Origin: Hasllibacter sp. MH4015
Lineage (GTDB): Bacteria; Pseudomonadota; Alphaproteobacteria; Rhodobacterales; Rhodobacteraceae
Reading direction: 5' to 3'
Assembly: GCF_020177575.1 (NCBI RefSeq)
Contig: NZ_JAHTBK010000001.1
Span: 2,539,875-2,603,874, forward strand
DNA: 64,000 nt
Of the stretch, positions 1 through 64,000 are shown piece after piece. The position numbers were made by a program, and so were the translations under genes. Position 1 is the stretch's first letter, and each line of letters starts with the position of its first letter. Under the pieces are notes generated by a model. The model saw only the letters and a program-made list of their open reading frames with translations. It ran no database searches and was not told the origin of the DNA.

Positions 1-1
1 C

Positions 2-907
2 GACATCCTGCGGTTGTGGGTGGCGCAAACTGACTACACCGCCGACCAGCGGATCGGGCCGGAGATCCTGAAGGGGACGGCGGACAGCTATCGTCGCCTG
101 CGCAACACGATGCGGTTTCTTTTGGGCTCGCTGAGCGATTTCAGTGAGGCGGATCGGATGGACCCGGCGGACATGCCGGAATTGGAGCGCTGGGTGCTGC
201 ATCGCTTGGCCGAACTGGATCAAGTGGTGCGCGACGGCTACCGCGCCTTCGATTTCCAGGGCGTGTTCCAGGCGGTTTTCACTTTCGCCACCACGGACCT
301 CTCGGCCTTCTACTTCGATATCCGCAAGGACGCGCTTTACTGCGATGGCGACACGGCGCGGCGGCGGGCGGCACGAACGGTGCTGGATCTGCTGTTCCAC
401 CGGCTGACCACGTGGCTGGCCCCGATCCTTGTCTTCACGATGGAGGAGGTGTGGCTGGAACGCTTCCCGGGCGAGGACTCGTCAGTGCATCTGGTCGACA
501 TCCCCGAAACGCCCACCGATTGGGCCGACACGGCGTTGGCCGCGAAATGGGCGAAGGTCCGCTCCGCCCGGCGCGTGGTGACGGCGGCCTTGGAGGTGCA
601 GCGGCGCGACAAGGTGATCGGCGCCTCGCTCGAGGCCGCGCCGGTGGTCCATGTGGAAGATGGCACGGCACTGGAGGCGTTGAAATCGGTGGCGTTCGAG
701 GATATGGCAATCACGTCCGACATCTCACTGACGGCCGACCCCGCCCCGGCGGAGGCGTTCCGCCTGCCCGAGATCGAGGGGATCGGCGTCGTCTTCGAAA
801 AGGCCGAGGGGCAGAAATGCCAACGCTGCTGGAAGATCCTGCCCGACGTGGGCACCCATACCCATGAAGGTGTGTGCGGGCGGTGTGACGCGGCGCTTTC
901 GGCCTGA
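2..907 (+). CDS. ileS: Isoleucyl-tRNA synthetase, C-terminal part
   Basis: Cytoplasmic enzyme that charges tRNA-Ile. The frame is open from base 2 (first residues DILRLWVA, which in this family lie just after the KMSKS loop), so the gene begins outside the window and about 301 residues are visible. They cover the helical anticodon-binding domain and, in the last 30 residues, a four-cysteine zinc finger (CQRCW followed by CGRC) typical of bacterial IleS. The catalytic and editing domains must lie upstream. The gene ends 22 bases before a strong hairpin terminator, so it is the last gene of its transcript. Identification is secure; only the 5' part is missing. Confidence 0.97.
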   Translation, partial: DILRLWVAQTDYTADQRIGPEILKGTADSYRRLRNTMRFLLGSLSDFSEADRMDPADMPELERWVLHRLAELDQVVRDGYRAFDFQGVFQAVFTFATTDLSAFYFDIRKDALYCDGDTARRRAARTVLDLLFHRLTTWLAPILVFTMEEVWLERFPGEDSSVHLVDIPETPTDWADTALAAKWAKVRSARRVVTAALEVQRRDKVIGASLEAAPVVHVEDGTALEALKSVAFEDMAITSDISLTADPAPAEAFRLPEIEGIGVVFEKAEGQKCQRCWKILPDVGTHTHEGVCGRCDAALSA

Positions 908-929
908 CCCATCCCGCGATGCCTCAAGG

Positions 930-963
930 AACCGCGCCCCGCACCGGGCGCGGTTTTTCTTTT
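930..963 (+). terminator. Rho-independent terminator after ileS
   Basis: A perfect 10-bp stem (AACCGCGCCC paired with GGGCGCGGTT) with a 6-base loop, followed directly by TTTCTTTT. It lies 22 bases after the ileS stop codon and is the most convincing intrinsic terminator in the window. Confidence 0.9.
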
Positions 964-1084
964 CGCGTTGGGGTTCGGCAGCACACCGAGCCAAAGGCGC
1001 GCGCCAGCGCGGCCGTTGTGCCTTGGGTTTGTCGGGAGAGCGGCCTAGGTTTCCATGAAACGGAACCGCGAGGAGGCTGCAGCG

Positions 1085-1951
1085 ATGGCACGTCAGGAAG
1101 AATATACCCCGCCCAAGGTTTGGACCTGGGACAAGGAGAACGGGGGCGAATGGGCATCGCTCAACCGGCCCATCGCGGGCGCGACCCATGAGAAGGAGCT
1201 GCCGGTCGGCGAGCATCCGTTTCAGCTTTATTCCCTTGGCACACCCAACGGCGTGAAGGTCACGGTCCTGTTCGAGGAATTGTTGGAGGCGGGCTATTCC
1301 GATGCGGAATACGACGCGTGGCTGATCCGCATCGGGGATGGCGACCAATTCAGCAGCGGCTTCGTGGAGATCAATCCCAATTCCAAGATCCCCGCGCTGG
1401 TGGATCGCAGCGGGCCGTCGCCCGTGCGCGTCTTCGAGAGCGTCGCGATCATGCTGCACCTGGCCGAGAAGTTCGATGCCTTCCTCGGGCCCGCCGAGGC
1501 ACGGCCCGAATTGCTGTCCTGGCTGATGTGGCAGATGGGGTCCGCGCCGTTTCTGGGCGGCGGGTTCGGGCATTTCTACGCCTACGCGCCCTATCCGATG
1601 GAATATCCAATCAACCGCTACGCGATGGAGACCAAGCGGCAACTGGACGTGCTGAACCGGCATCTGGCCGAGAATGAGTGGATGGCGGGCGGCGCATACA
1701 CCATCGCCGATATGGCGATCTGGCCGTGGTACGGGCGCACGGTGATGGGCGAAAGCTACGACGCGGGGGAATTCCTGTCGGTGCATGAATACGAGCATGT
1801 CATCGAATGGGCCAAGCGGATCGAGGCGCGCCCGGGGGCCGCGCGCGGCAAGATGGTGAACCGCACTTCCGGCGAGCCGAGCGAGCAGCTGCGGGAGCGA
1901 CACTCGGCCGAGGATTTCGAGACGAAGACGCAGGACAAGATTGGATCGTGA
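1085..1951 (+). CDS. yghU: Glutathione S-transferase family protein, YghU type
   Basis: 288 residues, the same length as E. coli YghU and very similar throughout: KVWTWDKENGG near the start, the block QLYSLGTPNGVKVT, AWLIRIGDGDQFSSGF and NPNSKIPAL of the thioredoxin-like domain (about 40-130), then the helical GST domain with APFLGGGFGHF and YTIADMAIWPW. YghU uses glutathione in disulfide-bond reduction and peroxide reduction in the cytoplasm. I take ATG at 1085 because GAGGAGG lies about 10 bases upstream; an in-frame ATG at 1055 would add ten charged residues and has no such site. The next gene starts inside its last codons. Confidence 0.93.
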   Translation: MARQEEYTPPKVWTWDKENGGEWASLNRPIAGATHEKELPVGEHPFQLYSLGTPNGVKVTVLFEELLEAGYSDAEYDAWLIRIGDGDQFSSGFVEINPNSKIPALVDRSGPSPVRVFESVAIMLHLAEKFDAFLGPAEARPELLSWLMWQMGSAPFLGGGFGHFYAYAPYPMEYPINRYAMETKRQLDVLNRHLAENEWMAGGAYTIADMAIWPWYGRTVMGESYDAGEFLSVHEYEHVIEWAKRIEARPGAARGKMVNRTSGEPSEQLRERHSAEDFETKTQDKIGS

Positions 1952-2174
1952 CCGCGCGATCGCCGAGGCGCTGATGCGCCTTGCCGCGGAAAGGGCGGGG
2001 CGCAGCTTCTGTCCGTCGGAGGCCGCACGCGCGGTGGCCGAGGATTGGCGCCCCTTGATGGGCGACGTGCGGCGCGTGGCGGCGGAGATGGGTTTGCGCG
2101 CCACACAGGGCGGCGTTCGAGTCGATCCGCTGACCGCGCGCGGGCCGATCCGGTTGTCGCAAGATCCGGGTTGA
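1941..2174 (+). CDS. DUF3253 family protein
   Basis: 77 residues starting with TTG, overlapping the yghU-like gene by 11 bases in another frame, which suggests translational coupling. The protein matches my recollection of the DUF3253 family: FCPSEAARAV near the middle, WRPLM, and a C-terminal VDPLTARGPIRL. The fold looks like a small winged-helix, but no biochemical role is known to me. It is probably co-transcribed with the flanking small genes. Confidence 0.75.
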   Translation: MDRDRAIAEALMRLAAERAGRSFCPSEAARAVAEDWRPLMGDVRRVAAEMGLRATQGGVRVDPLTARGPIRLSQDPG

Positions 2175-2205
2175 TCGTTCGTGCCGTCGGGCGCAGGTTT
2201 GGCCC

Positions 2206-2568
2206 ATGACCTGGAAACCCGAGGGCTATACAAGCCTTGCCCCCTATCTGATCGTGCCCGACCCGGACGGCGTCCTGGCGTTTTGCGAGGCCGCCTTCGG
2301 CGCGGAGCGGCTGCGGGTGATCCGGGAGGGCGACCGGGTGGTCCACGCGGAATGTCGGATCGACGACACGGTGCTGATGATCGGCGGGGCCGACGGGCCA
2401 CCCGCGCATCTGCACCTTTACCTGCCGGACCCGGACGCGGCCTTCGCCCGCGCCGTGGAGGCGGGGGCCAAAGAAGTTCAGCCGGTGCAGGACCAGGGCG
2501 ACGGGGACCGGAGGGGCGGCCTGCAATCCCGTGACGGGACCACGTGGTGGCTGGCGCGACAGGTATGA
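2206..2568 (+). CDS. VOC (glyoxalase/bleomycin-resistance fold) protein
   Basis: 120 residues resembling the PhnB-like branch of the VOC superfamily: an N-terminal SLAPYLIVPD strand, AFCEAAFGAE helix, and HLHLYLPDPDAAFARAVEAGA in the second half, ending with DGTTWWLA. Such proteins form dimers with a metal or ligand pocket; the substrate cannot be told from the sequence. The stop codon overlaps the start of the following methyltransferase as ATGA (2565-2568), so both are likely translated together. Confidence 0.85.
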   Translation: MTWKPEGYTSLAPYLIVPDPDGVLAFCEAAFGAERLRVIREGDRVVHAECRIDDTVLMIGGADGPPAHLHLYLPDPDAAFARAVEAGAKEVQPVQDQGDGDRRGGLQSRDGTTWWLARQV

Positions 2569-3017
2569 GGTGTTCGGTCGAAACGCCACTTGGCCCGGTC
2601 AGGTTGGAGGAAGCGGACGGCGCCATCGTGCGCGCCGGTTGGGGCCGGGTGGAGGCACCGGATGATAGCCCGCTGTTGCGGGAAACGGTGGCCGAATTGC
2701 AGGCCTATTTCGACGGACGATTGACGCGGTTCAGCGTGCCCGTGCGTCACGGGCGGAACGATGCGACGGGCCGGGTCTTCGACGCCATGCGCGCCATTCC
2801 GATGGGAGAGACGCGGAGTTACGGCGACGTCGCGAAGGACGTCGGACTGCCCGCGCAGGCGGTCGGACAGGCTTGCGGCGCGAACCGCATCCCGATCCTG
2901 ATCCCGTGTCATCGCATTTTGGGATCGAACGGCCTTGGCGGGTTTTCCGCGCCGGGGGGTGTGGAAACAAAAGTATGGCTTTTGCGACATGAAGGCGCGG
3001 CCAGCTTGCTGATATAG
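2565..3017 (+). CDS. ogt: Methylated-DNA--protein-cysteine methyltransferase
   Basis: 150-residue suicide repair protein that moves an alkyl group from O6-alkylguanine in DNA onto its own cysteine. The active-site motif PCHR is seen with Cys115, preceded by the helix-turn-helix with YGDVAKDVGLPAQAVGQACGANR (shortened here) and followed by GSNGLGGFSAPGG. The start at 2565 overlaps the preceding stop as ATGA; an upstream in-frame GTG at 2544 would add seven residues. There is no Ada regulatory domain, so this is the stand-alone Ogt/MGMT type. Confidence 0.93.
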   Translation: MRCSVETPLGPVRLEEADGAIVRAGWGRVEAPDDSPLLRETVAELQAYFDGRLTRFSVPVRHGRNDATGRVFDAMRAIPMGETRSYGDVAKDVGLPAQAVGQACGANRIPILIPCHRILGSNGLGGFSAPGGVETKVWLLRHEGAASLLI

Positions 3018-3066
3018 GCCGGATCGTTGCACATCCCTGTGATCCTTAGCGCGTTATCCACAGGGC

Positions 3067-3819
3067 TCAGGTCGACGCATCGGGCCACGTGACACCGGCA
3101 TCACCGGCCTGCATCGGCCCTTTCGCGCGGTCAAAACGGAGGAATGCGATGCCCTGCCCGTTGGCTTGCGTGTAGAGCGTGCCGACGGATTTCTCACCGG
3201 CGAGGATATCCGTTCCGACCGGCGCGGTCCCGGCCACGTCCACGGTCACGAGGCCCTTGCGAAGTTCCGTCTTGTGTTTCATGCGGGCCGTCACCTCCTG
3301 ACCCACGTAACAGCCCTTGCGGTGGTCCACGCCGGACAGCCGGTCGAACCCGGCCTCGAGGATGTAGGTGTCGTTGGGGATCAGCTCCACATTCGTTTCG
3401 GGGATGCAGGCGGCCACGCGGATCGCGTTCCAGTCGATGGCGGGATCGCCCCCGTCCACACCGTAAGCGCGCCATCCAAGCGACGGGTCGCGGGGATCGG
3501 CAAAGGCCCCCTCGGGCGCTTCGCCCAGACCGCGCGCGACGCTCACGCCCGCCTCCTCAATCACCACATCCGCGCGCAGGCGGTACATCGACAGGCGCTG
3601 CACGAGCGCGGGAGCGAGGTCGGACGTCACGTCGAGCAGCAGATCGTCCCCCCGGTCGAGCAGGAAGAAGTCGGCCAGGTATTTGCCCTGGGGTGTCAGC
3701 AGCGCCGAATAGGTCAGCCCCGCGCCGGGATCGCGCGTCACAAGGCCTTGGAGAAACCCGTGCGCATCGGCCCCCGCAATCCGCAACACCGTCCTGTCAT
3801 TCGCCCGTTCACCGACCAT
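3067..3819 (-). CDS. ygfZ: YgfZ/GcvT-like folate-binding protein
   Basis: 250 residues. The signature KGCYVGQE at residues 168-175 identifies the YgfZ family, which acts with tetrahydrofolate in repair or maturation of certain iron-sulfur enzymes, including the radical-SAM protein MiaB. The N-terminal half (HGFLQGLVTRD, LLTPQGKYLADF) matches the GcvT-like fold. Shorter than E. coli YgfZ (about 326 residues), as is usual in alphaproteobacteria. It is transcribed away from the neighbouring aminotransferase gene across a 121-base divergent region that holds an inverted repeat. Confidence 0.92.
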   Translation of the reverse strand: MVGERANDRTVLRIAGADAHGFLQGLVTRDPGAGLTYSALLTPQGKYLADFFLLDRGDDLLLDVTSDLAPALVQRLSMYRLRADVVIEEAGVSVARGLGEAPEGAFADPRDPSLGWRAYGVDGGDPAIDWNAIRVAACIPETNVELIPNDTYILEAGFDRLSGVDHRKGCYVGQEVTARMKHKTELRKGLVTVDVAGTAPVGTDILAGEKSVGTLYTQANGQGIAFLRFDRAKGPMQAGDAGVTWPDAST

Positions 3820-3836
3820 GTGGTCTTCCCCCGTTG

Positions 3837-3856
3837 ATAGCTCACATCACAGCTAT
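3837..3856. promoter_or_regulatory. Inverted repeat between ygfZ and the aminotransferase gene
   Basis: ATAGCT, 8 bases, AGCTAT: a perfect 6-bp inverted repeat in the 121-base divergent gap, 18 bases from the ygfZ start codon. It could be an operator for either gene; no regulator is suggested by the neighbourhood. Confidence 0.3.
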
Positions 3857-3940
3857 TCATTACCCGGGCCGCCCGCAACATTGACCGCCCCGTGGGGCCG
3901 CGATACCTCTGCGATCACGACCTTCCCCCCGGAGCCGCCC

Positions 3941-5131
3941 ATGACCCTTTCCAACGGACGCCACTACCTTGCCATTCCCGGCCCCTCGGTCATGCCGGAC
4001 CGGGTGTTGCAGGCGATGCACCGCCCCGCGCCGAACATCTATCGCGGGGAATTGGTGGACATGGTCGCCACCATCGTGCCGGACCTCAAGGCGGTCGCGC
4101 GCACCCGGCATCACGTCGCCATGTATATCTGCAACGGCCACGGCGTCTGGGAAGCGGCGCTGATGAACACGTTCAGCCGGGGCGATAAGGTTCTGGCCCT
4201 GTGTACCGGGCGGTTCGGCACCGGATGGGGCCAGATGGCCGCCGATCTGGGGATCGAGGTGGAATGGCTCGATTTCGGATACCAGTCGGACGTGGATACG
4301 GCCCGGGTGGCGGAGGTTCTGGCGGCGGATACGGCGCACCGGATCAAGGGTATCCTGACGGTTCAGGTGGACACCTCCACCTCCGTGAAGAACGACATCC
4401 CCGGGCTGCGCGCCTGTCTGGACGAGGCGGGGCATCCGGCGCTTCTGCTGTCGGACAATATCGCGTGCCTGGGCTGTGACGAGTTCCAAATGGACGACTG
4501 GGGCGTCGACGTGATGATTACCGGCTCCCAAAAGGGGCTGATGACGCCGCCGGGCATGGGGTTCGTTTATTTCAACGACAGGGCGGACGCGGCGCGGGGC
4601 CGCGCCGATCTGGTGACGCCCTACTGGGATTGGCGCCCGCGCGTCGATCCGGACTATTTCTACCGCTATTTTTGCGGCACTGCGCCGACCCACCACCTCT
4701 ATGGCCTGCGCGTCGCGCTCGACATGCTGGTCCACGAGGAAGGGGTGGAGGCCGCCTGGAGACGCCACGCGGTCCTCGCCGAAGCGATCTGGACCGCGCT
4801 GGAGGTCTGGGGCCAGGCCGGCCCGACGCGGCCCAACGTGACCGAACGGGAGAAGCGTTCCAACGCGGTAACGCTGGTGAATTTCGGCCCCGGCAACGGC
4901 CTGCGCCTGCGCGATTGGATGGAGCACAATTACGGCGTGACACTCGGCATCCCGTTGGAGGGGATGGAAAATCCCGACGATTACCTGCGCATCGGCCATA
5001 TGGGCCACGTCAACGGGCAGATGGTGATGGGGGTTCTGGCAGGCCTGCAAGCGGGGATGAGCGCGCTGCAAATCCCGCACGGCCCCACGGGGATGGAAGC
5101 CGCGATGAAAGTGATCGCGGAGGCCGCCTAA
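3941..5131 (+). CDS. Class V PLP aminotransferase, serine/alanine-glyoxylate type
   Basis: 396 residues of a fold-type I, class V aminotransferase. The PLP-binding lysine is in the motif GSQKGLMTPPGMGF (Lys198), and the Asp that holds the pyridine nitrogen is in SDNIACLGCD (Asp172). The N-terminal AIPGPSVMPDRVL and NIYRGELVD segments are those of alanine-glyoxylate / serine-glyoxylate / aspartate-type enzymes (SgaA, AGXT). It probably transfers amino groups to glyoxylate or another small oxo acid in the cytoplasm. The start at 3941 follows GGAGCC; a longer frame from 3818 would run across the divergent promoter region. Its 3' end overlaps the next, oppositely oriented gene by 4 bases. Confidence 0.87.
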   Translation: MTLSNGRHYLAIPGPSVMPDRVLQAMHRPAPNIYRGELVDMVATIVPDLKAVARTRHHVAMYICNGHGVWEAALMNTFSRGDKVLALCTGRFGTGWGQMAADLGIEVEWLDFGYQSDVDTARVAEVLAADTAHRIKGILTVQVDTSTSVKNDIPGLRACLDEAGHPALLLSDNIACLGCDEFQMDDWGVDVMITGSQKGLMTPPGMGFVYFNDRADAARGRADLVTPYWDWRPRVDPDYFYRYFCGTAPTHHLYGLRVALDMLVHEEGVEAAWRRHAVLAEAIWTALEVWGQAGPTRPNVTEREKRSNAVTLVNFGPGNGLRLRDWMEHNYGVTLGIPLEGMENPDDYLRIGHMGHVNGQMVMGVLAGLQAGMSALQIPHGPTGMEAAMKVIAEAA

Positions 5132-6231
5132 CCCGCCGCCTGCAACGCGACCGGAAGCGCCTTCGCGAAAGCGTCGAGCGTGCTGTCCGGCCCGCAGGAG
5201 ACCCGAATGCAGCGGTCCTGCGGGGCGACAAATGGCATGCGCACGAAAACCCCCTCCGCCACAAGACTGCCGAGCACGGCGCGCGCGAAATCACCGTCGC
5301 GCCCGCAATCAATCGTTACGAAATTCGTGGCCGAGGGCAGCGCCACCAGCCCGTTATCCGCCGCAATCGCTCCGATCCGGTCGCGCGCGGCGGCGATGCG
5401 CGAAACGGTGTCGCGCAGGTAATCCTGATCCGCCAGGGCCGCCAAGGCCGCGGCCTGCGCCACGCGACCCATGCCGAAATGGTTGCGGATCTTGTTGAAG
5501 GCGGTGATGAACGGCTCCGCCGCCAACCCGTATCCCACGCGCATCCCCGCAAGTCCGTAGGCCTTGGAGAAAGTCCGAAACCGGATGACCCGGGGATGGG
5601 TGAGGTCGAGTGGAGGTATCACCCCGCCCGGCGCGGTGTCGGCATAGGCCTCATCCAGCGCCAGCACGCAGCCCTTGGGAAGGTCCGCGATCATGCGCTG
5701 GACCACATCTGCCCCGTGCCAGGAGCCCATCGGATTATCGGGATTGGCGAAGTAGACCAGCTTGGCATCGACCGCCACCGCCTTGGCGATCAGGGCGTCG
5801 GGGTCTTCGTGGTCGCCGTTGTAGGGCACTTTGTGGAGCACCCCGCCGAACCCCGCGACGTGGTAATTGAAGGTCGGGTAAGCCCCGTCCGAGGTCACGA
5901 CGGCGTCGCCCTCATCCACCAGCAGGCGCACCAGATAGCCGAGAAGGCCGTCGATCCCCTCCCCCACCACGACATTGCCTTGCGCCACCCCGTGATGGGT
6001 GGCGAGGGCCGCGCGCAGATCGTGGACTTCCGGGTCGCCGTACATCCATGCGCCGCTCGCGGCCTCCGCGATGGCGGACAGGACCTTGGGCGACGGGCCG
6101 AAAACGCTTTCGTTGGCGCCCAGGCGTGCGGCGAAGGGCGCGCCCCGCGCCCGTTCCTGCGTCTCCGGCCCAACAAAGGGGACGGAGGCGGGCAGCGATC
6201 GGACGAGCGGGGTGTAGCGCGGTTCTGACAT
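5128..6231 (-). CDS. Class I/II PLP aminotransferase, histidinol-phosphate aminotransferase-like
   Basis: 367 residues. The PLP lysine is in FSKAYGLAGMRVGYG (Lys223), with the pocket motifs ANPDNP (162-167) and ALDEAY (Asp193). The architecture is that of HisC (histidinol phosphate + 2-oxoglutarate to imidazole acetol phosphate + glutamate), but many such paralogues act on aromatic or other amino acids, and there are no his genes nearby, so the substrate is uncertain. The gene converges on the preceding aminotransferase, with the two stop regions overlapping. Confidence 0.85.
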   Translation of the reverse strand: MSEPRYTPLVRSLPASVPFVGPETQERARGAPFAARLGANESVFGPSPKVLSAIAEAASGAWMYGDPEVHDLRAALATHHGVAQGNVVVGEGIDGLLGYLVRLLVDEGDAVVTSDGAYPTFNYHVAGFGGVLHKVPYNGDHEDPDALIAKAVAVDAKLVYFANPDNPMGSWHGADVVQRMIADLPKGCVLALDEAYADTAPGGVIPPLDLTHPRVIRFRTFSKAYGLAGMRVGYGLAAEPFITAFNKIRNHFGMGRVAQAAALAALADQDYLRDTVSRIAAARDRIGAIAADNGLVALPSATNFVTIDCGRDGDFARAVLGSLVAEGVFVRMPFVAPQDRCIRVSCGPDSTLDAFAKALPVALQAAG

Positions 6232-6294
6232 GGGCGTCAGCGTTTGCGGATTTTTCCCCGCCCTGCAAGGGGCGGACGGGATTATCTATTGCCC

Positions 6295-6474
6295 ATGACC
6301 CGAACCAACCGTCGCCAATTCCTGATCCTGTCGGCCGCTGCCGCAACCGCCGCGCGGCTTGCGCCCGTCGTCGCCACACGGGCCGCGCAATCTCCGGCGG
6401 GGCGGCGCGTATTGACGCTTGTCTACGACAAGGGCGTTGGCATGATGCGGGCGGTGGACCGCTTGGTGCCTTAA
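6295..6474 (+). CDS. Small protein with twin-arginine-like N terminus
   Basis: 59 residues beginning MTRTNRRQFLILSAAAA: an RRQFL twin-arginine-type motif followed by an alanine-rich hydrophobic stretch (about residues 9-30). The remaining 28 residues contain RRVLTLVYDKGVGMMRAVDRLVP with no recognisable domain. It begins 63 bases from the aminotransferase start on the opposite strand and ends in a 4-base tail-to-tail overlap with the SH3 gene (6471-6474). Probably exported or membrane-held; function unknown. Reality is supported by the clean signal and by the fit between its neighbours, not by homology that I can name. Confidence 0.6.
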   Translation: MTRTNRRQFLILSAAAATAARLAPVVATRAAQSPAGRRVLTLVYDKGVGMMRAVDRLVP

Positions 6475-6833
6475 TACGCATCCTCGGTCAGGAAGCGGCG
6501 GTTCACCCAACCGCGCTGATACCCGTTCCAGACGACAAGGCACCAGGTGGGATAATTGTTCAGCTGCTGCTGCAAGGCGGGGCTTAGCGCGAAATATTGC
6601 TGCTGGGTCACGGTGGGAGTGCAGAATTCGATCTGGATGCCACGGGCGTTATGGGGCAGCGCGTCGATGGAGAAGTAGTTTGTTCCGGGGCCGACGCGGA
6701 CATTTAGGACGTCGTAGGAGGCGACGTTGTGCACACGCCACGCATCGGGGCCATCGGCGGTGGCATGGGCGGCGGGGGCTGCGGCGGCGAACAGGGTCGC
6801 GATCAATGCGAGTTTGGCAAAAACGGCTTTCAT
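6471..6833 (-). CDS. Exported SH3-domain protein
   Basis: 120 residues with a Sec signal peptide (MKAVFAKLALIATLFAAAAPAAHA, cleavage near residue 24; shown here only as a description of positions 1-24). The mature part has the bacterial SH3 pattern VLNVRVGPGTNYFSIDALP (about 42-60) and WCLVVWNGYQRGWVNRRFL at the end, with two cysteines that could form a disulfide. Such domains bind peptides, often in the cell wall. Likely periplasmic. No operon partner is evident. Confidence 0.85.
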   Translation of the reverse strand: MKAVFAKLALIATLFAAAAPAAHATADGPDAWRVHNVASYDVLNVRVGPGTNYFSIDALPHNARGIQIEFCTPTVTQQQYFALSPALQQQLNNYPTWCLVVWNGYQRGWVNRRFLTEDAY

Positions 6834-6924
6834 GGCTGGAATCCTCGAAGAAGGTGCAATCTGGCGGGAGTGTGCCGCCCAAACCTATTCGAGGCAATGG
6901 AGGGTTTCCCGAAGCCCGCGCGGG

Positions 6925-7146
6925 TCAGAGGATCGGCAGAAGCGCCTCGACCATCTGGCCCAGTTGCACAAGCGCCGGATCGGCGATGCCCGCGTTGCGC
7001 CCGTCGGACCGGTGCAGGCCCATACCCATCGTGCGCACTTCGCAAGCCGCGATGGCGGCGGCAACGAAGGTGACGATGCCCAACAGGCCGCGCCGGGGGA
7101 GCGGGGCGAAAAGCTGCCGGATCATGAGTGAATTGAGCCTGTCCAT
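6925..7146 (-). CDS. Small hypothetical protein with one membrane segment
   Basis: 73 residues with one hydrophobic segment (GLLGIVTFVAAAIAA, about 20-34) and an acidic-neutral C-terminal half ending MVEALLPIL. I recognise no family. It lies between the SH3 gene and valS on the same strand. There is no clear Shine-Dalgarno site before the ATG. It is included because the region is otherwise empty and the composition is protein-like. Confidence 0.45.
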   Translation of the reverse strand: MDRLNSLMIRQLFAPLPRRGLLGIVTFVAAAIAACEVRTMGMGLHRSDGRNAGIADPALVQLGQMVEALLPIL

Positions 7147-7217
7147 GGGGGCCTTTTGCCATCGCGCGCGTAGAAACGCGATGGCGGGAACCCTTACCCC
7201 TCGCTTGTCAGCAAGGA

Positions 7218-10200
7218 TCAGCCGACCTCGGCCAGACGCGCCAGCGCCTGCTTGATGCGGGCCTCTTCCTCCTCCCGCGCGGCGAGGTTTTCGCGCGTCT
7301 CCGCCACCACCTCCGGGGGGGCGCTTTCGGCGAATTTCGGGTTGTTGAGGCGTCCGCGCAGCCCGCCCAATTCCTTGCCGAGCTTCTGAAGCGTCTTATC
7401 GAGCCGCGCCTTTTCCTCGTCGACATCGATCAGGTCGGCGATGGGCAGCCCGAACGTGCCGCCCTCGACGGCGATGGTGACGGTGCCTTTCGGGAAGGCG
7501 TCGGTGGGGGTTACGTCGCTCAGCCGCGCGAGGCGTTCGATCATCGCGGCATTGTTGGCGAAAGCAGTCTGGCCCGCCTCGTCGAGATCACTTTGCAGCA
7601 ATTGGCATTTCAGACCGGCGGGCACGTGCATCTGCTGGCGGGCGGAACGGATGGATTCGATCAGGTGGATGACCCACGACATCTCCCGCTCCGAGGCTTC
7701 GTCGATCAGGTCCGCGCCATAGGTGGGCCAGTCGGTGTGGACGAGCATCTTGTCGCGCGACGCGATCTCCCCCCACAATTCCTCGGTAATGAAGGGCATG
7801 GTGGGGTGCAGAAGGATCAGGCATTGGTCGATGACCCAGGCCATGGTGGCGTGGGTTTCGGCGATGACGGCGTCGTCGCCCGAGGCGAACAGTGGCTTGG
7901 CGAATTCCAGATACCAGTCGCAAACCTTGCCCCAGACGAATTGGTAGAGCCCGCCGGCCGCATCGTTGAAACGGTAGCCCGCCAGCGCCTCGTCGTGCGC
8001 CATGCGGGCGCGGGCGGTTTCGGTCACGATCCACTTGTTGACGGTTTGGGATGGGCTTGTGGGGTCGAAGGAGGCGTCTGGCTTGCACTCGTTCATCTCC
8101 GCGAACCGGGCGGCGTTCCACAGCTTGGTGCCGAAGTTGCGGTAGCCCTGAATGCGGTCGGTGGAAAGCTTCAGGTCCCGCCCCATCGCGGCCATGGCGG
8201 TGAGCGTGAAGCGCACCGCGTCGGCGCCGTATTCGTCGATGAGTTCGAGAGGGTCGAGGACGTTCCCGATGCTCTTCGACATCTTTCGGCCCCTTTCGTC
8301 CCGGACAAGCGCGTGGACGTAGACGTCGCGGAACGGCACGTCGCCCACGACGGCCAGCTGCATCATCATCATCCGGGCGACCCAGAAGAAGATGATGTCG
8401 AAGCCAGAGACGAGGGTGGAGGTGGGGAAGTATTTTTGCAGTTCAGGGGTTTGCTCCGGCCAGCCAAGCGTGCCGATGGGCCAGAGGCCGGAGGAGAACC
8501 AGGTGTCGAGGACGTCGGGGTCGCGGTAGATTGCGGCAACGGGTTTGCCCGGTGTCGTCGATCCTTCAAATGCTGCTTTTGCTTCAGCCTCGTTTGCGAC
8601 GACGACATAGCCACCGCGATCGAATTCCATTGATTGTGAGAACGAAAACAGGCGCAACGCTTCTTCGAATGTGGGCGCGCAGACCATCTCAGGTTCGTCG
8701 GAATTGTTCCTCGTGACACCGTACCAAACCGGAATCTGGTGACCCCACCAAAGCTGCCGTGAAATCGTCCAGGGCTCGATGTTCTCCAGCCAGTGGAAAT
8801 ACACCTTGCGGTGCTGATCGGGCATGATTTTCGTGCGGCCCGTCCGGACAGCCTCTAAGGCGGGCTCGACGATTTTGGCGGTGTCGACGAACCATTGGTC
8901 GGTCAGCATCGGCTCGATCACGACCTTGGAGCGGTCGCCAAAGGGCTGGGTGATCGGCTTGGCCTCCACCAGCGGGACCAGCTCATCCGTGCGCATTTCG
9001 CCGCCTTCCTCGGGGGCGAGGGGGGCCTTGGTGGCCTTCGCGCCTAAGCGGGTATCGGTGGGGACGGTCATCACCGCCAGCCCTTCGGCGGTGATTTCGG
9101 CCACGACCTTTTCACGCGCCTCGAACCGATCAAGGCCGCGCAGGTGGTCGGGGACGAGGTTGAGGGCGTCGGCCTCCATCTCCGTCAGCGTCCGCTCCCC
9201 GTTTGCGACGGCCTGCGCGATCTCGGCGGCGTCGGCATAGGGCGCACCGTCGTCGCGCAGCGCGCCCTTGGTGTCCATCAGGCGGTAGCAGGGAATATCG
9301 TTTCGCTTGGCGACCTCGTAATCGTTGAAATCATGGGCGCCGGTGATCTTCACGGCACCCGAGCCGAAATCCGGGTCGGGGTATTCATCGGTGATGATCG
9401 GGATCAGGCGGCGGTGTTCCTTGGGGCCGACGGGAATCTCGCAAAGCTGGCCGACGATTGGGGCGTAACGCGCATCGTCCGGGTGGACCGCGACCGCGCC
9501 GTCCCCGAGCATCGTTTCGGGCCGCGTGGTGGCGATGGAGATGTAGTCGCGCGTCTCGCGCAGGGTCTCGTTCCCGTCCTCGTCCTTCTCGACGTATTCA
9601 TAGGTGGCCCCGTTCGCGAGCGGGTATTTGAAGTGCCACATGTGGCCAGGCTGGTCGATATTCTCGACCTCCAGATCGGAAATCGCCGTCTCGAAATGCG
9701 GGTCCCAGTTCACCAAGCGTTTGCCGCGGTAGATGTAGCCCTTGTTGTACATCTCCACGAAGACCTTGATGACGGCGTCGTGGAAATTGCCCTCTTCCCC
9801 CTCGGGCGCCCCCGGGGCGCCGGACATGGTGAAGGCCTCGCGCGACCAGTCGCAGGACGCGCCAAGGCGCTTGAGTTGGTCGCGGATCGTGCCGCCGGAT
9901 TTGGCCTTCCACTCCCACACATGGGCGAGGAATTCTTCTCGGCTGAGGTCCTTGCGGTTGATCTGGGATTTCGCCAGCTCGCGTTCGACGACCATCTGGG
10001 TCGCGATGCCCGCATGGTCCGTACCCGGCTGCCAGAGCGTGTCGAAGCCGCGCATCCGGTGCCAGCGGGTCAGGACGTCCTGCAGCGTGTTGTTGAAGGC
10101 GTGGCCGACGTGGAGGACGCCGGTGACGTTCGGGGGCGGGATCATGATGGAAAACGGCTCCGCCCCCGGCTTGGCATTGGCGCCAGCCTTGAAGGCCCCC

Positions 10201-10262
10201 GCCTCTTCCCAAGCGGCGGAAATGCGGGCTTCGGCCTCGGCAGCGTTGAAGGATTTTTCCAT
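7218..10262 (-). CDS. valS: Valyl-tRNA synthetase
   Basis: 1014 residues; charges tRNA-Val in the cytoplasm. Class I signatures are HVGH at residues 51-54 (inside [16 protein letters not shown]) and KMSKS beginning at Lys660. The editing domain lies between them, with the anticodon-binding domain after about 700 and a C-terminal coiled coil ([20 protein letters not shown] region, last 70 residues). I choose ATG at 10262, giving [11 protein letters not shown], which suits the family; an in-frame ATG at 10283 adds seven residues. The length is slightly above the E. coli enzyme (951) because of an insertion in the editing/catalytic region. Confidence 0.96.
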
Positions 10263-10342
10263 CGTCTTGGTCCCTATCCACATTCAGGGGCTGAGGTAAC
10301 GGATGGGGCGCGGAAGGAAAAGGGGCAACGCCGCGCGGGGCG

Positions 10343-11389
10343 TCAGTGCAGGTGGTCCAGCAGCGTGCGTGCGGTGGCGTCCAGCGCGCGGTCACCCAGA
10401 TTGTCCATGTGGAGCCTGGCGATGGGGTCCGCCGCTTTCGTCCGGGTCAGGCGGCCGTAGGCGGGATCGTAATGGTCGGTGATGAGGGCGAGGGCCAATG
10501 CCTCCGCCTCGTCCGCGGCTAAATGCGCAAGCCAGCGTTCGACGATGGCGTGGCCCACATGGGCGCGCAGGTTGTTCAGGCGGGCGGTCAGGGCGGGCGC
10601 ATCGGCCATCAGATCGGCGTAGGCCGCGGCAAGGAACCGGGCGCGGGCCGCGGGTGGGGCCGTCACCTCAATCCGCGGGCTATCCTTCATCCCGGCCCAG
10701 AGGGCGGGCGGCAGGCGAATATCTCCGATCCGCGCCGATTCCGCTTCCACGAGCACCGGTTTGGCCGGATCGAGGGTGGAGAGCGCCGAGAGCAGGGCCG
10801 TCTCAAACCCCTTTTGCGATGGTTGCGCCCCGTCGATATCGCCCAGGACGGACCCGCGATGGTTGGCCAGCCCTTCCAGGTCCAGCACCTGCCCGCCAAG
10901 CGCACCGACGCGGTGGATCAGCTCGGTCTTGGCGGTGCCGGTGAACCCGTCCAGGCGGAGGATGCGATGCGGAAGGGTCGCATCGTAGAGCTTTGCTACG
11001 ACGTGCCGGCGCCAGCTTTGGTAGCCGCCGTCCAGAACCTCTGCCCGCCAACCGATCTGTTGCAGGATCGAGGCGAAGGATCCGCTGCGTTGCCCACCGC
11101 GCCAGCAATAGACAAGCGGACGCCAGCCGCCATCCTTGTCCATCAGATGCGCTTCGATCGCCGTGGCGGCGTTCCGGGCCACGAGGGCCGCCCCGATCTT
11201 GCGGGCCTTGAAGGGGCTGTCTTGCGTGTAGATCGTGCCGACCGTCGCGCGTTCCTCGTTCGACAGGACGGGCATGTTGACCGCACCCGGCACGTGATCC
11301 TCCGCGTATTCGGCGGAGGAGCGGACGTCGATGACCGTGTCGAAGGCGGCGGCCCGGAGCGCGGAAAGATCGGTGAGGGTATAGGCCAT
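10343..11389 (-). CDS. mnmH: tRNA 2-selenouridine synthase
   Basis: 348 residues. An N-terminal rhodanese domain (about 1-130) carries the catalytic cysteine in YCWRGGQRS (Cys95), followed by a P-loop domain. Family enzymes (MnmH/SelU/YbbB) replace sulfur of 2-thiouridine at the tRNA wobble position by selenium from selenophosphate, through a geranylated intermediate. The P-loop reads GFTGTAKT (148-155), with Ala where the usual Walker A has Gly before Lys. The frame is open upstream to 11695, but ATG at 11389 (MAYTLTDLSAL) fits the family start; there is no good ribosome-binding site. No selD is in the window. Confidence 0.9.
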   Translation of the reverse strand: MAYTLTDLSALRAAAFDTVIDVRSSAEYAEDHVPGAVNMPVLSNEERATVGTIYTQDSPFKARKIGAALVARNAATAIEAHLMDKDGGWRPLVYCWRGGQRSGSFASILQQIGWRAEVLDGGYQSWRRHVVAKLYDATLPHRILRLDGFTGTAKTELIHRVGALGGQVLDLEGLANHRGSVLGDIDGAQPSQKGFETALLSALSTLDPAKPVLVEAESARIGDIRLPPALWAGMKDSPRIEVTAPPAARARFLAAAYADLMADAPALTARLNNLRAHVGHAIVERWLAHLAADEAEALALALITDHYDPAYGRLTRTKAADPIARLHMDNLGDRALDATARTLLDHLH

Positions 11390-11534
11390 GGAGGGGGAGT
11401 AGTGGAGTTTGCCATCGGGGTCAAAGAGGCGGCGGGCGGAGGCGGTTTCAAGGTTGAGAAGCCAGGTTAAGTATATGGTAAATATATGGATTCTTTCATG
11501 TATTAACACATTCTTAGGATATTGAACGCCCGCC
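11390..11534 (-). promoter_or_regulatory. AT-rich promoter region of mnmH
   Basis: This 145-base gap holds the most A+T-rich short stretch in the first 57 kb (about 11468-11523). It contains TATATGG twice, at 11472-11478 and 11483-11489, eleven bases apart, i.e. on the same face of the helix. On the minus strand this lies 80-135 bases before the mnmH start and is the best candidate for its promoter. Confidence 0.4.
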
Positions 11535-12719
11535 TCAGGCCAGGGCGCGGGCGCTGCGCCAGAGCGCAATCCCGGCGATTGCAAGCAGTGCCGCCGCCAC
11601 GCCGGCCACGGCGATCCAGCCCAGGCCCGCAACCAAAGCCCCCGCGGCGAAGGCGCAAAGGGTGGAGACGAGCGCCAGAACGGTATCGTTGGCACCCTGG
11701 ACCAGCGCCCTGTCCTCCTCCGTCACCGAGGCGGCGAGGATCGCGGTTGCACCGATGAAGCCGAAGTTCCAGCCGACCCCGAGGACGATCAGCGCGCCGT
11801 AGAAGTTCACCGCATCAAGGCCCGCCATCGCCAGAAGCGCCGCCACGATCAGCAGGCCCACGCCCGTGAAGGCCACAGGTTGCGCGCCGAGCTTCTTTAT
11901 CAGGAAGCCGGTGACGAAGCTGGGGGCGAACATCGCCACAACGTGCCAGCGGATGACGTCGCCCGCCACGGCCTCGGAGAACCCGCAACCGATCATGGCC
12001 AGGGGTGTGGGCACCATCAAAAAGACCATCACGCCCTGGGACACCGCGCCAAGGCCCACGGCAAGGCGCACGGGCCGGTCGCGCAGGATCGACAAAGCGG
12101 CAAGGCGCGCGCGCAGGCTTTGCGGTGCGGCGGGCGCGGGTTTGGGCAAGGTCGTGAGCGCAAGGGGCAGAAGACCCACGAGCGAGAGCGGCACCAGGGC
12201 GGCATAGGCCCCGGCCAGCGGGATGGGTGCCAGCGCGTCCTTGGCCCAGATGAAGATCTGCGGACCCACGAACGCCGCGATGAGGCCCGAGGTCAGGATG
12301 AGGGAGATCGCGACCGGTTGCCATGCGGGGCTGACCGTCTCGGCGGCGGCGAAGCGGAAGAAGGCGTAGCAGGCGACGGCGGCCCCCAGCGGCAAATGGG
12401 CGATGCACAGGAGAACGAAACTGCCGCTGACGATGGCCCAGACGCCGAGAAGCCCGCCCAGGACGGCGCAGAGCCCGCCCGCCACGAACCCTGCCCGTCG
12501 CCCGAAGTGCCCCATTAGGAGCGAGAACGGCGCGGCGGCGAAGAGCCCGGCAAGCGTCTGGAGCGAAGCGGGAAGGGTCGCAAGTGCCGTGGTGGGGGCC
12601 AGCATCAGCCCCGACAATCCCCCCAGGATGATCAGCATCGGCATGGCGGAGCCGAGGATCGTGTTGGCCACGAGCAGCCCGATATAGGACCGGTTGCGGG
12701 AGAGGAGCGTGCCGGTCAT
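11535..12719 (-). CDS. MFS transporter
   Basis: 394 residues with about twelve hydrophobic segments and the loop GHFGRRAGFVAGG (about 68-80) typical of major facilitator efflux pumps between helices 2 and 3. The N terminus (RNRSYIGLLVANTILGSAMPMLI) and the central cytoplasmic loop with LRARLAALSILRDRP are consistent with a drug/H+ antiporter-like or uncharacterised MFS branch. Substrate not predictable. It is followed on the same strand, after a gap of 145 bases, by mnmH, but these are probably separate transcripts. Confidence 0.87.
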   Translation of the reverse strand: MTGTLLSRNRSYIGLLVANTILGSAMPMLIILGGLSGLMLAPTTALATLPASLQTLAGLFAAAPFSLLMGHFGRRAGFVAGGLCAVLGGLLGVWAIVSGSFVLLCIAHLPLGAAVACYAFFRFAAAETVSPAWQPVAISLILTSGLIAAFVGPQIFIWAKDALAPIPLAGAYAALVPLSLVGLLPLALTTLPKPAPAAPQSLRARLAALSILRDRPVRLAVGLGAVSQGVMVFLMVPTPLAMIGCGFSEAVAGDVIRWHVVAMFAPSFVTGFLIKKLGAQPVAFTGVGLLIVAALLAMAGLDAVNFYGALIVLGVGWNFGFIGATAILAASVTEEDRALVQGANDTVLALVSTLCAFAAGALVAGLGWIAVAGVAAALLAIAGIALWRSARALA

Positions 12720-12812
12720 CGGGTGCTTTCGGATCAGGTGCCGTGCGCCGGGATTGGCGCGGTCTGGAGGTCGAAGCGCGGGTGAAACGGTGCCGGGCGG
12801 GCCGGATCAGCC

Positions 12813-13697
12813 TCAGAACCCGTCGTCGTTCATCTTGCGGAACCGCTGGATCAGGCTTGATGTATCCCAGCGCCCGCCGCCCATCTGCTGCACCTCTGCA
12901 TAGAACTGGTCGACCATCGCGGTGACGGGCATGGACAGGCCCATTTCCTTGCCCTGCCCCAATGCGATGCCCAGGTCCTTGCGCATCCAATCGACCGCGA
13001 AGCCGTGGTTGAACTCATTGTCGACCATGGTGCCCGCACGGTTGGCGAGTTGCCAAGATCCGCCCGCGCCCTGGCTGACCAGATCGGCCACTTTCTTGGC
13101 GTCGAGCCCGGCCTTCATCGCCATGTAGAGCCCTTCGGAGATCGACTGAATGGCCCCGGCGATGCAGACCTGGTTGACCATCTTGACCAATTGCCCCGCC
13201 CCCACATCGCCGAAATGCACGCTGGCCTTGGAATAGGCGGCGATGATCGGTTTGGCGGCCTCGAAATGCGCCTCGTCCCCGCCGCACATGATGGCAAGCT
13301 GACCGTTTTCGGCCCCGGCCTGCCCGCCGGAAACGGGGGCGTCGACCCAGCCGATGCCCCGCTCCGCCCCGGTCGCGGCCAACTCGCGGGTGACGATGGC
13401 AGAGACGGTCGTGTGATCGACGAAGATTGCGCCTTCATTCATGCCCGCGAAGGCGCCGTCATCGCCCAATACGACGGAGCGGAGGTCATCATCATTGCCG
13501 ACGCAGGCCATGACGAATTCGGCCCCTTCCGCGGCCTCACGCGGGGTGGTGGCGAAGGTATCCTCGATCTCCGATGCCCATGCCTCGGCCTTTTCGGTGG
13601 TGCGGTTGTAGACGGTGACGGAATGGCCCGCGCCGTGCAGATGGGCCGCCATGGGGTAGCCCATCACGCCAAGTCCAAGGAATGCCAGCTTCGCCAT
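12813..13697 (-). CDS. NAD(P)-dependent beta-hydroxyacid dehydrogenase (3-hydroxyisobutyrate dehydrogenase family)
   Basis: 294 residues. The Rossmann motif GLGVMGYPMA starts at residue 8; the substrate-binding signature DAPVSGGQAGAENGQL lies at 119-134 and the catalytic lysine in QLVKMVNQ (Lys172). This is the family of 3-hydroxyisobutyrate dehydrogenase, tartronate semialdehyde reductase and glyoxylate/succinic semialdehyde reductases; the exact substrate is unclear. ATG at 13697 is chosen because GGAGG lies 8 bases upstream. It is transcribed in the same direction as the MFS gene, 93 bases before it. Confidence 0.88.
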   Translation of the reverse strand: MAKLAFLGLGVMGYPMAAHLHGAGHSVTVYNRTTEKAEAWASEIEDTFATTPREAAEGAEFVMACVGNDDDLRSVVLGDDGAFAGMNEGAIFVDHTTVSAIVTRELAATGAERGIGWVDAPVSGGQAGAENGQLAIMCGGDEAHFEAAKPIIAAYSKASVHFGDVGAGQLVKMVNQVCIAGAIQSISEGLYMAMKAGLDAKKVADLVSQGAGGSWQLANRAGTMVDNEFNHGFAVDWMRKDLGIALGQGKEMGLSMPVTAMVDQFYAEVQQMGGGRWDTSSLIQRFRKMNDDGF

Positions 13698-13825
13698 CGT
13701 ACCCTCCAAAATCCGGTGTCGGCGCGAAGGTAGCAGGGCGGGGGCCGGTGTCCAGCGGCAGTGTTTTCGCTTCCCCTGCGGGGCCGGTCGGGGCCATGCT
13801 GGGGCGCGGAATGGGGAGGGATGCG

Positions 13826-14113
13826 ATGTATGCGGTGGTGGTGACGTTCACGGTCAAGCCGGAACACCGGGCGGCGTTCGCGGCGTTGATGGCGGAGAAT
13901 GCTGCTGCGTCACGGCGCGAGTCTGCGTGCCGTCAATTCGATGTCTGTACCGATCCCGCGCGCCCGGACGAGGTGTTCCTGTACGAGCTTTACGATGACC
14001 GCGCGGGGTTCGATGCCCATCTGGACATGGCCCATTTCAAGGCGTTCAAGGCCGCGATCGCACCGATGATCGACGGTGTTGACCTGCGCGGGTTCGAGAG
14101 TGTCGTGCAATGA
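13826..14113 (+). CDS. ABM-domain (antibiotic biosynthesis monooxygenase-like) protein
   Basis: 95 residues, essentially one ABM ferredoxin-like domain: AVVVTFTVKPEHRAAFAALM at the start, then CRQFDVCTDPARPDEVFLYELYDDRAGFDAHL and the closing HFKAFKAA helix (segments quoted in part). Members include quinol monooxygenases such as YgiN and LsrG, a terminal enzyme of AI-2 breakdown. The ATG follows GGGGAGGG closely. It overlaps the following lactonase-like gene as ATGA, so the two are translationally coupled. Confidence 0.83.
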   Translation: MYAVVVTFTVKPEHRAAFAALMAENAAASRRESACRQFDVCTDPARPDEVFLYELYDDRAGFDAHLDMAHFKAFKAAIAPMIDGVDLRGFESVVQ

Positions 14114-14904
14114 CCTGGGACGTCTTCGCCGTCAAATACGCCGACCGGAACGACCGCTTGCGGGCGGAGAGTTTCCTGTTCGATGCCGCCCACGATGCGC
14201 CCCATCCGATGGATTACTTCATCTGGGTCCTGCGGCGCGGGGATCGGGTGATCCTTGTCGACACCGGCTATGACAGTGCGGAGGCCGCGGCGCGTGGTCG
14301 CCCGATCGCCCGGGATCCAAGAGACGCGCTCAAACCCCTTGGCATCGCGGCAGAGGCGGTGGATGAGGTGATCGTCACCCACCTGCATTACGATCACGCG
14401 GGCGGTCTGCATCTGTTCCCCAACGCGCGCCTGCATTTGCAGGAGGCGGAGATGGCCTATGCCACCGGGCCGTGCATGTGCCACGACACGTTGCGGATGC
14501 CGTTCACGGCGGACCACGTCTGCGAAGCGGTCAGGCGGGTCTATTCCGGAAAGGTCATGTTTCGCGACGGCGATGGGGAGGTTGCCGATGGCGTCACCGT
14601 GCATCGCATCGGCGGCCATTCGCGAGGGTTGCAGGCGGTCCGCGTGCACACGGATGCAGGCTTTCTGGTGCTGGCCTCTGACGCTGCGCATTTCTACGAG
14701 AACATACGCGCCCGTAAACCCTTTCCTATCGTAGTCGACCTAGACGACATGCTGACCGGGTTCGGCATGTTGGAGCGGCTTGCGAGCGAACGGAATTTGA
14801 TCGTGCCGGGCCACGATCCGCTGGTGCGCCAGCTTTTCCCCGTGGGGCCGGAGGCGCATATCACGCGCCTCGACCAGGGACCGCTGAAGGATGTGCCTCT
14901 CTAG
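14110..14904 (+). CDS. Metallo-beta-lactamase fold hydrolase, N-acyl homoserine lactonase-like
   Basis: 264 residues. The dinuclear zinc motif HLHYDHAGG is at residues 91-99, with a following His in IGGHSRGLQAV, Asp in LASDAAHFYEN and His in VPGHDPLV. This arrangement and the length match the AiiA/AttM-like AHL lactonases, which open the lactone ring of quorum-sensing signals, but related enzymes act on other lactones (for example gamma-lactones). It is coupled by ATGA overlap to the ABM-domain gene. Cytoplasmic: no signal peptide. Confidence 0.8.
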   Translation: MTWDVFAVKYADRNDRLRAESFLFDAAHDAPHPMDYFIWVLRRGDRVILVDTGYDSAEAAARGRPIARDPRDALKPLGIAAEAVDEVIVTHLHYDHAGGLHLFPNARLHLQEAEMAYATGPCMCHDTLRMPFTADHVCEAVRRVYSGKVMFRDGDGEVADGVTVHRIGGHSRGLQAVRVHTDAGFLVLASDAAHFYENIRARKPFPIVVDLDDMLTGFGMLERLASERNLIVPGHDPLVRQLFPVGPEAHITRLDQGPLKDVPL

Positions 14905-14913
14905 CCGGGAGGC

Positions 14914-16104
14914 TCAGACCACGCCGTTCCGCGCCAGACGCGCAATGGCCTCGGCGTCGAAGCCCAGTTCGCGCAGGATTTCCGCGTTGTGCTGACCAAG
15001 CTCCGGCGGGGGCGTGGGCACTGAGGGGCGCGTCTGGTCCAGCAGGAAACCGGTCGTGACGACGTCGATGGCGCGATTCACGCCCGGCACATCGGCGAAA
15101 TGCGCGATGAGATCGCGGTCGGCAACCTGGGGGTGAGAGAGGATGTCCGGCACGCCTAGCACCGGACCGGCAGGGATGCCGTTGGCGTTGAGCATGTCGA
15201 CCCAGTGGGCGGCGGGGCGGGCGGTCAGCACGGTTTCAAGCTCCGCGCGCAGGGCATGGCGGTTGGTTTTGCGATCCTCCCGCGTAGTGAACCGCGGGTC
15301 CGCCAGCAGGTCCTCCCGATCCAGAAGACGGGCGAGCGCCGTCCATTGCTCATCCTTGTTTGCCGCGATGTTGAGCGGCGCGTCCGCGGCCTGGAACGTG
15401 CCGGACGGGGCGGAGGTCGGGTTCTCGTTGCCATGGGCCTGCGGTGGGGTGCCGCCGATCAGGTGGTTGGAGACGACCCAGCCCATGGTGGCCAGCGTCG
15501 CCTCCAACATGCTGACGTCGATGAATGTGCCGCGCTCGGGCGCGTTGAGGGCCGCCGAGATCGCCATGGCCGCCGTGAGCCCGCCGATCGTGTCCGACAG
15601 CGGATAGCCGACGCGGGTGGGTTGCGTCCCGTCCCCGGTGATCGACATGACGCCCGAGGCGCCTTGGATGATCTGGTCATAGGCCGGTTTGTCCGCCCAC
15701 GGGCCGTCCTGCCCGAAACCGGAGATCGCGCAATAGATCAACGCAGGATTTTCGGCCCTGAGGACGTCGTAGGACAGTCCGAGGCGCGCCATGACGCCCG
15801 GCCGGAAATTTTCCACCAGAACATCTGCGGTGCGCACGAGGCGTTTGAGGATGTCCTTGCCGTCGGGGTATTTGAGATTGAGGGTGAGGCTCTTCTTGCC
15901 CGCATTCTGCGCGAGGAAGCTGATGCCCATGCCCTGCGCGCTGAATTCGGGAGAGGCCCCGAGGTTCCGCGCCAGATCTCCGCGGCCGGGTGTTTCGATC
16001 TTGATGATGTCGGCGCCCAGATGGGCGAGTTGATGGCAGGCGAAGGGGCCTGCGAGGACATTGGTGAGGTCGAGGACGCGGATGTCGGCGAGGGGGCGGG
16101 TCAT
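14914..16104 (-). CDS. CaiB/BaiF class III CoA-transferase
   Basis: 396 residues. N-terminal IRVLDLTNVLAGPFACHQL and GADIIKIETPGRGD are diagnostic of family III CoA-transferases; the catalytic Asp should be Asp143 in KPAYDQIIQGASG. Such enzymes transfer CoA between carboxylic acids (for example from succinyl-CoA). It lies downstream of tctCBA on the same strand after a 200-base gap, so it may activate the imported carboxylate; the same order is repeated at 43-47 kb. I take the ATG at 16104; the frame is open further upstream but the family start fits MTRPLADIRVLDL. Confidence 0.9.
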   Translation of the reverse strand: MTRPLADIRVLDLTNVLAGPFACHQLAHLGADIIKIETPGRGDLARNLGASPEFSAQGMGISFLAQNAGKKSLTLNLKYPDGKDILKRLVRTADVLVENFRPGVMARLGLSYDVLRAENPALIYCAISGFGQDGPWADKPAYDQIIQGASGVMSITGDGTQPTRVGYPLSDTIGGLTAAMAISAALNAPERGTFIDVSMLEATLATMGWVVSNHLIGGTPPQAHGNENPTSAPSGTFQAADAPLNIAANKDEQWTALARLLDREDLLADPRFTTREDRKTNRHALRAELETVLTARPAAHWVDMLNANGIPAGPVLGVPDILSHPQVADRDLIAHFADVPGVNRAIDVVTTGFLLDQTRPSVPTPPPELGQHNAEILRELGFDAEAIARLARNGVV

Positions 16105-16304
16105 GGGGTCACTATCGGCCAGGCCATGGCCGTCAGGCGGGGTGGCGATCCGATGGACTGGCGGCAGCACGTCATGGTCGCGACGTCCTCAGATCGAAGG
16201 CACGCAGCCCCCAGCCTCCCCAAATCGCCATTCCGGGGGGCGGGACGGCGATGCACCGGTGCGCTGCGCGCTTGCATCCGATCCCGGCGCGTCATTCGGG
16301 CGGA

Positions 16305-17831
16305 TTAGTCGCCATCCGCCACGCCCTGCGCCCGCTTCCGGGCCCGCATCGCACGGTAGCTCGGCAGCAGCACCAGAAGCACCGCCAGCACCAGGAGGCC
16401 GAGGGTCATCGGACGCTCCAGGATGAATCCAAGGCCTTGGTAGAGTTGCATCGAGCGGGAGAAGTTATCCTCCAGCATCGTGCCGAGGATGAAGCCGATC
16501 AAGAGCGGGGCCAGCGGGTAATCGGCGAAACGCAGGATCGTCGCGCAGACCCCGAAGCCCACGAGGATCAACAGCTCCGTTGCGTTGTTCTGGCCGATAT
16601 AGGCGCCCATCAAGGTGAAGAACAAGATGAACGGGATCAGGTAGTTGCGCGGGATCGCGAGGATCTTGGCAATGTAGGGAATGAGCGGCAGGTTCAGGAT
16701 CAGAAGCACCAGATTGCCGATATACATCGAGATGATGACGGCCCAGAACACCTGCGGCTCATCCACCATGAGGCGCGGGCCGGGCGTGACGTTGAGCGCG
16801 ATCAGCGCGCCCAGAAGGATCGCCGTGGTGCCGGAGCCGGGAATGCCAAGCGTCAGGAGGGGCACGAAAGACCCGGTGCAGGCCGCGTTATTCGCCGTCT
16901 CCGGTGCCGACAGACCCTTGATGGAGCCTTTGCCGAATTCCTTCTGCTCTTCCTTCGTGGCGAGGTTGCGTTCGACGGCGTAGCCCAGGAAGGACGCGAT
17001 GGTGGCCCCGGCCCCCGGCAGAACGCCGATGAAGAAGCCCTGCACCGATTGCCGGCCGATCACGGGCGCGATGGCACGCGCCTCTTGCCGGTTGATGCGC
17101 AAGTTGTCGATCTTGCCGGATTTGTCGTCACCGGACCCTTGGGCCGACCGCGCGGGATTCATCACGAGGAAAATCGCCTCCGGCAGGGCGAACATCGCCA
17201 TGGCCAGCGTGATGAAGGAAAAGCCCGATTGCAGATCGAGGATTCCGGCGGTGAACCGTGGCATGGCCGCCAAGGCGCCTTCGCCCACGGTCGCCATCAT
17301 GAGGCCGAGGATCGTCATCATGACGGCCTTTCCCACTTGTCCCGTACCCGCGAAGGCCGCGATGGCGCTGAGGCCGACAACCATCAACGCGAAATATTCG
17401 GCGGAATGGAACAGGAGCGCGACGGACGACAGCATGGGCGCGAAGATCATCAATAGGATCGCGCCGATCGTGCCGCCTGCGAAGCTGGAGATTGCGGCGA
17501 TGGTCAGCGCCTTGCCGGCCATGCCCTTCTGGGCCATCGGGTAGCCATCGAAGGATGTGGCAACCGTGCCCGCGACCCCCGGCGCGTTCAGAAGGATCGA
17601 CGATGTGGAGCCGCCGAAGATGGCGCCATAGTAGACGCCCGCCAGAAGGATCAGGGCCGCGGTCGGATCACCCAAAGTGATTGCCACAGGGATCATGATG
17701 GCGATGATCGACATCGGCCCCAGCCCCGGCAACATGCCGATGAAGGTGCCGATGATGCATCCGAAGACGACCATACCGAGGTTGAACGGATTGATGGCCG
17801 TTTGCAGGCCGATCATGAGACCTTCAAGCAT
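16305..17831 (-). CDS. tctA: Tripartite tricarboxylate transporter, large membrane subunit TctA
   Basis: 508 residues, about twelve hydrophobic segments. The GLGPMSIIAIMIPVAI and YYGAIFGGSTSSILLNAPG region (20-90) and its repeat GVLPGAGATIASFLGYAVE / NNAACTGSFVPLLTLGIPG (about 270-340) are hallmarks of TctA; the protein contains two inverted halves. It forms the ion-coupled permease in the inner membrane with TctB. Order tctC-tctB-tctA on the minus strand; tctA follows tctB by 12 bases. Substrates of this family include citrate, tricarballylate and aromatic or dicarboxylic acids; none can be singled out. Confidence 0.95.
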   Translation of the reverse strand: MLEGLMIGLQTAINPFNLGMVVFGCIIGTFIGMLPGLGPMSIIAIMIPVAITLGDPTAALILLAGVYYGAIFGGSTSSILLNAPGVAGTVATSFDGYPMAQKGMAGKALTIAAISSFAGGTIGAILLMIFAPMLSSVALLFHSAEYFALMVVGLSAIAAFAGTGQVGKAVMMTILGLMMATVGEGALAAMPRFTAGILDLQSGFSFITLAMAMFALPEAIFLVMNPARSAQGSGDDKSGKIDNLRINRQEARAIAPVIGRQSVQGFFIGVLPGAGATIASFLGYAVERNLATKEEQKEFGKGSIKGLSAPETANNAACTGSFVPLLTLGIPGSGTTAILLGALIALNVTPGPRLMVDEPQVFWAVIISMYIGNLVLLILNLPLIPYIAKILAIPRNYLIPFILFFTLMGAYIGQNNATELLILVGFGVCATILRFADYPLAPLLIGFILGTMLEDNFSRSMQLYQGLGFILERPMTLGLLVLAVLLVLLPSYRAMRARKRAQGVADGD

Positions 17832-17843
17832 GGCGGGTCCTCC

Positions 17844-18338
17844 TCAATCGACCAGGAATGTCGGCCAGGGGCGCAGGAAGATGCCCAGGACCTGTTGGAC
17901 GAGAAACCAGATGATGAATGTCGCGATCGCCGCGACGGGGATCAGGATGTGGTATTTCCGCTCTCCCAGGATCGTGGCACCGGCGGTCAGGAACAGGATC
18001 GTGGCGGCGATGAAGCCGATGGGCCGCAGGCAAAGGGCGTAGACGACCATCGCGACAAGAAGGCCGATGGCCTGACCGGTGTTGTAATCACCCAGGCGGC
18101 GATAGTTGATATCGGTGGCGGACGGCTCTTTCTGGCCGGTCTGCTTTTCGAGACCCAGCAGCACGACAAGACCGCACAGCGCGCCCGCGACGCTCAGTAC
18201 CTTGGGGAAGGTCGAGGGCCAGACCGGATTGCGCTGCATGAAGGGCGGCAACGATTGGTCCATCGTGAAGAATGCGGTGTATCCGTAGATGCAGCACATC
18301 GCCACGAAAATCAGCGCGATCCAGCGATCCAGCGCCAT
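17844..18338 (-). CDS. tctB: Tripartite tricarboxylate transporter, small membrane subunit TctB
   Basis: 164 residues with four hydrophobic segments: residues about 5-25, 47-66, 90-108 and 112-155 (the last probably double). This is the normal size and layout of TctB, the partner of TctA in the inner membrane. The chosen ATG is preceded by GGGAGGGG. A strong hairpin separates it from tctC upstream. Confidence 0.9.
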   Translation of the reverse strand: MALDRWIALIFVAMCCIYGYTAFFTMDQSLPPFMQRNPVWPSTFPKVLSVAGALCGLVVLLGLEKQTGQKEPSATDINYRRLGDYNTGQAIGLLVAMVVYALCLRPIGFIAATILFLTAGATILGERKYHILIPVAAIATFIIWFLVQQVLGIFLRPWPTFLVD

Positions 18339-18396
18339 GGTGTCCCCTCCCAAGGATTGTCGTTCGGTGGTGACGCCCCGGGGCCTTGGCCCGGGA

Positions 18397-18425
18397 ACGG
18401 CGCGCGCATGTTCGGCGCGCGCCGT
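18397..18425 (-). promoter_or_regulatory. Hairpin between tctC and tctB
   Basis: A perfect 11-bp G+C stem (ACGGCGCGCGC with GCGCGCGCCGT) and 7-base loop, 10 bases after the tctC stop codon and 59 bases before tctB. A second, weaker G+C stem (around 18374-18395) adjoins it. There is no T-run, so I read it as an mRNA-stabilising or partially terminating element that favours the binding-protein message. Confidence 0.65.
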
Positions 18426-18434
18426 CCGAGGTCT

Positions 18435-19409
18435 TCAGAGGAACCCGAGCGTGCGCATCAGATCACCGATCTGCTGCTCCTGGTTTTCGAGAAACGCCTC
18501 GAAATCCTCGCCGGGATTGTGGATGTTTACCCAGCCGTTCTGGGCGCGGATCGTCTCCCACTCCTCGGTTTCGTACATCGCGGCGATGGCGGCGCGCATG
18601 TTCTCGACCGTTGCCTCGTCCAGACCCGGTGCAGCGAAGAAGCCGCGCCAGTTGACGAATTCCACGTCGATGCCCTGCTCCATCATCGTGGGTGCGTCGG
18701 AGCCTTCGATCCTCTCGGGCGCGGTGACGCCGAGGATGCGCACTTCGCCCTGCTCGGCAAGGGTCACGGCCTCGGAATAACCGGTCGAAAGCGCCTGGAT
18801 CTCACCCGACAGCAGGCCCGCCATGGCAGCACCGCCCGCGTCGTAGGGGATGTAGTTGAAGCCGGTGGGATCTTCGCCCGCCGCTTCCATCGCCATGGCC
18901 GCCACGAGGTGATCCATACCGCCCGGCACGGACCCGCCACCGATGGCGAAAGACGTCGCATCGGCCTGGTAGGCTGCCACGAGGTCTTCCATGGATTGCA
19001 GGTCGCTGTCGGCGGGCACGACAAGAGCCGCGTAATCGCCGATGGTGCCCGCGATCAGCGTGAGGTCACGGAAGCTCTGCGGGAACACGCCCGTCAGGGA
19101 GCGGATGACGATGGGGGTGGAGTTCACCATCATCGTGTTGCCCATGCTGTCGGCGTTCTCGATCAGGTGGGCAATGGCCACACCGCCACCGCCGCCGGAC
19201 ATGTTCTCATACGAAGCGGAGCCGACGATGCCGGCGCTTGTCAGCGCCTCACCGGTGCCGCGCGCGGTGCCGTCCCAACCGCCACCGGCGCCGCCGGGGA
19301 TCAGGAAGTGGATTTCGTCAAGGACCTGGTGGCCATCGGCCTGAGCCGCACCAGAAAAGGCCACCATCGCGGCGGCCGCGGTCATCATGACCCGACGCGT
19401 GAATTTCAT
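18435..19409 (-). CDS. tctC: Tripartite tricarboxylate transporter substrate-binding protein TctC
   Basis: 324 residues. An N-terminal export signal (MKFTRRVMMTAAAAMVAFSG, twin-arginine-like, cleaved near residue 24) leads to a mature protein of the Bug/TctC fold: LIPGGAGGGWDGTARGTGEAL at about 36-56, and SFAIGGGSVPGG and the YDAGGAAMAGLLSGE segment in the middle. It captures the carboxylate in the periplasm. GGAGGAA precedes the ATG. It is the first gene of the tctCBA operon and starts 237 bases from the divergent DJ-1 family gene. Confidence 0.93.
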   Translation of the reverse strand: MKFTRRVMMTAAAAMVAFSGAAQADGHQVLDEIHFLIPGGAGGGWDGTARGTGEALTSAGIVGSASYENMSGGGGGVAIAHLIENADSMGNTMMVNSTPIVIRSLTGVFPQSFRDLTLIAGTIGDYAALVVPADSDLQSMEDLVAAYQADATSFAIGGGSVPGGMDHLVAAMAMEAAGEDPTGFNYIPYDAGGAAMAGLLSGEIQALSTGYSEAVTLAEQGEVRILGVTAPERIEGSDAPTMMEQGIDVEFVNWRGFFAAPGLDEATVENMRAAIAAMYETEEWETIRAQNGWVNIHNPGEDFEAFLENQEQQIGDLMRTLGFL

Positions 19410-19640
19410 TTGGTATTCCTCCCAATTCACGGGCAGTCGTTCGCTGCCCATCCCCGGACTGTCGCATCCGAAGCTGACAGCGGCCTGACATGGGATGGAT
19501 GCGGGGCATGGCGACGGTTCTGATGCGCTTACCCATTGGCCGGGCCCCGCGTCAGGGCGAGACGAATGAAGTTGCTCAGCCGCCGGACCTTGCGCCGGGG
19601 GGCGCACATCGTCACCGTTGCCCGACAGATCAAAGGACAA

Positions 19641-19650
19641 CGCATATGCG
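19641..19650. promoter_or_regulatory. 10-bp palindrome over the DJ-1-like gene start
   Basis: CGCATATGCG is a perfect palindrome that includes the ATG at 19646. It may be chance or an operator; the rest of the 236-base gap (19410-19645) between tctC and this gene holds CTGTC 12 bases GACAG around 19457-19478 and otherwise nothing I can name. Confidence 0.2.
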
Positions 19651-20254
19651 AAACATGGCGGCCCTCGTGTTCCCCGGATTTCAGACCTTGGACTATTTCG
19701 GGCCGATCGAAATGCTTGGCGGGTTCCGGGATGAGATCAAGATCGTGACAGTGGCCAAGACGCGTGATCCGGTTCCAAGTCGCCATGGCCAGCGGATCGT
19801 CCCCGCCAGGACCTTGTCCGACGCAAGCGACTACGAATTGCTGTTCATCCCCGGTGGCGACTCGGCGCTTGAGGCCGCAAAGGACCCCGACCTCATGCAA
19901 TGGGTGCGCAACACATCGGCCCACGCGGATCGGGTGATGGCCGTGTGTACCGGCACGGTGCTGTTGGGAATGACCGGTGTGCTGGACGGGCGTCGCGCAA
20001 CAACCAACAAGCTGGACTTCAACGACACCGTGCATTTGGCCCCGAACGTCACGTGGGTGAAGCGCGCGCGATGGGTGCAGGACGGCAAATTCTATACCTC
20101 ATCCGGCGTGTCGGCCGGTATGGACATGGCACTGGCCGCAGCCGCCGATCTGTTCGGGATGCAAGCCGCGGAAACCATGGCCGAGGAATGCGAATACAAT
20201 TGGACGAGGGACCCCGATGATGACCCATTCGCGGCGCTTGCGGGTTTGGTCTGA
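19646..20254 (+). CDS. DJ-1/PfpI family protein
   Basis: 202 residues with the class I amidotransferase-like fold: AALVFPGFQTLDYFGPIEML at the start, ELLFIPGGDSALEA (about 69-82), and the nucleophile-elbow motif VMAVCTGTVLLG with the expected catalytic Cys near residue 99, and a later TSSGVSAGMDMALA. It resembles the isocyanide hydratase / glutaminase-like branch (GATase1 domain of AraC regulators) but has no DNA-binding domain. Function uncertain; cytoplasmic. It is divergent from tctCBA and followed 56 bases later by the two-component operon. Confidence 0.82.
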   Translation: MRNMAALVFPGFQTLDYFGPIEMLGGFRDEIKIVTVAKTRDPVPSRHGQRIVPARTLSDASDYELLFIPGGDSALEAAKDPDLMQWVRNTSAHADRVMAVCTGTVLLGMTGVLDGRRATTNKLDFNDTVHLAPNVTWVKRARWVQDGKFYTSSGVSAGMDMALAAAADLFGMQAAETMAEECEYNWTRDPDDDPFAALAGLV

Positions 20255-20310
20255 CATCTGGGCGTTGCGTCCCGCGCGTCTGACCGGCAGTCTTGCGCGG
20301 GGAGGATGCG

Positions 20311-20970
20311 ATGCGGTTTTTGCTGGTCGAGGACAATGCCGAATTGGCCGATGCGGTGGTGCAGCGTCTGGGGCTGGACGGGCATGCCGTGGATCACGCC
20401 GCGACGCTTGCCGGGGCGGAAGATTGCCTGGCTGTGGCGGAATACGATCTGATCTTGCTGGACGTCATGCTGCCCGACGGGGACGGGCGCGATTTCCTGG
20501 CCCGCAAACGTGACCATCTTGAAACGCCCGTGATCGTCCTGACCGCACGCAGCCAGATCTCCGACCGGGTGGGCGCGCTGGATCAAGGTGCGGATGACTA
20601 CATCACGAAGCCGTTCGATTTCAGTGAGTTGGAGGCGCGCTGCCGCGCCGTTCTACGCCGCAGGGGCGGGGTGGCGCGGAATGAGATCCCGTTGGGCCAA
20701 GCCATTTTTGAGCCTAATGCCGGGACGCTCACCTGTGGCGACGAGACCCTCGAATTGCGCAACCGCGAAATTCGCCTGCTGGAGGTCTTTGCCCGCAATC
20801 CGGGGCAGATCCTGTCCAAGTCACAGCTTCTGGATCGCCTGTTCAGCCAAGACGCCGATGTCACCGAGAACGCGATCGAGGTCTATGTGGGCCGCCTGCG
20901 CAAGAAGCTTGACGGGGCGGGCGTGCGGATCGAAACGGTGCGCGGCCTGGGCTATCGGATGAGCGCATGA
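20311..20970 (+). CDS. OmpR-family response regulator, TctD/QseB-like
   Basis: 219 residues: receiver domain (1-115) with the phosphoacceptor Asp51 in LILLDVMLPDGDG, acidic pair Glu7/Asp8 and Lys100 in ITKPFDFSE; then a winged-helix DNA-binding domain ending VYVGRLRKKLDGAGVRIETVRGLGY (partly quoted). The start at 20311 has GGGGAGG upstream. Overlaps the kinase gene as ATGA. TctD of Salmonella regulates tctCBA, so the nearby transporter is a plausible target, but that is inference. Confidence 0.92.
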   Translation: MRFLLVEDNAELADAVVQRLGLDGHAVDHAATLAGAEDCLAVAEYDLILLDVMLPDGDGRDFLARKRDHLETPVIVLTARSQISDRVGALDQGADDYITKPFDFSELEARCRAVLRRRGGVARNEIPLGQAIFEPNAGTLTCGDETLELRNREIRLLEVFARNPGQILSKSQLLDRLFSQDADVTENAIEVYVGRLRKKLDGAGVRIETVRGLGYRMSA

Positions 20971-22343
20971 GCGTGCAGACCGGATGGCCCATTGCGCGGA
21001 AACTGACGCTTTTTCTGGCCGCGATCGTCGCGCTTCTGGCGTTCATCAGCTGGGGTATGGTGACCAGTTTCGCGCGGGAGGCGGCGGGCCGGACCCAAGA
21101 CAACATCCTTGCGGCGTCGGCCACATCCATCGCCGAAACCCTGCGGTCCGAGGCCGGGGCGATCCGGTTGGAACTGCCCTATTCCGCCTTCTCCATGCTC
21201 GGCGCGATCAGCGAGGATCGGGTGTTCTACCGCGTGACCGCGGCGGGTGAAGTGCTGACGGGATACGACGATCTGGTGGTGGAAGGCGGCGCGGAGGCAC
21301 CGGGGCAAGTCAGTTTCGCCACCCTGCCCTATCGCGGCACGTCGGTGCGCGCGGCGCAGGTCACGCGGGTGATCCTTGCCGATGGCGAGGCGGTGCCGGT
21401 CACCGTCACCGTCGCCCAGACCCGCGCGGGTGTGCAGGGGATCGCGGCGGGGCTGTCGCGGCAGGCGGCGATCCTGTCAGTGGGGATCTTCATTCTGGCG
21501 GTTGGCCTGTCGGCCTATGCGGTGCGCGCGTCCCTGCGTCCGCTAAACACCATGGCGCAGCATGTCGCCACGCGCGGGCCGTCCGATCTGCGCCCGTTGC
21601 GCAGGCAAGGTCCGCCGGAACTGATGCCGCTGGTCCGCGCGCTCAACCGTTTGATGGATCGCCTTGGAGCCGCACAACGCCGGTCCGAGGATTTCATCGC
21701 GGAGGCCGCCCACCGCGTCCGCACGCCCCTTGCCATTGTCCGGACGCAAGCGGAAATCGCGCTGCGCTCCACCACCGATGAGGATCAGAAACGCACCCTG
21801 CGCCGGGTGATCCGGGCCGTCGACGACAGCTCCCGCTCCGCCGGGCAGTTGCTGGATCATGCGATGGTGTCGTTCCGGGCCGATGATCTGGCGCGCGAAC
21901 GTGTGGACCTGCCCGCGCTGGCCAGCGCCGTGGCCGATGCCCTGCGCCCCACAGCGGAGATGAAGGATATCGACATCGCGCTGGACGCGAGTGCGGCGGC
22001 AGTGGAGGGCGACGCGATCCTGATCCAGAACGCCCTGCGCAACGTGCTGGACAACGCGATCAAATATTCTCCCGCCGAGACGATTGTGCATGTGGCCGTG
22101 TCCAATGGCGGGGGGGAGGCGATTGTCGCCGTCAGCGATGAGGGGCCGGGATTTGGCGACGGACCGGCGGGGCATCTGACCGAACGCTTCCGACGCGGTG
22201 AACGGGCCGAAGGTGTCGTCGGATCGGGCCTTGGCCTGACCATCGCGGAAGAGGCCGTGCGCGCCCATGGCGGGCGTCTGGACCTGGGACCGGCAAAGGG
22301 GGGGAGCGGCGCATGTGTGTCACTGATCTTGCCCGCCGCCTGA
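20967..22343 (+). CDS. Sensor histidine kinase, TctE/QseC-like
   Basis: 458 residues. One membrane segment near residues 12-32, a periplasmic sensor region of about 135 residues (2CSK-type), a second segment at about 168-190, HAMP, then HisKA with the phosphorylated His249 in EAAHRVRTPLAIV, and a HATPase domain (NVLDNAIKYS, DEGPGFG, GSGLGLTIAEEA). It phosphorylates the regulator encoded just before it. Its last 31 bases overlap the start of a periplasmic binding protein gene, suggesting that the three products work together. Confidence 0.92.
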   Translation: MSVQTGWPIARKLTLFLAAIVALLAFISWGMVTSFAREAAGRTQDNILAASATSIAETLRSEAGAIRLELPYSAFSMLGAISEDRVFYRVTAAGEVLTGYDDLVVEGGAEAPGQVSFATLPYRGTSVRAAQVTRVILADGEAVPVTVTVAQTRAGVQGIAAGLSRQAAILSVGIFILAVGLSAYAVRASLRPLNTMAQHVATRGPSDLRPLRRQGPPELMPLVRALNRLMDRLGAAQRRSEDFIAEAAHRVRTPLAIVRTQAEIALRSTTDEDQKRTLRRVIRAVDDSSRSAGQLLDHAMVSFRADDLARERVDLPALASAVADALRPTAEMKDIDIALDASAAAVEGDAILIQNALRNVLDNAIKYSPAETIVHVAVSNGGGEAIVAVSDEGPGFGDGPAGHLTERFRRGERAEGVVGSGLGLTIAEEAVRAHGGRLDLGPAKGGSGACVSLILPAA

Positions 22344-23359
22344 TCGGCGCCGCGTGTCTGGGCCTGTTGCTGGCATCGCAGGCCGTGGCGCAGGATTTCG
22401 AGATCGAGGACAGGCGCGTCTATCCCGGCGCGGACGGCCCGATGCTGCGCGTCATCTCCACCGCCGATCTGGATGTGTTCGAGCCGTTCCTGTTGCGGTT
22501 TCAGACGGACAATCCCGGCGTGGGCATTGATTACAATACCGTATCTTCGTCCGAGCTGAACCGCGCGATCCGGGGCGGCGCGGTGTTCGACCTTGCGCTG
22601 TCGTCGGCCATGGACCTGCAATTCTCGCTGGCCAATGACGGATACGCGCAAAGCTACAGCTCCGGCGCGACGGCGGCGCTGCCCGATTGGGCGCGGTGGA
22701 ATGACCAGCTTTTCGCATTCACCGCCGAACCCGCCGTCATCGTCATCAACGCCGCCCGTTTCGAGGGGCTGACCCTGCCGCGGAGCCGTGCCGAATTGGT
22801 GACATTGCTCCGCGACAATCCCGACCGCTTCGCGGGGCGTCTTGGCACGTATGATCTGCATGTCAGCGGGTTGGGGTACCTTTTCGCCACGCAAGAGGCG
22901 CGATCCTCGGACGCCTATTGGCGCCTGACGGAAGTGATGGGACGGCTGGATGCGCGGCTTTATTGCTGTTCGTCCCAGATGATCGACGACGTGCAGAGCG
23001 GCGATCTGGCTCTGGCCTACAACGTCTTAGGCTCCTACGCCGCGCAGCGCCTGGATGCGGAGGCGGGGCTGACCGTGTTGCCGTTGGAGGATTTCACCAA
23101 CGTCATGCTGCGCACGGCGCTTATCCCCGCCACGGCGGAGGAGATGGATGCGGCGGGTCGGATGCTGGACGCGCTGCTGAGGGAGGGGATGGGGTTCGGC
23201 CCCGCCACACCCGTCTTGCCGCCCCTGCAAACCCGCGGCGCGGCGGAGCAATCGCCGTTCGGTCCGATCCGCCTTGGGCCCGCGCTGATGGTCTACCTCG
23301 ACCGTTTGAACCGCGCGAGTTTTCTAGAGGCGTGGGATGCCGCGATGGTGCAGCAATGA
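22313..23359 (+). CDS. Periplasmic solute-binding protein linked to the two-component system
   Basis: 348 residues with a Sec signal peptide (about 1-26, ending SQAVAQ). The mature part is like family 1 / AfuA-type extracellular solute-binding proteins: LRVISTADLDVFEPFLLRFQ near the start of the mature protein and VFDLALSSAMDLQFSLANDG later (partly quoted). No ABC permease or ATPase gene adjoins it. It starts inside the kinase gene, with GGGGGAG before the ATG, so it is co-expressed with the two-component pair and may present a ligand to the kinase. An alternative is an orphan transport component. Confidence 0.85.
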   Translation: MCVTDLARRLIGAACLGLLLASQAVAQDFEIEDRRVYPGADGPMLRVISTADLDVFEPFLLRFQTDNPGVGIDYNTVSSSELNRAIRGGAVFDLALSSAMDLQFSLANDGYAQSYSSGATAALPDWARWNDQLFAFTAEPAVIVINAARFEGLTLPRSRAELVTLLRDNPDRFAGRLGTYDLHVSGLGYLFATQEARSSDAYWRLTEVMGRLDARLYCCSSQMIDDVQSGDLALAYNVLGSYAAQRLDAEAGLTVLPLEDFTNVMLRTALIPATAEEMDAAGRMLDALLREGMGFGPATPVLPPLQTRGAAEQSPFGPIRLGPALMVYLDRLNRASFLEAWDAAMVQQ

Positions 23360-23378
23360 TGCAGACGTGGTGAAGACC

Positions 23379-23395
23379 GCGCGGTGACGCCGCGC
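23379..23395. terminator. Possible bidirectional hairpin between convergent genes
   Basis: GCGCGG, five bases, CCGCGC in the 52-base gap between the solute-binding protein gene and putA, which converge. No T-run follows on either side, so terminator function is only suggested by position. Confidence 0.3.
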
Positions 23396-23411
23396 CGAAG
23401 AGGCCGGTCCA

Positions 23412-26400
23412 TCACGCGACAGCCGCCAAGAGCGCCGCGTTGCCGCCCGCGGCGGTGGTGTCGATACAGGTGTGCCGTTCCAGGATCAGGCGGCGGGTCG
23501 GGTCGGCCTCCGTAATCAGGGGCAGGATCGGGCCGTCGCGCGCCGCCAATGCGGTACGGTAAGCGCTGGCAGTGTCGTCGTCGCCCCAATGGATCGCGGC
23601 TTCGAACGGCGGCAAGTCGGCGATGGCTTCCGGCGGCAGGTCCGGGGCGAGGGCCGGGGCGCATCCCGTGGCCGTGGCGAACCGGGCCTGCGCGCGCACC
23701 GCCGCCTCACCCGGGCCCAGGCACAGAACCCGGCCCCTCGGATGCGTGGTCAGCCGGTTCGTCTCCCCCGTCGGGCCCGGCAGGTCTTCGGTGCTCAGGA
23801 CGCGCGGCGCGGCGATGGCGATGCGCAGATCACGCGCGGCCTCCTCGGGATCGCTTGCCGGACCGGGCGTACCCTCACCTTTTGCGGCCCGGGTAAACCG
23901 CGGCACGTAATGTGGCCCGCCCGCCTTGGGGCCAGTCCCCGACAGGCCCTGCCCCCCGAACGGCTGACTGCCCACGATTGCGCCGATCTGGTTGCGGTTC
24001 ACATAAAGGTTGCCCGCCTGGACACGGCCCGTGACGTCGGCGATGCGGTCGTCGATGCGGGAATGGATGCCGAAGGTCAGGCCATAGCCGGTTGCGTTTA
24101 CCTGATCGACCACGTTGTCAATTTGATCCGCCGCGAAAGTCGCCACATGCAGGACCGGGCCGAAGACTTCTTCTGCAAGATCGGCAATGCCGGAGATCCG
24201 GATAACGGTCGGTGCAATGAAGGATCCCTTCTCCGGCGCGCCCAGTTCGCGCAGCACCCGCCCGTCGGCCCGCGCCGTGTCGATATGTGCGGCAATGCGG
24301 TCCCGCGCCGCCTGATCTATGACCGGACCGATATCGGTTGCATGGGGCCATGCGGGGCCGATGCGCAGCTCCTCCATCGCGCCGTAGAGGGCCGTGAGGA
24401 AGGGTTCGGCCACATCCTCCTGCACATAGAGGCAGCGCAGGGCGGAGCAGCGTTGCCCCGCGGATTGGAACGCCGATTGGATCACGTCCTTCACCGCCTG
24501 TTCGGGCAGGGCGGTGCTGTCGACGATCATCGCGTTCAGCCCGCCGGTTTCCGCGATAAGCGGCGCAGAGGGGGCGAGGTTCGCGGCCATCGCCCGGTGA
24601 ATGGCCTGTGCCGTCGCCGTGGACCCGGTGAAGGCGACCGCGTCGATCCGCGGGTCGGATGTGAGCGCGGCGCCGATTGTCGCCCCCTCCCCCGGCAAGA
24701 GATGTAGCGCAGTGTCCGGCACCCCGGCTTCGTGCAAAAGCGCAACCGCCCGCGCGGCGACCAGGGGCGTCGCCTCCGCCGGTTTGGCCAAGACGGCGTT
24801 TCCGGCCGCAAGGGCCGCGGCGATCTGACCGGTGAAGATGGCCAGCGGGAAATTCCACGGCGAGATACAGGTGACGCGGCCCAGTGGGGGATCGGTCAGA
24901 TCGGCGATCCGCGCGGCGTAATAGCGCAGGAAATCGACCGCTTCGCGCAGTTCCGCCTCGCAATCGAGAAGCGTTTTTCCGGCCTCCCGCGCAAGCAGGG
25001 CAAAAAGCTCCGCCGCATGTGCTTCATAAAGATCGGCGGCGCGGTTCAGGATGGCGGCCCGGTCGGGTGCATCCCAAGGCGTGCTGGCGGCGATGGCGGC
25101 CCGTGCGCCGCCTGCCGTGGTCAGCGTGACATGGCCCACCAGATCATCCGGGTCGGCGGGGTTGCGAATGTCGTGCGTTGGACCGTCCGCCTGCGCCCCT
25201 GCCCCCATCGGCCCGGCCGTCCAGACGTGATCGCGGAACGGCGCGCGGGCGGCTTCGATCTGCGCCAGCGCCATGGGATCGCTCAGGTCATAGCCCTTGG
25301 AATTGATCCGCTCCGGCGCGTAGAGGGCGCTTGGCGGCGTCACAGCGTCCGGGGCCCGCCCCAGCAAGGTGAAGGGATCGGCTGCCACGTCTTCGGGGCG
25401 GACGCTTTCGTCCATGATCTGATGCACGAAGGATGAATTCGCGCCGTTTTCCAGCAGGCGGCGCACGAGGTAGGCCAGAAGGTCCCGGTGCGCGCCCACG
25501 GGCGCGTAGATCCGGCAGCGCGCGGCGTTGGACCGGCGCAATTGGTCGTGCAGGGCCTCACCCATCCCGTGCAGGCGTTGGAATTCGAACGTGTCTGGGT
25601 CATCGGCCATTTCCACCACGGCGGCGACCGTATGGGCGTTATGGGTGGCGAATTGCGGATAGATCCGGTCGGTCATCCCCAACAACTGCCGCGCGCAGGA
25701 GAGGTAGCTGACATCGGTTGCCGCCTTGTGGGTGAAGACGGGAAAATCCGGCAGACCCGCCACCTGTGCGCGCTTGATCTCCGTATCCCAATAGGCGCCT
25801 TTCACCAGCCGCACCATGATGCGACGGTCGAGCGTGTCGGCCAGCGCATAGAGCCAGTCGATCACCGGGGCCGCGCGTTTGCCATAGGCCTGCACCACCA
25901 CCCCGAACCCGTCCCACCCGGCAAGGCTTTCGTGGCGCAGCACCGCCTCAATCACATCGAGCGACAGGTCCAGCCTGTCGGCCTCCTCCGCGTCCACGTT
26001 CAGGCCCATCCGCGCGGCCTTGGCCTGTTGGCACAGCTGCAAGAGGCGCGGCGCAAGCTCGGCCATCACGCGGTCGCGCTGCGATTCCTCGTAGCGGGGG
26101 AACAGGGCGGACAGCTTCACGGAAATGCCGGGGTTCTTCCGGATGTCCTCGTGTTTCGCGTGGCCCGAAAGGTGCGCGATGGAATCGGCATAGGCATCAA
26201 AAAACGCCTCCGCTTCTTCCGCCGTGACCGCCGCTTCGCCCAACATGTCATAGGAGAACGTGTAGCCCTGCGCGGCACGGTCCGCACCGCGGCGGACGGC
26301 CTGCTGGATCGTTTCACCCAGGACGAACTGGTTGCCCATCTCCTTCATGGCGCGGCGGGTGGCGGTGCGGATCACCGGCTCCCCCAACCGTTTCACGGCA

Positions 26401-26837
26401 CCTTTCAGCGTCCCGGCAATGCCCGCACCATCCTCATCCGACAGGACCCGGCCCGTCAGCATCAGCGCCAAAGTGGAGGCATTGACGAGCGACGATTTGG
26501 AGCGGCCCCGATGGGCAGACCATTCGGCGGGGACGATTTTGTCCTCGATCAACGCGTCCACCGTTTCGTCATCTGGCACGCGCAGCAATGCCTCCGCCAG
26601 TCGCATCAGCGCCAACCCTTCGGAGGTCGACAGCCCGTATTCCGCCAAGAACACCTCCATCAATCCGCCGCGATCTTCTGCCCGTATCTCCGCCACCATG
26701 CGCGCCGCGCGGGTGGAGGCCGCTTTGCGCATTTCCGTGGGAATAGGGTGGCCGTCGATCAACCGGGAAAGCGCGCGCTCTTCCGGCTCCAGGTAAGCGG
26801 CGTGGATGGCTTGGCGGTGATCGGTCAGGCGGGACAT
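23412..26837 (-). CDS. putA: Bifunctional proline dehydrogenase / L-glutamate gamma-semialdehyde dehydrogenase
   Basis: 1141 residues. The proline dehydrogenase barrel (about 60-480; VRLVKGAYWDTEIKRAQ, and YAPVGAHRDLLAYLVRRLLENG partly quoted) oxidises proline with FAD; the aldehyde dehydrogenase half (about 520-1000) makes glutamate with NAD, with catalytic Cys797 in GQRCSA. A C-terminal domain of about 120 residues follows. The protein lacks the N-terminal ribbon-helix-helix DNA-binding domain of enteric PutA, consistent with separate regulation by the divergent Lrp-type gene. I choose the ATG at 26837; the frame is open well upstream into the divergent region. Confidence 0.96.
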   Translation of the reverse strand: MSRLTDHRQAIHAAYLEPEERALSRLIDGHPIPTEMRKAASTRAARMVAEIRAEDRGGLMEVFLAEYGLSTSEGLALMRLAEALLRVPDDETVDALIEDKIVPAEWSAHRGRSKSSLVNASTLALMLTGRVLSDEDGAGIAGTLKGAVKRLGEPVIRTATRRAMKEMGNQFVLGETIQQAVRRGADRAAQGYTFSYDMLGEAAVTAEEAEAFFDAYADSIAHLSGHAKHEDIRKNPGISVKLSALFPRYEESQRDRVMAELAPRLLQLCQQAKAARMGLNVDAEEADRLDLSLDVIEAVLRHESLAGWDGFGVVVQAYGKRAAPVIDWLYALADTLDRRIMVRLVKGAYWDTEIKRAQVAGLPDFPVFTHKAATDVSYLSCARQLLGMTDRIYPQFATHNAHTVAAVVEMADDPDTFEFQRLHGMGEALHDQLRRSNAARCRIYAPVGAHRDLLAYLVRRLLENGANSSFVHQIMDESVRPEDVAADPFTLLGRAPDAVTPPSALYAPERINSKGYDLSDPMALAQIEAARAPFRDHVWTAGPMGAGAQADGPTHDIRNPADPDDLVGHVTLTTAGGARAAIAASTPWDAPDRAAILNRAADLYEAHAAELFALLAREAGKTLLDCEAELREAVDFLRYYAARIADLTDPPLGRVTCISPWNFPLAIFTGQIAAALAAGNAVLAKPAEATPLVAARAVALLHEAGVPDTALHLLPGEGATIGAALTSDPRIDAVAFTGSTATAQAIHRAMAANLAPSAPLIAETGGLNAMIVDSTALPEQAVKDVIQSAFQSAGQRCSALRCLYVQEDVAEPFLTALYGAMEELRIGPAWPHATDIGPVIDQAARDRIAAHIDTARADGRVLRELGAPEKGSFIAPTVIRISGIADLAEEVFGPVLHVATFAADQIDNVVDQVNATGYGLTFGIHSRIDDRIADVTGRVQAGNLYVNRNQIGAIVGSQPFGGQGLSGTGPKAGGPHYVPRFTRAAKGEGTPGPASDPEEAARDLRIAIAAPRVLSTEDLPGPTGETNRLTTHPRGRVLCLGPGEAAVRAQARFATATGCAPALAPDLPPEAIADLPPFEAAIHWGDDDTASAYRTALAARDGPILPLITEADPTRRLILERHTCIDTTAAGGNAALLAAVA

Positions 26838-26926
26838 GGCGAAAGCTCCGTCAGAATCGCGGCGATGCCTCAGACTAGCATTTTGCCGAAAGGCTGTTTG
26901 CCTGCAATCAGGCCGCTGGATAACAT

Positions 26927-26940
26927 CATTTCCTGAAATG
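26927..26940. promoter_or_regulatory. Inverted repeat between putA and putR
   Basis: CATTTC, CT, GAAATG: a perfect 6-2-6 palindrome, 21 bases before the putR ATG and 90 bases before putA. Lrp/AsnC proteins bind short partly palindromic A+T-rich sites in such divergent gaps, so this is a good candidate PutR site. Confidence 0.45.
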
Positions 26941-26960
26941 CCCACGGAGATTGGCCCAGG

Positions 26961-27440
26961 ATGCCTTTGAATGCGCGTATCGACAGCCCACTTGACGCCG
27001 CCGATCTTCGGATCCTCAGCGTGCTTGCCCAAGACGGGCGTATCCCGGTGACGGAATTGGCGAACCGGGTCGGATTGTCCAAAACGCCCTGCCAGACCCG
27101 CATGAAGCGCCTTCAGGAACAGGGCTATATCCTTGGCTTCCGCGCGATCCTCAACCCCGCGCGCCTGGGCCTCGCCCATGTCGCCTTCGTGGAGGTCAAG
27201 CTCAGCGACACGCGCGAAGCCGCGCTGCGCGCCTTCAACGAGGCCGCCCGCGATGTGGCGGAGATCGAGCAGATCCACATGATCGCGGGGGCCTTCGACT
27301 ACCTTCTTAAAGTGCGGTCCACCGATATCGGCGATTACCGGAAGATCCTGGGCGAGGTCATATCCCGCCTGCCCCATGTCGCGGCGACGTCCACCCACGT
27401 CTCAATGGAGGCGGTGAAGGACGAAATCGGGCGCGGGTAA
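26961..27440 (+). CDS. putR: Lrp/AsnC family transcriptional regulator, PutR
   Basis: 159 residues: an N-terminal helix-turn-helix (LDAADLRILSVLAQDGRI and ELANRVGLSKTPCQTRMKRL, residues about 11-55, partly quoted) and a C-terminal RAM effector-binding domain (AFVEVKLSD through TSTHVSMEAVKDEIGRG). Divergent from putA, as in Rhodobacter and Agrobacterium, where PutR activates putA in response to proline and represses itself. GGAG lies 10 bases before the ATG. Confidence 0.9.
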   Translation: MPLNARIDSPLDAADLRILSVLAQDGRIPVTELANRVGLSKTPCQTRMKRLQEQGYILGFRAILNPARLGLAHVAFVEVKLSDTREAALRAFNEAARDVAEIEQIHMIAGAFDYLLKVRSTDIGDYRKILGEVISRLPHVAATSTHVSMEAVKDEIGRG

Positions 27441-27506
27441 TCACAGGACTTGCGTTCAGGGATGGGACGGGCAAGCTGTCGTGCGGGACCGGGATGAGGG
27501 GGGATC

Positions 27507-28724
27507 ATGGTCAAGGCGACATTCGATGCGAACCCGACACGCACAGCTTATGATGTGGTGGTTGTCGGCGGCGCGATCATGGGGTCGTCCACCGCGTGGT
27601 GGCTGACGGAAAACCCGGATTTCGATGGCACGGTGCTGGTGGTGGAGCGGGACCAATCCTATGAGAATTGCTCCACCGCGCACACGAATTCCTGCATGCG
27701 GCAGCAGTTTTCGACCGAATTGAACGTCCGTATCAGCCAGTTCGCCGCCGATTTTGTCACCAATATCCGGGAGCGCATGGGTGGGGACGACCGAATCCCC
27801 GACTTGCCGATCCGATCCTTCGGCTACCTCTACCTCGCCGATACCGAAGACTTCGCGAATGTCCTGCGCCAGAACATCAAAGTACAACACGCCGCCGGGG
27901 CCGCGACGGAGCTTCTGTCGCATGACGAGATCCTGTCGCGTTACCCGTTCTACAATGTGGACGACATCGTCCTAGGCTCCATCAACACAGTGAATGAGGG
28001 CTATTGGGACGGGGCCGCCGTCTTCGATTGGTGGAAAAGACAGGCGCGCGAACGCGGCGTGGAATACATCGCCAATGAAGTGGTGGCCATGACGCGCGGC
28101 GCGTCCGGCATCGAAAGCATCACTTTGGGAAGCGGAGAGGTCGTGGCCTGCGGACAGGTCGTCAATGCGTCGGGCCCCCGCGCCGCCGTGACGGCCCGGA
28201 TGGCGGGGATCGACGTGCCGGTTGAGCCGCGCAAACGCTATACCTGGGTCTTCAAGGCGGAAACGCCGCTGGACCGTGACCTGCCGCTGACCATCGACCC
28301 GTCCGGTGTGCATTGTCGCGAAAACGGCGGCGGCACCTACCAGGCGGGCGGCCATGCAGACATCGACCCGGCGGTGGAGTTCGACGATTTCCGCATGGAT
28401 CACAGCCTTTGGGAAACCCATGTCTGGCCAATCATCGCTACCCGCATTCCCGCCTTCGAGGCGGTGAAGGTGCAGGCGGAATGGGCCGGGCATTACGCGG
28501 TCAACACGCTTGACCACAACGCCATCCTCGGCCCGCATCCGGATGTGCCGAATTTCATCTTCCTCAATGGGTTTTCGGGCCACGGCCTGCAGCAGAGCCC
28601 TGCCATGGGCCGCGCAACCGCCGAATGGCTGACCTATGGTGAATACCGCACGCTTGATATGCGGCCGTTCGCCTATGAACGGATCGTCGCAAACGATCCC
28701 ATTCTTGAAACCGCCGTGATCTGA
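27507..28724 (+). CDS. FAD-dependent amine/amino-acid oxidoreductase (DAO family)
   Basis: 405 residues with an N-terminal dinucleotide-binding motif VVVVGGAIMGSSTAWWL (16-32) and the DAO-family C-terminal GFSGHGLQQSPAMGRATAEWL (about 358-378, partly quoted). Relatives include sarcosine and dimethylglycine oxidases, FOXRED1 and PuuB-like oxidases. It probably oxidises a secondary amine or an amino-acid-like compound. Downstream is the Udh-like gene, 13 bases away, in the same operon; the facing operon carries a gamma-glutamyl-ligase-like glutamine synthetase, which would fit a PuuA/PuuB-style partnership. Confidence 0.87.
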   Translation: MVKATFDANPTRTAYDVVVVGGAIMGSSTAWWLTENPDFDGTVLVVERDQSYENCSTAHTNSCMRQQFSTELNVRISQFAADFVTNIRERMGGDDRIPDLPIRSFGYLYLADTEDFANVLRQNIKVQHAAGAATELLSHDEILSRYPFYNVDDIVLGSINTVNEGYWDGAAVFDWWKRQARERGVEYIANEVVAMTRGASGIESITLGSGEVVACGQVVNASGPRAAVTARMAGIDVPVEPRKRYTWVFKAETPLDRDLPLTIDPSGVHCRENGGGTYQAGGHADIDPAVEFDDFRMDHSLWETHVWPIIATRIPAFEAVKVQAEWAGHYAVNTLDHNAILGPHPDVPNFIFLNGFSGHGLQQSPAMGRATAEWLTYGEYRTLDMRPFAYERIVANDPILETAVI

Positions 28725-28737
28725 AAGGCCCTTCGCC

Positions 28738-29565
28738 ATGCTCAAGAAAATCGTTCTGACCGGGGCCGCGGGCCGTTGCGGCACCATCTTGCGGCCCGCC
28801 TTGGCCGCGATGTGTGAGGAGCTTGTGAGTTCCGACATCACCGACGACATCGGGGAGCTGGCGGCAAACGAGACCTACGTGAAGGCGGACCTTGCCGATC
28901 ACGCGTCAATCGCCGCGTTGATGGACGGGGTGGAGATGGTCTGCCATTTCGGCGCGATCGTGGATGAAGGACCATTCGAGGAATTGCTCGGCCCCAATTT
29001 CATCGGGTCCTACAATGTCTGGGAAAGCGCGCAGAAGGCAGGCGCGCGGCGGATCATCTATGCCTCCTCCATCCACGCGGTCGGCATGCATCCCCGAAAT
29101 TCTTGTATAGGAATTGACGCGGAGCACCGTCCCGACACGTTCTACGGCCTGGCCAAGTGCTTCACGGAGGATCTGGGCCGCATGTATTGGGAGAAGCGCG
29201 GGATCGAGAGCGTGCATCTGCGCATCCTGTCCTGCGCGCCGGTGAAGAACGCCCGCGCCCTTGGCACATGGCTGAGCGACGGGGACCTTGTGCATCTGGT
29301 CGAACGCGCCATCGACACGCCCACGACCGGGTTCAGCGTGATCTACGGAGTTTCCGCCAATGACCGCGCACCGGTGGACAATTCCAAGGCGGCCTATCTC
29401 GGCTATCGCCCGCGCGACAACGCAGAGCAGTTCGCGGAGGAGGTGCTGGCCAATGAGGGACCGAGCGACCCGACCGATCTGGCGCAGATGGTCCACGGTG
29501 GCCCGTTCGGAACGGTCCCGTTGGGTCAGGGCGGTGCAGCGGCGGCGGCCAAAGGCGACGATTAA
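28738..29565 (+). CDS. NAD-dependent epimerase/dehydrogenase, uronate dehydrogenase-like
   Basis: 275 residues, the size of Agrobacterium uronate dehydrogenase, and alike in several places: LTGAAGRCGTILRP (NAD-binding), DLADHASIAALMDGVE, the YASSIHAVG strand, the active-site Tyr and Lys in FYGLAKCFTEDLGRMY, and YGVSANDRAPVDNSKAAYLGY (partly quoted). Uronate dehydrogenase oxidises glucuronate or galacturonate to the aldarolactone. There is no other uronate gene nearby, so the substrate may differ. It ends 10 bases before the convergent alcohol dehydrogenase gene. Confidence 0.8.
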   Translation: MLKKIVLTGAAGRCGTILRPALAAMCEELVSSDITDDIGELAANETYVKADLADHASIAALMDGVEMVCHFGAIVDEGPFEELLGPNFIGSYNVWESAQKAGARRIIYASSIHAVGMHPRNSCIGIDAEHRPDTFYGLAKCFTEDLGRMYWEKRGIESVHLRILSCAPVKNARALGTWLSDGDLVHLVERAIDTPTTGFSVIYGVSANDRAPVDNSKAAYLGYRPRDNAEQFAEEVLANEGPSDPTDLAQMVHGGPFGTVPLGQGGAAAAAKGDD

Positions 29566-29574
29566 AGGCGTGCC

Positions 29575-30720
29575 TCACATCGCGGCTGCGAAAAGTGCAC
29601 GCATGTTTGCTTCGGTCAGGTCCACAGGGTTACCGCCACAGGACGGATCGCGGAGGGCCGCCGCCACAAGATCGTCGATCCGGTCCGCCGTCACCCCCAT
29701 CTCTGCCAGCCCCTTCGGGATGCCGAAACGGGCGTTGAAATCGTCCACGAAGGCCCGGAACCCGGCAAACCCGCCCTCGATCCCAAGATAGCCCGCGGCG
29801 CTGTCAAACCGCGCGGCAATCTTGGGTGCGTTCAGGTCCAGCACGGCGGGCATGCAAACCGCGTTCGTCGTGCCGTGATGGGTGTTGAAGATGGCGCCCA
29901 CGGGATGGCTCATGGCGTGGATCGCACCAAGGCCCTTCTGGAAGGCCGTGGCCCCCATCATCGCGGCGCTCATCATATGCGCGCGCGCCTCCAGATCCGC
30001 GCCGTCGTCATAGGCGCGGGGCAGGTTCTCGATCACCAGACGAATCCCTTCCAGCGCAATGCCTTGGGACATCGGATGATAATGGGGGCTGGAAAACGCC
30101 TCCACACAATGGGCGAAGGCATCCAGCCCGGTGCCCGCCGTGATCGCCTTGGGCATTCCGACGGTCAGTTCCGGGTCGCAGATCACAACGGACGGCAGGA
30201 CCTTGGGGTGGAAGATGATCTTTTTCACATGGGTCGCGCTGTCGGTCAGGACGGAGGCGCGGCCAACTTCCGATCCGGTGCCCGCGGTGGTCGGCACCGC
30301 CACGATAGGCGCGATCCTTTCGGCATCGGCCCGCGTCCACCAATCGCCGATATCCTCAAAATCCCAGACCGGGCGCGATTGCCCCGCCATGAAGGCGACC
30401 ATCTTGCCCAGGTCGAGGCCCGACCCCCCGCCAAACGCCACCACGCCGTCATGGTCGCCCATCCGGTAGGCCTCTATCCCGGCATTCAGGTTTTCCTCGG
30501 TCGGGTTGGCATCGACTTCCGCGAAAATCGCCCGGCCAAGGCGCGCTTCGGCAAGGCAATCCAGGGCAAGTGTGGTGATCGGCAAAGCGGCAAGGCCCCG
30601 GTCCGTCACCAGAAGCGGCCGGGTGATCCCTGCCTGTTCGCAGGCATCGGCCAATTCAGCAATGCGCCCGGCCCCGAACCGGATCGACGTGGGGTAGGAG
30701 AAGTTTGCCGTAAGGTTCAT
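29575..30720 (-). CDS. Iron-containing alcohol dehydrogenase
   Basis: 381 residues of the group III ADH fold: FGGGSGLDLGKM (about 96-107), the nucleotide-binding VPTTAGTGSEVG (about 142-153), and metal-ligand histidines in GLDAFAHCVEAF and in AIHAMSHPVGAIFNTHHG. It interconverts an alcohol and aldehyde or ketone with NAD(P). It is the last gene of the minus-strand operon with the glutamine-synthetase-like ligase and the VOC protein, and overlaps the VOC gene as ATGA. Confidence 0.92.
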   Translation of the reverse strand: MNLTANFSYPTSIRFGAGRIAELADACEQAGITRPLLVTDRGLAALPITTLALDCLAEARLGRAIFAEVDANPTEENLNAGIEAYRMGDHDGVVAFGGGSGLDLGKMVAFMAGQSRPVWDFEDIGDWWTRADAERIAPIVAVPTTAGTGSEVGRASVLTDSATHVKKIIFHPKVLPSVVICDPELTVGMPKAITAGTGLDAFAHCVEAFSSPHYHPMSQGIALEGIRLVIENLPRAYDDGADLEARAHMMSAAMMGATAFQKGLGAIHAMSHPVGAIFNTHHGTTNAVCMPAVLDLNAPKIAARFDSAAGYLGIEGGFAGFRAFVDDFNARFGIPKGLAEMGVTADRIDDLVAAALRDPSCGGNPVDLTEANMRALFAAAM

Positions 30721-31100
30721 GGTCCCGACGCTCCGTCTTCGATGGCCTGACCCGCCATGAACAGGAACGGACCGTGGATCACATGAAATTCCCGCTGGTT
30801 ATAGGGCCGGTCAAAGGGCGCGCGGTAATGGCCGTCTGGCAATTTCACGATCTCCGCCTGATGCGTGGCCCAGAGCGTGTCGACATCATCGCAATCAAGG
30901 TAGATGACGATCTGCCTGGCCGGGTCATGCATATCCGCATCGGGCGGCGCATTTATGAACCGCACAGCCCCCTGCCCGCTTTCGCAATAGGCATAGCCGT
31001 CGCTTCGGTAGGTCGTCTCGAACCCAAGGCAGTCGCGCATGAAGGCACAGGCCGCATTGATATCCCGGACCGGCAACAGGGCTGTCGCATCTCGGATCAT
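30717..31100 (-). CDS. VOC family protein
   Basis: 127 residues: ALLPVRDINAACAFMRDCLGFE at the start and a YNQREFHVIHGPFLFMAGQ end (partly quoted), the two beta-alpha-beta-beta-beta units of the VOC fold. The position and the ends resemble bleomycin-resistance-like proteins. Substrate unknown. It overlaps both neighbours by 4 bases (ATGA at each end), so the three genes are one translation-coupled operon. Confidence 0.83.
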   Translation of the reverse strand: MIRDATALLPVRDINAACAFMRDCLGFETTYRSDGYAYCESGQGAVRFINAPPDADMHDPARQIVIYLDCDDVDTLWATHQAEIVKLPDGHYRAPFDRPYNQREFHVIHGPFLFMAGQAIEDGASGP

Positions 31101-32473
31101 GCCTTCTCGAACCCGCGCTTGATCTCGTAGTCGGTGACCGCCCGGTCAAATTCCTCGATCTCCCATTCCGCGGCCCGCGTGTAATGGTCGATGACGTCGT
31201 CCCCCATCGCATCGCGCAACATCGTGGAGCCGTTCATCGCGTCCCGCGCGTCCCTCAGCGTGCGAGGGATATGGCCCCCCTCCTTTGCCGCTGCATCCTT
31301 GCCGTAGGCGTCGCCGTCGAACGGATCGGGCAGGCTCAATTCCTCCTCGATCCCGGCAAGGCCAGCGGCCAGCACGGCAGGCAGCCCCAGATAGGGGTTC
31401 ATGTCCGAGCCGGGGATACGGCATTCCACGCGGATACCCGCCGTCCCCTCCCCCACCAACCGGAATGCGGCGGTGCGGTTGTCGATGGCCCAGACGATCT
31501 GCGTCGGCGCGAAGGTCCCCTTCGCGAATCGCTTGTAGCTGTTGATGTAGGGCGCGAGGAAACAGGTGATGTCGGAGGCGTACTTCAACAGGCCCGCCAT
31601 GTAGTGATCCATCATCCGCGACTTACCCATCGGACGGTCGGGATCGGCGAATGCATTCTCGCCATCCCTGAAAAGCGATTGGTGAATATGGGCCGCGGAG
31701 CCGACGCTGTCTTGGCTGAGCTTGGGCAGGAAGGTCGCCGCATAGCCGTTGAGATGCGCGATCTCCTTGACGCCGTGCTTGGCAAGCGTGTGGTGATCGG
31801 CGCAGGCCAGCGCGTCCGCGTACCTTATGTTCAGCTCTTCCTGCCCGGCCTCCGCCTCCCCCTTGGAGCCTTCGACCGGTATGCCCATCGCGCGCAAATG
31901 GTTGCGGATCGGGCGCATCACCGGTTCTTCCTTGGTGGTCTGGAAGATGCTGTAATCCTCGTTGTAGTGGCTGATCGGGCGCATATCGCGAAAGTTTGCA
32001 TCGGCGATCTGATCATGGGTGCCGTGGAACAGGAAGAACTCCAGCTCCGTCGCCATCACGGGAGACAGCCCCATCGCCTTGGCGCGGTTCACCTGCTGCT
32101 TGAGCATCTCGCGCGGCGAATGAGGCACCGGCGCGTGGGTGAGGTGGTCGAGGACATCGCAGAGCACCATCGCGGTTCCATCGAGCCACGGCACGGGGCG
32201 CAAGGTGGAGAGATCCGGGCGCAGCGTGAAATCGCCGTATCCCCGCGCCCACGAGGCCGAAGCGTATCCCTCCGGCGTCGCCATTTCGAGGTCTGTCGCC
32301 AGCAGGTAATTGCAACAATGCGTCTCCCCCTCCGCGATGTCGAGAAACGCTTCGGCCTGGAACCGCTTGCCCGCCAGCCGTCCCTGCATGTCCACGATAC
32401 AGACCAGGACCGTGTCGATCGCACCGGACGCGATCTGCTGCTTCAAGGCGTCGAAATCGTAGTCGAATTGCAT
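31097..32473 (-). CDS. Glutamine synthetase family ligase (gamma-glutamyl-amine type)
   Basis: 458 residues with the GS signatures ELEFFLF (first metal site, about 143-149), GSAAHIHQSLF, and NRTAAFRLVGEGTAGIRVECR followed by PGSDMNPYL. It belongs to the branch with PuuA and GlnA-type enzymes that join glutamate to an amine other than ammonia (for example putrescine or ethanolamine) with ATP, and lacks the adenylylation-loop features of housekeeping GlnA. The nearby FAD oxidase and dehydrogenases would continue such a gamma-glutamylation pathway. First gene of its operon. Confidence 0.88.
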   Translation of the reverse strand: MQFDYDFDALKQQIASGAIDTVLVCIVDMQGRLAGKRFQAEAFLDIAEGETHCCNYLLATDLEMATPEGYASASWARGYGDFTLRPDLSTLRPVPWLDGTAMVLCDVLDHLTHAPVPHSPREMLKQQVNRAKAMGLSPVMATELEFFLFHGTHDQIADANFRDMRPISHYNEDYSIFQTTKEEPVMRPIRNHLRAMGIPVEGSKGEAEAGQEELNIRYADALACADHHTLAKHGVKEIAHLNGYAATFLPKLSQDSVGSAAHIHQSLFRDGENAFADPDRPMGKSRMMDHYMAGLLKYASDITCFLAPYINSYKRFAKGTFAPTQIVWAIDNRTAAFRLVGEGTAGIRVECRIPGSDMNPYLGLPAVLAAGLAGIEEELSLPDPFDGDAYGKDAAAKEGGHIPRTLRDARDAMNGSTMLRDAMGDDVIDHYTRAAEWEIEEFDRAVTDYEIKRGFEKA

Positions 32474-32611
32474 GTCGGATAGGCCTCATCGAAGTCCACA
32501 CGGAACCACGGCCCCGCCTGCGGCCATCTTCATCCCAATCGGGGCGGGATGTCCAACAATCTGCCGCGCGCCGGACAGCAATATCAGCTTCCGTTCGGGC
32601 GTGTTGCGGCG
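32474..32611. other. Intergenic region upstream of the glutamine-synthetase-like gene
   Basis: This 138-base gap separates the BKACE gene end from the GS-like gene start, both on the minus strand. It must carry the GS operon promoter. I see no strong hairpin or inverted repeat, so where the upstream catabolic operon ends is unclear. Confidence 0.4.
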
Positions 32612-33445
32612 CTAGGGCGCGCGCAGGCCCAGGATCGCGCGCGCCTGTTGCCAGGTGGCGACGGGGCGCTCATTGCGGGCGCAGATCTCTGCCGTGCGGG
32701 CGACCAGGGCCGCGTTGGACGGCGCAAGCGTGGTCTTGTCGAGCCGCACGTTATCCTCCAGCCCCGTCCGCGCATGGCCGCCCGCCGCAATCGCCCATTC
32801 GTTCAGCACGATCTGGCTCGCCCCGATCCCCGCCGCACACCACGGCGCGTCGGCCCCGAAGAGGCGCGCGTGGGTCTTCACGTAGAAATCGAAGACATCC
32901 CGGTCGGCGGGCATCGCGTTCTTCACCCCCATCACGAACTGCACGTAGGGCGTTCCGGCCAGCTTGCCCTGGTCGGCCATCCCCTTGGCGTGCAGGATAT
33001 GGCTCAGGTCGAAGGCCTCCACCTCCGGCTTCACGCCGTGCTCCAGCATCTCCGCGGCCAGCCAATCCACCAGGTCGGGCGGGTTCTCGTAGACGCGGGT
33101 CGGGAAATTGTTGGAGCCCACCGACAGCGACGCCATGTCGGGTTCGAGCGGCAGCATCCCGCCGCGTTCCCGGCCCGCACCGGACCGCCCGCCGGTCGAC
33201 AGCTGGATGATCATGCCGGGGCAGTGTTTTTCCACGCCCTCCTTCAGGGCCGCGAATTTCTCGGGATCGGAACTGGGCGTCTCGTCGGGGTTGCGCACAT
33301 GGGCATGCACGATGCTCGCGCCCGCCTCGAAGGCCTCCTGGGTGCTCTCGATCTGCTCGGACACGCTGATCGGCACCGCCGGATTGTCCGCCTTGCGCGG
33401 CAGCGAGCCGGTGATCGCCACGCAGATGATGCAGGGGGCGGTCAT
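32612..33445 (-). CDS. Beta-keto acid cleavage enzyme (BKACE, DUF849)
   Basis: 277 residues. Zn-dependent TIM-barrel enzymes of this family condense a beta-keto acid with acetyl-CoA, giving acetoacetate and a shortened acyl-CoA. The expected metal ligands are present: His47 and His49 in VHAHVRNP and Glu230 in GLEDN, at the same places as in the founding member Kce. It overlaps the dioxygenase gene as ATGA and is the last gene of the ring-cleavage operon, so 3-oxoadipate made by the maleylacetate reductase is an attractive substrate. That assignment is inference; other BKACE enzymes act on 3-oxoglutarate, dehydrocarnitine or 3-keto-5-aminohexanoate. Confidence 0.9.
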   Translation of the reverse strand: MTAPCIICVAITGSLPRKADNPAVPISVSEQIESTQEAFEAGASIVHAHVRNPDETPSSDPEKFAALKEGVEKHCPGMIIQLSTGGRSGAGRERGGMLPLEPDMASLSVGSNNFPTRVYENPPDLVDWLAAEMLEHGVKPEVEAFDLSHILHAKGMADQGKLAGTPYVQFVMGVKNAMPADRDVFDFYVKTHARLFGADAPWCAAGIGASQIVLNEWAIAAGGHARTGLEDNVRLDKTTLAPSNAALVARTAEICARNERPVATWQQARAILGLRAP

Positions 33446-34320
33446 GGCCGGGCCAGGACAAAATCGTGCTCGACCAGATAGAACGGACCGTCGAAACCGG
33501 CTTCCGCAATCGCCGCGGGATCCTCGATCAGGTCGAACTTGGCCATCAGGCTGGCTTTCACCCCGAAGACGCTGTCGGAATGGATGTAGGGATCGTCCGG
33601 ATCGAAAATGTGCGTTGTCAGGCTTTCGAACCCATCCGCTTCGAGGATGTAATGGAAATGCGCCGGGCGGTACGGGTGTCGCCCCAACTTGCCCAGAAGC
33701 TGACCCACCGGACCGTCATCGGGGATCGGGTAGAATTTCGGCTTCACCGCGCGGAAGCTATAGACCCCGTCCGCGCCGGTCCGGAACACGCCGCGGAGGT
33801 TGAAATCGGGCTGAATGCCCTTCTGTTGCACATCGTAAAAGCCTTCGTCATTTGCCTGCCAGACGTCGATCTTGGTGCCGTCGATGGGATTGCCGTCAAT
33901 GTCGAGGATGCGGCCGCGCACCAGCATCGGCTCCCCCTTGCCATCTAGACAGATGTTGGTGCCCATCGGCAATTCCGGCGCATCGGCCACGTGGAATGGT
34001 CCCAACACCGTCGATTCAGACGCGCCGGAGGGTTTGCGGTTGTTGATCGCGTCGACCAGCATCGACACGCCCATCACATCCGAGAGCAAGATGAATTCCT
34101 GCCGCCAGTCGTCGCACATATGCCCGGTTCGGGTCAGGAACATGACGGTCTCGAACCATTCCTCCTGGGTGGGCTCGATCTCCTTGATGGCGGCGTGGAT
34201 GTGGCGCACCAGGATGTTGACGCTGTCGCGCAGGCGCGCGTCCTTGGCGTCCGCGTTACGTGCGGCGACCACGTCGGCGCTGTTTTCCTCGGTGAAATAT
34301 CCGTCGTTCTGTATCGTCAT
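33442..34320 (-). CDS. Intradiol ring-cleavage dioxygenase, hydroxyquinol 1,2-dioxygenase-like
   Basis: 292 residues. A helical dimerisation domain (about 1-105) precedes the catalytic beta-sandwich. All four non-haem iron(III) ligands are seen: Tyr162 (GFYDVQQ), Tyr197 (KFYPIPDDGP), His221 and His223 (RPAHFHY), in the spacing of hydroxyquinol and catechol 1,2-dioxygenases. Hydroxyquinol (1,2,4-trihydroxybenzene) opening gives maleylacetate, for which the operon encodes a reductase, so I prefer that substrate to catechol. ATG at 34320 follows GGAG; a GTG at 34329 would overlap the preceding stop. Confidence 0.92.
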   Translation of the reverse strand: MTIQNDGYFTEENSADVVAARNADAKDARLRDSVNILVRHIHAAIKEIEPTQEEWFETVMFLTRTGHMCDDWRQEFILLSDVMGVSMLVDAINNRKPSGASESTVLGPFHVADAPELPMGTNICLDGKGEPMLVRGRILDIDGNPIDGTKIDVWQANDEGFYDVQQKGIQPDFNLRGVFRTGADGVYSFRAVKPKFYPIPDDGPVGQLLGKLGRHPYRPAHFHYILEADGFESLTTHIFDPDDPYIHSDSVFGVKASLMAKFDLIEDPAAIAEAGFDGPFYLVEHDFVLARP

Positions 34321-34325
34321 CGCGC

Positions 34326-36110
34326 TCACTCCGCCGCCATGGCGGCGCCATCGCCGCGCCCGAGGATAAATGTCAGGACCCGGCGCAGGTCAGCGGTCGG
34401 ATCCTCAGTCAGGTCTTCGGCCCGCCACGCCACGTGGTGGTCGGGCCGCACGAGGATGCAGCCTGTATCGTTGATCTCGCTCGCGCGCGCCCAATCGCCG
34501 GTGTGATCCACGTGGTCCCGGCGCGGCCCGATGACATGGACGTTGATGGGAAGTCCGAATTCGGCGCCAACACTTCGCGCTGCGTCGGCCCACGCCTCCC
34601 CACCCGGCCCGGTCAGAAGGGAGAACGCCCCGTGCCCGCACAGATCGAGGGTGGAGACTTTGTCGCCCGTATGGTGATCGAAGACCCAGACATGGGGCAG
34701 TCGCGCGCCCGGCCAGGTGGTGGGCTGGTAATGCAATTCGGCATCCAGCTCGAAAGCCGGTTCCATCTGCCCATCGGTAACGATCGCGTCAGAGCGGTAA
34801 CGCTGGTTCATCTCGACCCCGTGCGCGTCGAACTCGTATTTCTTGAAGGCGATCGCTTCCCGGATCGCCTCTCGCTGCGCGGCGGATTCCGGGGTGGGAT
34901 CGCAGCGCGCGTCCATGTTGGCCTGGATGACCTCATGATCCGAACCGCCTGTCATGCCGAGCGCATTGAAGATCGGGCCGAACTCGCCGATGGATTGGTT
35001 TGCCCGCGTCACGATCTGCTTGGCGACCGGTGCGCGTTCGTCCGAATAGCTTTCCAGCAGCGCCGGGCTGGCTTGCCCCTTGAGGACCGCGGCCAATTTC
35101 CACGCAAGGTTGAAGCCATCCTGGATCGACGTGTTCGACCCCAGACCGTTCGACGGCGGATGCCTGTGGGCCGCGTCGCCCATGATGAAAACGCGGTCCC
35201 TCTGCATGTGTGTTGCGTACATGTTGTTGACCGTCCAGGTATTCGCCGTCAGCAGCTCGATCTCCAGCTCCGGGTCGCCGACAAGCTGCCGCGCCACCTG
35301 TGTCGCGAGCGCCTCATCCACGACCGGCGGTTCCTCGTTGATGTCATAGCCCCAGACGATCAACCACTCGTTCCAGGGCCGGACCATCCGTACCAATCCC
35401 ATGCCGATCCCGCCTACGTCGGAGCCCGGCTGCATCACCCAGTAAAGCACGCTTGGCCGGTGGGCGACGTATTTGGAAAGGTCTGCGCGAAAGACGATAT
35501 TCATCGACCCGCCGACACCCATCTGTCCCTCGAAGGGCAGGTTCTCATGGTCTGCCACAAGCGAATTGCCACCATCCGCCCCGACCAGGTATTTCGACCG
35601 GATCTCGAATTCGCGACCCGACAGGCGGTCGCGGCACGTCGTTGTCACGCCATCTGTATCCTGCACGTGGCTCAGATACTCGGTGCTCATCCGGGCCTGC
35701 GTGCCGCGCTTGCACGCCGTGCCGAACAAGATCGGCTCCATGAAGGTTTGTGGCAGATCGTTCATCATCGTCGGGCTGCTGAGCAGATGCTCGGCCTTGC
35801 TGAGCGGATGGTTGCCCCAGCTTTTCATCCGCCCGATCTCTTCCCCCGCCAGGCTTTCGCAAAACACGTTTTCGCCCATCAGGTCCTGGTGGGCGGCGTG
35901 CATGTAGGCCTCGTCCTCCACCTCGCGGCCCAGATCGCGCAGCACTTCCATCGTGCGCTGGTTGGTGATGTGGGCGCGCGGTGTGTTGGCCAGCCACCGG
36001 TAGCGGTTGATGGCCATGTTCTCGATCCCGTAGGAGGACAGCAGCGCCGCAGTGACCGAGCCCGCGGGGCCGGTGCCGATAATCAACACGTCAGTTTCGA
36101 TTTCAGCCAT
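34326..36110 (-). CDS. FAD-dependent aromatic hydroxylase (TfdB/phenol monooxygenase type)
   Basis: 594 residues, the size of TfdB (2,4-dichlorophenol 6-monooxygenase). FAD-binding motifs: IIGTGPAGSV (10-19), the DG motif near YLVGADGGNS and the FIMGDAAHRHPPSNGLGSNTS segment (partly quoted). A thioredoxin-like C-terminal domain follows (about 430 on). It adds a hydroxyl group ortho to a phenolic hydroxyl using NAD(P)H and O2. Next to a hydroxyquinol-type dioxygenase and maleylacetate reductase, a resorcinol-like substrate converted to hydroxyquinol is likely. Confidence 0.9.
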   Translation of the reverse strand: MAEIETDVLIIGTGPAGSVTAALLSSYGIENMAINRYRWLANTPRAHITNQRTMEVLRDLGREVEDEAYMHAAHQDLMGENVFCESLAGEEIGRMKSWGNHPLSKAEHLLSSPTMMNDLPQTFMEPILFGTACKRGTQARMSTEYLSHVQDTDGVTTTCRDRLSGREFEIRSKYLVGADGGNSLVADHENLPFEGQMGVGGSMNIVFRADLSKYVAHRPSVLYWVMQPGSDVGGIGMGLVRMVRPWNEWLIVWGYDINEEPPVVDEALATQVARQLVGDPELEIELLTANTWTVNNMYATHMQRDRVFIMGDAAHRHPPSNGLGSNTSIQDGFNLAWKLAAVLKGQASPALLESYSDERAPVAKQIVTRANQSIGEFGPIFNALGMTGGSDHEVIQANMDARCDPTPESAAQREAIREAIAFKKYEFDAHGVEMNQRYRSDAIVTDGQMEPAFELDAELHYQPTTWPGARLPHVWVFDHHTGDKVSTLDLCGHGAFSLLTGPGGEAWADAARSVGAEFGLPINVHVIGPRRDHVDHTGDWARASEINDTGCILVRPDHHVAWRAEDLTEDPTADLRRVLTFILGRGDGAAMAAE

Positions 36111-36112
36111 GA

Positions 36113-37180
36113 TTAATCCTCCTTCAGGGATCCGCCGCTCAAACGACGACGGACGGGAAACAGTTGAATGCCGGTCTTGTCAGTGATGAGACCCCAGATC
36201 CCGCGGGGTGCCACAAGCATGACGACGATGCCGATGATGCCGAGCGTAAACAGATACCAGGAGCCGTAATCGGCCAGCAGGGATTGCAGCAGGAAGAAGA
36301 CGATCACGCCGATGATCGGCCCCTCGATCGTGCCGATCCCGCCGATGATGACGATGAAGAGCACGTAGGCGGTCCAGTCGGTGACGCTGAAGGCCGCATC
36401 GGGGCTGATCCGCGCCTTCTGGACGTAGATCAAGGCGCCCGCCAAACCGGTGCCGAAGGCGGAGGTCAAGAAGACCACCCATTTCATCCGTCCCGCGTCC
36501 ACGCCCACGGATCGCGCCGCCTCCGGATTGTCGCGCACGGCCGAGAGCGCGAGGCCCCGCTTGGACCGCAGAAGTGCGTAAATCGCGGCAATGGTCGCGG
36601 CGGCCAGCGCAAGGGCAAGCCAGTAGGTCAGGATATCCCGCGCGGCGGAATTGCGAACGTCGAACAATGCAGCGACCCATTCCGTCGCCCACATCTCCCG
36701 CGTGGCCGAGCGCGGAAGCGACGTACCTGTCCCGCCTCCCAAGGCCTGCACCTGCGCCATGATGAGGCGCATAACTTCTGCGATGACCCAGGTGCCGATG
36801 GCGAAGTATGGACCTTGCAGACGGAAGGCGAAGAATGCCGTTGGCACCGCCACGACGAGCGCGGCCCCGCCCCCCAGGAGGATCGCCGGGATCGGATCGA
36901 CACCGGCCAGGATCACGCCGCCGAACATGGCATAGGCGCCCATCCCCACAAAGGCCTGCTGACCGATGGAAACAAGGCCACCGTAGCCCGCCAGAAGGTT
37001 CCAGAACTGTGCCAGAACCAGCATCGTGAGAATGAAGAACAGGTCCTGGATCAGGCCGCGCCCGGCGAAAAACGGCAAGAACACGAGCAGCGTGACCAAC
37101 GCCACCGCTGCGACCGCCGTGATCTGCGACGCGCGGGTGTGGGTGGATACGATGTAAGCGGGTTGGGATGTATCGGTCAT
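36113..37180 (-). CDS. livM: Branched-chain-type ABC transporter permease LivM
   Basis: 355 residues with about nine membrane segments and the LivM signature region NLLAGYGGLVSIGQQAFVGMGAY (partly quoted, about 62-84) and AFAVRDNPEAARSVGVD-like SAVRDNPEAARSVGVDAG. Inner-membrane half of a Liv-type importer. Starts inside the last codon of livH (TGATG overlap), so both subunits are translated in step. The context of aromatic-degradation genes suggests an aromatic or related acid as substrate rather than amino acids. Confidence 0.92.
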   Translation of the reverse strand: MTDTSQPAYIVSTHTRASQITAVAAVALVTLLVFLPFFAGRGLIQDLFFILTMLVLAQFWNLLAGYGGLVSIGQQAFVGMGAYAMFGGVILAGVDPIPAILLGGGAALVVAVPTAFFAFRLQGPYFAIGTWVIAEVMRLIMAQVQALGGGTGTSLPRSATREMWATEWVAALFDVRNSAARDILTYWLALALAAATIAAIYALLRSKRGLALSAVRDNPEAARSVGVDAGRMKWVVFLTSAFGTGLAGALIYVQKARISPDAAFSVTDWTAYVLFIVIIGGIGTIEGPIIGVIVFFLLQSLLADYGSWYLFTLGIIGIVVMLVAPRGIWGLITDKTGIQLFPVRRRLSGGSLKED

Positions 37181-38043
37181 CAGTCAACGGCCCTCGGAAA
37201 CAGGCCCCTCGGGCGGACCAGAAGAACAAGCAAGAAGGCGACGTGCCCTGCAAGGATCTGCCATTCGGGATTGATCGCCGCGCCGACCGTCTGGGCGAGG
37301 CCGATGATGATCCCGCCGGCCAACGTCCCCCACAGGCTGCCAAGCCCGCCGATAATCACGGCCTGGAACGCGTAGATCAGACGCGCCGGCCCGACGGAGG
37401 GGTCGAAATTCGATCGCATCCCGAGGTAAAGCGCCGCCAGTGTCACGACCAGCATCGAGATGCCCGTGGCCTTTGCGAAGATGTTTCCAGGCTTGATCCC
37501 CATCAGGCTCGCCGTCGTCGGATCGTCCGAGGTCGCGCGGAAGGCGCGGCCAAGCTCCGTGCGATAGAACAGCTGGTTCAGGCCCACGATGACCGCAACC
37601 GCCGAGCCAAAGGTCAGAAACGGCAGGACGCCCACGTTGATTACGCCCAGATCAAGGGACGCCGTCGAAATCGCGCCGGTCGGAAGCCGCTGGCTGTCGG
37701 CAGTGAAGCCTTCCAGCAGCGCGTTCTGAAGCGCGATGGACAGGCCGAACGTCACCAGAAGCGGCGGCAGGATGTCGGTGCCGAGGGTCCGGTTCAGCAG
37801 GTGCTTCTGCAATCCCCATCCGATCAGATACATCACCGGGGCGGCAATGGCGGCGGCCACGAACGGCGACAGGCCCAAAAGCGTGACCAGAAGCAGAATG
37901 AGGTAGGCCGCCATCACGATGAGATCGCCATGGGCAAGGTTCACCAGCCGCATGATTCCGAAGACGAGGCTCAAGCCCGCCGCGAAAAGGGCATAGAGCC
38001 CACCCAACAGCACGCCCTGCACGAATGTATCAATCCAGATCAT
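37180..38043 (-). CDS. livH: Branched-chain-type ABC transporter permease LivH
   Basis: 287 residues, eight hydrophobic segments, with GGLYALFAAGLSLVFGIMRLVNLAHGD (about 14-40; partly quoted) and the cytoplasmic coupling motif AFRATSDDPTTASLMGI near the middle, both typical of LivH. ATG at 38043 forms an ATGA overlap with the livF stop. Partner of LivM in the inner membrane. Confidence 0.93.
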   Translation of the reverse strand: MIWIDTFVQGVLLGGLYALFAAGLSLVFGIMRLVNLAHGDLIVMAAYLILLLVTLLGLSPFVAAAIAAPVMYLIGWGLQKHLLNRTLGTDILPPLLVTFGLSIALQNALLEGFTADSQRLPTGAISTASLDLGVINVGVLPFLTFGSAVAVIVGLNQLFYRTELGRAFRATSDDPTTASLMGIKPGNIFAKATGISMLVVTLAALYLGMRSNFDPSVGPARLIYAFQAVIIGGLGSLWGTLAGGIIIGLAQTVGAAINPEWQILAGHVAFLLVLLVRPRGLFPRAVD

Positions 38044-38747
38044 GCGCCCACTCCGAAATAGGCCGCGTGAATGTCCGCGCGGCTGAGGCCCTCGGGCGTG
38101 CCATCCAGCGTCACGCGGCCCTCCATCATGCAATAGACCCGGTCGGCGACTTTCATCGCCTGCCCGATATCCTGCTCGACCACGACAAGGCTGGCGCCGC
38201 TTTCCTGGATTTTCGGGACCGCCGCGTAGATGTCCTTGATGACAACGGGGGCGAGGCCGAGGCTGATCTCGTCACAAAGCAGCACCTTGGGGTTCGACAT
38301 CAGCGCGCGGCCGATCGCCACCATCTGCTGCTGCCCGCCCGAGAGGGCCGTGCCGGGATTGTGCCGCCGTTCGGCCAGGATCGGGAAGAGGTCATAGATT
38401 GCGTCGAGCGACCAATGGCCCGGCACCTTGCGGCCATAGGTGCCGATCAAGAGGTTCTCTTCCACGCTCAACGACGGGAACAGCCGTCGCCCCTCCGGCA
38501 CCATGGCGAGGCCGAGGGGAAGAATTTCGTCGGCACTCATCCCGCCGATCTGCTGGCCGTCCAGTGTGATCATCTCGGGCGCATTCCTCAATACGCCCGA
38601 AAGCGAACGCATGAGCGTTGTCTTGCCCGCGCCATTCGCGCCGATGATCGCGACCGTCTCTTCCTCGCTCAGGGTGATATCCACACCGAACAGCGCCTGA
38701 AAATCCCCGTAATGGGCGGTCAATCCATGGGTCGAAAGCAGGCTCAT
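38040..38747 (-). CDS. livF: Branched-chain-type ABC transporter ATPase LivF
   Basis: 235 residues. Walker [10 protein letters not shown] (37-45), Q-loop, signature [16 protein letters not shown] and Walker [15 protein letters not shown], ending with the LivF-type YFGVGA. One of two ATPases that drive the importer. It overlaps livG and livH by ATGA at both ends. The chosen start gives [19 protein letters not shown], as expected. Confidence 0.95.
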
Positions 38748-39463
38748 ACCTCGATCCCCAGATAAATCTCGCGCACGTCCTGCCGCGCCATGATCTCGTC
38801 CGGGGCACCGATACCGATGACCTTGCCGAAATCGAGCACAAGCAATCGTTCGACCACGCGGGTCAGCGCATGGAGCACGTGCTCGATCCAGATGATCGTC
38901 ACGCCGCGTGCGTGAACCGACTTGATCGTGTCGATGAGCGCGATGCACTCCCCTTCCGTCAGTCCGCCCGCGATCTCATCGAGCAAGAGCAACTTGGGGT
39001 CGGTGGCCAGCGCACGGGCCATCTCCAACCGTTTGCGTTGCAGAAGCGACAGGCCCGCCGCCGGATTGTTGGCGACCGGCAAAAGCTCCGTCTGTTCAAG
39101 GATTTCTGCGCAGGCCTGCTGCACTTCTGCCTGGCCCATGTTCCGGCCATGCATCGCCGCGACCAGAAGGTTCTCGAACACCGTCAAATTGTCGAAAGGC
39201 TGTGGGATCTGGAACGACCGACCGACACCGGCGAAACAACGCTGCATCGCCGCGACCCGCGTCACGTCTTGCCCCTCGAAATGCACCGACCCGCTGTCGG
39301 GTGAGAGATTGCCGGTGATCAGGTTGAAAAGCGTCGATTTGCCCGCGCCATTGGGCCCGATGATACCAAGCGCCTGGCCCTGCGGGACATCGAAGCTGAC
39401 ATCGTCGGTCACCTTCAATTGCCCGAAGCTTTTCGACACGTTCCTGAGTTCGAGGATGGACAT
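38744..39463 (-). CDS. livG: Branched-chain-type ABC transporter ATPase LivG
   Basis: 239 residues. Walker A GPNGAGKST (about 36-44), VGRSFQIPQPFDNLTVFENL, a degenerate signature segment (AAGLSLLQRKRLEMARALA, with LSLLQ in place of LSGGQ), and Walker B KLLLLDEIAGGLTEGE. AGGAG precedes the ATG at 39463. First ATPase gene after the binding-protein gene, separated from it by a hairpin. Confidence 0.94.
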   Translation of the reverse strand: MSILELRNVSKSFGQLKVTDDVSFDVPQGQALGIIGPNGAGKSTLFNLITGNLSPDSGSVHFEGQDVTRVAAMQRCFAGVGRSFQIPQPFDNLTVFENLLVAAMHGRNMGQAEVQQACAEILEQTELLPVANNPAAGLSLLQRKRLEMARALATDPKLLLLDEIAGGLTEGECIALIDTIKSVHARGVTIIWIEHVLHALTRVVERLLVLDFGKVIGIGAPDEIMARQDVREIYLGIEV

Positions 39464-39482
39464 GAATTGCTCCTGCCGGGGC

Positions 39483-39506
39483 GTTGGGGACGCAGGCGCC
39501 CCCAAC
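39483..39506 (-). promoter_or_regulatory. Hairpin between the ABC binding-protein gene and livG
   Basis: GTTGGGG pairs with CCCCAAC, with a further CG/CG pair inside after one mismatch and a CAGG loop. It starts 6 bases beyond the stop codon of the binding-protein gene (minus strand) and ends 20 bases before livG. Same position as the hairpins in both tct operons; likely sets a higher level of the binding protein than of the membrane parts. Confidence 0.55.
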
Positions 39507-39511
39507 CGCGC

Positions 39512-40789
39512 TCAGGCCGTGATCTCTTCCATCGTGCCGCCGGTCGGAATGTCCGGTTGGTCGGAATTGTCCACGATCACAAGGTCATATCCGCCGCCGT
39601 CGCGCAGCCGCCACTGGCCACCGACCAAGGGCGTTTTCGCCACGTTCGCGGCGGCGAAAGGCGGCAGGCCGGCGCCGTCGAAGGCGATCCGCCCCACAAG
39701 GCTGTCGAGTTGCGTCGCCGCAATCGCCTCGGCCACCGCGTCGGGGTCCCCGCTGTCATCCACGCGGCCCATGACGTTGGCCGCCATCTCGAAGAGCGCA
39801 TGGACAAAGCCGATGGGCTGCGTCCATTGCCGCCCCGTCGCCGCGGTGAACCCGGCGGCAACCTCTTCGGCGCTCTCGCCCGTCACCGAGGAGCTGAACG
39901 GGTGCGAGGGCGACCACCAGACCTCGGAGGAGAGGTTGTGGCCGGTATCACCCAACGCTTCCACCGCCTGCGGGAACAGGATCGCCTTACCAATGGAAGC
40001 CGCCTTGGGCGTGAAGCCCTGCTGCTTGGCCTGGGTCCAGAATGTCGTGAAATCGGGCGGGATCGGCACGCCGGTCACGATCTCCACATTGTTCTGGCGG
40101 AATGCGTTGATCTGGGCGCTGAAATCATCGGTCAGGTTCTGGTAGCGGCCCGGATCGGTCAGACCGAAGCCCTGCGCCTCCAACACCGGCGGGAAGCCGA
40201 CGTTTGGATCGCCCCACGCATTGCCATCCCCGTCATTGGGGAACAGGCCACCGACCTGCTTGTTGGTGTCCAGCTGGTTCCACATCGACGTGAAGACGGA
40301 GATCACATCCTCCAACCCCCAGAAGAAATGGTAGCTGTAGTAGAACCGCTCCCAACTTCCCGGATCGCCCGGATTGCCCTGTTGGCCGATGAAATAGGGC
40401 TGCCAGGGCGCGACGGTGGAAATGCACGGGATCTCTTCCGCCTCGCAGGTCGTGGCGACCGGGTTGGTGGTTTCCGGTGTGGAGGCGACGAGCATCAGGT
40501 CGATCTCGTCGTCGATGATCAATTCGCTGGCGACATCGGCGGCGCGGTTGGGGTTGGACTGGCTGTCCTTGACGATCACTTCGAAGTTCGCCCCGACCTC
40601 GGAATTGGCGAAGGCGTCGAGGATGAAGCTGTCGGCTTCCGAAAACGCGGCCAGCGGTCCCGATTGCGGGCTGACATAGCCCAATCGGATACGCGCGCCC
40701 TGCGCGATGGCCGGAGCGGCCAGCCCGCTTGCGGCCATCGTAAGGCCTGCGGCAGAGGTGGTTTTCAGCAATGTACGACGTGTGATCAT
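39512..40789 (-). CDS. Branched-chain-type ABC transporter substrate-binding protein
   Basis: 425 residues. A twin-arginine-type signal (MITRRTLLKTTSAAGLTMAA, cleaved near residue 31 after APAIAQ) precedes a periplasmic-binding fold I domain, recognised by IRLGYVSPQSGPLAAFSEAD and DSQSNPNRAADVASELI. The mature part is longer than LivJ, as in the binding proteins for aromatic compounds and amides. GGGAGG lies 8 bases before the ATG. Second gene of the operon after the maleylacetate reductase, 30 bases away. Confidence 0.9.
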   Translation of the reverse strand: MITRRTLLKTTSAAGLTMAASGLAAPAIAQGARIRLGYVSPQSGPLAAFSEADSFILDAFANSEVGANFEVIVKDSQSNPNRAADVASELIIDDEIDLMLVASTPETTNPVATTCEAEEIPCISTVAPWQPYFIGQQGNPGDPGSWERFYYSYHFFWGLEDVISVFTSMWNQLDTNKQVGGLFPNDGDGNAWGDPNVGFPPVLEAQGFGLTDPGRYQNLTDDFSAQINAFRQNNVEIVTGVPIPPDFTTFWTQAKQQGFTPKAASIGKAILFPQAVEALGDTGHNLSSEVWWSPSHPFSSSVTGESAEEVAAGFTAATGRQWTQPIGFVHALFEMAANVMGRVDDSGDPDAVAEAIAATQLDSLVGRIAFDGAGLPPFAAANVAKTPLVGGQWRLRDGGGYDLVIVDNSDQPDIPTGGTMEEITA

Positions 40790-40819
40790 GGTTCGTCCTC
40801 CCAAACGAATGGTGATGTC

Positions 40820-41881
40820 TCAGGCCTGCGGGGGTCGTCCGGCCCAGGCGCGGTGCAAGAGGGCTCTGATCCCCTCCGCGGTGATCTTGCGGGGGTTCCA
40901 ATAGGGGTTTTGCGTGGCCAGATCGGCCATGCGATCCAGATCGCCCTCCGTCACGCCGAGGTCCTTGAGCGCCATGGGCGCGCCCAAAGACGCCGCAAAG
41001 TCCCACATTGCCCGGGCCGGATCGTCTTGGCCGAACACGTCCCTCAGCGGGGCCAGTTCCTCGGCTGCCGCCGGCGCGTTGTAGGCCAGGGCATGGGGTA
41101 AGATGATGGTGTGTGTTTCCGCGTGGGGCAGGTTCAATGCGCCACCCAGCGTGTGGCAAAGCTTGTGGTGCAGCGCCATGCCGACCTGACCAAGCACGGT
41201 GCCACAGGCCCATGCGCCTTCTTGCGTGGCCTGCCGCGCGGACAGATCCGTCGGGTCGGCCAGAACCTCGGGCAGCGCGCGGCGGAATGCGGCCAACCCG
41301 TCCAGCGACAACTGGGTCGCGGCCTCGTTCCGGTCCTTGGCGTAGAGCGCCTCAACCGCATGCGCCATGGCATTGAAGGCGCTGGTTACGGTCATCTCGA
41401 CAGGTAGGGTCGCCACCAGCTCCGCGTCATAGAGCACGACCTGCGGGCGCAGTTTGGGATCGCTGATCGTTGTTTTCACGCCATTTTCGGTCTGGCCGAG
41501 GATTGGGGTGCATTCACTTCCGGCATAGGTTGTCGGCAAAGCGATCTGTCGTGCGCCCGTACGCAGGGAAATGGCCTTGCCCAGCCCGATCGTGGAACCG
41601 CCGCCGACCGACAGCACCGAATCCGCGCCCGCATCTTGCAGGTGGGACAGCGCCTCCGCCGTGACATCGGTAGGCGTGTGCATCGCGGCCTTGGAGAATA
41701 TTCCAGCAGCCATCGGTCCCAATATCTCAGCAAGCTCAAGCCCGAGGTCCGATTGATGCGGGGTCGTCAGGACAAGGACCCGGCCGCATCCCGCCGCATC
41801 GGCGTGGTCGCGGGCCTTCCGACGTATTCCCGCGCCGAACGCCACGGTCTGATCGGAGGCAAGATGGTCAATGTCCAACAC
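40820..41881 (-). CDS. Maleylacetate reductase
   Basis: 353 residues from a GTG start. Group III (iron-type) alcohol dehydrogenase fold with VAFGAG near the N terminus, SVGGGSTIGLGKAISLRTG (about 90-108), LPTTYAGSECTPILGQTENG and metal-ligand region FNAMAHAVEALYA and HHKLCHTLGGALNLPHAETH, all typical of maleylacetate reductases, which reduce maleylacetate to 3-oxoadipate with NAD(P)H. GTG at 41881 with GGAAGGGA upstream gives the usual N terminus; a GTG at 41953 in the same frame would add 24 residues and leave only 16 bases before the divergent lysR gene. First gene of the ring-degradation operon. Confidence 0.9.
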   Translation of the reverse strand: MLDIDHLASDQTVAFGAGIRRKARDHADAAGCGRVLVLTTPHQSDLGLELAEILGPMAAGIFSKAAMHTPTDVTAEALSHLQDAGADSVLSVGGGSTIGLGKAISLRTGARQIALPTTYAGSECTPILGQTENGVKTTISDPKLRPQVVLYDAELVATLPVEMTVTSAFNAMAHAVEALYAKDRNEAATQLSLDGLAAFRRALPEVLADPTDLSARQATQEGAWACGTVLGQVGMALHHKLCHTLGGALNLPHAETHTIILPHALAYNAPAAAEELAPLRDVFGQDDPARAMWDFAASLGAPMALKDLGVTEGDLDRMADLATQNPYWNPRKITAEGIRALLHRAWAGRPPQA

Positions 41882-41953
41882 GCTGCTGTATCCCTTCCGG
41901 TTGAAGCGACTATGCCCGCCCGAAACCGCAACTTGATCGAATCTGGAACGCAC

Positions 41954-41974
41954 TTCATAACTTGATGTTATGAA
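41954..41974. promoter_or_regulatory. Perfect inverted repeat over the lysR start codon
   Basis: TTCATAAC, TTGAT, GTTATGAA: 8-bp arms around a 5-base centre. The right arm contains the ATG at 41970. It sits between the LysR regulator gene and the divergent maleylacetate reductase operon and contains the T-N11-A pattern of LysR boxes, so it is a likely autoregulatory operator that may also affect the operon. Confidence 0.6.
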
Positions 41975-42920
41975 ACTCGATCCACATCACCTCGAAATGC
42001 TGTTCGCCATCGTCGATAGGGGTGGATTGGGCGAAGGGGCGGAGATGCTGGGGAAGTCCCAGCCAAGCGTCAGTCGATCCCTCGCGCTCTTGGAGAAACG
42101 CATCGGGATCGCGCTCTTCGAAAAAGATCGTCGCCCGTTGCGACCGACCGAACTGGGCCTCGCGCTGGCGGCTGAGGGGCGCAAGATCCATGAAGCCGGT
42201 CGCAGCAGCGCGGCCCTTCTCGCGCAATATCGCGATGGCAAGACCGGGGCGGTGCGGGTCGGCGGCACACCGTTTTTCATGGACGGCGTCATCTCAGGCA
42301 TGTTGGCGGGGTTCCAGTTTGCGCGGCCCGACGTGCGGATCGACCAGATCTATGGCTACCTGAACGACCTGCTGCCGCGCCTTGAGGATGGCAGCCTTGA
42401 CCTTGCGATCCTGCCGATGCGGGCCTCGATCATCCCCGAGGGGTTCGACTTCGACCAGATCCTGCCGGGGCGCAATGTGATCGCTTGTCGGACGGGCCAC
42501 CCCCTCGCGCGGCGCGGCTCCGTCAAATTGTCCGATATCGGCCAATATCCCTGGATTGCGCCACCGGCGGACAGCCCGCTGTACCAAGACCTTCGCACCG
42601 TGTTGAAGGAGATCGGCATCCGGGATTTCAAGGTCAGCTTCACGGGCGGATCGCTTAGCGCCACGGTCAACATCCTCACCGGATCGGACGCCCTGACGGT
42701 ATTGCCATTCTCCGTGGTTTTCATGATGCGCGCCCAACGCTCCGTCGGTGCTTTGTCGATCCGCATCGGTGATCCGGACCGCCATCTGGGAATCCTGACC
42801 CGGAACGACGCCGATCTGAAGCCCGCGGCGCAGCGGGTGCGGAACCATATCCGGCAGGAATTCGATGCGCTTTCCAGCAGCATCATCCGGGTCAGTCAGG
42901 ATATGGTGTGGCGGCCTTAG
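41970..42920 (+). CDS. LysR-family transcriptional regulator of the ring-cleavage operon
   Basis: 316 residues. N-terminal winged helix-turn-helix (LEMLFAIVDRGGLGEGAEMLGKSQPSVSRSLALLEKRIG, residues about 8-46; partly quoted) and a substrate-binding-like effector domain (about 92-300). Divergent from the maleylacetate reductase / Liv / hydroxylase / dioxygenase / BKACE genes, the standard position for an activator that senses a pathway intermediate. Effector unknown. Confidence 0.9.
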   Translation: MKLDPHHLEMLFAIVDRGGLGEGAEMLGKSQPSVSRSLALLEKRIGIALFEKDRRPLRPTELGLALAAEGRKIHEAGRSSAALLAQYRDGKTGAVRVGGTPFFMDGVISGMLAGFQFARPDVRIDQIYGYLNDLLPRLEDGSLDLAILPMRASIIPEGFDFDQILPGRNVIACRTGHPLARRGSVKLSDIGQYPWIAPPADSPLYQDLRTVLKEIGIRDFKVSFTGGSLSATVNILTGSDALTVLPFSVVFMMRAQRSVGALSIRIGDPDRHLGILTRNDADLKPAAQRVRNHIRQEFDALSSSIIRVSQDMVWRP

Positions 42921-42987
42921 TCACACCCTTGGGCGGCAAGCGCAACGAAGGTGCGGTTCGGCCCGCGCTCATGGCAAATCCGGCGCC

Positions 42988-44181
42988 TTAATCTGGAGAA
43001 CCATCCGGCCCCTGCGCCCGTGCGCTCAATCCAAGCTCGTGCAGAAGGCTGTCGGTATCCGCGCCAAGGTCGCGCGGTGGGTGGGCTGGGGCGAAGCCGT
43101 GCCCGGCGATCTGGAACGGCAAGGTCGGAACCGATGCACCGCTAGGCAGCGGATGAAACAGCCCCCGCGCCGCCGCATGGGGGGAGGCGACTGCGTCGTC
43201 CAGCCCGCGCAATTCGGCCGCCGCGACGCCCGCTTTGCGCAACCGATGCTCCCACGTGCTGGCATCCTCCACGCTTAGCGCGTCCAGCAGCTCCGCCTCC
43301 AGCGCCTCGGCATGGTTTGCGCGGGCCGCACGGTCGGTGAAGCGCGGATCGGACAGCCAGACCGCCCGGTCCACGGTCCGCGCCAGCGCCTCGAACTGCG
43401 CTTCCTCGTTCACCCCCAAGGACAGCAGGCCAGAGCGACAGGGAAATGTCCCCGACGACGGGCTGCGGGAGTTGGCGGCGTTGCCCCGAGGCTGCGGTAC
43501 GTGGCCCGTGGCGGACATGTCTGTCACGGCCGAGGCCATCAGCACCATCGCGGTGTCGAACATGGAGACGTCCAGAAATGCGCCACGCCCCGTCCGCTCC
43601 CGCTGAAGCAGGGCAGAGACGACGCCGAACCCGGCGGCGAGTGCGGTGCCGTAATCCATCACCGGCGCGCCCGTGCGCAACGGCCCGCTTTCGGCGGTCC
43701 CGGTCATGGTCATCAGGCCGCAGGCTGCCTGAATATTCACGTCATAGGCAGGGGCATTCTCCATCTCGCCGCCACGGCCATAACCCGTCATCGCACAGTG
43801 GATAAGGCGCGGAAACCGGTCGGTCAGGTTGGTCAGGCCGAGGGTGCGAAGGGTCTGCGGAAGATGGTTTTCGACAAGCACATCTGCCGTGGCCAAAAGC
43901 CGGTCCATCGCGTCGCGCCCGAACGGCGTTTCAAGGTCCAGCACCACCGACCTTTTTCCTGCGGCCTGTGTCGACCAGGCGGTCGATCGCCCCTCCGCCG
44001 CTGCCGCCTTGTCGGTGCCGCCACGCCAGCGCATCGCGTCGCCGCGCGGGCTTTCGACCTTGATGACCTCCGCGCCCAGAAGCCCCAGCATGTAGCCGCA
44101 GGCAGGCCCGGCAAGGACATGGGTGAAATCGACGACCCGGATGCCGGAGAGTGGCAGGGGCGGATCGCGATCCTCGCTCAT
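42988..44181 (-). CDS. CaiB/BaiF class III CoA-transferase
   Basis: 397 residues: IRVVDFTHVLAGPACGYMLG and GAEVIKVESPRGD at the start, catalytic Asp expected in ENAPAYDVNIQAACG (about residue 145), and the C-terminal REGLDD-like LRGLDDAVASPHAAARG. Moves CoA between carboxylates. Its ATG overlaps the tctA stop as ATGA, so it belongs to the second TTT operon as its last gene, and probably makes the CoA ester of the imported acid. Confidence 0.9.
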   Translation of the reverse strand: MSEDRDPPLPLSGIRVVDFTHVLAGPACGYMLGLLGAEVIKVESPRGDAMRWRGGTDKAAAAEGRSTAWSTQAAGKRSVVLDLETPFGRDAMDRLLATADVLVENHLPQTLRTLGLTNLTDRFPRLIHCAMTGYGRGGEMENAPAYDVNIQAACGLMTMTGTAESGPLRTGAPVMDYGTALAAGFGVVSALLQRERTGRGAFLDVSMFDTAMVLMASAVTDMSATGHVPQPRGNAANSRSPSSGTFPCRSGLLSLGVNEEAQFEALARTVDRAVWLSDPRFTDRAARANHAEALEAELLDALSVEDASTWEHRLRKAGVAAAELRGLDDAVASPHAAARGLFHPLPSGASVPTLPFQIAGHGFAPAHPPRDLGADTDSLLHELGLSARAQGPDGSPD

Positions 44182-45731
44182 TGCGCGTTCGCCCGCCGCT
44201 GGCGGCGCTGGCCGATCATGCGGGCCAGCAGGACAAGGACGCCCACGGCCAGGAAGCCGCCCGCCACAGGCTCCTTCAGGAAAATAAGCGCACCATCGTC
44301 GCTCAGCAGGAGCGCCTGGCGAAAACTCTCCTCCATCGGGCGCGCAAGGACGAAGGCGATCACGAATGCGGCCGGTGCGAAATCGGTGCGCCGCATCGCG
44401 TAGCCGATCACACCGAAGAGAAGCGCGATAGCCACGTCGAGGATCGACGCGCGGGCGGAGAAGCTGGCCGCCACGGCCGTCAGGAAAATGAACGGATAGA
44501 GGTAGCTTGGCGGAATCCGCGCAATGGTCTTGCCAATCAGCGGCCCACCCCAGAAGCCCATCACGCCATAGGCGGCGATGCCCACGAGACCGGCGGCGAA
44601 CAACGCGAAGACCAGCTCGCGGGACGAGAAGAAATCGCCGCTATCGGTGATGATCATGTTGCTTTCGCTGAACAGGAGCGGGCCGACCTGGATGCCGTGG
44701 ATCAAGAACACGCCGATCAGCACTGCCGCCACAGTGGAGCCCGGCACACCCAGCGTCAAAAGCGGGATCATCGACGGTCCCGACACGGCGTTATTCGCGC
44801 TTTCCGGGGCCGCGATGCCCTCGATCACGCCGGTCCCCCATTGCTCGGAATTCGCGGCGCGGCGCTTTTCCTCGCCATAGGCCACGAAACAGGCCACGGA
44901 TGAGCCCAGCCCCGGCATCATGCCGATGAACGATCCCATGATCGACGAGCGGAACATTAGCGGCACCAGCCGCCGCACCTCAGCAAGTGTCAGGCGGTCG
45001 CCGCGATGGTCATCGGCGAGCCCTGCGTCGATCACAGTCTCCTTTCCGCGCTTTTCGGCCTGGATTATGATCTCCGAAATCACGAATACCCCGATCAGAA
45101 GGGGAACGAGGCTCATCCCGTCGCGCAGGTCCTGGGTTCCGAAGGTCAGGCGCGGGGTATTGGTAATGACGTCCGTGCCGATCAGGGCAACAAGCGCGCC
45201 AAGGATTGTGGACAGGATGCCCTTGGTAATGGATTTCCCCACCACCGATCCAATCACGACAAAGGCCATCAGGTAGATCGCAAAATATTCGGTCGGGCCG
45301 AATGTGCGGGTATATTGGGCGATCCAGACGGCGCCGAAGATCAGGATGATCTCGCCCGTGTAATCCCCGAAGACACTGGCGACAGTTGCCGTGCGCAGGG
45401 CGCGGTTCGGCTGGCCGCGCTTGGCCATCGGGTGCCCGTCCATCATCGTCGCCGCACTGGCCGCCGTGCCGGGCGTGTTGAACAGGATCGCCGCGATAGA
45501 ACCGCCATAACGCCCCGATTTCCCGATCACGTAGAGAAACGCCAGCGCGGGCAGCGGCCCGAGGTAGAAGGATAGCGGCAGCAGCATCGCGATGGCCGCA
45601 CTCGCCGTCAGGCCCGGAAGCGCGCCGAAAATGATGCCGACGAATGCCGCGAGCAGGGTGAAGAAGATCGCCTGCGGATCGGAAAAGAGCATTCCGAAGC
45701 CGCCGATCAGGTCATTGAACGCGTCTATCAT
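44178..45731 (-). CDS. tctA: Tripartite tricarboxylate transporter, large membrane subunit TctA (second system)
   Basis: 517 residues and about twelve membrane segments. Conserved TctA stretches: GALPGLTASAAIAMLLPLSF (37-56), SIAAILFNTPGTAASAATMMDGHPMA (partly quoted) and the second-half GMMPGLGSSVACFVAYGEEKR and SANNAVSGPSMIPLLTLGVPGS. Its start is directly next to the tctB stop. Clearly a different paralogue from the one at 16.3-17.8 kb, judging by residues in these blocks. Confidence 0.94.
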   Translation of the reverse strand: MIDAFNDLIGGFGMLFSDPQAIFFTLLAAFVGIIFGALPGLTASAAIAMLLPLSFYLGPLPALAFLYVIGKSGRYGGSIAAILFNTPGTAASAATMMDGHPMAKRGQPNRALRTATVASVFGDYTGEIILIFGAVWIAQYTRTFGPTEYFAIYLMAFVVIGSVVGKSITKGILSTILGALVALIGTDVITNTPRLTFGTQDLRDGMSLVPLLIGVFVISEIIIQAEKRGKETVIDAGLADDHRGDRLTLAEVRRLVPLMFRSSIMGSFIGMMPGLGSSVACFVAYGEEKRRAANSEQWGTGVIEGIAAPESANNAVSGPSMIPLLTLGVPGSTVAAVLIGVFLIHGIQVGPLLFSESNMIITDSGDFFSSRELVFALFAAGLVGIAAYGVMGFWGGPLIGKTIARIPPSYLYPFIFLTAVAASFSARASILDVAIALLFGVIGYAMRRTDFAPAAFVIAFVLARPMEESFRQALLLSDDGALIFLKEPVAGGFLAVGVLVLLARMIGQRRQRRANAQ

Positions 45732-46238
45732 TCAGGACCCCGGCGTGATCAGGCGCGACAGCCAGCGCAGGTCCACAAGCTCCCCCCGCGGATCGAGCAG
45801 GCCCATCAGACCCATAAATACGAATTGGTAGACGATACCGGCCAGGATCGGCAGGAGCAGCAGGATGATCGGCCGCCGCACCCCGAAAACCCATAGCATC
45901 AGGCCGGTCCCGACGATCATCGCCACCATGTATCCTGCCGCCCAGAAGATCGCGGTACAGATCGCACCGACGGCGATCACCGACAGCACCCGGCGCACAT
46001 CGCTGTTGCGGAAACCGAAGCTCTCGGCCTCCTCCTCCGGCGCGCCACCAGCGACAGCGCCGATGGCGATTATCGCCCCAAGCGCGATCATCAGGACGGC
46101 CAAGAAGACCGGCACGGATCGCGGCCCCACCGCCTCATAGGAGGCCGGGTCGATGCGCCATGCCTCCACCGCGAAGACCGCACCAATGGCGATGACGGTA
46201 GCGGCGACACCAAGGTCGATGCGACTGCGATAGGTCAT
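45732..46238 (-). CDS. tctB: Tripartite tricarboxylate transporter, small membrane subunit TctB (second system)
   Basis: 168 residues with four hydrophobic stretches (about 10-25, 44-64, 86-120 and 123-148) and the family's SVPVFLAVLMIALGA near the second helix. Stop and tctA start are adjacent. The ATG at 46238 gives MTYRSRIDLGVAAT; the upstream open frame would run through the hairpin. Confidence 0.88.
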   Translation of the reverse strand: MTYRSRIDLGVAATVIAIGAVFAVEAWRIDPASYEAVGPRSVPVFLAVLMIALGAIIAIGAVAGGAPEEEAESFGFRNSDVRRVLSVIAVGAICTAIFWAAGYMVAMIVGTGLMLWVFGVRRPIILLLLPILAGIVYQFVFMGLMGLLDPRGELVDLRWLSRLITPGS

Positions 46239-46264
46239 GGGGTACGGGCCGATCGGACATAGGC

Positions 46265-46293
46265 GTCCCGGGGCCGCGAACGGCACCCGGGAC
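46265..46293 (-). promoter_or_regulatory. Hairpin between second tctC and tctB
   Basis: GTCCCGGG-GCCG, loop CGAA, CGGC-A-CCCGGGAC: 12 base pairs with one bulged A. It lies 13 bases after the tctC stop and 27 bases before tctB on the minus strand, matching the hairpin in the first tct operon. Confidence 0.65.
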
Positions 46294-46305
46294 TGGGGAG
46301 AGAGC

Positions 46306-47265
46306 TTATTCCTGCGCCGCCGCGATCTCGGCGATCACGGGCTCGAACGTCTCCATCAGGCGGTTGAGGTTCTCGGCCCCATCCTCCGGCGTCAGGTGCA
46401 TCGCGGCCAGGCCGGAGCGACCCATGAAACGGCCGAAGCCTTCCAGTTCGACGACCGCTGCGACGGCGGCGGAGACATCCTCCATCACCTCATCGGGCAG
46501 GCCGACCGGGCCGTAAAGGCACATCGGCCCCGTCACGTTCAGGGCGTCCAGACCCTGTTCCGCGAAGGTCGGCACGTCGGGGTTGGCCGGGTCGCGCTCC
46601 AGTGACGGCACGCCAAGCACACGAATGTCATCCTCGAAGCCTGACACAAGCTGGTTGCCATTGAAGCTGGCCGTTACATCGTCGGCCACTAACGCATTCC
46701 GTGCGTTCGATCCGCCACGGAAGGGCACGACCTGGTGGTCGATGCCGTTGGCATTCATGAACAGGTGGCCCACAACCGCATGCATCGTCGCCGCGCCCGA
46801 GGTGGACCAGCGCACGGTCTCACCGCTGTCGCGCACCATCTCCACCCATTCCGCAGCCGTCTGTGCGGGATGTTCGGCAGGGATTTGCAGGCCGGTGACA
46901 AGCTGCGTCACACAGCCCAGGTTCACCAGGCTCTCGCGCGGGTCGAACTCCGCCTCTGGCGTCGAAAGCGAACTGCCCGACAGCGTGCCATTGTTGATGA
47001 TGTAGAGCGTATAGCCGTCCGCGTCCGCCTCGGCGACGGTCTGGGCGGCTTGCAGGCCCGAACCGCCGGGCTGGTTCACGATCACCATCGGCATGCCGTT
47101 CATGCTTGGTGCCTCTGCCGCGAAGGAGCCGAAGCCCCGCGCGGATGTGTCGGTGCCGCCGCCCGCCGAGAAGCCGACGATAAGCCGAACCGGACGTTCG
47201 GGATAGTCGGCGAAGGCCGCCGTTGCGGTCAGCGCGATAGCCGTGGAAAGCAGAAAAGTCTTCAT
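46306..47265 (-). CDS. tctC: Tripartite tricarboxylate transporter substrate-binding protein TctC (second system)
   Basis: 319 residues. Sec signal peptide (about 1-19, MKTFLLSTAIALTATAAFA), then YPERPVRLIVGFSAGGGTDTSARGF of the Bug/TctC fold (20-44, partly quoted) and VVPFRGGSNARNALVADDVT in the middle. Periplasmic receptor of the transporter. GGGAGGA before the ATG. Divergent from a LysR gene. Confidence 0.93.
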   Translation of the reverse strand: MKTFLLSTAIALTATAAFADYPERPVRLIVGFSAGGGTDTSARGFGSFAAEAPSMNGMPMVIVNQPGGSGLQAAQTVAEADADGYTLYIINNGTLSGSSLSTPEAEFDPRESLVNLGCVTQLVTGLQIPAEHPAQTAAEWVEMVRDSGETVRWSTSGAATMHAVVGHLFMNANGIDHQVVPFRGGSNARNALVADDVTASFNGNQLVSGFEDDIRVLGVPSLERDPANPDVPTFAEQGLDALNVTGPMCLYGPVGLPDEVMEDVSAAVAAVVELEGFGRFMGRSGLAAMHLTPEDGAENLNRLMETFEPVIAEIAAAQE

Positions 47266-47366
47266 GATGGTCCTCCCTTGCAGGCCGCGTCTTGCTTGCG
47301 CAGTGCCTGATCCGAAAAGGGTTGCATGGTGTGAATGCATTTACAATTGCTAAGGTTCTGGGTTTA

Positions 47367-47383
47367 CTTGCGCAAAATGCAAG
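47367..47383. promoter_or_regulatory. LysR-box-like inverted repeat before lysR
   Basis: CTTGC, 7 bases, GCAAG, containing T-N11-A, 13 bases before the TTG start of the LysR gene and about 100 bases before tctC. A further TGCA-N9-TGCA lies near 47320. Likely operator of the divergent pair. Confidence 0.4.
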
Positions 47384-47396
47384 AGAAGGAACGCCG

Positions 47397-48305
47397 TTGC
47401 GCACCGACACCCTCAAGGCCTTTCAAACGGTGGTCGAGCTGGGGTCCCTCAGTTCCGCAGCCCGCGCCCTCAACCTGTCGGAGCCCGCCCTGTCGCGCCG
47501 CATCCAGGCCCTGGAGGCCGAGCTGGATCTGGTCTTGTTTGACCGGTCGCGCCGGCAATTGCGCCCGACGGAGGCCGGTCAGGCCTTCTTGCAGGAGGTT
47601 CAACCGATCCTGTCGGGATTGAACCGGATCTCCGATTTCGCCAACGACATCCGCACCGGCGCGCGGCGGCGGTTGCGGCTGGTGTCGATGCCGCGCCTGG
47701 GCGCCGCAATCACCGCGCCCGTTGTGGCGCGTTTCAAGGCCTCCCATCCCGATGTCGCGCTCAGCGTCGATATCCAGCCGCGCCGCTTCTTGGAGACTTG
47801 GATCACCGGCCAACGCTTCGACATCGGGTTGTCGAGCCTGCCGGCGCGCCATCGTGACATCGACACGCGCCTGCTGTTCGAGCTTCCTGCCGTGGCGGTG
47901 CTTCCCGTGGGCCACCGCCTGGCCGATGCGCCGTCGCTGAGCGTGGAGGACCTCTTGGCGGAGGACAATTTCCTGACGCTCGGCAGCGGCACGCTTTTGC
48001 GGCAGCAGACCGAGACGATCTTCGGCCATGCCAATGCGATGCTGCGCCCGAGGCTGGAGGTCAGCCAGGCGCATCTGGCCTGTCACCTCGTGGCGCTTGG
48101 CGCAGGCGTGACGATTTGCGACCCGCTGGTCCCAACTGGGTTTCCGGAGCAACTGGCCACCGTGCCGATCGTGCCGCACTACCCGATGGCATTCGGAATG
48201 CACTTTTTGCGCGGCCATACGCTCAGCGACGAGGCGCTGACCCTTGAAGGGATCGTGCGCGCGCGCGCCGACGAATTCATCGAAGAATTGGGTATCACCC
48301 CATGA
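47397..48305 (+). CDS. LysR-family transcriptional regulator of the second tct operon
   Basis: 302 residues starting at TTG, chosen because AGAAGGA lies 7 bases upstream and the family begins at this point (RTDTLKAFQTVVELGSLSSA). Helix-turn-helix about 1-60 with LNLSEPALSRRIQALE; effector domain about 85-295. Divergent from tctC. An upstream ATG at 47292 in frame would add 35 residues running through the intergenic operator. Ends inside the last codons of the convergent permease gene. Confidence 0.9.
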   Translation: MRTDTLKAFQTVVELGSLSSAARALNLSEPALSRRIQALEAELDLVLFDRSRRQLRPTEAGQAFLQEVQPILSGLNRISDFANDIRTGARRRLRLVSMPRLGAAITAPVVARFKASHPDVALSVDIQPRRFLETWITGQRFDIGLSSLPARHRDIDTRLLFELPAVAVLPVGHRLADAPSLSVEDLLAEDNFLTLGSGTLLRQQTETIFGHANAMLRPRLEVSQAHLACHLVALGAGVTICDPLVPTGFPEQLATVPIVPHYPMAFGMHFLRGHTLSDEALTLEGIVRARADEFIEELGITP

Positions 48306-49053
48306 TCGCGATGCGGAAGAAGTTGAGCCCCCCGAAAACGGTCAGCACGTCGATGGCCACCTTATGCCAGCCCTCACCCATACCGCGCAGCACCTTCTGG
48401 CCGACCCAGTTGCCCGGGATCGTGGCCAGCCCGCACAACACGCCAAGCGCGAACCATCCGTCCCCCAGCATGTCTGTTCCCCCGTAAACACTCGTGCGAG
48501 TGATGTTCATCGTCAGCGCGATGGCCGCCAGCGTTCCGACGAATTCCCGCCGGTTCAGGCCGTGGCCCGTCAGGAACGGGATCAGCAGCATCCCCGCCCC
48601 GATCGACGCGCCCGAAGCCACACCATAAACCGCACCCGCCCCCATCAGCGCGCGCGGTCCGGCCTCGATCTGCCGCCGCGCGGCCCAATGGCGCACGGGT
48701 ACAGAGGCAAGGATCGTCGTGCCAAGGATGATCGCGATGGCCGTGGCGTTCAGGTTCGAATAGATCAGCGCCGCAAGGATCACGCCGGGGATCGTCGTTA
48801 TCATCACCAGCCTGTAGGCCCCCCAATGCAGCGCGTCGCGGTTGAAGAACACCCGCGCCACGCCGCTGATCGTCAGGGCCACGGCCAGCACCGGCACAGT
48901 CGCGACGACACCGATCAACGGCGCCAGCACGATGGCCATCAGGAACCCGCCGCCGATCCCGGTGCCGCCGTGAATGATCGAGGTGACGAAGGCGGCCAGC
49001 AGCACCGCCGACAGGATCAGCGGATCCATCGCAAGGATCGCGGTCAGGTCCAT
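48295..49053 (-). CDS. TauE/SafE family permease
   Basis: 252 residues with seven to eight membrane segments. The N-terminal VTSIIHGGTGIGGGFLMAIVLAPLIG (about 23-48) and the repeated YGVASGASIGAGMLLIPFL (partly quoted) are the two halves of the TauE/SafE fold. Family members export sulfite, sulfoacetate or other organic anions. It converges on the LysR gene with an 11-base overlap and diverges from the hydrolase gene at 49092. Possible link to sulfonate metabolism, not demonstrated by other genes. Confidence 0.87.
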   Translation of the reverse strand: MDLTAILAMDPLILSAVLLAAFVTSIIHGGTGIGGGFLMAIVLAPLIGVVATVPVLAVALTISGVARVFFNRDALHWGAYRLVMITTIPGVILAALIYSNLNATAIAIILGTTILASVPVRHWAARRQIEAGPRALMGAGAVYGVASGASIGAGMLLIPFLTGHGLNRREFVGTLAAIALTMNITRTSVYGGTDMLGDGWFALGVLCGLATIPGNWVGQKVLRGMGEGWHKVAIDVLTVFGGLNFFRIAIMG

Positions 49054-49091
49054 CCCTTGCCCTCCGCCCGCAGGGTCCGCACTATCGGCGC

Positions 49092-49844
49092 ATGTCTGAT
49101 CTGCATGTCGAAACCCGCGATGGCGCACCACATTTGACGTTCGCCCATGCGCTTGGCACCGGGGCATGGGTCTGGCAGCCGCTGCTCGGGCATCTGCCGC
49201 CTGACTGGGGTATCACGACCTACGATCTGCGGGGCCACGGACAATCCGGGGGCGCAGGCGACCGGATGGCGGATCACGCGGCGGACCTCACCATGCTGGC
49301 CCCGAATGGCGCTTGGCTCGTGGGCTTGTCGATCGGCGGGCAGATCGCGATGCAGGCCGCGCTCGATGCGCCGGGGCGGTATGCAGGCCTGATCCTGTGC
49401 GACACCGCGCCTGTCATCGGATCGGCGGAGTATTACGCGGCCCGGGCCGCACGCATTCGGAGTGAGGGGATGGCCCCTTTCGCCGCCGATCAGGTGAAAC
49501 GCTGGTTCGCGCCCGCCTTCGCTGCCGCCCATCCCGAAGTCGTGGCCCACGCACAGGCCAGGCTCGCCGCGCAGCCGGTCGACGGCTACCTCGCCGCCTG
49601 CGCCGCCATAGGCGAGACCGACCTGTCGGACGACCTGAGCGCGTTGGACTTGCCGGTGCTGTGCCTTGGCGGGTCCGAGGATGTCTCCACCACGCCCGAC
49701 ACGATGTGCGCGCTGGCCCGGTCCCTGCCACGGGCGGAGGTTCGGATCATCGACGGTGCGGGGCATCTGCCCCTGTTGGAGGCCCCGCAGGCAATGGCCG
49801 ACGCCATTGTGGAGTTCATCACCAAGGATCACGCCACCTCATAG
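49092..49844 (+). CDS. Alpha/beta hydrolase, 3-oxoadipate enol-lactonase-like
   Basis: 250 residues. Nucleophile elbow GLSIGGQIAMQAAL (Ser near residue 79), oxyanion-hole FAHALGTGAWVW, and the catalytic His in GAGHLPLLEAPQAMAD. The pattern resembles PcaD, which opens 3-oxoadipate enol-lactone to 3-oxoadipate, but many hydrolases share it. It overlaps the end of the GntR gene by 16 bases on opposite strands. A role together with the ring-cleavage genes at 33-42 kb is possible, since both would give 3-oxoadipate. Confidence 0.78.
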   Translation: MSDLHVETRDGAPHLTFAHALGTGAWVWQPLLGHLPPDWGITTYDLRGHGQSGGAGDRMADHAADLTMLAPNGAWLVGLSIGGQIAMQAALDAPGRYAGLILCDTAPVIGSAEYYAARAARIRSEGMAPFAADQVKRWFAPAFAAAHPEVVAHAQARLAAQPVDGYLAACAAIGETDLSDDLSALDLPVLCLGGSEDVSTTPDTMCALARSLPRAEVRIIDGAGHLPLLEAPQAMADAIVEFITKDHATS

Positions 49845-50476
49845 ATCAGCCGCAGACGTGCCCGATGGGCGGCGCGGATATGGGCGCGCGCGGCCTCTTC
49901 GGCGCGGTTCGCGTCGCGCGCGGCGATCGCGGCGAGGATCGCGCGGTGTTCGTCCCGCGCCGCGTCGATGCGGCCCTGCATGCTAAGCGTGGTGGGCCCA
50001 AGCAGCGTCAGTGCGCTGGAAATCCCGTCCATGGCAGACAACAGAAACCGGTTATGGGCGGCCTGCCCGATGGCCCCGTGGAAGATCGCGTTACGGCGAC
50101 TGGCCTCCGCCGCGTCCAGATCGGCGCTTTCCGGTGGCTGTGTCGCCAAAACCTCCTCCAGCGCGTCGATCTCCGCCGAGTTCGCATGTTGGGCGGCAAG
50201 GCGGGCTGCCGTCCCCTCCAGCACTTCACGGATCGTATAAAGCTCGGTGATCGAGGATTGGTCGAGGCTGCGCACGACCGCGCCCTTGTGGGCGGCATGT
50301 TCGACGATCCCGTCCTGTTCCAGCCTCCGGATCGCCTCTCGCACCGGGGTGCGCGACAGGCCCAGATCATCGGCCAATTCCACCTCGCGCAGGCGGTCGC
50401 CCGGCCGGATCTCTCCGTTCAGGATGCGGGCGCGGATCTGTTCATAGGCGGAGGCCGGGGCCGGGGATTTTGTCAT
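49829..50476 (-). CDS. GntR-family transcriptional regulator, FadR/FCD type
   Basis: 215 residues: N-terminal winged helix (YEQIRARILNGEIRPGDRLREVELADDLGLSRTPVREAIRRLEQDG, residues about 11-56; partly quoted) and C-terminal all-helical FCD ligand-binding domain, with the metal-binding region around residues 90-200 (histidines in IFHGAIGQAAHN and DEHRAILAAIAARD). Start at 50476 lies 5 bases after the SDR stop, so both are one minus-strand operon. It likely controls this operon and the divergent ThDP-enzyme operon. Confidence 0.9.
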   Translation of the reverse strand: MTKSPAPASAYEQIRARILNGEIRPGDRLREVELADDLGLSRTPVREAIRRLEQDGIVEHAAHKGAVVRSLDQSSITELYTIREVLEGTAARLAAQHANSAEIDALEEVLATQPPESADLDAAEASRRNAIFHGAIGQAAHNRFLLSAMDGISSALTLLGPTTLSMQGRIDAARDEHRAILAAIAARDANRAEEAARAHIRAAHRARLRLIYEVA

Positions 50477-50480
50477 GGGC

Positions 50481-51230
50481 TCAGAATTGATACCTCCGCA
50501 GGCCCCCGTCCACCGCAATCATCGTGCCCGTGATATAGGCGGCCAACGGCGAGGACAGGAACACGGCCAGGTTGGCCAGCTCCTCCGGCTCCCCGTAGCG
50601 GCCGACGGGAATTTCGGTGCGCGACTGCTCAGCGCGGTATTCGGGCGAATAATTGCGGCGGATCTGGTCCGACATGATCCGACCGGGCGCGATGCAATTG
50701 ACGGTCACTCCGTCATTCCCGACCTCGCGGCTCAGCCCTTTGGCCCAGGAATGGATACCCGCCTTGGCGCAGAACGCGCCGTTCACGCCCTCGGGCTCGG
50801 ACTTACCGGTGATGTTGATAATCCGACCCCACCCTGCATTCTGCATTCCCTCCAGAAAAGCATGGGCGATCTGGCGGGGCCGCGTGAAATTCAGCGTCAA
50901 CGCCTCGTCCCATTGCTCCTCCGTCGCGTCCTTGCCGAAAGGGCGAGAGCCGCCGGCATTGTTCACAAGGATGTCGACCTGCCCGAGCGCGTCTATCGCG
51001 GCGGCTTGGATCTTGGTGGCGACCGCATCGTCGTAAAGGTCGGCGACCATCGTATGGGCCTCGCCGCCCGCGTCCAAGATCTCGGCCTTGCCGCTTGCGA
51101 GTGTTTCCTCGTTGCGCCCCGTCAGCAGCACACGGCACCCTTCCTCGGCCAGGATACGCCCGATGGCGCGCCCGATCCCCGCATTGCCGCCGGTCACAAC
51201 CGCCGCTTTGCCCCGCAGTTCCAGATCCAT
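50481..51230 (-). CDS. Short-chain dehydrogenase/reductase with altered active site
   Basis: 249 residues, classical SDR layout: TGGNAGIGRAIG (13-24), VNNAGGSRP (about 86-94), a RIINITGKSEP strand, and GGLRRYQF at the end. Where the catalytic motif YxxxK should be, the sequence reads AFCAK, so the general-acid Tyr is replaced and only the Lys remains. Either this is a specialised subfamily or a non-redox role. GGAGGTGG precedes the ATG. Operon with the GntR regulator; divergent from the ThDP enzyme gene. Confidence 0.83.
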   Translation of the reverse strand: MDLELRGKAAVVTGGNAGIGRAIGRILAEEGCRVLLTGRNEETLASGKAEILDAGGEAHTMVADLYDDAVATKIQAAAIDALGQVDILVNNAGGSRPFGKDATEEQWDEALTLNFTRPRQIAHAFLEGMQNAGWGRIINITGKSEPEGVNGAFCAKAGIHSWAKGLSREVGNDGVTVNCIAPGRIMSDQIRRNYSPEYRAEQSRTEIPVGRYGEPEELANLAVFLSSPLAAYITGTMIAVDGGLRRYQF

Positions 51231-51247
51231 GGCCACCTCCCTGTTGC

Positions 51248-51274
51248 ATTGGATTGCATACATCTGTATCCAAT
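51248..51274. promoter_or_regulatory. Candidate GntR operator in the divergent promoter
   Basis: ATTGGAT, 13 bases, ATCCAAT, with a second ATAC/GTAT repeat inside. The element lies between the SDR start (18 bases away) and the ThDP enzyme start (29 bases away) in a 72-base gap, the natural place for the neighbouring FadR-type regulator to act. Confidence 0.6.
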
Positions 51275-51302
51275 ATCGAAAGTCGTGACAAGGAGACACC
51301 TC

Positions 51303-52892
51303 TTGAACCTGTCCGAGGCAACTGTCCGCAGCCTGCAAGCCGTTGGAACAAAGACGATCTTTGGCTATCCTGGCGATCCCTCCGTGGGCTTCCTGGAAGC
51401 CTGTCGCACTGAAGGGACGGAGTTCATACTGGCCCGGCGCGAAGGCACGGCGGGTCTGATGGCGGAGGCTTGGGGGATGCTTACGGGGCGGCCCGGCTGC
51501 GTGTTGTCAACGCTTGGCCCCGGCTCCACGAACCTCGCGAACGCCGTCGCTAACGCGTACCTGGATCGAGTGCCGATGGTGGCGATTTCCGGACAGATCG
51601 ACACGGGTCGCGTGGCGACATTCACCCACCAGGTCGTCGACCAACGCGCCCTCTTCACGCCGATCTCCAAATGGGCCGCGGACCTGACGCCCAACGCCGC
51701 CGACCCCGTCCTGCGCCGCGCGCTGCGCCTGGCGATGGCCCCGCGCCCCGGCCCGGTTCACCTGTCTATGCACGCCGATCATGTCACGGCGGAGGTTGCG
51801 GGCGACGTGGTGCCCCCGCCATTGACACCCTTCCATCACACCTCCGTCACCCATTCCGGCACCGCGCCAGAGGCGATGATCGCCCGCGCGAAGCGTCCCA
51901 TGATCCTCTTCGGGATTTCCGCGATGCAGGAGGCCGCGGGCGATGAAATTGTCGCGCTGGCTGAACGGATCGGCGCGGCAATCGTCGCCGCCCCCATGGC
52001 CAAAGGGACTGTGGCCGAAGATCATTCACTCTTTGCCGGCACGCTCGACATGGCCTGCCAGGCGCTGATGTGGGATCTGATGCAATCGGCGGATCTCGTG
52101 ATCTGCGCCGGGTTCGATCCGGTCGAGTTGATCAAGCCGTGGTCGGTCAAGGCTCCGGTCCTCCACATCGACCAGGTGCCGAACACCGATCAGGTCTATG
52201 CCGCCGAGGCTGAGGTCGTGGGGCCCATCGCGCCCGCGCTGGCGTGGCTTACCGATGCGGCTTCCGCAGCGGCGGGCTGGCCTTTGGCCGAGATCGCCAG
52301 CCATCGCGATCACCTCGCTGCCGCGTTCGACGATGGGCGCGTCAGCGGCACGCTCAACCCCTCCGACGTGATCCGCGTGGCGCGGGATGTCCTTCCCGCC
52401 GACACCATCGCCAGCGTCGATGTCGGCTCTCACAAGCTGCTTGTCGGACAGGGCTGGCGCCCCTCTGCGCCCCGCAGGTTCCTGATGACGAACGGCCTCA
52501 GCTCCATGGGGTTCAGCCTGCCCGCCGGGATCACCGCCAAGCACCTGCACCGCGACGCGCCGGTCGTGGCCTTCACCGGCGATGGCGGATTGGCCATGGT
52601 CCAGGGGGAGCTTCGGCTGGCCGCAAGCCTGAAACTGGGCCTCAAGGTGCTTGTCTTCGTCGACAATTCGCTCAACCGGATCGAGTTGAAGCAGATGGCC
52701 AAACAGGTCCCCTCCACCGGCACGATCATCGAGGAGACGGCGATCGAGCCGCTGGCAGCCTCCATGGGCTGCAACGGCATCATGGCCGAAACCGAATCTC
52801 AATTGGCTGAGGCGTTGGCCGTGGACCCCGGTGACACCCCGCTCGTCATCGGCGCGCGCATCGACCCCGCGCAATACGCGGCGCAGTTCTGA
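51303..52892 (+). CDS. Thiamine diphosphate-dependent enzyme, acetolactate synthase-like
   Basis: 529 residues from a TTG start with AAGGAG 9 bases upstream. ThDP-PYR domain (about 1-165) with the cofactor-activating Glu in ARREGTAGLMAEAWG (about 43-57), a central domain, and a ThDP-PP domain with GDGGLAMVQGELRLAASLKLG ending in NSLN (metal-diphosphate site, partly quoted). Such enzymes decarboxylate 2-oxo acids or make C-C bonds; the residues do not identify the substrate for me. With an aldehyde dehydrogenase immediately after it, decarboxylation of a 2-oxo acid to an aldehyde is plausible. Shorter than sulfoacetaldehyde acetyltransferase (about 590). Confidence 0.88.
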   Translation: MNLSEATVRSLQAVGTKTIFGYPGDPSVGFLEACRTEGTEFILARREGTAGLMAEAWGMLTGRPGCVLSTLGPGSTNLANAVANAYLDRVPMVAISGQIDTGRVATFTHQVVDQRALFTPISKWAADLTPNAADPVLRRALRLAMAPRPGPVHLSMHADHVTAEVAGDVVPPPLTPFHHTSVTHSGTAPEAMIARAKRPMILFGISAMQEAAGDEIVALAERIGAAIVAAPMAKGTVAEDHSLFAGTLDMACQALMWDLMQSADLVICAGFDPVELIKPWSVKAPVLHIDQVPNTDQVYAAEAEVVGPIAPALAWLTDAASAAAGWPLAEIASHRDHLAAAFDDGRVSGTLNPSDVIRVARDVLPADTIASVDVGSHKLLVGQGWRPSAPRRFLMTNGLSSMGFSLPAGITAKHLHRDAPVVAFTGDGGLAMVQGELRLAASLKLGLKVLVFVDNSLNRIELKQMAKQVPSTGTIIEETAIEPLAASMGCNGIMAETESQLAEALAVDPGDTPLVIGARIDPAQYAAQF

Positions 52893-54274
52893 TGCGGGTC
52901 GCAAACCTCATCGACGGCGCATGGCGCGCGGACGGGTCGGAAATCGCGGTGTTCGACAAGTACCATTTGTCCGAGGCCTACCGCCTGCCCAGCGCGACCC
53001 CGCGCGACGTAGATGATGCATTGGCCGCGGCCACCAGCTACGCCGCGGCCCCGCCCCCGGAACGGGCGGCCTGTCTGCGCCGCGCCGCCGATCTGATAGA
53101 GGACCGGCGCGATGCGATCCGCGCCGCCATGGTTGTGGAGGCCGGCTTCCCCCTCAAGGACGCCGATGGGGAAATCAATCGCGCACTGGCAACCCTGCGC
53201 CTGTCGGCGGAGGAGGCGACGCGGATTGCGGGCGATGTCGTACCCTTCGACGGGGCCATCGCGGGGCGCATGGGCTTCACCATCCGCGTACCCGTTGGCG
53301 TGGTCGTGGCCATCACGCCGTTCAACGCCCCGCTGAATACCCCCTGCCACAAGCTCGGCCCCGCGCTTGCCGCCGGGAACGCCGTCATCCTGAAGCCGTC
53401 CGAGAAAACGCCCGGCCCAGCCGCCCATCTGGTCTCGGCACTTCTGGACGCGGGCTTCCCGCCCGGGGCGGTGCAGATGCTCCATGGCGGGGCAGAGGTC
53501 GCGCGCGCGCTTCTCGCCGACCCAAGACCCGCCTTCTACGCCTTCACCGGCTCCACCAAGGTCGGTGCCGCGATCCATGCCGCTGCAGGGCTCAGACGTA
53601 CGCAGATGGAACTTGGCTCCATCGCGTCCACGATCATCGACGCCGACGCCGATCTGGAGGTCGCGGCGAAAAAATGTGCCGGTGCCAGTTTCCGCAAGGC
53701 CGGCCAGGTTTGCACCTCGATCCAAACCCTCTACGTCGCGCGCTCCGTCCACGACGCCTTCCTCGGTCACTACGTGACAGCCGCCCGACAGCTCGTCGCC
53801 GGGGACCCGACGGACCCCGCCACCGATATCGGTCCGATGATCTCCGAAGACGCGGCGGAGCGGGTTGAGACAATGTTCGACGGCGCGCATATCCTGCTTG
53901 GCGGCACGCGAGAGCGCAGCCTCATGCAGCCCACGATCATCACCGAGCCGACCGACGCTTTCCTGACGGAGGAGGCTTTCGGCCCAGTCGCCGCCGTGAT
54001 CCCCATCGACACCCTGTCCGATGCCATCAACCGCGTGAACGCCACGCCCTACGGCCTTGCAACGGGCCTCTTTACACAAGACATCACCGCCGCCCTGAAC
54101 GCCGCGCGGCGGCTCCACGTCGGTGGCGTGCACATCAACGAAACCTCCTCCTCCCGCGTTGACCTGATGCCGTATGGCGGCGTGAAGGCCAGCGGCTTCG
54201 GCCAGGAAGGCCCGCGCTACGCAATCCGCGAGATGACGGAAGAGCGGCTCATCACCGTGTCGGGTCTTGCATGA
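52892..54274 (+). CDS. NAD(P)-dependent aldehyde dehydrogenase
   Basis: 460 residues. Catalytic Cys274 in RKAGQVCTSIQT and general base Glu240 in QMELGSIAST; cofactor-binding FTGSTKVG, PFNAPLNTP. It oxidises an aldehyde to an acid (perhaps the product of the preceding ThDP enzyme). Resembles the succinate-semialdehyde / phosphonoacetaldehyde / lactaldehyde dehydrogenase clade. Shares one base with the preceding stop (TGATG) and overlaps the next gene as ATGA. Confidence 0.92.
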   Translation: MRVANLIDGAWRADGSEIAVFDKYHLSEAYRLPSATPRDVDDALAAATSYAAAPPPERAACLRRAADLIEDRRDAIRAAMVVEAGFPLKDADGEINRALATLRLSAEEATRIAGDVVPFDGAIAGRMGFTIRVPVGVVVAITPFNAPLNTPCHKLGPALAAGNAVILKPSEKTPGPAAHLVSALLDAGFPPGAVQMLHGGAEVARALLADPRPAFYAFTGSTKVGAAIHAAAGLRRTQMELGSIASTIIDADADLEVAAKKCAGASFRKAGQVCTSIQTLYVARSVHDAFLGHYVTAARQLVAGDPTDPATDIGPMISEDAAERVETMFDGAHILLGGTRERSLMQPTIITEPTDAFLTEEAFGPVAAVIPIDTLSDAINRVNATPYGLATGLFTQDITAALNAARRLHVGGVHINETSSSRVDLMPYGGVKASGFGQEGPRYAIREMTEERLITVSGLA

Positions 54275-55680
54275 GCTATGACGTCCTGATCGCAGGCGGT
54301 GGCAATGCCGCACTCTGCGCCGCGATCTGCGCTGCGCGGGGAGGTGCGCGGGTCCTGGTGGCCGAGGCCGCGCCCATGGCCATGCGCGGCGGCAACACGC
54401 GCCACACCCGCAACTGCCGCATCGCCCATGACGAGGGCAACGGCATCCTGACCGGCCCCTATCCGGTGGACGAATACCTCGACGATCTGATGCGCGTGAC
54501 CAAGGGCAACACGGACGCGGAGCTTGCGGAACTGACCCTGCAACGCTCCACCGAGGTTTGGGATTTCCTCGAAGCGCAGGGCGTCCGGTTCCAGCCGTCG
54601 CTGGGTGGCACGCTAAGCCTGGGGCGCACCAACGCCTTCTTCCTCGGTGGTGGGCGCTCAATGCTCAACGCGCTCTACCGCATGGCGGAGGACCTCGGCG
54701 TCGAGTGCCGGTACGAGACCCGTGTGGCCGACATCGAAATCGAGGATGGCTTTTTCCTAGGCGCAACGCTGGAGGCGGGCTGGGAAACCGACACGCCCCG
54801 GCGCGAAACGGTCACGGCACGCACCTTCGTCGCTGCAGCCGGGGGATTCGAATCGAACATCGACTGGCTGAAGGAAGGCTGGGGCGAGGCGGCGGAAAAC
54901 TTCCTGATCCGCGGCACGCCCTACAACACCGGCGGCGTCCTGCGGCTGATGCTCGATGCCGGGGCCGACAAAGTCGGTGACGTGGACCAATTCCATTCCG
55001 TCGCCATCGACGGGCGCGCCCCGAAATTCGACGGCGGTATCGTCACGCGCCTTGATTGCGTGCCCTTCGGTATCGTGGTGAACCAGAACGGCGAACGCTT
55101 CTATGACGAGGGCGAGGATTTCTGGCCCAAGCGATACGCCATCTGGGGCCGCCTCGTTGCCGCGCAGCCTGACCAGGTGGGCCATGTCATCATCGACGCG
55201 AAATCAGCCGACCTGTTCATGCCGTCCGCCTTCCCCCCGGAGATGGACGACACGTTGGAGGGGCTGGCCGGCAAGATCGGCATCGACGCCAACACCTTCA
55301 TCAAGACCGTCGAGCGATTCAATGCCGCCTGCCTGCCGGGAGAGTTCGACCATACGACCCACGACACGTGCCGCACCGAGGGGCTGGAGCCACCGAAGAC
55401 CCATTGGGCGCGACCGATCGCCGACCCACCGTTCCGCGCCTACACGCTGCGCCCCGGTATCACGTTCACCTATATGGGCCTACGGGTGAACCGTGATGCG
55501 CGCGTGCTGTTCGACGGCGCGCCCTCCCCGAACATCTTCGCCACGGGCGAGATCATGGCGGGCAACATCCTGGGCCAGGGCTACTTGGGCGGGCTCGGCA
55601 TGACGATCGGCACGGTTTTCGGGCGCATCGCGGGGACAGAGGCCGCGCGCAGCCTGACCAATGACAGGAGCAGCCCATGA
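54271..55680 (+). CDS. tcuA: FAD-dependent tricarballylate dehydrogenase-like protein, TcuA
   Basis: 469 residues of the fumarate reductase/succinate dehydrogenase flavoprotein family: VLIAGGGNAALCAA (5-18), MRGGNTRHTRNCRIAHDEGNG (about 37-57, partly quoted) and C-terminal GEIMAGNILGQGYLGGLGMTIG characteristic of TcuA. TcuA oxidises tricarballylate to cis-aconitate. Here it sits behind a ThDP enzyme and aldehyde dehydrogenase instead of the usual tcuR/tcuC, so the physiological substrate may be another saturated polycarboxylic acid. Confidence 0.88.
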   Translation: MSYDVLIAGGGNAALCAAICAARGGARVLVAEAAPMAMRGGNTRHTRNCRIAHDEGNGILTGPYPVDEYLDDLMRVTKGNTDAELAELTLQRSTEVWDFLEAQGVRFQPSLGGTLSLGRTNAFFLGGGRSMLNALYRMAEDLGVECRYETRVADIEIEDGFFLGATLEAGWETDTPRRETVTARTFVAAAGGFESNIDWLKEGWGEAAENFLIRGTPYNTGGVLRLMLDAGADKVGDVDQFHSVAIDGRAPKFDGGIVTRLDCVPFGIVVNQNGERFYDEGEDFWPKRYAIWGRLVAAQPDQVGHVIIDAKSADLFMPSAFPPEMDDTLEGLAGKIGIDANTFIKTVERFNAACLPGEFDHTTHDTCRTEGLEPPKTHWARPIADPPFRAYTLRPGITFTYMGLRVNRDARVLFDGAPSPNIFATGEIMAGNILGQGYLGGLGMTIGTVFGRIAGTEAARSLTNDRSSP

Positions 55681-56828
55681 GCCGCGTCGATCTCCCCTCC
55701 CTCGCCACCGCCGCCCAGGACGAGGTCGCGCGCCAGATGACGATCTGCAACGCTTGTCGCTATTGCGAGGGGCTCTGCGCCGTTTTTCCGGCCATGGAGC
55801 TTCGGCGTGTCTTCGAAGGGTCGGACGCCGACTACCTCGCCAATCTCTGCCACAATTGTGGGGCGTGCTATTACGATTGCCAATACGCCCCGCCGCACGA
55901 ATTCGCCATCAACGTGCCCCAGGCAATGGCGGACCTGCGCGAGGAGAGCTACGCACGGTTTGCTTGGCCCGGCGCTCTCGCACCCTTGTTCGCGCGCAAC
56001 GGCATGTGGATCGCGGGCCTGTCCGTGCTGTCTGTCGCGGGCTTCATCCTAGGCTTCGCGCTCTGGTCCGATCCGGGCGCGCTGACGGCGTCGGGTGATT
56101 TCTACGCCGTGATGCCACACAACGCGATGGTGGCGCTTTTCGCCCCGATCTTCCTGTTCTCGCTCCTGGCGATGGCACTTGGGCTGCGCAACTTCTGGCG
56201 CGCCGCCGACGGGGGCAATCGCGTGCCGGTGACGCTTCCCGCGCTCTGGCAAGCGGCGCGTGACGCGGGTCGGATGCGCTATCTCGATGGCGGCGGGATG
56301 GGCTGCATGAGCCAATCGTCGCGCCCGGACAAGCACCGCCGCCTCTTCCACCAACTCACCATGTACGGCTTCCTGCTTTGCTTCGCCTCCACCTCCAGCG
56401 GGACAATCATGCATTACCTGCTGGATTGGCCCGCGCCCTACGGCTTCTGGACACCACCGAAACTTCTGGGTGTTCCGGGCGGGCTGGGGCTGGTTATCGG
56501 AGCGGCGGGTCTGATCTGGTATGATCTCCGCCGCGATCCCGCGACGCGTCCCCGTGACCGCACCGGCATGGGACCCGCCTTCACCTGGACGCTGCTGGGG
56601 CTCGGCGCCACTGGCCTTGCCCTTTACGGCCTGCGTCAGACACCCGCCATGGGCCTGTTGCTGGCCCTGCACCTGGGCTGCGTCTTCGCCTTCTTCGTGA
56701 CCATGCCCTACGGCAAGTTCGTCCATGGCCTCTACCGTTTCGCGGCGCTGACCCGCCACGCCCACGAGCAGACTGCCGGGCATCAAACCATCGCCGCCGC
56801 CCCCGTGGAAGGATGGAGCCGTCCATGA
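55677..56828 (+). CDS. tcuB: TcuB-like iron-sulfur membrane electron-transfer protein
   Basis: 383 residues, as in Salmonella TcuB (about 379). Two cysteine clusters near the N terminus, CNACRYCEGLC (about 24-34) and CHNCGACYYDC (about 59-69), can hold two 4Fe-4S clusters; about six hydrophobic segments follow (from about residue 104). It reoxidises the FADH2 of TcuA and passes electrons to the quinone pool. Coupled to tcuA by an ATGA overlap and to the next gene by another. Confidence 0.9.
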   Translation: MSRVDLPSLATAAQDEVARQMTICNACRYCEGLCAVFPAMELRRVFEGSDADYLANLCHNCGACYYDCQYAPPHEFAINVPQAMADLREESYARFAWPGALAPLFARNGMWIAGLSVLSVAGFILGFALWSDPGALTASGDFYAVMPHNAMVALFAPIFLFSLLAMALGLRNFWRAADGGNRVPVTLPALWQAARDAGRMRYLDGGGMGCMSQSSRPDKHRRLFHQLTMYGFLLCFASTSSGTIMHYLLDWPAPYGFWTPPKLLGVPGGLGLVIGAAGLIWYDLRRDPATRPRDRTGMGPAFTWTLLGLGATGLALYGLRQTPAMGLLLALHLGCVFAFFVTMPYGKFVHGLYRFAALTRHAHEQTAGHQTIAAAPVEGWSRP

Positions 56829-57646
56829 AAGTCGCCTTCATAGGATTTTCGGAGGCCGGTCCCGCCTTCGCCGACGTGATGATCCGCAACGGTGCCGAGG
56901 TCAGGGCCTTCGACCTCCGCTCACTCGATCCCGAAACGGCCGTCGACCAGCGGGCGCGCACTGCGCGGGTCGGCGCGAAGCATTCCGGCAGCATGGCCGC
57001 GGCCTTCGATAGCGCGGAGCTGATCTTTTCCACCGTCACCGCCAGTGCCGCATTTGCCGTGGCGCGCGACGCCGCGCAGCACCTGACGCAGACGCAGATC
57101 TTCTGCGACCTCAACTCCGTCGCACCCGCGACCAAGCTCGCCATACGCGATGCGATCACTCCCAGCGGGGCGCGATTCGTGGAAGCCGTCGCCATGGGCC
57201 GCACCGCCGAAGGACGTTTGCCGCCGCTCCTGCTTGCCGGCCCCCACGCCGCAACGCTTGCGCCGATTTTGCTGCAACTCGGGATAGACGCAGCGGTCGC
57301 GGGCGAGGAATGGGGCGCCGCCGCGACGGTCAAGCTCCTGCGATCCGTTGTCGTCAAAGGGGTCGAGGCGGTCTTGTCGGAGGCAATTGAGGGGGCCGAG
57401 ACCATCGGCGCAACGCCCGCCCTGTTCCACACGCTCTCCGACTGGGCACCGGGCATCGACTGGCCCACCTTCTCCGCCTACCACCTGAACCGCGTGGCCA
57501 AACACGGCACCCGCCGCGGCGCGGAACTACGTGAATGCGCGGCGCTCCTGAAAAGCCTCGGCGTCGATGCCCCCACGACAAGCGGAGCGGCCGAACGTCA
57601 ATCCAACATGGCAGGCCGCAAAGTGGTCCTTGCGAAGAATATCTGA
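56825..57646 (+). CDS. 6-phosphogluconate dehydrogenase-like reductase with DUF1932
   Basis: 273 residues. N-terminal Rossmann GFSEAGPAFADVM (7-19) and DLNSVAPATK (about 98-107), and a C-terminal DUF1932 helical domain (about 185-255) with KLLRSVVVKGVEAVL, in the beta-hydroxyacid dehydrogenase superfamily. Probably an NAD(P)-linked dehydrogenase of a hydroxy acid; DUF1932 proteins are often near aromatic or organic-acid catabolic genes. ATGA overlap with tcuB sets the start (56825); an ATG at 56813 in frame adds four residues. Last gene before the island. Confidence 0.85.
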   Translation: MKVAFIGFSEAGPAFADVMIRNGAEVRAFDLRSLDPETAVDQRARTARVGAKHSGSMAAAFDSAELIFSTVTASAAFAVARDAAQHLTQTQIFCDLNSVAPATKLAIRDAITPSGARFVEAVAMGRTAEGRLPPLLLAGPHAATLAPILLQLGIDAAVAGEEWGAAATVKLLRSVVVKGVEAVLSEAIEGAETIGATPALFHTLSDWAPGIDWPTFSAYHLNRVAKHGTRRGAELRECAALLKSLGVDAPTTSGAAERQSNMAGRKVVLAKNI

Positions 57647-58234
57647 AAGCACCCCGAGGCAAGACTCGTAGGTCATCTTTGCAAAACCAGACGAATTAGT
57701 GGCCACCGAATGGGGCGCTTGCGTCGGGTTAGGCTGCCTTTCCAACGGCAGCCGCAAGATTTCCAATCGGCCCGCCTGAGGCCGAGAAACCAGCGGTCCT
57801 CAGCCAAGCTATAGGGGCCACAATCGGGGCATATTTCTCGGTTGGGTGGTGGGTGGCGGAGACGAAGTCCGAAAGTTGCTCTATATCAGTGACTTAAGTC
57901 GTTGTATTCGTTGGAGGCTCGATCTCCGCGTGTTGCGGGTTGTGCAGCATAGTGTGCAGCAGAATTAGGCAGTTTTCGCTGCTCTCAGTCTCCGGTTGGG
58001 ACTAATAATGCTGAGTGTCGATCGCATTTAAGACTGATGGCTTTCGCGGTCTTTTCGGTCAACAACTGAAGTGTCGGGTCGCAGATAAGGGTGCTTCAAA
58101 GCGACGTTCTCGGCCCGTAGCGGACTTTGACAATTCTTTGTTCGCGGCATCGCAACGACTACAGAGCCGACGTTGGCAAATAGCTTGATGCCCGATGCAA
58201 ACTCTTCGTTAACCTTGTCGTGCAATAAGAAGTC
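57647..58234. other. Gene-poor region at the edge of the island
   Basis: 588 bases with no convincing gene. It begins with a perfect hairpin (GGCTGCC, 8 bases, GGCAGCC at 57732-57753; no T-run) that may end the preceding operon. TGTGCAGCA occurs twice at 57941-57949 and 57953-57961. The base composition changes here from strongly G+C-rich to mixed, and packing is lost. An 83-codon minus-strand frame (58028-58279) looks like chance. No tRNA remnant was found. Confidence 0.5.
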
Positions 58235-58432
58235 ATGCTTCAAGTTTGGAAAATCGTTGTGCCTTCCGAGTGTGGGCAATTGTCTTCCGCCCTAGGATGG
58301 GCAGTGGCCAGTACAGCCGAAGAAGCGAAACAGCTATCAGGGACGCCGAAAGCTATCGTGAGTGCCGATCCGGAGCGCCTTTGGATCGCAAATGAGCGGG
58401 TTGTTTGGCAAACATCTACTGTTGAAGCCTAA
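58235..58432 (+). CDS. Small hypothetical protein
   Basis: 65 residues: an N-terminal WKIVVPSECGQLSSALGWAV, then KAIVSADPERLWIANERVVW. Protein-like composition and a compact size, but no family that I can name. The Shine-Dalgarno match is weak (AAGAAG about 6 bases upstream). Possibly a cargo gene of the island. Confidence 0.5.
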   Translation: MLQVWKIVVPSECGQLSSALGWAVASTAEEAKQLSGTPKAIVSADPERLWIANERVVWQTSTVEA

Positions 58433-58722
58433 TCTAACTCGGCCGAAAGCCGCCATCCGCCGGTAAGCAAGGGTGCTGCCGTCGCAGCACCAGTTGCGGA
58501 CATTCGCCGCAAATGCGCAATCTCGACGGTACCAAAGCTCATTGTAGCTCGGAATCTGGTTCCCGGCCGCGTCAAGAATTTCAACACCGGCAGCGATATG
58601 CGAAAGGCGTCTTTCAGCGAATGGTGCATTCGCAGCAAGACATCTTGCCTACCCGCGCTTCTCTCATGCTAGAATTTTCGCAAGTCTTCTGAAGCCATCC
58701 ATTCACCGTGGAAAAAAACACC

Positions 58723-59538
58723 ATGCACACTGGCCTGACCCATTCCATTCGCCGTGCCACAGCGATCTGCCTACTGCTCGGCGCACCCGTAGGGGCAATG
58801 GCCGCCACGTGCGGCAATGACGCCTCCGGTTTCGCCAGATGGCAGCAGGAATTCGCAGCGGAAGCTGCCGCCGCCGGTATCGGTCCAGCCGGGTTGCAGG
58901 CTCTAGCCGCTACCACCTACGCCACACGCACGATCTCGGCAGACCGCAACCAGCGCTCTTTCAGTTATTCACTCGAAGAATTCATGCGAGTTCGCGGTGC
59001 CGATACGATTGTGCGACAAGGCCGACAGCGGATCGCCGCAAATCCTGCGTTCTACGACTCTCTCGAGCGTGCCTACGGCGTACCCGCTGCAGTGATCGTC
59101 GCAATTCACGGAATGGAAACCGGATTTGGCAATTTCATGGGCGATGCAAACGTCCTCTCGGCCATCGCAACTCTTGCCTATGACTGCCGCCGCTCTGCCT
59201 TTTTCAGCGAACATGCGCTGGCCGCGCTTACGCTCGTAGATCGTGGCACAATCAGCCCCAATGCAATCGGCGCGATGCATGGTGAACTGGGACATACGCA
59301 ATTCTTGCCGGGCAACGTTCTGCGCTACGGCGTAGATGGCAATGGCGACAGGCGCATAGACCTGAATAATCTCACCGATGCCCTGGCCTCGACCGCGAAT
59401 TTCTTACGCCAGAATGGCTGGCGGCCTGGCCAAGGGTATCAGGAAGGCCAGCGCAATTTTAGGGCAATCCAAGCCTGGAATGCGGCGCCGGTTTATCAGC
59501 GGGCAATCGCGATCATGGCGAGCCAGATAGAAGGCTGA
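58723..59538 (+). CDS. Lytic murein transglycosylase, MltB family
   Basis: 271 residues. Sec signal peptide (about 1-28, ending GAMAA) and an SLT_2-type catalytic domain: FARWQQEFAAEAAAAGI, the catalytic Glu132 in IHGMETGFGNFMG, AIGAMHGELGHTQFLPGN and LTDALASTANFLRQNGWRPGQ at the end. It cleaves peptidoglycan in the periplasm with 1,6-anhydro product formation. No peptidoglycan-binding domain follows, so it is the short form. A GTG at 58708 could start it five residues earlier. It sits between the operon end and the integrase. Confidence 0.88.
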   Translation: MHTGLTHSIRRATAICLLLGAPVGAMAATCGNDASGFARWQQEFAAEAAAAGIGPAGLQALAATTYATRTISADRNQRSFSYSLEEFMRVRGADTIVRQGRQRIAANPAFYDSLERAYGVPAAVIVAIHGMETGFGNFMGDANVLSAIATLAYDCRRSAFFSEHALAALTLVDRGTISPNAIGAMHGELGHTQFLPGNVLRYGVDGNGDRRIDLNNLTDALASTANFLRQNGWRPGQGYQEGQRNFRAIQAWNAAPVYQRAIAIMASQIEG

Positions 59539-59770
59539 CCTTGGTTGCGGATTAGACAAAAGCGGGTCGGCGAAGCGAAGTCGGAGAAAGCTTGGAATTG
59601 CGAAATACTTTGAGCGAGCGGCCCATAGCCGCCATTTGAAGTTTAGTACAATGCCGCGCCACAGCATCCCAAAAGCAGACGCCCAATCCGCTATGCGCTG
59701 GGGAAAAACGTTGCTGATTTGGACACGCCAGTGACACTCGCTTCGTTCAATCTTACGGAGCACCAAAGAC

Positions 59771-61192
59771 ATGCGAAAATCTGCACACGCCCCTTCGTTG
59801 TCCTCTCAGGAGAACGTGAGAAAGCTACAGCCAAGAAACAGCCCCTATTGGAACATCCTGGAGTTCTGCCGTCACATTGGCCTGCAGAAGCAAGCTTCTG
59901 ACAGATTGTATTGGATGGCCCGAGTTCGTCGGTTGGACGGCGGCTATTCCCAGACAAGGCTTGGGCCGCACATGATGATGGAGGATGATGGGCTGACCTA
60001 CAAACAGGCATTGCAGCGCGCAAAGATTTGGTTCGCCGAACCAAATGTTATTGCCACTGCTTCGGAGCCTTACTCTGCAGGGGTCAATAGCAAGCTGAAC
60101 TACACCAAATCGGAGAACCGTTTCACAGTAGGCGACGCGATGCATGCCTTTGTGGAATGGAAACGTATCGCGGCAGCAAGGACATACTTCGAGACGTCCC
60201 TGTCGCTAATCAACCATCACATCATTCCTCGTCTCGGTCATTTGCCCGTCGAGGACCTCAGCCAATCTATTTTCACCCAGTTCTGCATAGACGTCCTTGA
60301 GACCGCGCCTAAGAGGGGTCGAGCCAACCAAGGGAGCCGCGTGCGCCTCGAGCATCTCGATCATGAACGACTTCGCAAAAGGAAAAAGACCCTCAACACT
60401 GTCATCGGACTTCTCCGAACTGCAATCGAGATGTCATGGGAAAACGGCGATGTCAAAAGTGAGCTGTACTGGCGGCGCCTGCGGCGGGTGCCACACGCTG
60501 ATACCCCGCGGCAGTTCTTTTTGACCCGCGCCCAAGCAAAACGACTTATCGCCTCCTGCCGTCCCGATTTGGCGCTCTTAGTACAGGGTGCACTCTACAC
60601 GGGCTGCCGAGTGTCCGAATTGGCGGGCCTGAGAGCTCGACATGTCGGCGGACACGTTTTTGGAATCTACCTCGAACCAATGAAGAGTTATCGCGGACGA
60701 TACGTAGTACTGCCAGCCGAGGGCATGACATTTTTCTTGGATCAAATTGAAAACTTAGGTGACGAAGACCTCGTCTTCCGGATGTCCTCGGGTCGGTCAT
60801 GGTCTGGATGCCATAAGCACTTGTTTAGGGAAGCCGTTAGGCGGGCTGGTTTGCCGGAAGGCTTCGTTTTTCACGGCCTTCGACACACCTACGCTAGCCA
60901 ACTGGTTCAAGCCGGGACGCCACTTGCAATGATTGCCAAGCAGCTAGGTCACACCAACACTGATACTGTTAGCCGGACTTATGGTCATCTGTGCTGCGAT
61001 GGACTGGAATCCGAAATCTCACGCCGATTTGCACCTCTTAAGGTGGCCGTGGATGATCCGAGACTAAAGCGCTTGCGGGATGCACTACAAAGCAAAGCAG
61101 AGCCCCAATGGTCTTGGCCAAGAAGGAATAGGAGCAAGGCCTCTGGTGAATTGGTAAGTCTGCTCCGAGAACGCGAGGACGAACTAAGGTAA
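59771..61192 (+). CDS. Tyrosine recombinase / phage-type integrase
   Basis: 473 residues. Catalytic Arg280 in YTGCRVSELAGLRA, His368 and Arg371 in HGLRHTYASQL, the conserved LGHTN His, and the nucleophile Tyr404 in SRTYGHL. An N-terminal core-binding SAM-like domain lies at about 115-240. It carries out site-specific recombination; the gene most likely belongs to an integrated genomic island or defective prophage. GGAG lies 10 bases before the ATG. All catalytic residues are present, so the enzyme could be active. Confidence 0.93.
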   Translation: MRKSAHAPSLSSQENVRKLQPRNSPYWNILEFCRHIGLQKQASDRLYWMARVRRLDGGYSQTRLGPHMMMEDDGLTYKQALQRAKIWFAEPNVIATASEPYSAGVNSKLNYTKSENRFTVGDAMHAFVEWKRIAAARTYFETSLSLINHHIIPRLGHLPVEDLSQSIFTQFCIDVLETAPKRGRANQGSRVRLEHLDHERLRKRKKTLNTVIGLLRTAIEMSWENGDVKSELYWRRLRRVPHADTPRQFFLTRAQAKRLIASCRPDLALLVQGALYTGCRVSELAGLRARHVGGHVFGIYLEPMKSYRGRYVVLPAEGMTFFLDQIENLGDEDLVFRMSSGRSWSGCHKHLFREAVRRAGLPEGFVFHGLRHTYASQLVQAGTPLAMIAKQLGHTNTDTVSRTYGHLCCDGLESEISRRFAPLKVAVDDPRLKRLRDALQSKAEPQWSWPRRNRSKASGELVSLLREREDELR

Positions 61193-61628
61193 AGTACGGC
61201 CAAAGCAGTGGTTCGTTCGCGGTAGGCGAGCTGCAGGTCAAGGGGCTGCCGTTTTGGTTTCAACGGATTGATACCGCTTAGATAAACAGAATTGGGCTAG
61301 CAAAAATGCCGCCAGCAATGCCTCCCCAAAAAACCTGCGAAACTGGCGGAGAGAGCGGTTTGGATATCCGTGAAAGCCTTCTCTATAACGGCCACTTCAC
61401 CCATACGGCGACACCAGGACTACTGCCTCAGTTTGATCCAATTGCAGAATTGCCGAACGGATTACGTCTACGTGTCAGAAATAATAGGTTCTACGCCTTT
61501 GCCGACTGACTACACCAAGAAAGTTGTGGTATCACCACACTCTAGCCAATCCAAGAAATGATGGCATCTGGCGTGATTATCGATCTGCACTCAATCCGCG
61601 TCATCGGATGGGATGTGCTGCGGTCCAA
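61193..61628. other. Non-coding or decayed region after the integrase
   Basis: 436 bases without a supported gene. A 67-codon frame (61306-61509) is somewhat protein-like near its end (DPIAELPNGLRLRVRNNRFYAF) but has no ribosome-binding site; it may be a decayed gene. I see no att repeat that I could pair with another copy. Confidence 0.4.
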
Positions 61629-61814
61629 TTATGTCTTGTCTCTTACAAAGCAGTACAAGCGCTGTCTCAGCTCAACGTATGGAATGCCAGTGTCCTCGCT
61701 CAGTCCTCGAATTGTTCCGTCATAAATATCCAGTGCAGCGAACGTCCCGTGAATTTCGGAGTAGTCCAGCGCCATCTCCGCAATCAGATGAAATACCCTG
61801 TCAACGACAACCAT
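61629..61814 (-). CDS. Small hypothetical protein (helix-rich)
   Basis: 61 residues from an ATG preceded by GGAGGGAAGG. Contains ALDIYDGTIRGLSEDTGIPYVELRQRL, a pattern that looks helical, possibly helix-turn-helix-like, near the C terminus. No family recognised. In-frame starts exist upstream (61847, GTG). Uncertain gene in a gene-poor stretch. Confidence 0.35.
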   Translation of the reverse strand: MVVVDRVFHLIAEMALDYSEIHGTFAALDIYDGTIRGLSEDTGIPYVELRQRLYCFVRDKT

Positions 61815-62885
61815 CCCCTTCCTTCCCTCCACTCTTTGCCAGATCACATTGGTGGAGTTTGGTTAACAATTTCCTAACCAGCTCCGGCAACGTTGCAGCC
61901 TCCCTATCTGGGCTTTGTCCTATGCTCGGAGAGACGTAAAGGTCGGCGAGCTTCGGCGACGTCTAAAAGGTATTGTTCTCGGTGTTGGTTGAACTCGACG
62001 TGTCACCGTTGCCGCATGCTTGACCTGCAACTCCGCCGCTCTGACACATTGCAAGAGCGTTGTCACAATTGGACAGGTGCAAGGGTGTTCTCGAATAGTG
62101 CTACGGAACCACAGACCGCGATACTGCCCGAAACGCACGCATATTGTATCGACTGCGCTTTAGGTCAGTGTTTGTCTCACCTGGGCGACTATCACATCGA
62201 CGTTCGTCGCCGTTTGCGCTGCGCAAATGACCAACTCTCACTGTAGTGAGCGTGCTCTTTGAACGGACACGGATCGAATAAGCTCCTCAAGTACTAATCC
62301 GAATTGACCAACAGTCTACGCTACAGCCAACAGGACGGCGATCGTTGGGCTCCAGCCGTCTTTATCAATTTCAATTGCGCGAAATGGCCTGCCTAGTCTG
62401 AGCTTCATTACGATGACGTTGATCACGCCTTGACGGCAACACTAAGGCCAAAAATGCAGGGACGGGTTCTACACCTGAACGGCCACGATTGGGTTGGGTC
62501 ACCAGTTCAAAAGGTCGCATCGCAGATGCATACGCGCTGCAAACATCCGGCGCGTTCGTGCCCGTCCGGCGCTACTACAGGATGGCCATCATTTGCGGGT
62601 CGCAAAAGTCGCTTCTCTTCATAGTCTGTATGAATTTATTTGAAGAACAGGCTCTCCGCAAATCGAGGTCTTCTTTGGAGCAGCAAAACAACTCATTCAT
62701 ACTGAGTGTACGTCAAATATCCGTGTGGTGGCAAAGAGACGTTGACCTAAGGTAAGGATATCAATGGTGCCAATACTGGCTCCACCTACCACATATCGGC
62801 GACTTTCCGCCAACGGCACCCCGAATTAACCTGATGTTAACTATTCTTAGATCAACCTTAAATTGTAGTAAACACGGGTGCTCTT
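61815..62885. other. Gene-poor stretch
   Basis: 1,071 bases. Several short frames exist on both strands (for example 61893-62246 and 62489-62755) but none has a credible ribosome-binding site and a protein-like composition. Before the next gene (62826-62840) there is TTAAC-5-GTTAA, an A+T-rich repeat suited to a promoter. Otherwise I see nothing definable. Confidence 0.4.
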
Positions 62886-63068
62886 ATGGATATCGACACA
62901 AAATTCCTCGCACGCTTGAAGCACGCAGAACTGGTTGCCCGGGAGTACGGGTTCGACCACACCGCTGAAGTTTTGCGCAAGCTCGCCAACGCGGAGGCTT
63001 CAAGCGCAGACCGAGCAGACAAGACGCAGCTGAGTGTACAAGAGCGTGAATCATTGCCACAGCAGTAA
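62886..63068 (+). CDS. Small hypothetical protein
   Basis: 60 residues, starting MDIDTKFLARLKHAELVARE; charged, predicted helical, with AEVLRKLANAEASSADRA in the middle. No signal peptide or known family. It lies 68 bases before another small gene on the same strand. The Shine-Dalgarno site is weak, but the length and helical character make it a plausible small protein. Confidence 0.45.
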   Translation: MDIDTKFLARLKHAELVAREYGFDHTAEVLRKLANAEASSADRADKTQLSVQERESLPQQ

Positions 63069-63136
63069 CAGCACGACTTTACGGTTTATTCACGGGTGCA
63101 TGAAAAATACTGGAATCAAATGCACCGGAGGCCGAT

Positions 63137-63394
63137 GTGAATTTTCATGAAATTCTTTTTAGAATTGTCGCCGATTTGGCACGAGATGAAGCGGCCCCGA
63201 GAAGCAGTGCGTTTACAATAGGCTATGACGAGCTCATTTCAGCTGCACAGGAGGATACCAAGCTCACACTTGACGAAGTATTGCTCGGCATCCACAGGGC
63301 CGATACGAAAAGCCGCCTAGAAGGCTCCTACTATCGGATTGCACCAAAGCAATCCGATAGTGTGAAACCAAGTGCCAAAAAATCCCATTTGTGA
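63137..63394 (+). CDS. Small hypothetical protein with a hairpin in its 3' coding part
   Basis: 85 residues from a GTG preceded at 6-7 bases by GGAGG. The N-terminal half is predicted helical (FHEILFRIVADLARDEAAPR), with a middle TLDEVLLGIHRADTKSRLEG and a lysine/serine-rich end. No family recognised. A 13-bp perfect inverted repeat (63330-63361) forms a strong hairpin in the last third of the gene. Confidence 0.5.
   Translation: MNFHEILFRIVADLARDEAAPRSSAFTIGYDELISAAQEDTKLTLDEVLLGIHRADTKSRLEGSYYRIAPKQSDSVKPSAKKSHL
63330..63361. repeat. 13-bp perfect inverted repeat inside a small gene
   Basis: ACTATCGGATTGC, 6-base centre ACCAAA, GCAATCCGATAGT. It is inside the coding part of the 85-residue gene, 34 bases before its stop codon end. 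No T-run follows. It could be a recombination or protein-binding site, or an mRNA structure. Confidence 0.5.
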
Positions 63395-63594
63395 TTAGGG
63401 TATTTGGAACGGGAGCGGCCAGCGTATTTTTCTCGGCTTGTTTTTGTTTCCAAAGATTTTCTAGGGCTTTGCAAAATTGGAGCTACATCACATTTCTATT
63501 TTGTGCTCAACTGCGCTTCAGGCACTCTCTTTTCTTCCGGTTCTGTCGCTTCGGATCCTTCAGCCGCCCACTTGTATTCTGACTCGGTTGCCCG

Positions 63595-64000
63595 TGACCT
63601 ACCCCCTGAAACGTCTTGGATTCGACGTTAGCTTGTTCTCCAACAAAGGAAACAGACGATGAAGAGAAACTGTTTCAGCGAAGCGCAGATCATTGGGATT
63701 CCGATGTAGCACACACCGCGCATGAGCTCGCCTGACCTGTACTGCAAGCATGGGATCGGTGATGCGGTGTTCAACCACTGACGGCGAGGGTACTTCGACG
63801 TGCGGTCGCCTACCCCAAGCGGCTGATGGCGTTTGACGGCCAGAATGCGAAACTCAAGAAATTACCGGCCGTGCAAATGATTTACGTGGCAACGCTGGAA
63901 GAGATACATGAAAAATCTTCTGAAGCCCAGCTCATCGAGCAAGGCTGTGAAATGGGCCACGAAGAGCAAAGGTTTCACTCAGCGGCAGGCTTGCGCGTTT
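63595..64000 (+). mobile_element. Left part of a decayed IS3-family insertion sequence
   Basis: From about 63595 the sequence TGACCTACCCCCTGAAACG resembles the terminal repeat of IS3-family elements, and the coding region after 63659 is a degenerate orfA followed by the start of orfB. The element runs off the end of the window, so the right end and any target duplication cannot be seen. The exact left boundary is uncertain by a few bases. Confidence 0.65.
63659..64000 (+). pseudogene. IS3-family transposase OrfA/OrfB, degenerate
   Basis: The frame starts MKRNCFSEAQIIGIP, as in IS3-family OrfA (helix-turn-helix), then meets stop codons at TAG and TGA and continues in recognisable pieces: DLYCKHGIGDAVFNH, then in another frame KRLMAFDGQNAKLKKLPAVQ, then in a third KNLLKPSSSSKAVKWATKSKG, the start of OrfB. 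At least two frameshifts and three stops prevent a functional product. Ancestor: a transposase of about 90 + 270 residues. Truncated by the window end. Confidence 0.8.

Follow-up and report, generated by a model that had tools for sequence, protein, structure and literature searches.

Two TTT modules with a CoA-transferase gene each

The window analysed here, 64,000 nucleotides of contig NZ_JAHTBK010000001.1 of Hasllibacter sp. MH4015, contains two modules with the gene order tctC-tctB-tctA-caiB on the minus strand. This layout had been described in an earlier note on the same DNA, and all eight genes were found in their places with Pfam scores well above the family cut-offs. TctA, TctB and TctC occur together in both modules, each above its family cut-off, identifying both as tripartite tricarboxylate transporter (TTT) systems. 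Module 1 consists of tctC1 (18435..19409; 324 aa; Pfam TctC, 71.5 bits), encoding a periplasmic solute-binding protein, tctB1 (17844..18338; TctB, 80.4 bits) and tctA1 (16305..17831; 508 aa; TctA, 472.6 bits) for the small and the large membrane subunit, respectively, and caiB1 (14914..16104; 396 aa; CoA_transf_3, 395 bits) for a class III CoA-transferase, for which the ATG at 16104 was chosen as start. tctA1 and caiB1 are separated by 200 bases, and no terminator-like site was found on the minus strand of this gap. The junction beyond caiB1 (14904..14914, no strand assigned) was compared with two related loci, L007 and L008, in which a citryl-CoA lyase gene sits between caiB1 and a convergent gene for a metallo-beta-lactamase-fold protein. 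In the window this lyase gene is absent, and the junction between caiB1 and the metallo-beta-lactamase-fold gene measures about 63 bases versus about 935 in L007.

Divergently from tctC1, the plus strand carries genes for a response regulator (20308..20970), a sensor histidine kinase (20967..22343) that is conserved beside TctCBA, and a likewise conserved extracellular solute-binding protein (22313..23359; Pfam SBP_bac_1), whose true start may lie slightly downstream. The best NCBIfam match of the regulator is TctD (189.6 bits), and as this score is below the equivalog cut-off, the regulator of this divergent TctD-type pair is called TctD-like only. Regulator, kinase and binding protein are present in 64 of 77 module 1 relatives. 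With identities across Rhodobacterales of 81-96% for TctA1 and, in 80 loci, of 69-91% for TctC1, module 1 is a widespread transporter of this order.

Module 2 comprises tctC2 (46306..47265; 319 aa; TctC, 101.4 bits), again for a periplasmic solute-binding protein, tctB2 (45732..46241; TctB, 43.2 bits), tctA2 (44178..45731; 517 aa; TctA, 423.9 bits) and the class III CoA-transferase gene caiB2 (42988..44181; 397 aa; CoA_transf_3, 344.8 bits), which overlaps tctA2 by 4 bases, as previously noted. A LysR regulator gene (47355..48305, plus strand) diverges from tctC2, and the same was observed at related caiB2 loci wherever the upstream gene was called. caiB2 adjoins the systems of 9 of 20 TctA2 relatives; in one relative it precedes tctC in divergent orientation rather than following tctA. 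The two modules had been proposed not to be close copies and to differ in their regulators, and both points hold: the identities amount to 38.6% for CaiB, 31-32% for TctA and 25-26% for TctC, TctB gave no BLAST match, and the TctD-like regulator and histidine kinase of module 1 stand against LysR at module 2. We regard module 2 as a self-contained LysR-linked unit built on the same plan, predicted to combine carboxylate uptake with CoA transfer to that carboxylate, and lacking a lyase.

Both CaiB proteins belong to the class III (CaiB/BaiF) family by CoA_transf_3 scores above the cut-off together with the catalytic aspartate. In CaiB1, aspartate 171 aligns with the family catalytic residue of solved class III enzymes, and alignment places that of CaiB2 at position 176; from these alignments and what is known of the family, we take both residues to be catalytic. 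Neither protein exceeds any NCBIfam cut-off for the known equivalogs (glutarate, mesaconate, oxalate, carnitine). The best score of CaiB1 was obtained for succinate-glutarate CoA-transferase (293.6 of 750 bits), and the best equivalog score of CaiB2 was 194.4 of 522. CaiB1 orthologues form a group with 61-81% identity, the next homologues reaching at most 44%.

Association of caiB1 with a citryl-CoA lyase gene

The whole genome (3.7 Mb) encodes three TctA and three CaiB proteins, and all but one of the caiB genes directly follow a tctA gene. Assuming about 3,600 genes, two such pairings would be expected by chance at about 2 in a million. The flank read of the remaining TTT set, at about 3.087 Mb, contained no caiB. 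The adjacency of tctA and caiB was found to be conserved beyond close relatives for both modules, which supports the earlier proposal that transport and CoA transfer form a functional unit. The proposal had overlooked a third enzyme, citryl-CoA lyase. In 31 of 77 Rhodobacterales loci, caiB1 directly follows tctA1, in 12 of these with a stop/start overlap of 8 bases, and the next gene after caiB1 encodes a citrate-synthase-like citryl-CoA lyase in 28 of 30 readable loci, 20 of these 28 showing a 4-base overlap. The lyase scores 434 bits against the 261-bit cut-off of the NCBIfam citryl-CoA lyase equivalog. The same transporter occurs without caiB1 in the locus in 45 of the 77 relatives, indicating that uptake is independent of CaiB1.

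The association extends beyond Rhodobacterales. caiB1-type genes also lie beside TctCBA in Photobacterium, a gammaproteobacterium, and in other alphaproteobacterial families, and the caiB1-lyase pair is kept in records of Azoarcus, Cupriavidus, Methylobacterium, Bradyrhizobium, Diaphorobacter, Photobacterium, Rhodococcus and Nonomuraea. By gene content, several pseudomonadotal classes have the predicted tctCBA-caiB-ccl operon, and the caiB1-lyase pair reaches into the actinobacteria. Among 349 Pseudomonadota genomes, 15 encode both CaiB1 and the lyase, 2 CaiB1 only, 4 the lyase only and 328 neither (Fisher 6.6e-21, a value that ignores the kinship of the genomes). The pair also adjoins other transporters and, in Azoarcus, shikimate-pathway genes. 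Near caiB1, Cupriavidus necator N-1 has an aconitase gene and Roseomonas mucosa a citrate:proton symporter gene, and the two-component genes neighbouring the Photobacterium locus are closest to DpiA and the DcuS/DpiB family. An adjacent pair of acetate kinase and phosphate acetyltransferase genes in Ruegeria sp. THAF33, considered as a hint at an acetyl-CoA donor, was dismissed, as it is not conserved in the 80 loci. The frequent occurrence of the lyase beside module 1 in relatives suggests an undescribed way to break down imported citrate.

A candidate route for citrate and its alternatives

In a Ruegeria pomeroyi tctABC mutant, both growth on citrate and citrate drawdown fell by 99% (PMC10130141). 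This transporter is reportedly conserved throughout the Roseobacter group. By analogy, the ligand of module 1 is probably citrate, and further hints at citrate are TctD as the closest regulator model and the neighbouring genes named above for Photobacterium, C. necator and R. mucosa; comparison of TctC with solved structures gave similarities too uniform to single out a ligand. We consider it reasonably probable that the module 1 operon serves citrate uptake and has gained a citrate-activating step. Against this reading stand the relatives whose transporter locus has no caiB1, the caiB1-lyase pairs beside other transporters or shikimate-pathway genes, and the failure of CaiB1 to reach an equivalog cut-off. 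TctCBA, under control of the TctD-like two-component system, would import citrate, CaiB1 would move CoA from an acyl-CoA (succinyl-CoA or acetyl-CoA) onto citrate, and the citrate-synthase-like lyase would split the resulting citryl-CoA into acetyl-CoA and oxaloacetate. Citrate would then feed into metabolism at two points, with no need for ATP-citrate lyase or CitDEF citrate lyase. Gene order and its conservation, the frame overlaps among relatives, the joint occurrence of CaiB1 and lyase, the alignment of the lyase to the solved citryl-CoA lyase and the absence of CitF from this genome come from the analysis itself; citrate as the ligand and as the CaiB1 substrate, the identity of the CoA donor and the reaction direction are what we infer.

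In this strain, the operon lyase has been lost. The only citryl-CoA lyase of the genome is encoded 212 kb away, at contig positions 2767614-2768411. Its best match is PDB 6hxp, named citryl-CoA lyase and presumably of the Hydrogenobacter type, with which the citrate synthase fold's two His motifs and its Asp motif align. This enzyme was rejected as a relocated operon copy, as it falls into a separate, strongly supported clade. The members of this clade mostly occur in an operon with TRAP-transporter and shikimate-degradation genes, and the distant lyase therefore need not be the partner of CaiB1, although it may stand in for the operon copy. One could assume that in this strain only, module 1 has returned to plain citrate uptake, with caiB1 decaying or in a new role, which would be compatible with the activating operon as the best explanation at the family level. 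In addition to the lost lyase and the different clade of the remaining one, the nonsynonymous divergence (dN) of caiB1 is about twice that of relatives keeping the adjacent lyase, at similar dS, and tctA and tctC do not show this doubling. However, caiB1 remains intact, including its catalytic aspartate, and has a dN/dS of about 0.15-0.19; of the genomes that have CaiB1 but lack a neighbouring lyase, 8 of 9 encode a lyase elsewhere, compared to 4 of 18 genomes without CaiB1. We regard such a return as somewhat unlikely.

A different substrate appears rather unlikely. In this case, CaiB1 and the lyase would use an acid resembling citrate, such as a hydroxy-tricarboxylate from the breakdown of aromatics or shikimate, which TctCBA would carry as well. 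The shikimate-degradation genes beside the Azoarcus pair point in this direction, as do the neighbours of this genome's lyase clade in several Rhodobacterales (3-dehydroshikimate dehydratase, shikimate dehydrogenase, CoA-acylating aldehyde dehydrogenase and a TPP enzyme). In contrast, the closest experimentally assigned transporter takes up citrate, the lyase is well above its cut-off, and the acylating dehydrogenase of the shikimate operons could itself make citryl-CoA, by which the lyase substrate would stay the same. Finally, the CoA-transferases might be mere passengers with unrelated substrates, either clustered selfishly or transcribed by read-through from a strong promoter of the transporter, as caiB1 is missing from most module 1 relatives and caiB2 from about half of those of module 2. 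This we consider improbable: caiB1 and the lyase repeatedly occur together, frames overlap in relatives, the CoA-transferase genes accompany TTT genes in varied order and orientation (L038, L233, L187), and on the TctA1 tree the presence of caiB1 changes at least 4 times as a forced minimum and 11 times in the most parsimonious reconstruction, with the lyase following.

Citrate activation by CaiB1 and cleavage by the lyase would, if true, mean that citrate need not pass through aconitase alone and could be cleaved straight to acetyl-CoA and oxaloacetate at no ATP cost. The CoA-transferase group would gain a substrate, and the "citryl-CoA lyase" annotations in many heterotrophs a reason. That tctCBA-caiB-ccl constitutes a further bacterial route of citrate cleavage, with a class III CoA-transferase and a stand-alone lyase joined to the uptake genes in one operon, has in our view an even chance of being correct. 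A literature search that covered few subscription journals found no description of this unit (the lyase with TTT, CaiB or a citrate CoA-transferase), which is weak evidence of novelty.

Comparison with known systems

The R. pomeroyi tctABC genes (SPO0184-0186) represent a Roseobacter TTT system with a citrate phenotype and resemble module 1 in kind; module 1 has caiB1, whereas a CoA-transferase goes unmentioned in the accessible part of that report (PMC10130141). Salmonella tctI and Bordetella bctCBA-bctDE share with module 1 the layout of TctCBA and a divergent or neighbouring TctD-type two-component system for citrate uptake, and the portion of the source at hand describes neither a CoA-transferase nor a citryl-CoA lyase for them (PMC5812351). 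Compared to these systems as presented there, an extra solute-binding protein follows the kinase in module 1. The succinate-glutarate, succinate-hydroxymethylglutarate, YfdE and mesaconate class III CoA-transferases share fold, motifs and catalytic aspartate with both CaiB proteins, but CaiB1 and its orthologues cluster tightly apart from them and are linked to citryl-CoA lyase. Citrate lyase CitDEF has its own citrate CoA-transferase-type subunit and converts citrate, by thioester transfer, to oxaloacetate and a C2 unit; its proteins are unrelated to those of the proposed route. Closest in its second step is the Hydrogenobacter-type cleavage by citryl-CoA synthetase and citryl-CoA lyase, in which a separate citrate-synthase-like lyase likewise splits citryl-CoA; there, citrate is activated by the ATP-dependent synthetase, whereas in the proposed module 1 route it would be activated by CoA transfer.

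Two transporter and CoA-transferase modules

All eight genes of module 1 (14.9-19.4 kb) and module 2 (43.0-47.3 kb) were found on the minus strand in the order tctC, tctB, tctA and caiB that the earlier note had described, and in both modules the products scored well above the curated cut-offs of the Pfam models TctC, TctB, TctA and CoA_transf_3. In module 1, the ATG at 16104 is the best supported start of caiB1, which is separated from tctA1 by a 200-base gap; no terminator-like site was found there by a pattern scan of the coding strand. In module 2, tctA2 and caiB2 share 4 bases, as had been noted. Also the claims that the modules are not close copies and differ in their regulators were borne out: identity amounts to 38.6% for CaiB, 31-32% for TctA and 25-26% for TctC with no hit for TctB, and module 1 is accompanied by two-component genes, module 2 by a LysR gene. 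Between tctC1 and the response regulator gene lies a short gene (19651-20254), DJ-1/PfpI-like by eye, with weak homologues (40-42%) in few Roseicyclus loci only.

The host genome consists of two contigs with a total of 3.71 Mb, and Roseicyclus are its nearest named relatives. It contains exactly three TctA and three CaiB genes, two of each forming the pairs of the modules, and this pairing exceeds chance. The third tripartite tricarboxylate transporter (TTT) set is located at about 3.087 Mb, and caiB was absent from the flank read. The third CaiB gene (about 2.230 Mb; 8606-11432 of the fetched locus L126) adjoins an apparent TPP-type enzyme gene, and the two, judged by eye, might be a pair of the oxalate or formyl-CoA type.

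Close relatives of CaiB2 are rare: among 149 family genomes, three others encode one at the cut-off used. TctA2 relatives numbered 20 among 395 family genomes, with caiB2 adjacent in nine. In eight of these it is located downstream of tctA, in several with a 4-base overlap, and in one (L233) it is divergent and upstream of tctC; a LysR gene diverges from tctC wherever the upstream gene was called. No constant lyase or other partner gene was found beside caiB2 in the compared loci. In a Litoreibacter locus (L123, 8313-11572), caiB2-type, caiB1-type and citryl-CoA lyase genes stand in a row behind a tctA2-type set, joining both module types of the window. At 51279-57646, 7-10 kb from module 2, genes for a TPP-type enzyme, an aldehyde dehydrogenase, TcuA, TcuB and a DUF1932 dehydrogenase occur in a row, possibly a set for tricarboxylate breakdown. 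TcuA (tricarballylate dehydrogenase, 652 bits) and TcuB (404 bits, TIGR02484) both scored above cut-off, their proximity being only a hint at the module 2 substrate.

Association of caiB1 with a citryl-CoA lyase gene

For module 1, 80 loci were compared, each encoding a protein with 81-96% identity to TctA1 in a named genome; almost all came from Rhodobacterales, and 77 of the loci were readable. Their constant part comprises tctC-tctB-tctA with divergent genes for a response regulator, a histidine kinase and a solute-binding protein, all three present in 64 of 77. caiB1 directly follows tctA in 31 loci (in 12 with an 8-base overlap of tctA stop and caiB1 start). In L038 (Rhodobium) it occupies another position of the locus, and 45 loci lack it and have unrelated genes in its place. 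The gene after caiB1 encodes a citrate-synthase-like citryl-CoA lyase of about 260 codons in 28 of 30 readable cases, overlapping caiB1 by 4 bases in 20 of the 28; the one lyase scanned scored 434 bits against an NCBIfam equivalog cut-off of 261. On the TctA1 tree, caiB1 presence changes at least four times on supported branches and 11 times on the best tree. The lyase switches along with it, the supported independent pairs being too few for significance.

CaiB1 orthologues are set off by a clear break in 34 genomes (61-81% identity versus at most 44% for the next CaiB homologues). Of 349 Pseudomonadota genomes in a single sample, 17 had CaiB1 and 19 the lyase: 15 had both, two CaiB1 alone, four the lyase alone and 328 neither (Fisher p 6.6e-21, a guide only, as the genomes are related). 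Adjacent pairs were identified by annotation in Azoarcus, Methylobacterium, Bradyrhizobium and Diaphorobacter, and by sequence in Cupriavidus, Photobacterium, Caballeronia, Rhodococcus and Nonomuraea. TctC, TctB and TctA genes precede the pair in Photobacterium, and TTT genes adjoin it in several further families. CaiB1 and the lyase belong together. The earlier reading of the modules as functional units is supported at the level of gene conservation.

On a Roseomonas mucosa plasmid (L154, 5003-7185), a caiB1-type gene overlaps an annotated hydroxymethylglutaryl-CoA lyase gene instead of a citryl-CoA lyase gene, with a citrate:proton symporter gene and several TctC genes nearby; possibly, an unrelated lyase fills the same role here.

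Fate of module 1 in Hasllibacter sp. MH4015

Compared to two Roseicyclus loci of the same gene order (L007, L008), the window aligns to near the caiB1 end and again from the convergent neighbour, and about 935 bases in L007, including the lyase gene, correspond to about 63 in this strain. The sole remaining lyase gene adjoins a LysR-type gene (by eye) at a distance of 212 kb, and its product falls into a separate clade with other non-operon lyases (SH-aLRT 99). Post hoc, a lyase elsewhere in the genome was found in eight of nine genomes having CaiB1 without an adjacent lyase versus four of 18 without CaiB1 (p 0.0016).

The genes for several lyases of this clade belong to an operon that further encodes a TRAP transporter, 3-dehydroshikimate dehydratase and shikimate dehydrogenase, along with a CoA-acylating aldehyde dehydrogenase and a TPP enzyme. 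In Rhodobacterales this operon is conserved (L269, L270, L272, L274, L275, L277), combining the transporter, a QuiC-like 3-dehydroshikimate dehydratase and the lyase, often with the other three enzymes. Its gene content suggests that decarboxylation and acylating oxidation may turn shikimate-type compounds into citryl-CoA.

caiB1 itself is intact. Its dN against relatives is 0.13-0.16, compared to about 0.07 at similar dS for more distant pairs keeping the lyase, and no such rise was seen in tctA1 and tctC1. This fits weaker or changed constraint following loss of the adjacent lyase; a dN/dS of 0.15-0.19 still indicates selection.

Probable substrate of module 1

Class III enzymes transfer CoA from one acid to another, and the products of citryl-CoA lyase are acetyl-CoA and oxaloacetate. 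From this chemistry we infer a joined route, in which CaiB1 would transfer CoA to imported citrate and the lyase would cleave the resulting citryl-CoA to these two products. The distant lyase of this genome best matches PDB 6hxp, an entry named citryl-CoA lyase, and the citrate synthase fold motifs HGGA, GHR and DGA coincide in the alignment; CitF was not found in this genome. Several further observations point to citrate: among regulator models, TctD comes closest to the module 1 response regulator, the Photobacterium copy adjoins genes whose nearest matches are DpiA and the DcuS/DpiB family, and caiB1 has an aconitase gene nearby in Cupriavidus necator N-1 and the citrate:proton symporter gene nearby in Roseomonas. 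No paper describing a tctCBA-caiB1-lyase unit was found in the open-licence literature searched. Module 1 is best read as a system for citrate uptake and activation by CoA transfer, normally together with citryl-CoA lyase.

With regard to known systems, a study on Ruegeria pomeroyi reports that growth on citrate and citrate drawdown each fell by 99% in a tctABC mutant (SPO0184), and that this transporter is conserved throughout the Roseobacter group (PMC10130141). The putative orthology of module 1 with tctABC rests on this group-wide conservation; citrate is probably the ligand of module 1.
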